A DNA stretch of 22,150 nucleotides. Origin: a virus. Positions 1-22,150 of the stretch are shown here, one piece after another (positions within the stretch are counted from its first letter, which is position 1; each line of letters starts with the position of its first letter). The notes under the pieces are model-generated. The model saw only the letters and a program-made list of their open reading frames with translations. It did no database searches and was not told the DNA's origin. The position numbers were made by a program, and so were the translations under genes. The stretch is from positions 1 to 22,150 of the IMG/VR virus record IMGVR_UViG_3300020312_000538; one strand, written 5' to 3'.

Positions 1-3000
1 TTCTGGACACCACCGCAGCAGTGGATAATCCAACATTTCCGTTCATAGTATTGACGAAAAATTCTTTTGGATTTCCTGAACCACGATTCTGATACCCATA
101 AATTTGTCCCCAACTATATTTACCCCAGAAGGTATCAGTAGTTGCAGTTGTACCTACACCAACCTGAATATGGTTGTTTCCATAAGGTGTTGGGCCTGGT
201 TCAAACGCACATGTAACAGTTACAAGTCCAGAAACTGCATCTCCTACAGTAACCTGTTCAACTCTGAATACTCCACCTAGATAATCACCAGCAGTTACCA
301 TACCAACAACTTCATTTGCACCACTGGAAGTTGTAATACCAGTTAATGCATGTCCAACAACTAAGGAACTATCATAGATTGTGAAATAATCTCCTTTTTC
401 AAGTCCAGAATATTCGACACCAAGAGCATTTAGTGAGGAATAACCATATCCCAAATTAGTGTTATCATTATATTGAGATTTAAGAGTAAACGCTAGTTGT
501 GGGAGTCTATTACCAGCACCTGGCAACCAAGTATTTATCCCTACAATGTCACCAAAGTCACCTTTAGAATTAACTGCGAAAATGTCTTCTTTCTTGGCCT
601 TATCAGTTTCAATAATAACTGGTGGAGAACTACCAACTTCATAACCAAATCCACCATCATTTACTATAATTGAAGTAAGAACACCAGCAGTAACAGAAGA
701 AGTTGCAGAAGCCCTATTAACTACTGGATCTGCATAGAACTGTGTAGTTGCAGTTCCAACTGCAAGAATTCTGCGACTTGCAAAATCACCAAATGGCGTA
801 TCAACGATATCTCTAATTTGATTACTATGGTTTATTTCTCTCTTATTCCAGTTTGCGAGATCAAATGAATAGTACATGTCACCAACAGTACTGATTCCAA
901 TATAGAATCCATCTATAAACTTAATTGTCTTAAAGTCAAACGTAGCAGGATGAACTGTTCCAACAGGTAATTGTTGACTCCAAGGTTGCCAGTAGTTCTT
1001 ATCAGTTGAAATACCAATAGTACCATTGTCACCAACAACGATAAATCTATTTCCATCATAAATGACATCATTTAAGTCATAAATTTGATTACTAATCTTG
1101 TTTGCCCATCCCTTACCATCATTAGATGCAATGATCTCACCACCATTACCAACTGCAATAAATTCAGATTGTCCATAACAGACAGAATTTAATTGTTGTA
1201 AAGTACCAGAATATTGACTGAATGCCTCAGCAGTTGTAAGACCAACAGCAGTAAAGATAGATCCAGCAGCACCAACTGCAACCCATGTATTTCTAGTTCC
1301 TTCCCAAATAACATCTTGGAAATTACCTTCATAGGTACTATCAAATACTCCTGTCTGGTTAATAGCAGGAATTGTTCTTTCTTCTTTAAGATCCAAAGCA
1401 GACCAAGTACCTATACTGTTACCAATCGCAACTGCTCTTGCCATAGACGCATAATCACCTACAGCCATAACATTTAGACTGCCCTGATTGGCATAACTGA
1501 ATCCCATACCAACACCATTAAAGGTGATAGTATTACCAAATCCAATTTGCCCTCTTTCCCAGAAAGTACCACTCTTAGTATTAATGTAGTAACTACTTGA
1601 TCCAACAGCAACAATTGGTTCCTGTTGAGTAATAGCCTTAAATTCAACTGATTGAAGAACACCACTAATTCCATCAAATTTCCAATCTTTGATAGGATCT
1701 TTACGAGTAATTAATGCACTTGAAATAGCAACATTAGGACTTGCAAGATTACTATATCCAGTTCCACCATAACTGATAGCCAAAGAAGATATACTAGATG
1801 AAGTAGAAACAATAGAGGTTACAATACCTGGCTCTACAACATTATCATCAAAGACTTGTATATTTCTTTCAGCTTGAAGTAATTTATCAATATTTGTGAA
1901 TAATGGGAAGGCATTACTTACATGAATTCTGTCATCTAAATTTCCAACAGTCTTGATAATCCTTGTAGTAGGAAGAACCTTACTCTTCAAACTAGGTCTT
2001 GATTTTGGTATCAATACACCAGAAAGAATTTGATCCTGTCTTTGTTTAATCCAAGATAGTGGTCTATCAGCGTTTTGATCAGTATTAATTCCAATACTAT
2101 CGTATGTGAATGTTTCTAAAAGATCAGAAGCAACTATTCTCTTAGTTGTTCTTGGGAACTGATCAATATCAAATAAGTCTAACTTATTCTCTTTAATCTG
2201 TACAATATCACCAGACTTAACTGATTGAACTGGTTCAACTGTTTCAACGTCTCTCTTAGATCCTCTGAAGTAGAATACAGAACACTTAGAATTAGGTTTA
2301 GGAGCCTCAGTAAAGATAACTCTACTACCTTTGAAAGTATAAGAAGATTGTGGAGTCTGGAGAATATCATTAATGTAGATAAAGATATTGTTTGTAATAT
2401 CCATATCACTACCAGGCAGAGTCTTAAGACTCAATATTTCAGTCTCACCAGCAGTTGTTACTGATAAAGTAAACTTCTTACGTTGTCCATTAAAGTATGC
2501 GGAAATATCATCAAATAAGATGAATTGGCCAGGATAGAATCCTGAGAAAGTATCACTTTCTAGTTCTACAACTTTTAATTGGAATTCGGTAAGAACGCCA
2601 ACTCTTGGGTCAGTAGCAATACCAGAAACAGTTAATTCTTCGTCAACTTTAAATGCAGTTCCTTCTTCAAGAATATTATACTCACCAATTTGACCATCAA
2701 CGTTAACACGAATATCAACTTTGGAATCTGTTCCAAGACCTGTTGATCCAGAAACATATTCAAGTTTTCTGTTGAAATATGGGTCTGGTTCTGCAATATC
2801 AACATAAACTGGTTTGTCTATCCTACCACCTCTCTTGAATAGAGCTTTTTCAGTAGTTAATCCAGCATTAACTCTAAAGGTAGCACTGTCTATCTTCTCT
2901 ATAACATCAAATCCAGAGAATCCTTTCTCAATAGAAGAAGCAATTCTCTTACCTTGTTGAGAAAGTCCGCCCCTGTTATAGTTGTGATCTACAGTAGAAA

Positions 3001-6000
3001 TACCAACATTAACAACAAAGTTCTTACTATCAATAATCTTATCTACAAATGTACCACCAGATGCATAGTCAGTTCCACTTGCTGAATTATTAAATGCTCT
3101 TGGAGCAATAATAACACCCTGAACAGTACCACCAGAATTATAGTGTGTTGGAACGGTAGAAACACCGACGTTAGTTTCAATGTTATTAGCGTCTATAACT
3201 CTAGTAACAACAGATCCATTATACCAAGGATCTCCACCCTTCGGATATACATGAGAAGTTGCATTACCATCTCTTGAACACTTGAAGTATATGGACTCAT
3301 TTGCCAACTTAACAGTCTGTCCAACCTCAAGACTATGAGTTCCAATACTCATTGTCATAACACCAACAGACTCTTGATAAGTTGCACCACCAACGTTGAA
3401 ATTAACTTGGTTTGTTGCACCAACATTCAAACTAAGAGTATTTGATGTTATCTTAGTTGGTAATAATCCCTCAGCATGAGCAGGATCATCAATACCAGCT
3501 GCACCACAATTTAATGTGATTGTAGTATCACTAGTTGCTCCAATTGAAACAACTTTCTTATGAATAGGATCACTTGTACGTGGATAAGTGTGATTCGTAG
3601 CATGAGCATCTTGAGCACAAGTAAATGTCAAGGCATTTGTAGCAATTCCTACATTAGCATTATCGTCTACAACGAATCCGTGACCAGCACCAACTGTTAA
3701 TTCAAGATCTCCAATTACATCATTGTAAGATGCATCAGTAACGTTATATGTTACAAGAGTAGAAATACCACAGTTAATTGTTATTGTTGTACCCGTAACT
3801 GCCTTAATTCCAACCTGTTTGTTATTAATTGGGTCAGCATCACGAGGATATGCATGATTAGTTGCATGTGCATCTCTAGCACATGTCATTGTGATTGAAC
3901 GAGTATGAATACCAACAGTATTATTCGCCTTCTTAACACCATTAGTTGCAGAAGAAACGAATGTATGTACACCTACACTAGTTGAAGGAGGATTCTTAAC
4001 AACCTGAACAGAGAAAGTATTTGTATCTGTACCTAGAATAGGTAACCAAGTATTATAATAATCATCACTAGGACGAGGATATGCCTTAGGTGTTGCATGA
4101 GTGTCTATACCACAAGTAAAGACAAATGCATCTGGTTCAAACTTAACATATTCACCAACTTCCCATCCATGACCAGCAACGGTCACAGTCATTATACCAG
4201 CAGCAGGATTGTAATTTGCGTTTGTAGCAGTTGCTTGAGACTGTGCAAGTAAACCATGTCCAGCTCCAACTGTTAACTCAATATCTCCTGTTGATGGAGT
4301 ATATGTGGCGGTTGTAATACCACTAGAAACGATTGTAGAAACACCAACATTAACAGTGATTGATTTAACAGTAGTTGCTCCAATAGCAACGTTTGTAAGA
4401 CCATGTACAGGGTCAGAAGCCCTTGGATATGCATGATTAGTTGCATGATTATCTCTTTCACAAGTTAAAACAATACCACCTGTTGCAATTCCAACTGTAT
4501 TACTACCTGCAATTAATCCATGTGCAGCTGCAAACTTCAGAATCATATTACCTGTAACGGCATTATAAGACACATCAGTAGGAGTTAATTTCGTTCCAGT
4601 CCAAGAACCGACATGAATTGAATTTGTAGCAGCACTGACAAAGTTATGTTTGTAATTACCACCAGTAAATGCAACACCAGCAAGAGAACTTACGTAAGTG
4701 TGTGCATAATCTCCACCTTTAATTACTGCACCAGCTGTTGCACTAACGAAAGTATGTGCAAAGCCTGGTCTTGGATATGCATGTTCTGAAGCATGTTGAT
4801 CCATATCACAAGAGAATATCAATCCACCAGTTGCAATACCAACACTTGTGGCGGTAGTTAATCCGTGAGAACTATCAGTCGTAAAGGTTACAATACCAGT
4901 AGAAGGAGTGTAAGTAGATGTGGTTATATTGTACTTAACCAGACTTGTTATACCAACATTGAATGTAAAGGTGTCTGCTGTGGAGGTTAAAATACCAATT
5001 TCCTTATTATTAATTGGATCACCTGTATTTGACTTACCAACGAATAGTGTTATTGTGTTGGCAGTTGTAGCACCAATTGATACATTCTTGTTGTGTATTG
5101 GATCAGTATTACGAGGATATGTGTGATTAGTTGCATGTAGATCTCTCGCACATGTAAATGTCATTGAATTGGTAACAATACCAATTGGTTGACCAACTAA
5201 AAGTCCATGATTGGCAATGGTTATTTCCATCGATCCTGCTTCAGGATCATAAGTTGCAGCAGTTATATTCTTAGATACAATCTGACTAACACCTACATTA
5301 ACCGTAATTGTGTCAAGTGTAGTAGCACCAATAGCAACATTTGTAAGACCGTGAACTGGATCTGTTGATCTTGGATATCTGTGTTCTGTTGCGTGATTGT
5401 CTCTTGCACAAGTTAGATTAATTGAAGAAGTCTTAATACCAATTGTATTAGTGCCTGCAACCAATCCATGATTAGACCCAAATGTCAGAACCATATTACC
5501 TGTTTCTGCATTATAGGCAGCATTTGTTGGTGTTAATTTAGCACCACTTTGAGTAACATAAATCGACTCGGCATCAGCACTTACGAAATTATGTGCATAT
5601 GATCCACCAGTAAATGCAGCACCAGCTGTCGCACTTACAAATGTATGAGCATAACCTGATCTTGGATATGTGTGATCAGATCCATAATTATCTTGAGAAC
5701 ACTGGAAGGTATAAGAATTAGTTGTTAAACCAATTGTATCTCTTGCAATCGTTATATTATTTGGTATTGAATTTTCATATGTATGAATATAGTTACCACC
5801 AGAGATAACGGAATCCGCAGATGCTGAGATAAAGATATGCTCTGATTGGTTAGAAGACTTACCAACATCTAGGGTAATTGTTGTATCAGTTGTACCAGTA
5901 ATCTTAACTGCAGTATTGTAAGCGGGATCTGGGCCACTAATAGAAGTTGCTCTAGGATAAAAATGATTTGTAGCGTGATTATCTTGACCACAAGTAAACT

Positions 6001-9000
6001 TAAAGGCTCTCGTCTTAAGTTTTACTGAATTTCCTTTCTTAAGATAATGTTCACCAATATCTACAGTCATCAATCCAGTGAAAGGATTATAAGATCCACT
6101 TGTAGGACTGTGAGTAACAATGGTAGATACACCAACAGTAACCTTAAAGTTCGTGTCATCAATAGTTTCTACAGGTAACCACTGTTGATTTACTGGATCT
6201 GATGCCCTTGGATAACTCTTGATGGACTTTCTACCATCCATCATACATCTGAAATTAATAGAGTCTCTTTGGAATTGAACCCTATCTCCAGTTGTTAGAT
6301 TATGATCACCATTTGTTGTGACCGTCATAATGCCAGATGCAGCATCATAAGTCGCAAAATTAGTTGTTTGAGTTAATGAACCATTCAATCCATGACGATT
6401 AGAGAACACAGTTACAATACCAGTGCTGGCAGTATATGCAGCAGTTGTTATTGAGTAATTTTTAATCGTTGTTACACCAACATTAATGGTAATACTATTA
6501 TCAGTTGTTGCTCCAATACCAACACTCTTATTACCACCAATAGGATCATCAGGACGAGGATAAGCATGTTTCGTCTTATGTTCATCTCTGAAACATGTCA
6601 TAACGATTGATGCAGTATTAATTCCAACTGTATCAGTCGCTTTCTTCAATGCATTTGCAGAAGAACTCTTAAAGATATGATTAGTTGTATTTGTAGAAAT
6701 TCCAACAAAAACTGAGAATGTATTAATACCAACATTGTAAATTGGTAACCATTCGTTCAAATATGGATCAGATGCTCTTGGATATGCATGATCAGTTGCA
6801 TAATCATCTTCCTCACAGTTAAATGTAATCGCACCAAGATCAAATTTAACATAATCACCGCTAAGGAACCCATGAGCTGTGATTGTAGGTTCTAATACAC
6901 CTGTAGAAGGAGTATATGTTGCGGTTGTGATGGTGTGTGAGGTTGGAGAAGTATAAGAATGACCTGTTCCAACTGCCAATGTTAAATCACCTGTGGCAGG
7001 GTTATACCCAGCGTTAGTGATTGATCTTTCTTGAATAGTTGATACACCGACTCTAACTTCAAAAGTATTAGTTGTTGTATCAACAATTCCCAATTCTGTG
7101 TTATATGCTGGGTCTGTTGTACGAGGATATGCATGTTCCGTTGCATAATTATCTTTTGCACACTTGAATGTTAATGCACCTTTAGATATTTCAACCTTTG
7201 TTGAAGGTCTCTTAAGTCCACCAGCAACAGCAGATGCAAATGTATGGTCATAGACACCACCAGTAATTACGGCATCTGTTCCCACTCCACTAAATGTATG
7301 TCCATAATCACCACCAGAAATTACACCCTCAACTGCAACACCTTGGTTTGGAACAAATGAGTGTATAAAGTTACCAAGAGTTGTTACACCAACATTAGCT
7401 GTGAATATTGTACCAGCACAACTAACAATAGGAACCGATGTATTATAGAAGGGATCCTGTGGTCTTGGATAGAAATGGTTAGTTTGGAAAGCATCTTTAG
7501 CACATTTAAAGACGATAGAACCTTCTTTAAATTTAATACTTTCTCCAACAGTAAATCCATGAACCCTATCAAGAGAAACAGTAATAATACCAACAACAGG
7601 GTTATAATCTGCAAATCTAATATTGTACTTAACTATAGTTGTAACACCAACTTGTACAGTGATTGTTGTATCGCCTACTCCAGTAATAGGAACAGCAGTA
7701 TCATAAACAGGGTCGCTAGATCTTGGATAATACTTTGTAGATGTCTGACCATCCATCTCACACTTAAATCCAAGTGAAGATGGTTTAATTTTAATACTAG
7801 AACCTGATAATAGATCATGATCACCAATAGTCATGGTCATCACACCTACAGAAGGCGTATAATCAGCATCAGTAACACTGTAATTAACAATGGTACTCAT
7901 ACCAACAAATACTTCAAAGTTATCTGTTGTTTTATTAGATATTGGCAACCACTGATTACTTACAGGATCAGTAGTACGTGGATATGTATGAATGGTGGAA
8001 TTATCATCCATTGAACACTTAAATCCAATGGCATTATCATCAATCTTAATTTGATCACCATTGGCAAAACCATGACTAGGAACAGTTATGGTTAATATAC
8101 CAACAAGAGCATTATATCTTGCAGTTGTTATTGTATGAGATGTTGGCCCTGATAATCCATGGCCAGGAACTGTTAGAACTAATGCACCAGTACTAGGAAC
8201 ATAATCTGCATTTGTTGGTGTAGTTGTACCACCACCAACTATATCAATACATCCAGAAACAGTTCTTGATGGGACAAAAGTATGTGCATAATTGCCACCA
8301 ACTTTTATAGTCTTATCCTCAGAACTAACGAATTTATGTTCGTAATTACCACCACTGAATGTAGAGTTAGAAGTAGCACTAATAAACTTGTGAGTAAAAT
8401 CTCCACCAGTTAATAATGCACCTTCTTCTGCACGAAGGAACTTGTGATTATATGCACCACCAGTTATTAAAGCATCAGCATTTGCCTTATCAAATACATG
8501 AGTGAATTGATCCTTTGGAGGAGCAAATCCAACATCAATAGTAACTGTTGTACCAGCAATACCAACAATAGGAAGTGAAGTATCGTATGCAGTAGAACGA
8601 CTTCTTGGGTAATAGTGTTGATTTGCACCATTATCCAACTGACATGTAAATCCTAGACCAGTAAATACAACATCTTTACCCACCTTATAACCATGAGCAG
8701 CAGAAGTTGTTACTGTCATAACACCTGTAGTGTTATCATACTCTGCACTTGATATACCTAGTGCTGGATCATAATTACAAGTGAATGATATACCAGAAAG
8801 AATGACGCAATCGTCTTCGGTCAGATTATGATTCTTTCTAGTAGTAATTGTTGCAATACCAGTACTTTCATCATATTCTACTCCACCAACATTTACGGAA
8901 GGAGCACTTGTAAATGTAACCGCAATACCAGTTGCATATATGAAATCATCAGTTTCTAATCCATGTCCTTCATAGGCAATGAAAGAACCTATCCCTGCAT

Positions 9001-10879
9001 GATGAGTATGGATACCAGTTGTTTCTAGTTGATCTCCAATATTAACAGTGAAATTATTAGCATCTGCAACACTTCTTACACCATAATACTTTTGTGCATC
9101 AGATGGGAATGTAATATCACCCTGACCAGTACTAAAACCAATTCCAACTAATTTAACAACACTGGATGTTGTTAATCCATGTCCACTTCCAGAAGTAATT
9201 GTGGCAACACCAGATATATCATCATAATCTACTAATGTAATTGCAACTGAATTTCCAGCCTGATTACCATAAGCAGTAAGAGTGGTAATACCATTTGAAG
9301 GAGTTTCATTGATGTATGAAATAGTCCTTGGTGCATAGAATCCAGTTCCACCTTCTACAATACTGAAATTGGTTATTATTCCTGCTTCTGCCCTGTTGAC
9401 TACACCACCAGTTACATATTGATGTGCAAAAGTAGATATACCAACAAAAGCTTCAAATGTATTTGTGGTTACACCAATTACATCAAAACCAAGTACATTT
9501 CTACCCTCTAAAATGGCAGTATCAACACCAGCTCTTGTAATTCCACCACTAACATAAGTTAATGGTTGTGTACTTATACCAAGATTAACTAATACGTTAT
9601 TGGCATCAATAACTTCAGTAATCGGATAAGCATCTTCTCTAAAGGTATATGTACTAATACCATTATAGACTTGTACTTGTGTTATTAATAGATTTCTACT
9701 TCTATTACTTCCCGTACCAATATAGTGACCACCCGTAACTCCAATAGTAGCAATTCCAGTTATATAATCATATCCAAAGGTATTAATATTCCTATTCGCA
9801 GATACAGGAGTAAATGTAAATCCTGCACCAGTTACCCTAACTCTATCATCTTTCTCAAACCCATGAGATGCAGCACCAGTACTAAATGTACAGATACCTG
9901 CAATATGGTTATAATCTGCGGTACTAATAGCAACTGCACTTCCAGCTGAAGTTCCAAGATATGCAGTTAAACTTGCACCATAACCTTGAGATGATCTAAC
10001 ACTAATTTCTGGTACTGATCTATATCCTTGACCCTTACCTTCTATTTGAATAAACTCAAGACTACCAGTTGATCCAACACCAACCCTTGCAGCAGCCTTA
10101 AGAGGTAAGTAATATCCTGAACCAGTTTGAAGTCCTACTTTATTAATTCTTCCTGCCCTTGGAACTCCACTTAAGAAATTGATCTTATTTGAGGCATTAT
10201 CTACAATCTCAAAATCGAGTCCTGGCGTTTGTACTACATTATTGATTAAAACGAATGGATTATTGTTAATATCCACTCCAGTATTAACATTATTATAAAC
10301 AGAGGTAACTATCCCGTTATTCTCTGTTAAAGTAAATTGAGTTCCTGCAATACCTGTAAATTCTAATGATATGTCATCTAGAATTGTGTTAGTGTCAGAA
10401 GTGTCATAAGGATCCAACTTTCTGGAGAACATTCTGCCAGCAAATGAAGATCCAGTTTTGAGTCCGACTGGGCCAGTTTTACCATAGGGAGCATCACTGA
10501 AAAAGATGTTATCGTCTACAATATTATAGTCACCTGAAAATACTGAATAAGCAATACCAGCAGAACTATGACTAGTTCCTAAAGTACCAAAAGCACCTCT
10601 CTCTACAACAACCTGTGACTGTGTAGATGTACTAAAAACAGGATAATATCCAACACCTGTTTTAAAGATAATAATATCAGATATGGTGCCTACACCACTA
10701 ATAACAGGGAAAAATACACCTTCAACAGTCGGTGAAGTTGTCCCTTCAATTTCTATTTTTGGAGGATCCGTTTTAGCGTATCCAGATCCACCAGACAAGA
10801 CTTCTATCTGATGGACACCGTAAGTTGAGTTAAAGGATGGTTTAAATAACGCTCCCGATCCAGGCGTAGTTCTTGGCAT
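1..10879 (-). CDS. Giant modular repeat virion protein, at least 3626 codons, 3' end beyond the left window edge
   Basis: One frame runs from ATG 10879 (MPRTTPGSGALFKPSFNSTY) to the left edge; spot translation along its length found the frame intact and no stop. I do not recognise it as a T4 core protein; a virion fibre/adhesin or baseplate-appendage role is inferred from position and composition. Modules in order: residues 1-740, GxGY strand repeats, an 'INNVVQTPG' module and 'HGLxxxD' modules; about 746-2547, 18 copies of C-x2-D-x5-[HK]-x-Y-P-[RK] separated by 'VGxST', 'AxYxPxTGxMTxT' and 'HGLxxGDxVKF' beta modules and interrupted by GGxYxHxF repeats; about 2550-3080, further modules including NIFIYINDILQTPQ; about 3085-3386, a probable seven-bladed propeller; then GGFGYEVG and more. 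The protein is rich in Thr/Val/Gly/Ile, with one Cys per array unit. No signal peptide or transmembrane segment is evident. It is the last gene of the visible transcript. Confidence 0.85.
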   Translation of the reverse strand, partial: MPRTTPGSGALFKPSFNSTYGVHQIEVLSGGSGYAKTDPPKIEIEGTTSPTVEGVFFPVISGVGTISDIIIFKTGVGYYPVFSTSTQSQVVVERGAFGTLGTSHSSAGIAYSVFSGDYNIVDDNIFFSDAPYGKTGPVGLKTGSSFAGRMFSRKLDPYDTSDTNTILDDISLEFTGIAGTQFTLTENNGIVTSVYNNVNTGVDINNNPFVLINNVVQTPGLDFEIVDNASNKINFLSGVPRAGRINKVGLQTGSGYYLPLKAAARVGVGSTGSLEFIQIEGKGQGYRSVPEISVRSSQGYGASLTAYLGTSAGSAVAISTADYNHIAGICTFSTGAASHGFEKDDRVRVTGAGFTFTPVSANRNINTFGYDYITGIATIGVTGGHYIGTGSNRSRNLLITQVQVYNGISTYTFREDAYPITEVIDANNVLVNLGISTQPLTYVSGGITRAGVDTAILEGRNVLGFDVIGVTTNTFEAFVGISTFAHQYVTGGVVNRAEAGIITNFSIVEGGTGFYAPRTISYINETPSNGITTLTAYGNQAGNSVAITLVDYDDISGVATITSGSGHGLTTSSVVKLVGIGFSTGQGDITFPSDAQKYYGVRSVADANNFTVNIGDQLETTGIHTHHAGIGSFIAYEGHGLETDDFIYATGIAVTFTSAPSVNVGGVEYDESTGIATITTRKNHNLTEDDCVILSGISFTCNYDPALGISSAEYDNTTGVMTVTTSAAHGYKVGKDVVFTGLGFTCQLDNGANQHYYPRSRSTAYDTSLPIVGIAGTTVTIDVGFAPPKDQFTHVFDKANADALITGGAYNHKFLRAEEGALLTGGDFTHKFISATSNSTFSGGNYEHKFVSSEDKTIKVGGNYAHTFVPSRTVSGCIDIVGGGTTTPTNADYVPSTGALVLTVPGHGLSGPTSHTITTARYNALVGILTITVPSHGFANGDQIKIDDNAIGFKCSMDDNSTIHTYPRTTDPVSNQWLPISNKTTDNFEVFVGMSTIVNYSVTDADYTPSVGVMTMTIGDHDLLSGSSIKIKPSSLGFKCEMDGQTSTKYYPRSSDPVYDTAVPITGVGDTTITVQVGVTTIVKYNIRFADYNPVVGIITVSLDRVHGFTVGESIKFKEGSIVFKCAKDAFQTNHFYPRPQDPFYNTSVPIVSCAGTIFTANVGVTTLGNFIHSFVPNQGVAVEGVISGGDYGHTFSGVGTDAVITGGVYDHTFASAVAGGLKRPSTKVEISKGALTFKCAKDNYATEHAYPRTTDPAYNTELGIVDTTTNTFEVRVGVSTIQERSITNAGYNPATGDLTLAVGTGHSYTSPTSHTITTATYTPSTGVLEPTITAHGFLSGDYVKFDLGAITFNCEEDDYATDHAYPRASDPYLNEWLPIYNVGINTFSVFVGISTNTTNHIFKSSSANALKKATDTVGINTASIVMTCFRDEHKTKHAYPRPDDPIGGNKSVGIGATTDNSITINVGVTTIKNYSITTAAYTASTGIVTVFSNRHGLNGSLTQTTNFATYDAASGIMTVTTNGDHNLTTGDRVQFQRDSINFRCMMDGRKSIKSYPRASDPVNQQWLPVETIDDTNFKVTVGVSTIVTHSPTSGSYNPFTGLMTVDIGEHYLKKGNSVKLKTRAFKFTCGQDNHATNHFYPRATSISGPDPAYNTAVKITGTTDTTITLDVGKSSNQSEHIFISASADSVISGGNYIHTYENSIPNNITIARDTIGLTTNSYTFQCSQDNYGSDHTYPRSGYAHTFVSATAGAAFTGGSYAHNFVSADAESIYVTQSGAKLTPTNAAYNAETGNMVLTFGSNHGLVAGTNTIGIKTSSINLTCARDNHATEHRYPRSTDPVHGLTNVAIGATTLDTITVNVGVSQIVSKNITAATYDPEAGSMEITIANHGLLVGQPIGIVTNSMTFTCARDLHATNHTYPRNTDPIHNKNVSIGATTANTITLFVGKSNTGDPINNKEIGILTSTADTFTFNVGITSLVKYNITTSTYTPSTGIVTFTTDSSHGLTTATSVGIATGGLIFSCDMDQHASEHAYPRPGFAHTFVSATAGAVIKGGDYAHTYVSSLAGVAFTGGNYKHNFVSAATNSIHVGSWTGTKLTPTDVSYNAVTGNMILKFAAAHGLIAGSNTVGIATGGIVLTCERDNHATNHAYPRASDPVHGLTNVAIGATTVKSITVNVGVSTIVSSGITTATYTPSTGDIELTVGAGHGLLAQSQATATNANYNPAAGIMTVTVAGHGWEVGEYVKFEPDAFVFTCGIDTHATPKAYPRPSDDYYNTWLPILGTDTNTFSVQVVKNPPSTSVGVHTFVSSATNGVKKANNTVGIHTRSITMTCARDAHATNHAYPRDADPINNKQVGIKAVTGTTITINCGISTLVTYNVTDASYNDVIGDLELTVGAGHGFVVDDNANVGIATNALTFTCAQDAHATNHTYPRTSDPIHKKVVSIGATSDTTITLNCGAAGIDDPAHAEGLLPTKITSNTLSLNVGATNQVNFNVGGATYQESVGVMTMSIGTHSLEVGQTVKLANESIYFKCSRDGNATSHVYPKGGDPWYNGSVVTRVIDANNIETNVGVSTVPTHYNSGGTVQGVIIAPRAFNNSASGTDYASGGTFVDKIIDSKNFVVNVGISTVDHNYNRGGLSQQGKRIASSIEKGFSGFDVIEKIDSATFRVNAGLTTEKALFKRGGRIDKPVYVDIAEPDPYFNRKLEYVSGSTGLGTDSKVDIRVNVDGQIGEYNILEEGTAFKVDEELTVSGIATDPRVGVLTEFQLKVVELESDTFSGFYPGQFILFDDISAYFNGQRKKFTLSVTTAGETEILSLKTLPGSDMDITNNIFIYINDILQTPQSSYTFKGSRVIFTEAPKPNSKCSVFYFRGSKRDVETVEPVQSVKSGDIVQIKENKLDLFDIDQFPRTTKRIVASDLLETFTYDSIGINTDQNADRPLSWIKQRQDQILSGVLIPKSRPSLKSKVLPTTRIIKTVGNLDDRIHVSNAFPLFTNIDKLLQAERNIQVFDDNVVEPGIVTSIVSTSSSISSLAISYGGTGYSNLASPNVAISSALITRKDPIKDWKFDGISGVLQSVEFKAITQQEPIVAVGSSSYYINTKSGTFWERGQIGFGNTITFNGVGMGFSYANQGSLNVMAVGDYASMARAVAIGNSIGTWSALDLKEERTIPAINQTGVFDSTYEGNFQDVIWEGTRNTWVAVGAAGSIFTAVGLTTAEAFSQYSGTLQQLNSVCYGQSEFIAVGNGGEIIASNDGKGWANKISNQIYDLNDVIYDGNRFIVVGDNGTIGISTDKNYWQPWSQQLPVGTVHPATFDFKTIKFIDGFYIGISTVGDMYYSFDLANWNKREINHSNQIRDIVDTPFGDFASRRILAVGTATTQFYADPVVNRASATSSVTAGVLTSIIVNDGGFGYEVGSSPPVIIETDKAKKEDIFAVNSKGDFGDIVGINTWLPGAGNRLPQLAFTLKSQYNDNTNLGYGYSSLNALGVEYSGLEKGDYFTIYDSSLVVGHALTGITTSSGANEVVGMVTAGDYLGGVFRVEQVTVGDAVSGLVTVTCAFEPGPTPYGNNHIQVGVGTTATTDTFWGKYSWGQIYGYQNRGSGNPKEFFVNTMNGNVGLSTAAVVSR
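722..1627 (-). other. Probable seven-bladed beta-propeller domain of the giant ORF
   Basis: Residues about 3085-3386 hold seven recurring segments with an 'xxVxxG...FxAVGxxGxIxxSxDGxxW' pattern: EPIVAVGSSSYY, LNVMAVGDYA, NTWVAVGAAGSIF, EFIAVGNGGEIIASNDGKGW, RFIVVGDNGTIGISTDKNYW, GFYIGISTVGDMYYSFDLAN, and RILAVGTATTQFY. The S-x-D-G-x-x-W turn resembles the Asp-box of BNR/YCF48-like propellers. Seven segments in about 300 residues fits a standard seven-bladed propeller. Function in this virus is unknown; such propellers commonly mediate protein or glycan contacts. Confidence 0.7.
4612..4770 (-). repeat. GGxYxHxF repeat cluster D (three units)
   Basis: Units GFAHTFVSA, GGDYAHTYVSS and GGNYKHNFVSA directly follow the Cys core at 4769 (YPRPGFAHTF), with the same fusion of core and repeat as in cluster C. 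This suggests that the core plus GGxYxHxF block was copied as one piece. Confidence 0.78.
5572..5850 (-). repeat. GGxYxHxF repeat cluster C (four units flanking one Cys core)
   Basis: Units EHIFISA and GGNYIHTYEN lie on the N-terminal side of the core at 5660, and GYAHTFVSA and GGSYAHNFVSA follow immediately after it. Here the core arginine runs straight into the repeat (YPRSGYAHTF), so the usual DPxxN segment has been replaced by a GGxYxHxF unit. Confidence 0.75.
7216..7374 (-). repeat. GGxYxHxF repeat cluster B (three units)
   Basis: Three units, GNFIHSFVPN, GGDYGHTFSG and GGVYDHTFASA, lie between the array cores at 7463 and 7121. They follow the VGVTTL strand and precede the KLGGxKxPS linker region leading to the next Cys core. 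Same repeat family as the other GGxYxHxF clusters. Confidence 0.75.
8250..8514 (-). repeat. GGxYxHxF repeat cluster A (four to five tandem units)
   Basis: Tandem units of about 17 residues read FTHVF, GGAYNHKFLRA, GGDFTHKFISA, GGNYEHKFVSS and GGNYAHTFVPS. Conserved positions are Gly-Gly, an aromatic residue, His two residues later, then Phe and small residues. The cluster lies between the first C-x2-D core (8603) and the second (7976) and fills part of the unusually long gap between them. Confidence 0.8.
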
Positions 10880-10884
10880 TTAAT

Positions 10885-10896
10885 CTACGTCCTCTA
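10885..10896 (-). promoter_or_regulatory. Ribosome binding site of the giant ORF, overlapping the preceding stop
   Basis: The minus strand reads TAGAGGACGTAGATTAA followed by ATG. The AGAGGA Shine-Dalgarno sequence overlaps the TAG stop of the 340-residue gene, and about ten bases separate it from the ATG at 10879. This supports ATG 10879 as the true start, and its position suggests that translation of the two genes is linked. Confidence 0.7.
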
Positions 10897-11916
10897 TATG
10901 ATGTTAATGGAACTACTACAGTAAACTCTAGTAACACCAGTAGAATCTCTGATAATACTAAAGGTCAATATATCATCGTTTGCGGTTGCAGGAGGAGGAT
11001 TACCACCAACCCACCTAACGCCAGATGCAACTGGAGCACCATTGACGTTTACTGCATCTCCGTAGGTATAACCAATTCCAGATCTATTGATAAGAGTAAC
11101 AGTTGTTGCTTTACTGTTTGCACCACTAACATTAGTGAAATCCCATGTAACAACAGAAGTTGTAAGTCCACCCAGAACAACTGATCCTTGATTTACATCA
11201 ACAGTAAATGTACCACCTGCACTTACAGTGAGATTATCACTAAAGTTACCTACTACCTTCTCTGTAATATCTGCATTAAAGTTTACTTGATCCGTTAAAG
11301 TACTAGTACCACTGACTAAAACATCACCCTGAACATCTAGTCTACAAGTTGGAGCAGTAGAACCTATTCCAGTATATGCATTTTTATCAACAACAAATGA
11401 CTTTCCATCGGTAATATTTTGATCGGATACTCGCAATCCATGTCCATTACCTTTTGCAATTGCCCATATAGTAGGTCTTTCGTTTGAGAATGATGCAACT
11501 TGTAACTGTGAGGTAGGCAATGATGTGCCGATACCAACCATACCATCAGCTTTGATCCTAAACATGGTGGTTGCATAACCAACCTCAATAGGCCCATCCG
11601 TAATTGCACCTGGCTGTTGAATAGTTATCTTACCAACATCAGCATAACTTGATGTTACAACACCAGATGTATTGACCATTATATCATCTGCAACACTCTT
11701 CGCAATACCCGCTGCAATTGATGTTGTTGCAATACCGCAGTTGGTAGAGTAACCAGCAGTAGTAGCGTAAGAAACGAAACTTAAAAGGTTAGCACCGTCC
11801 CCAAACGTTTCATAAATTTCACTAAAATTACTATTGATTTTTATGGTTCCTGCCAATAGGGTATCACCCGTGCCGTCATTCGGAGCAGAACCAGTACTAA
11901 TTCCCTGTTTAGACAT
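10894..11916 (-). CDS. gp9/gp10-like N-terminus fused to fibre-like shaft; virion structural protein (340 aa)
   Basis: This is probably a baseplate or tail-fibre connector protein. Residues 14-41 (DGTGDTLLAGTIKINSNF, then SEIYETFGDG) closely follow the N-terminus shared by T4 gp9 and gp10 (DGTGD.L..GGIKIN.NFDELY..LGDG), which anchors those proteins to the wedge. The rest is Ala/Gly/Thr/Ser/Val-rich and fibre-like. Two related motifs, VGIGTSLPTSQLQV (127-140) and GIGSTAPTCRLDVQGDVLVS (183-202), match the 'GIGTxxPxxxLdVxGdvxvsG' repeats of trimeric tail-fibre and adhesin shafts. The C-terminal 110 residues form a beta-rich domain with no S74-type chaperone signature. T4 gp9 is 288 aa and gp10 is 602 aa, so the length fits neither exactly. 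The gene follows its own late promoter and ends in TAG 14 nt before the next ATG. The leader shows no clear Shine-Dalgarno. Which T4 gene it should be named after is not settled by the sequence. Confidence 0.72.
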   Translation of the reverse strand: MSKQGISTGSAPNDGTGDTLLAGTIKINSNFSEIYETFGDGANLLSFVSYATTAGYSTNCGIATTSIAAGIAKSVADDIMVNTSGVVTSSYADVGKITIQQPGAITDGPIEVGYATTMFRIKADGMVGIGTSLPTSQLQVASFSNERPTIWAIAKGNGHGLRVSDQNITDGKSFVVDKNAYTGIGSTAPTCRLDVQGDVLVSGTSTLTDQVNFNADITEKVVGNFSDNLTVSAGGTFTVDVNQGSVVLGGLTTSVVTWDFTNVSGANSKATTVTLINRSGIGYTYGDAVNVNGAPVASGVRWVGGNPPPATANDDILTFSIIRDSTGVTRVYCSSSINII

Positions 11917-11935
11917 TATTTAAAACGTTTTTCTT

Positions 11936-11943
11936 TATTTATA
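11936..11943 (-). promoter_or_regulatory. T4-type late promoter (TATAAATA)
   Basis: On the minus strand the gp7 stop codon is followed by one base and then TATAAATA, a perfect match to the T4 late promoter consensus recognised by sigma gp55 with gp33 and the sliding clamp. It sits in the only real gap of the window and points into the 340-residue gene. With the usual T4 spacing, transcription would start near 11930, leaving a leader of about 14 nt before the ATG. I saw no matching box just upstream of gp7 or of the giant downstream gene, so this promoter probably drives the 340-residue gene plus the giant gene together. The start site position is inferred. Confidence 0.82.
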
Positions 11944-11944
11944 G

Positions 11945-14900
11945 TTAATATGGAGGGTTATCATCGTGAGTTACTGTTGTGGTATCAGCACTAGTCACAT
12001 TTGAGTTCACTCTATTAGTATCATAATAGAAATTATTAGCAACTGTATTCTCTGCCTTGGCTGTTCTTGCCTGAGCAAATGTAGTGTCACCAATCTGTTT
12101 AACCTTCATATATTCATCATCTATCTTCAAAATATCTCCTTTTGATAGAGAACCAATTCCTGCAGAAACCGTTACACCTTCGTCAGTTTGACCAAGAGCA
12201 CTTGAAACAGTTACATTTAGTTTTTTGTTCTTTATAGGAGTTTGAATGATATTATCAATCATAATCAATGCCTGTTTTGTTGGTTCCTGAACTTTAAGTA
12301 GATGTGTTCCAGTTCCTAAACCAATAAAGTTGAAAGGTAAAGATGTAGATAATCCAGCAACTCTGAATTTAAAATCATCAACTTTCTGAACAAATAATTC
12401 ATTAGGCATAACATTTGTACCTAACTCTGTAGGAGAAAGGAATATGTTATCTGTTGGAGTAGCTCCACCAATATATGTACCTGCGATGGATATGACATTG
12501 GTAGAAGCATATCCAGTTCCACCAGTTACAATACCAATATTAGTAACATCCAAATTACCATCTCTGGTAATGTTGAATATTGCACCTGATCCAGATCCAT
12601 CATTTGTCGATGGAACATTGCTGTACATCGTGGTTATACCAGTTCTTGTTCCAGTAACTTTAGTAACTGGGAATGTGAGATTGTTTGCTGGGGTAGCACC
12701 ACCCAAATATGTACCAGCAATACTTACATTATCTCCAACAAAGTAACCAGATCCACCATTAATCAAAGTAACTGCAGTAGATATACACTGACCAGTAGTT
12801 TGATTGAAGTCAAACTTAACTTGGAAGTGAGCATTACTACCTCTTGTAGAAATGCCAGGCAATCCACCATCAGGATTACCAAAACCATAAATTCGGAATT
12901 GATCGCCAGGAGGATTAGCAGTTACAGCAGTACCCGTTACAGGGCCTGGAATTTGAACGTTATATCCATTTTCAAACATTGCACTACCACCAATACCAGA
13001 TGTTGTGGCAGCCATAATGATATCTTTAGTGCCTGTCGTATGGGATGTAATTGCAATACCAATTTTAGATCCACCTTGAGTATCCAATGTCACTGCTTGT
13101 CCAGTTTGGAAATCATGATTCTGGATACTAATGATGTTAAGTGCTAGATCAACAACGTTTCCATCAGCAGAATTATATTGTTTCTTAAAGGCAGGGACGC
13201 CGCCAGAAGTTAATTGGAACTGTTTACTTCCAACCAATGTTCCAGTTCTATCATGAGCACCATTAAATCCACTAGAAATATCATCTAAATTTAAGACCTT
13301 ATTGGTCTTATTCATAACAAAACTCTTAATGGGTCTTCCTTCTGGGAAATAAATTCTCTGTACAGAACCGTCTGGTAGAGGATCGTCCTCAGTAATCATA
13401 GCAAAATTATCTCTTTTACCCAAATACATCTCACTATCAATATTCAAAATAAGGTCAATCTTAATATCAGCAGGTTTGACCTTCATGTTGGTTGACTTAG
13501 CAATACCAACAGATACCAAATTCAATGTTTCAGCATCTTTCTTAGAATTACTCTCTACTACAAGATCGGAGAATTCTAGGAATCCAGATGGATGAACAAT
13601 AGATTTTACAGCCTCTTTCCACCTATTGTGCGGTAACTTACTCTTAATTGAATATGCAAACTTTTGATAATAGAAGTTATCCGATAATCTCTGACTGAAA
13701 TCATTCAGAATACCAACATTCATATCATTCTTGGAAACCTTATCCCTAGTAACTCCAAGCGTTGTATCAACACTAAATCTATTAACATCTCTTACATTAC
13801 CATAAAGTTTAGACACCTGACCATACAATGTATCTCCAGGCAATAGTTTTCCAATAGTATCTCTAAGTCTAAGTTGTCCAATGTTTCCATTCCAACCATT
13901 CTCAGATACATAACCTTCAAATCTAGTAGATGTTACTTTCTCTCCAGAGACATACTTTGCATCATCAATAATTGTCATCTGGAACTTAGCCATGTCATTG
14001 TAATTGACAATGGAACCCAAAGTGAAATCATCATCATAAGAACCCAAAGTAACCGTTGAAATGCCAGGAGCATCATTCATACTAAAGGTAACTGTATTAT
14101 TGACAGTACTTACACCAGTTACACTATAGAAAGTATAGTCATAATCAGCAGAGTTAAAATTACCTTCTCCTGCAATTAAGGATGTTGGTTTTAATCTACA
14201 ACCTTCAACAAATACCTTATCTCCAATTGCAAATGGTAATTTGGTTTCAGTAGATGCAAATCCAGTTTTTACTGGGATATTAAACTGTGCATCTAATAAC
14301 AATTCAACAGTAACAGATGTTCCTGTGTGAGTTATGGCATCAATGTCATAACCATTAGAGTTATTGGTTGTGATTATGCTTAGTGGTTCTTTAAATTCAT
14401 AAGCATTATCAATGACTTCTACACGATCAACAGATCCACCAACTACATGTGCGGCAATTGATACGTTATCATTACCACGAACAGTAAGTTTAGGTGGTTG
14501 ATTGTATCTCTTACCACCATCAACAACTTTGATTTGATCTATTCTAGCAATACCACTTATATCAACAATGGCAGGAACACTTAAGAATGGCAATAAAGTA
14601 GGATCAGTTGGATAATCAAATCCATCTTTTACTCTTTCAATAGTATCAATCTGACCTATTTCTGGTGAAGAAACCTTAACAATCGCATCTTGACCTTCAC
14701 TACTTGCAAACCCAATAACTTTAGGTAAAACAGTATATCCTTTGCCAGGGAAATTGATTTTAGTCTTAGAAACTGGGCCCCTTGCAGTAGGTGAAGTTGT
14801 ACTATATGTGATAGTACTTACACCTGTTCTAGAGATATATTTCTGAGATTCTAATGGTTTTTCTAATAAGTTGAAAGTAAAGTTCTTATCATCACTTCTT

Positions 14901-17900
14901 ATGACCTTATGCTCATTCTTTAAGACAATATTCTTAAATGTTATGTTATTTCTTCCAGTAACATCAGTATCAGATGTTCCATATGTCTTTCTTGCATCTG
15001 AAGGAACAACAGGAGTCAAATTATAGTAGGTCTTACTTGGCCATTCAATGTCAGTTCTAACAACTACATTTGCATTTGCATTTCCAGAAATACCATTTCT
15101 TGTAATGTTAAATCCACTTGTACTTGAACCATAAACATCTAATCTTGAATTGAAAGTAATATCTTCAAAGAAATCTAATCTCATGTCCAATAGACTGTTA
15201 TCAGAAACATCAAAAGTGATGGTATTTCCAGTTGTAAAATCTAATGGTGGATTAATCTTAGCAATATAACTCTTATTACCTGCTTGAGACTCAGTTACAG
15301 ATGTTATTGCTACAGGATTAGAAGTAACTACGTCAGATTTGTATTTGCAAAGTTTGATAGACTCAGTATCTTCTCTAAGAACAAAATAAGTCTCATTATT
15401 TGATAGTCCAGCGATAGTATTTCCACTATCGTAATAAACTACTTTATCGCCACTCTGTAAGTCTTCATCAGCGATGTTTATTTGTGTTAAATCAGGAGAA
15501 AAACTAGTTAATCCAAATCCAACTTTCTTTGTAGTTAACTTTGCAATAACTGGGTCATATCTGAAAGAAACAGATTCTTGAGACTTAGGTAATGCATCTA
15601 ATGTAATCGTATCTCCAGTTAAAAGACCATGAGCTGTAGATAGTCCAACATCTCCGTAGAATCTCTCCACTTTCGTGGTTACTTTGGGATACTTAGTCGT
15701 TAATGAATGTGCAAAACCAGAATTAGAAGCAGGAGTATAGAACCATATTGCATCACCAGCCGTAGGGAATCCAACAGTTGCTAATCCAATATAATTTGGT
15801 TCAAAATTAATTGCCCAAACATCCCCATCAGGAAGAACTGCCGTACCTACTCCAGAAGTTGCACCAGCACTGGTTTTTGCCCAAACAATAGAAGTTGCAC
15901 CAATACCCATATTATAGGTTAGGTTTTGACCAGTAAAGAATGTATGATCTTTAATATAAATTCTCTGTTGAGGTACAAACCTGTTTTCTATAGTTTGTGT
16001 AGCAGTAGTACTTAAACCAGTAAGAGGTATATCATAATGTGTTCCAGTAGAACCTACACCAACAGTCTGTTGTGGATTAAAGTAAGTTGCATAATTTTCA
16101 AAAGTAAACTGCGTAACTGTTGAATTACCGACTGGGAATGAGAATTTCTTTGGTTTTAATATGACATTAAATTCTCCTGCTGCATGAGTCATTGCAGCAC
16201 CAACAAAATTCTCTCTGTTTACAAATAACCTAGAGAATTGTTCATCAATATTTGTAACTAAGAATGTCTCAGTTCCTATTCCAATATGATCACTTGGTTC
16301 AAAACCTCGTGTATCTGTAACGTAAATGTGGGTACTAACTCCAGTATTTGTGACATTATCTAAGAATGTAGCCAATCCAACAGTTCTACCAATAACAGTA
16401 ACCTTCTGAGGCCCATTAAATTCAGTAAATTGAGAAGTATCAATACCACTTAAAACAATTGTCTCTCCACTTGATATTTCATGAGGAACTGTTGTTATAC
16501 CAATAATTAAACCCTTATCCTTCCTTAATTCAGTGGCTGTGAATGTAGAAACTCCAATAGTTACGGATTCTACATCTTTACCAAGAATTTCACTTACAAC
16601 AATACTTGCTCCAGTACCATCAGTTCCTCTATTGTCTAAAGTAAGAGGATCGTCTATTTTATACCCATCTCCTCTAGCAAAAATGGTTACTGAAGTTATT
16701 CCAGCATTCTTTGTTTTTCTAACTTCAAATTCTTGTTTTAAAGCATCCTTAACATCATCAATCAATTCATAATCCGAATTACCATATGTCAGATAATATG
16801 GGGATATATTTCTAGTAAGTTTTCTAGCAGCAATATCAATATCTTGGTTGAAGAAAGTTACAAAATTCTCTTCTATTGGGGTATCTTTAAATGAACCACC
16901 AATCATATATGGGAACTTAGGTTCAGCAACACCACTAGAATCAACATCAACACTGTAAAAATATGCATAAGTTCCATCTGGGAACTGTGGTGTAACACAA
17001 TATCTTCCACCATGTTCATCTAAGTCGCCAGAGTTGTCAAAAAGATAATCATTAACAAAGTATCCAAATGCAAAGCCAGGAGGTCTTAAACCCGATCTTA
17101 GACTTGTATCAAGGATATATCCACTACTCAATCTAATAATGGCACCACCAACAGCATTCTGATAACCATAAGGGCCGTAAATCGGATTACCATCATAAGC
17201 ATATCCCAATACTGGTGAATGAGTTGCATTAGGTGTTTCTAAGTTACCAGAGTCAATATTATCTCCAAGTTGATACCTCAACTTCTGTGGAGGATACATT
17301 CCTATTGTTTGAAGTTGATATTCTGGGTTTGTACTTGGTTTCGTTAATATAGAGTCCTCAACGCTAATAATACTTTCATTTTTATTGACTTGATTGATTT
17401 TCCACTCTTTAACATTAGCAATAAACTTAGCAGACTTACCTCTATTTCTTAAATCTAAAGTAGTATCACTAGAAGCATAACCAACACCACCATCAAGTAT
17501 TGATACACCAGTTATTCTATTATTTGTAATAATTGGCCTAATATCAGCAAAATCCCCTGTAGGACTGTAAACAATGATATCCGAGTCTTCTCTATACCCC
17601 TGACCAGTAGCAAGTATCTGAACGTCTACAATAGAACCATCAATAATGATTGGTTTCAATAATGCTTGATATACAACGGTTGATATACCAACATCAGGTC
17701 TTCTATGGAAATCCATGATGTTAGTACAACCATAACCAATTCCACCCTCTTCTAAGTAAACACTTTCAATAGATCCAAGAACTAAAGGTGATATCTCTGG
17801 TTTAATAACAGTTGTACTACCAATAGCAGATAAACTTTCTACGTTTACTACTATAGGTGGGTATTTTATGGTATGTTTACCACTACCCAAACTCTTAATT

Positions 17901-20900
17901 ACAACAGTTTTATTTTTGTCATAATTCGTAAGATCTCTTAGTGTTGAAACACCGACATCACACAATCTGAACCTATTTGAGTCAATTTTCTTAACAGCAT
18001 ATTGTGTAGTGGTTGAAAGACCATTAGCAACAGTCCCATCGGTAGAATACTCAACAATCTCACCATTATCAAAATTATGATCATATGCAAGAATATAATT
18101 ATCGGATGTACTAATACCCGACTGCGTATCACCATTAACAGGTCTTGCCTGAACGATAATCTTCTTATTTGAATATCCAGAACCAGATTCTTTAACGTAA
18201 ATCTTGGTTATAGTGTTTTTAGCGTTAAGTGAGGTGAATTTATGGAAACCAAAACTGATATTTCCCAAATTAACCGTATTAATTCCAACTTTAGCTTCTT
18301 CTGGAGTATTATATAATTTAATTTTCTTTTCATTCTCCACTCCAACGAAATAAGTAGATCCACTAACAACGTTAACAATAGGAGTATTACCTCTAGCGTC
18401 ATAAACAACACCTTCACCAACTTCAAAGTTGTGTCTTTCTTGGAAAGTTACACTTTCATCAGTTGTGTTGACTGAAGTACCATCTGCCTTGAAATTAGCA
18501 ATAATTCTACCTTTTACAAGGTTAGACTCAAGAACAGCACCAGATCCATTGCCACCACTGACTGTTATCTTGGGTTTTTCTTGATATCCAATGCCAGGAG
18601 TAATTAACTTGACTTCTCTGAATGATCCAGAAATATTAGCATGTCCAACAGCACCAGATCCTTGTTGATCATTAATGACCAAAGGTGGGCCTGTTATAAC
18701 ATCATAACCTTCGCCTGGATTTGTTACTTTTATACTAGTAATATCACCGTGGAAGATCTGTTCATCAAAAACAGTAGGTGGGAACAGCTCAACACCATTC
18801 GCCATCAATCCGATAGCTCTATTATTAACTTCTCTCTTGTTTGGATCATCAAATAACGTCTTTTCTTTGATGAATGGATACTTTCTAAGAATCTTTTGAT
18901 TCTTTAGTGTTTTATTCTCCCACCCAGACTTATAAATGTACTGACCTGTAGTATTTGTCCTTACAGCAATGTATTTTTTAGCAAATACGTCAGCACCACT
19001 AAATGAAAGATAGAATTGAGTTTGGTTAATAGTCGTGACAAAGTAGATACCAGTACTAATTCCACTATTGGTAGTGTTGTCCCAATAGATTTTATCTCCA
19101 GTTACGTAATTGTGGTTTAGAGGGGTGTTGGCAGCGGGGTCTTCTGATTTTATGGTATATGTATAGCCACCACCTAATAAAGGTGTTCCAAACCCATCTG
19201 TGACCTCTACAGAACTACTCTTAACCCATACCTTATTGTCAGTTGCAAAAATAGGGTAATTTGGTAGACCAGATGATGCTACATAGAAATATTTCTCTTC
19301 TTTATCAAGATAACTGTTTTGAATACCAACAGGGAAGTTATCTACTCCAGCAAAATAATTAGAATTATGGGAAGCTTTGGTAACTGTCTTGGTAATAGTG
19401 TCTGCACCAGTTGGAACCGTGCCACTAGTTTGAACAACAATAGTGTTTGAATATACTTGCGATACATTCGTTGAATCATATTCAATTTGCTTAATTGTAA
19501 CGTCAACAGACTCTTGATTTTGATTTTTTAGTTTTAGAATCTCATCAATATAGAAAACACATGAATCATATAGTGAAATTCTGTAAGTATTGACGTTTAC
19601 CTGATCAAGAGTAGAAATACTATGACTAGAAGGAATATTATAGATCCAATTATTAAATTTCGCACTCTCACCCATGTCCTTACCGAACGAGAGTAACTTG
19701 AGGTTATCCCCAAGTTTCATATTCGTAGATTTAGTAGTATCTACTTGATCAATAACATTAACAAGTCTAAATTCAAGTTTTGATGTCTGCCCATATCCTG
19801 CATAGGCATATGCGAGTTTATTTTCAAGTATATCTGCACCAAAAACCAAAGAAGTACTGATACCAGTAACTCCTAAGAATTGGTTTATTGTTTTATCCGT
19901 ATAACGTAAGTTTAGGAAGTTTGCACCTGCTCTAGGTTTAACTAATAGAGTACCACTCTGTCCAAATCCAACTGTGGAGTCTACAACAAGAGTCTCAGCA
20001 TTTTCATCAGTTAATTCCAATGCCTTCGTCTTACCAGGCACTTGGAAATTACCATCAAATGATGTAGAGTCTAACGATACTTCATAAAAGTCCTGTTGAT
20101 TAATTGGACGATACTCAACATTGTAAATTGAAGCACTAACAGTACCAATACCAGCAACATCTTGATATAAGAAGTTACCAACAGTTTCTAAAGGTTCACC
20201 ACCAAACAAGTTTTCTAAAAGAACATGTTTAGTTTTGAAATATACGTTATCAGAAGGAACTAATGTTCTTTCAATTGGTTTGATGAGTTCAATATCCTCA
20301 CCATAAAGAAGTTTGAATAGGATCTGATAAGAAGCATCAGTTCCTTTCGACATATAGAAGTCTTTTGCCCTTGTTAGGACATTAGTAACTGATGTTCCAG
20401 ATATAAACGATCTATTTTCAAAGCCTGGAAGAAATTCTGTCTTAAACTTAGTAAAGAAACTTTGTAAGAAGAGATTACTTAAATTAGTTACTACTGCACC
20501 TTCAAGGTGTGCCTTTGCAGAAGTTTCTGCGAAATTTAAGAATTCTGCAGCATCTTCTTTCGATATCTGATCTATTCCACTAAAACCCCTTGCACATCCA
20601 TCAAATGTAGTAGCGGTCTTTGATGTATATGTAATAATCTCATTATCAATCTTCAACAGACCATAAGTTTCAGGCCAACCAGTTGTTGATGCAACTTCTA
20701 TAGTAGTATCACCTGCAAGTGCAGATAAAGTAAGAACTGTAGCTGGTATTAAAGTTTCATTATTAAAAGCACCAATCTTCCTGTATTCTGGTAAATTGGT
20801 CGCTAGATCAACTACACCAGATTGATGTTCTTGAGATTCGTAATATTGGTTTAGAAAAGCCCCAAACAAAGGAGATTCCTGATTCAAAAACTCAGGAATC

Positions 20901-20947
20901 TGTGATTCTATTAAATGAGAGACTTTTACTCTTTTAATATCCGTCAT
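11945..20947 (-). CDS. 7: Giant gp7-type baseplate wedge protein with large repeat insertion and YHYH-like domain (3000 aa)
   Basis: This is probably the gp7 homologue, the central organiser of the baseplate wedge. Residues about 196-221 (DFYMSKGTDASYQILFKLLY) resemble the T4 gp7 C-terminal block DFYSTKGIEASYKFLFKVLY. Residues about 2432-2456 (SIKSKLPHNRW, IVHPSGF) resemble T4 KIKSNLPSSRW...FVHPVGF. In T4 (1032 aa) these blocks are about 100 residues apart; here about 2,200 residues lie between. The T4 N-terminal half is not evident. Residues 80-124 hold a small beta module ending in DGCARGFSG. The insertion contains a dozen or so GxGY strand repeats, about four 'GDxVxY...GL...YFV' modules and a YHYH-like domain (about 1240-1330). 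The last 540 residues carry two copies of a GGxGY...SIAGTY module. ATG abuts the gp6 stop (TAAATG) and the Shine-Dalgarno is weak, so translation is probably coupled to gp6. The stop is TAA at 11947-11945. No signal peptide or membrane segment is apparent. Confidence 0.82.
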   Translation of the reverse strand: MTDIKRVKVSHLIESQIPEFLNQESPLFGAFLNQYYESQEHQSGVVDLATNLPEYRKIGAFNNETLIPATVLTLSALAGDTTIEVASTTGWPETYGLLKIDNEIITYTSKTATTFDGCARGFSGIDQISKEDAAEFLNFAETSAKAHLEGAVVTNLSNLFLQSFFTKFKTEFLPGFENRSFISGTSVTNVLTRAKDFYMSKGTDASYQILFKLLYGEDIELIKPIERTLVPSDNVYFKTKHVLLENLFGGEPLETVGNFLYQDVAGIGTVSASIYNVEYRPINQQDFYEVSLDSTSFDGNFQVPGKTKALELTDENAETLVVDSTVGFGQSGTLLVKPRAGANFLNLRYTDKTINQFLGVTGISTSLVFGADILENKLAYAYAGYGQTSKLEFRLVNVIDQVDTTKSTNMKLGDNLKLLSFGKDMGESAKFNNWIYNIPSSHSISTLDQVNVNTYRISLYDSCVFYIDEILKLKNQNQESVDVTIKQIEYDSTNVSQVYSNTIVVQTSGTVPTGADTITKTVTKASHNSNYFAGVDNFPVGIQNSYLDKEEKYFYVASSGLPNYPIFATDNKVWVKSSSVEVTDGFGTPLLGGGYTYTIKSEDPAANTPLNHNYVTGDKIYWDNTTNSGISTGIYFVTTINQTQFYLSFSGADVFAKKYIAVRTNTTGQYIYKSGWENKTLKNQKILRKYPFIKEKTLFDDPNKREVNNRAIGLMANGVELFPPTVFDEQIFHGDITSIKVTNPGEGYDVITGPPLVINDQQGSGAVGHANISGSFREVKLITPGIGYQEKPKITVSGGNGSGAVLESNLVKGRIIANFKADGTSVNTTDESVTFQERHNFEVGEGVVYDARGNTPIVNVVSGSTYFVGVENEKKIKLYNTPEEAKVGINTVNLGNISFGFHKFTSLNAKNTITKIYVKESGSGYSNKKIIVQARPVNGDTQSGISTSDNYILAYDHNFDNGEIVEYSTDGTVANGLSTTTQYAVKKIDSNRFRLCDVGVSTLRDLTNYDKNKTVVIKSLGSGKHTIKYPPIVVNVESLSAIGSTTVIKPEISPLVLGSIESVYLEEGGIGYGCTNIMDFHRRPDVGISTVVYQALLKPIIIDGSIVDVQILATGQGYREDSDIIVYSPTGDFADIRPIITNNRITGVSILDGGVGYASSDTTLDLRNRGKSAKFIANVKEWKINQVNKNESIISVEDSILTKPSTNPEYQLQTIGMYPPQKLRYQLGDNIDSGNLETPNATHSPVLGYAYDGNPIYGPYGYQNAVGGAIIRLSSGYILDTSLRSGLRPPGFAFGYFVNDYLFDNSGDLDEHGGRYCVTPQFPDGTYAYFYSVDVDSSGVAEPKFPYMIGGSFKDTPIEENFVTFFNQDIDIAARKLTRNISPYYLTYGNSDYELIDDVKDALKQEFEVRKTKNAGITSVTIFARGDGYKIDDPLTLDNRGTDGTGASIVVSEILGKDVESVTIGVSTFTATELRKDKGLIIGITTVPHEISSGETIVLSGIDTSQFTEFNGPQKVTVIGRTVGLATFLDNVTNTGVSTHIYVTDTRGFEPSDHIGIGTETFLVTNIDEQFSRLFVNRENFVGAAMTHAAGEFNVILKPKKFSFPVGNSTVTQFTFENYATYFNPQQTVGVGSTGTHYDIPLTGLSTTATQTIENRFVPQQRIYIKDHTFFTGQNLTYNMGIGATSIVWAKTSAGATSGVGTAVLPDGDVWAINFEPNYIGLATVGFPTAGDAIWFYTPASNSGFAHSLTTKYPKVTTKVERFYGDVGLSTAHGLLTGDTITLDALPKSQESVSFRYDPVIAKLTTKKVGFGLTSFSPDLTQINIADEDLQSGDKVVYYDSGNTIAGLSNNETYFVLREDTESIKLCKYKSDVVTSNPVAITSVTESQAGNKSYIAKINPPLDFTTGNTITFDVSDNSLLDMRLDFFEDITFNSRLDVYGSSTSGFNITRNGISGNANANVVVRTDIEWPSKTYYNLTPVVPSDARKTYGTSDTDVTGRNNITFKNIVLKNEHKVIRSDDKNFTFNLLEKPLESQKYISRTGVSTITYSTTSPTARGPVSKTKINFPGKGYTVLPKVIGFASSEGQDAIVKVSSPEIGQIDTIERVKDGFDYPTDPTLLPFLSVPAIVDISGIARIDQIKVVDGGKRYNQPPKLTVRGNDNVSIAAHVVGGSVDRVEVIDNAYEFKEPLSIITTNNSNGYDIDAITHTGTSVTVELLLDAQFNIPVKTGFASTETKLPFAIGDKVFVEGCRLKPTSLIAGEGNFNSADYDYTFYSVTGVSTVNNTVTFSMNDAPGISTVTLGSYDDDFTLGSIVNYNDMAKFQMTIIDDAKYVSGEKVTSTRFEGYVSENGWNGNIGQLRLRDTIGKLLPGDTLYGQVSKLYGNVRDVNRFSVDTTLGVTRDKVSKNDMNVGILNDFSQRLSDNFYYQKFAYSIKSKLPHNRWKEAVKSIVHPSGFLEFSDLVVESNSKKDAETLNLVSVGIAKSTNMKVKPADIKIDLILNIDSEMYLGKRDNFAMITEDDPLPDGSVQRIYFPEGRPIKSFVMNKTNKVLNLDDISSGFNGAHDRTGTLVGSKQFQLTSGGVPAFKKQYNSADGNVVDLALNIISIQNHDFQTGQAVTLDTQGGSKIGIAITSHTTGTKDIIMAATTSGIGGSAMFENGYNVQIPGPVTGTAVTANPPGDQFRIYGFGNPDGGLPGISTRGSNAHFQVKFDFNQTTGQCISTAVTLINGGSGYFVGDNVSIAGTYLGGATPANNLTFPVTKVTGTRTGITTMYSNVPSTNDGSGSGAIFNITRDGNLDVTNIGIVTGGTGYASTNVISIAGTYIGGATPTDNIFLSPTELGTNVMPNELFVQKVDDFKFRVAGLSTSLPFNFIGLGTGTHLLKVQEPTKQALIMIDNIIQTPIKNKKLNVTVSSALGQTDEGVTVSAGIGSLSKGDILKIDDEYMKVKQIGDTTFAQARTAKAENTVANNFYYDTNRVNSNVTSADTTTVTHDDNPPY
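12440..12770 (-). repeat. Direct repeat of a GGxGY...SIAGTY module near the gp7 C-terminus
   Basis: Two copies of a roughly 35-residue module lie 78 codons apart. The first copied reads GGSGYFVGDNVSIAGTYLGG followed by ATPANN; the second reads GGTGYASTNVISIAGTYIGG followed by ATPTDN. At DNA level the similarity is plain between the stretches starting near 12459 and 12693 (offset 234 nt, an exact multiple of three). This is an in-frame tandem duplication of a beta module in the C-terminal tail of the protein. Confidence 0.8.
16949..17230 (-). other. YHYH-like domain inside the gp7 homologue
   Basis: Residues about 1240-1330 of the 3000-residue protein read HSPVLGYAYDGNPIYGPYGY, then DLDEHGGRYCVTPQFPDGTY, then AYFYSVD. 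The order (Gly-Tyr-Ala-x-Asp-Gly-x-Pro-Ile-Tyr-Gly-Pro-Tyr-Gly, an acidic LDE turn, then 'VTPxxPDGTYxYxxxxD') is the signature of the YHYH domain family, found in secreted proteins of bacteria and in some marine phage virion proteins. The eponymous Tyr-His-Tyr-His is replaced by Tyr-Ala-Tyr-Phe here. The molecular role of the family is not known to me; I infer only that this is an intact, folded, surface-type domain embedded in the gp7 insertion. Confidence 0.75.
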
Positions 20948-22150
20948 TTATCTTGTATAGATTGTTTCGCTAGCATAACTAGAGGTTTTGACGTATGATG
21001 TAGCAGATGTATTTTCACCAGATGAAATAACGTCTGGTAAAGCAGTAACTTTACTATTTGCGACATCTAATTGGAGATACAAATCCTTCAAAGCAATAAC
21101 ATCATTTGATTCGGGAATTGTCTCTATTTCGATGACTCCGCTTGCAAGTGCAGCACCTGTTATATTTACCACATCCAAAATAAGCTCTCCGTGAGCATAA
21201 TCAATTGTACCAGCGTCATTTTTAACAATTAGAGGAAGATTATTGACTAATTTAAAGAATACAAGTTTTCCTACAGTTGTTCCAGCGGTAGGAATGTCTC
21301 CAATATATAAAGTTCCATCAATACCACTTACTGTAAACCCTGTTGAACGCACTCCATATCCACCACACTGTTGATAGAAGGCATTTCCATAACAGAGTTC
21401 ATATGTTGCAAAAGTATTGATCTCAGGGGTTATATCCCTCCTCATCTTAACTCTGGTGATGTTTGAAGTAACACCCCTTGCAGAGTCATCAATTAGACCA
21501 ACAACTTTACTATATTTGAATCTACCACCAAAATCATTAATATCAGACGATGATGAGTAAGTTGTTAGTGTTCTTGTAACAGCAGTAAGCAATTCAGTAG
21601 CATCTGAAGTTGCGTTAGTGTTATAATACACTGCCGTATCGACTTCAACGTAAAGATACTTGAGATCGATGATTTCTGGTTTAATTCCAGCAATAGAATA
21701 CTGTTTTAGTTGCCTAGAAATATCATCCTTAGTAATTTGAGATAAGAATGAACCATTTTTAGGTTTTATTGAAATAAAGACCTTTCCATATTCAGGAGGA
21801 TCCAGTTCTTCCCCTCCATAGGCGGTCACAGACTCAACGTTAGGATATACGAATGGAATTATACCCGAATAGTCGTTGGCGGTCACGGCACGGTACTGTG
21901 ATGAGTATATACGAGGTGCAAGATACTTAATTGAACTTACATCTTCAATACTGTCACCCATTTCCGCTTTTTGGGTTGTTGTGAGAAGTGAAATACCACC
22001 AGTAATCGTAGAATCGGTATCATCCTTCAAAATTCCCACAAATGAGAAATTTCTAGCGTTATTTCCCAATGCTCCGTTAGTTACAATGTAAGTAACTTCA
22101 ATAATTGCTCCAGCAGGCGGTTTTTTACCAATAATTCCGTCTCCAAAGAG
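20948..22150 (-). CDS. 6: Baseplate wedge subunit gp6 (C-terminal 400 residues; 5' end beyond window)
   Basis: This is the C-terminal part of the T4-type baseplate wedge protein gp6, which forms the inner ring of the baseplate by pairing of neighbouring wedges. The frame is open to the right edge and ends at TAA (20950-20948). Just inside the edge it reads LFGDGIIGKKPP, then VTYIVTNG and GNNARNF, a pattern typical of the Baseplate_J/gp6 fold. Further on come YSSQYRAVTANDY, YGKVFISIKPKNG, and a C-terminal block with RVKMRRDI and CYGNAFYQ. T4 gp6 has 660 residues, so roughly the last 60% is visible. A TTG at 22069-22067 could be mistaken for a start, but conserved gp6 sequence continues upstream of it, so it is internal. 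The gp7 start codon follows the stop with no gap, matching the T4 order 6-7. Family identification is from motif recognition and is confident; residue-level boundaries are not. Confidence 0.9.
   Translation of the reverse strand, partial: LFGDGIIGKKPPAGAIIEVTYIVTNGALGNNARNFSFVGILKDDTDSTITGGISLLTTTQKAEMGDSIEDVSSIKYLAPRIYSSQYRAVTANDYSGIIPFVYPNVESVTAYGGEELDPPEYGKVFISIKPKNGSFLSQITKDDISRQLKQYSIAGIKPEIIDLKYLYVEVDTAVYYNTNATSDATELLTAVTRTLTTYSSSSDINDFGGRFKYSKVVGLIDDSARGVTSNITRVKMRRDITPEINTFATYELCYGNAFYQQCGGYGVRSTGFTVSGIDGTLYIGDIPTAGTTVGKLVFFKLVNNLPLIVKNDAGTIDYAHGELILDVVNITGAALASGVIEIETIPESNDVIALKDLYLQLDVANSKVTALPDVISSGENTSATSYVKTSSYASETIYTR

Follow-up and report, generated by a model that had tools for sequence, protein, structure and literature searches.

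The 18 copies of a Cys-Asp-His/Lys-Tyr-Pro-Arg repeat encoded in a giant gene of IMG/VR record IMGVR_UViG_3300020312_000538 (the window, 22,150 nucleotides) probably constitute a chain of small β-barrels that forms a long, beaded baseplate-wedge arm of a T4-like cyanophage, with the conserved hairpins acting as structural clasps. The minus-strand open reading frame of 3,626 aa contained 18 copies of C-x2-D-x5-[H/K]-x-Y-P-[R/K] with no interrupting stops. Consistent with the initial annotation, the pattern C..D.{7}YP[RK] matched exactly 18 times, each over 14 residues and with outermost bases at 3239 and 8644, while 2,000 residue shuffles gave a mean of 0.0005 matches by chance. The Cys, Asp and Tyr-Pro were present in all 18 copies, the tenth core residue was His in 15 and Lys in three, and the final position was Arg in 17 and Lys in one.

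The true repeat is larger than this core. Together with its surroundings, described earlier as widely diverged, the core forms a conserved domain of ~85 aa with 30–43% identity from copy to copy, of which units 10 and 13 retain only a part, and cores are spaced 74–209 aa apart, compared with the 85–115 residues previously given for a unit. Identities of 100% obtained for the unit pairs 6/7 and 15/16 were artefactual, as the extracted segments overlapped. The 209-aa gap contains copies of a second, 18-aa repeat, GGxYxHxF, further copies of which lie at 7199–7369, 5546–5653 and 4601–4762. The three diverged barrel units N-terminal to the array were detected with HMM iE values of 5e-6, 7e-7 and 2e-7 in a two-protein search, and a Pfam search of the possible Asp-box region gave zero matches.

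Table 1 Features of the window, all on the minus strand
Feature	Position	Unit HMM score (bits)	Remarks
Giant gene, putative baseplate arm	2..10879		3,626 aa; ATG at 10879
Array of 18 C-D-H/K-YPR units, predicted barrels	3131..8752		aa 710-2583
Unit 1	8495..8752	72	
Unit 2	7868..8128	110	modelled alone, pLDDT 88.7
Unit 3	7613..7873	101	
Unit 4	7358..7618	85	
Unit 5	7019..7282	75	HTF-type segment in place of N-terminal hairpin
Unit 6	6668..6928	101	
Unit 7	6443..6676	58	short; N-terminal half HTF-type
Unit 8	6098..6364	94	overlaps best Pfam E1_FCCH stretch
Unit 9	5831..6103	95	
Unit 10	5588..5800	30	18-aa repeats in place of C-terminal half
Unit 11	5258..5527	91	70% identity with unit 14
Unit 12	5021..5263	102	
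Unit 13	4721..4924	59	18-aa repeats in place of C-terminal half
Unit 14	4316..4579	82	
Unit 15	3965..4225	97	
Unit 16	3734..3985	69	N-terminal half HTF-type
Unit 17	3470..3739	90	
Unit 18	3131..3391	86	core terminates YPK
Three diverged barrel units without YPR	8759..9925		aa 319-368, 548-626, 665-707; N-terminal to array
18-aa GGxYxHxF repeat block	8240..8506		between units 1 and 2; regular 18-aa period
Possible Asp-box/propeller-like region	830..1730		C-terminus of giant; SxDxxxW motifs
T4 gp9/gp10-like wedge-fibre connector	10894..11916		PF07880 34.5 bits (cut-off 25); phrog_677
Giant gp7-locus baseplate wedge protein with YHYH domain	11945..20947		PF14240 71 bits; phrog_2885 1800 bits
gp6 baseplate wedge protein	20948..22150		PF21387; phrog_219 384 bits; 5′ end beyond window

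In profile searches with the unit no Pfam model exceeded its cut-off, and AlphaFold2 predicted a barrel with pLDDT 88.7 for one unit (pTM 0.73) and 82.1 for three units (pTM 0.53, with uncertain inter-unit orientation). In the single-unit model, strand 4 is followed directly by the Cys, a three-residue helical turn terminates at the Asp and strand 5 terminates at the YPR tyrosine, the C-D-H/K-YPR segment being modelled as a β-hairpin inserted into a small β-barrel. Foldseek matched one unit to the endosialidase barrels of K1F (probability 0.98–0.99, r.m.s.d. 2.7–3.4 Å over 78–84 columns) and phi92 (0.94–0.97), but the E values across these barrels (probability 0.94–0.99) were 0.14–0.33; three units matched Uba1 with a probability of 0.93–0.94. 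Profile–profile comparison with the endosialidase barrel gave 79.8%, against ≤1.0% in 20 column shuffles, over an alignment spanning just the 24-residue HGL hairpin. Pfam matches among 110 units were all weak, with End_beta_barrel in 11 (best 9e-4) and E1_FCCH in six; PF12195 reached at best 20.1 bits (cut-off 35) across six records, with no match in the window, and PF16190 had a best local score of 14 bits in the window. Because no Foldseek match to the PDB reached E 1e-3 with either the one- or three-unit model and no Pfam cut-off was reached, the fold assignment rests on the agreement of weak signals, which point to the small β-barrel shared by phage endosialidases and the ubiquitin-E1 FCCH domain as the probable fold of the unit.

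Several other matches were discarded. Iota-carbonic anhydrase (7c5x), at E 4.6e-4 in a sequence search of the PDB with a 110-row profile, was rejected as a motif coincidence; the match was the sum of three 4–9 bit stretches, none significant alone, and had a value of 0.12 with the window profile. KTSC, Cthe_2159, DUF7243, fibronectin type I and other weak Pfam matches were inconsistent across units, and the FnIII tandem domains and alphavirus spikes found by Foldseek with three units were rejected at r.m.s.d. 15–30 Å.

The genomic context places the array in a baseplate locus. The gene order in S-SSM7 is gp25-gp6-giant-gp9/10-giant-gp8, and gp25-gp6-giant is common to P-SSM2, P-SSM4, P-RSM6 and P-TIM40; the window genes occupy the T4 gp7-type position between gp6 and gp8, the gp8 side lying outside the window and being seen in S-SSM7. 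T4 gp7 itself is reported to be absent from cyanomyophages (PMC7029224). The neighbouring giant, of 3,000 aa, contained zero C-YPR units and gave 12.5 bits with the Pfam baseplate wedge model PF23786 (cut-off 27). Giant baseplate proteins of this family, 3,000–8,600 aa in length, are labelled merely ‘virion structural protein’ or ‘gp7’. The array-bearing giant showed 53–67% identity to S-SSM7 SSSM7_103 (3,001 aa) in the two best pieces, aligned to residue 2996, and array units 1–10 were colinear with that counterpart; the window stops about five residues short of the expected C-terminus. The S-SM1 relative SSM1_102 corresponds to T4-GC969, which was detected by mass spectrometry in purified S-SM1 virions (PMC3037559), a detection that concerns this two-unit relative and not the window phage. 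S-SZBM1_208, a gp7-like protein of 6,619 aa seen in virions (PMC9146016), has zero units and was dropped as virion support.

The repeat was matched in 267 of 50,697 phage records, all from cyanophages or marine viruses, and in zero plasmids searched; cellular genomes yielded just six loci, in marine MAGs and a SAG, which we took for phage contigs. In S-SSM7 and P-SSM2, separate tail-fibre genes likewise encode units, and the copy number across homologues ranges from 0 to about 27. The repeat is thus widespread in the baseplate and tail-fibre proteins of Kyanoviridae. The earlier statement that no named domain fits stands for Pfam and NCBIfam, in which no model scored the repeat above its own cut-off, but the predicted fold qualifies it, as does the presence of the repeat in PHROGs 1276, 5342, 701 and 18802, each matching 13 or 14 of 14 units (14 of 14 for 1276, 5342 and 701; best E 8e-18). 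PHROG 1276 (325 aa), which has no function assigned, matched 19 stretches in the window protein, and the other three bear generic tail or virion labels. The repeat is thus an undescribed module within a known kind of structure, not a new system.

In the model that we favour, the arm would lie in the second half of a giant gp7-locus baseplate protein of the Kyanoviridae, with S-SSM7 as the nearest isolate. Each unit would vary the barrel known from phage endosialidases and E1 FCCH domains and be built from a Y-x4-G...T hairpin, an H-G-L/F-x2-G-D turn and a closing VT-TF-VNVG hairpin, into which a second hairpin, F-T-C-x2-D-x5-H/K-x-Y-P-R-x2-D-P, is inserted. The conserved residues most likely lock this hairpin onto the barrel: Cys and Tyr-Pro would be packed, the chain would make a brief helical turn between Cys and Asp, and His or Lys would touch the same loop. 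Together these residues would represent a fold signature rather than an active site. Homology, synteny, purifying selection, the predicted fold and copy-number change are supported here. We infer the clasp role and an extended shape of the arm, which may be used to hold or reach the host surface, and the gain or loss of units or half-units would alter its length and surface.

In another reading, which we consider less likely, every unit would bind carbohydrate weakly and the array would mediate multivalent attachment to host surface polysaccharide; this would extend the arm model to binding without contradicting it. The top structural match is the endosialidase barrel, which in K1F provides one of the three sites for polysialic acid and is a hotspot of host discrimination (PMC12632334). 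The occurrence of units in separate tail-fibre genes, the YHYH domain in the neighbouring giant and a copy number that falls to zero are also in keeping with binding, and glycan binding by the putative arm units is plausible. However, it is the inserted hairpin, absent from endosialidases, that carries the conserved positions, and these resemble fold residues, while the aligned endosialidase part is the HGL hairpin, present also in E1 enzymes, whose known role is not sugar binding. More speculatively still, cyanophage giant baseplate arms might be tunable multivalent glycan grips, whose barrels share stock with the polysialic-acid-binding endosialidase barrel and are stabilised by a new Cys/YPR hairpin, and phages would change host range or grip as beads are gained, deleted or half replaced.

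Four residues, Cys, Tyr, Pro and Arg, were near-invariant in 421 non-redundant units, with Cys present in 417 and a single Cys per unit in 378. One could imagine that these cysteines form interchain disulfides zipping adjacent arms in the virion, which is extracellular, but this is improbable, given that the modelled Cys sits where a core strand ends within a tight hairpin, as would better suit a packed residue, and that there are zero conserved partner positions. Other features of the core were less constant: Asp was present in 378 units (90%), so that the invariance of Cys, Asp and Tyr-Pro described for the window does not extend to Asp family-wide, and the core length, fixed at 14 in the window, ranged from 12 to >20 residues. 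A metal site or catalytic triad of Cys, Asp and His in every copy would fit the fixed spacing of Cys, Asp and His/Lys in all 18 copies and the 352 units that have a core of 14 residues and contain Asp together with either His or Lys. Yet His was found in only 313 units and replaced by Lys in 80 (19%), a choice that covaries chiefly with adjacent loop positions, loop variants such as TCTQGSGNHSYPR retain only Cys and YPR, and 18 active sites within a structural arm would be unusual. Because some units lack Asp or His/Lys and loops differ in length, a catalytic or metal site common to all units, including a thiol enzyme requiring invariant Cys, Asp and His, appears very unlikely from the alignment, and of the structural or chemical role proposed for each copy, the constrained structural unit holds while the chemical role is weakened.

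No DNA-level tandem repeat was found in the array and its dN/dS was 0.15–0.24, so that it is of old origin and maintained by purifying selection; this dN/dS is slightly above that of the flanks. Recent tandem duplication of DNA was rejected on the absence of such a repeat. Selectively neutral padding expanded by recombination, which the variable copy number and slightly raised dN/dS might suggest, is very unlikely, as dN/dS is well under 1, the unit signature is preserved across hundreds of phages and nothing in the DNA marks the array as a recent tandem repeat.

Kyanoviridae phages infect marine Synechococcus and Prochlorococcus, dominant photosynthetic cells of the sea. A barrel module that can be counted, and whose predicted fold links it with a known sugar-binding barrel, makes an otherwise unreadable giant protein legible part by part and opens the length of the arm, host range and ligand binding to direct tests.

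Among known systems, the endosialidase barrel (PF12195; K1F endoNF 3ju4/1v0e, phi92 4hiz), likewise part of a phage tail appendage, agrees with the modelled unit at about 3 Å overall and is 38% identical over the 24 columns of the strand and HGL-x2-GD turn, but lacks the FTC...YPR..DP hairpin and occurs as a single copy inside an enzyme, and the unit falls below its Pfam cut-off. E1_FCCH (PF16190) matches the HGL-type hairpin at 24.5 bits for the whole window protein (cut-off 29.5), with Uba1 among the Foldseek matches, but is a single-copy domain of a eukaryotic enzyme without the hairpin insert. The four PHROGs match the units but are clusters by sequence. The cyanophage giants SSSM7_103, P-SSM2 gp7 and SSM1_102 share locus, homologous sequence and units with the window giant; they differ in copy number, with 18 units in the window versus 12 in S-SSM7, seven in P-SSM2 and two in S-SM1, and in P-SSM2 both giants are fused into one 5,195-aa protein, whereas those of the window are separated by the gp9/10-like gene.

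The repeat protein, a single stop-free ORF, carried exactly 18 non-overlapping matches to C..D.{7}YP[RK], confirming the copy number and outer limits of the array in the initial annotation; residue shuffling of the protein gave a mean of 0.0005 matches. The last core position was Arg in 17 of 18 copies, and the tenth was His in 15 and Lys in three. Tandem Repeats Finder found no DNA-level tandem repeat in the array, which is therefore old and repeated at the protein level. With dN/dS values of 0.15 (against the compared loci L018/L019), 0.18 (L017) and 0.24 (S-SSM7), the array is under purifying selection.

Units follow the consensus Y-x4-G-x-h-T-h-T-x4-H-G-L-x2-G-D-x-h-K-I-A-D-x-S-L-T-F-T-C-x2-D-x5-H/K-x-Y-P-R-x2-D-P ... 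h-x-I-x2-V-T-x-x-T-F-x-V-x-V-G. Fourteen of them aligned across 88 profile columns with 30–43% identity to the first unit, and the resulting profile recovered 18/18 copies as well as diverged YPR-less copies in the N-terminal part of the protein. Core-to-core spacings near 74, 85 and 115 aa match an N-terminal hairpin that is swapped for an H-T-F segment, occurs once or occurs twice, with the Cys/YPR half constant. Copies of an 18-aa G-G-x-Y-x-H-x-F repeat replace the C-terminal half of units 10 and 13 and also occupy the 209 aa that separate unit 1 from unit 2.

Features of the repeat gene, its neighbours and comparison loci
Feature	Record	Position	Strand	Pfam
Repeat protein, 3,626 aa	window	2-10879	-	
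18-unit array (outermost bases)	window	3239-8644	-	
Second repeat GGxYxHxFvSA, exactly 18 aa, ~15 copies, among barrel units, sometimes in place of a half-unit	window	8240-8506, 7199-7369, 5546-5653, 4601-4762	-	
C-terminal region with SxDxxxW motifs	window	~830-1730	-	no match
gp6, neighbour of repeat gene	window			PF21387
gp9/10-like connector, neighbour of repeat gene	window			PF07880
3,000-aa YHYH protein, neighbour of repeat gene	window	11945-20947		
Giant gp7-locus protein	comparison locus L003	9516-25103		
S-SZBM1_208	comparison locus L111	14249-34108		

The core had been described as fixed in length with invariant Cys, Asp, Tyr and Pro, which holds for all 18 copies in the window protein but not across the family, where the core was 14 residues in 374 units and otherwise 12–33. 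Among at least 1,052 distinct units, reduced to 421 at 62% redundancy, Cys was present in 417, Tyr in 416, Pro in 421, Arg in 406, Asp54 in 405 and Asp41 in 378, with His (313) or Lys (80) at the variable position; because the viral scan was seeded by motif-containing patterns, these percentages are inflated, and the exceptions are real. Variants such as FTCTQGSGNHSYPRSSDP retained Cys and YPR with Asp absent, 378/421 units had a single Cys, and the His/Lys position covaried most strongly with adjoining loop positions (z 21, 16, 12, 12). This pattern suits a hairpin clasp rather than a shared active site.

The nearest isolate, S-SSM7, shared 76% nucleotide identity across 89% of the window. 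Window units 1–10 were colinear with S-SSM7 units 1–10, as was unit 13 with S-SSM7 unit 11 and unit 18 with S-SSM7 unit 12, but units 11, 12 and 14–17 lacked a counterpart by position. Together with the 70% identity of unit 11 to unit 14, this argues that the array grew or shrank by blocks. Among isolates, Syn9 had one unit, S-SM1 had two, and P-RSM6 reached 14 strict cores; metagenomic ORFs had a maximum of 27 cores among the matches listed.

By tblastn, the array matched 267 of 50,697 phage records, every one a cyanophage or marine virus, and a consensus-unit search at E <= 10 returned 378 records, 374 from these groups. Plasmids gave no match, and an IMG/VR pattern scan gave at least 600 matches. 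Across 84,980 cellular genomes, the pattern turned up at six loci, each from a marine MAG or SAG; we judged these to be phage contigs. As far as seen, the module is confined to T4-like cyanophages. The contigs L096, L097, L098 (27 cores) and L101 encode these cyanophage units; they had been assigned to MAGs of Planctomycetaceae, Rhodopirellula, Euryarchaeota and Dehalococcoidia and are probably misbinned phage contigs. S-SSM7 and P-SSM2 carry units in separate tail-fibre genes as well. The initial annotation could not assign the repeat to a known family; that it is unassignable is not supported, given its clustering in PHROGs 1276 (unknown), 5342 (tail fibre), and 701 and 18802 (virion structural). 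The BFVD entry A0A346FK93 of Synechococcus virus S-PRM1, named endosialidase, matched the three-unit model (E 2e-8).

P-SSM2 gp7 (5,195 aa) aligned over residues 7–2649 with the 3,000-aa window protein and over 3164–4847 with the repeat protein; judging from this alignment, the connector gene interrupts the giant in the window, whereas P-SSM2 gp7 is single. One-ORF giants of 5,195–8,573 aa occupy the locus in P-SSM2, P-SSM4, P-TIM40 and P-RSM6, and a gp9/10-like gene divides the giant into two in the window, S-SSM7 and Sf-FS3. The S-SSM7 locus runs on to gp8 and then a large gene located where P-SSM4 has a VrlC-annotated gene. The name gp7 is positional, since T4 gp7 was reported absent from cyanomyophages (PMC7029224). 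S-SM1 SSM1_102 (6,180 aa, T4-GC969) contained two units (E 4.5e-30 and 3.8e-29), and T4-GC969 was reported as detected by mass spectrometry of purified S-SM1 virions (PMC3037559). The 6,619-aa gp7-like giant S-SZBM1_208, also found in virions (PMC9146016), contained zero units, compared with up to 18 or more in relatives, and the module is thus dispensable in this protein.

AlphaFold2 predicted a seven-stranded single unit (110 aligned units; pLDDT 88.7, pTM 0.73), in which strand 4 is followed by the Cys, a short helical turn leads to the Asp, and strand 5 ends at the YPR tyrosine; three units gave pLDDT 82.1 and pTM 0.53. Foldseek matched the single unit to K1F endosialidase (probability 0.98–0.99, 2.7–3.4 Å, 78–84 columns) and phi92 endosialidase, and three units to Uba1, none at E < 1e-3, and PF12195 and PF16190 matched units below cut-off. 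A five-sequence endosialidase-barrel profile matched the unit profile over the HGL hairpin with 79.8% probability (<=1.0% in 20 column shuffles). These weak matches converge on a predicted FCCH/endosialidase-like barrel.

The units would thus be beads of a baseplate-wedge arm, each such a barrel plus a clasp hairpin; we infer clasp chemistry for the hairpin residues, an extended arm shape and putative sugar binding by the units. K1F endosialidase has three polysialic-acid sites, of which this barrel is one, and the barrel is also a hotspot for host discrimination (PMC12632334). The K1F barrel (ATIHVPDHGLFVGDFVNFSNSAVTGVSGDMTVATVIDKDNFTV) lacks the FTC...YPR..DP hairpin, which is the cyanophage unit's addition. 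Asp-box-like SxDxxxW motifs and repeated AVG/VVG strands at the C-terminus of the repeat protein suggest a candidate β-propeller, and endosialidases likewise combine a propeller with a barrel.
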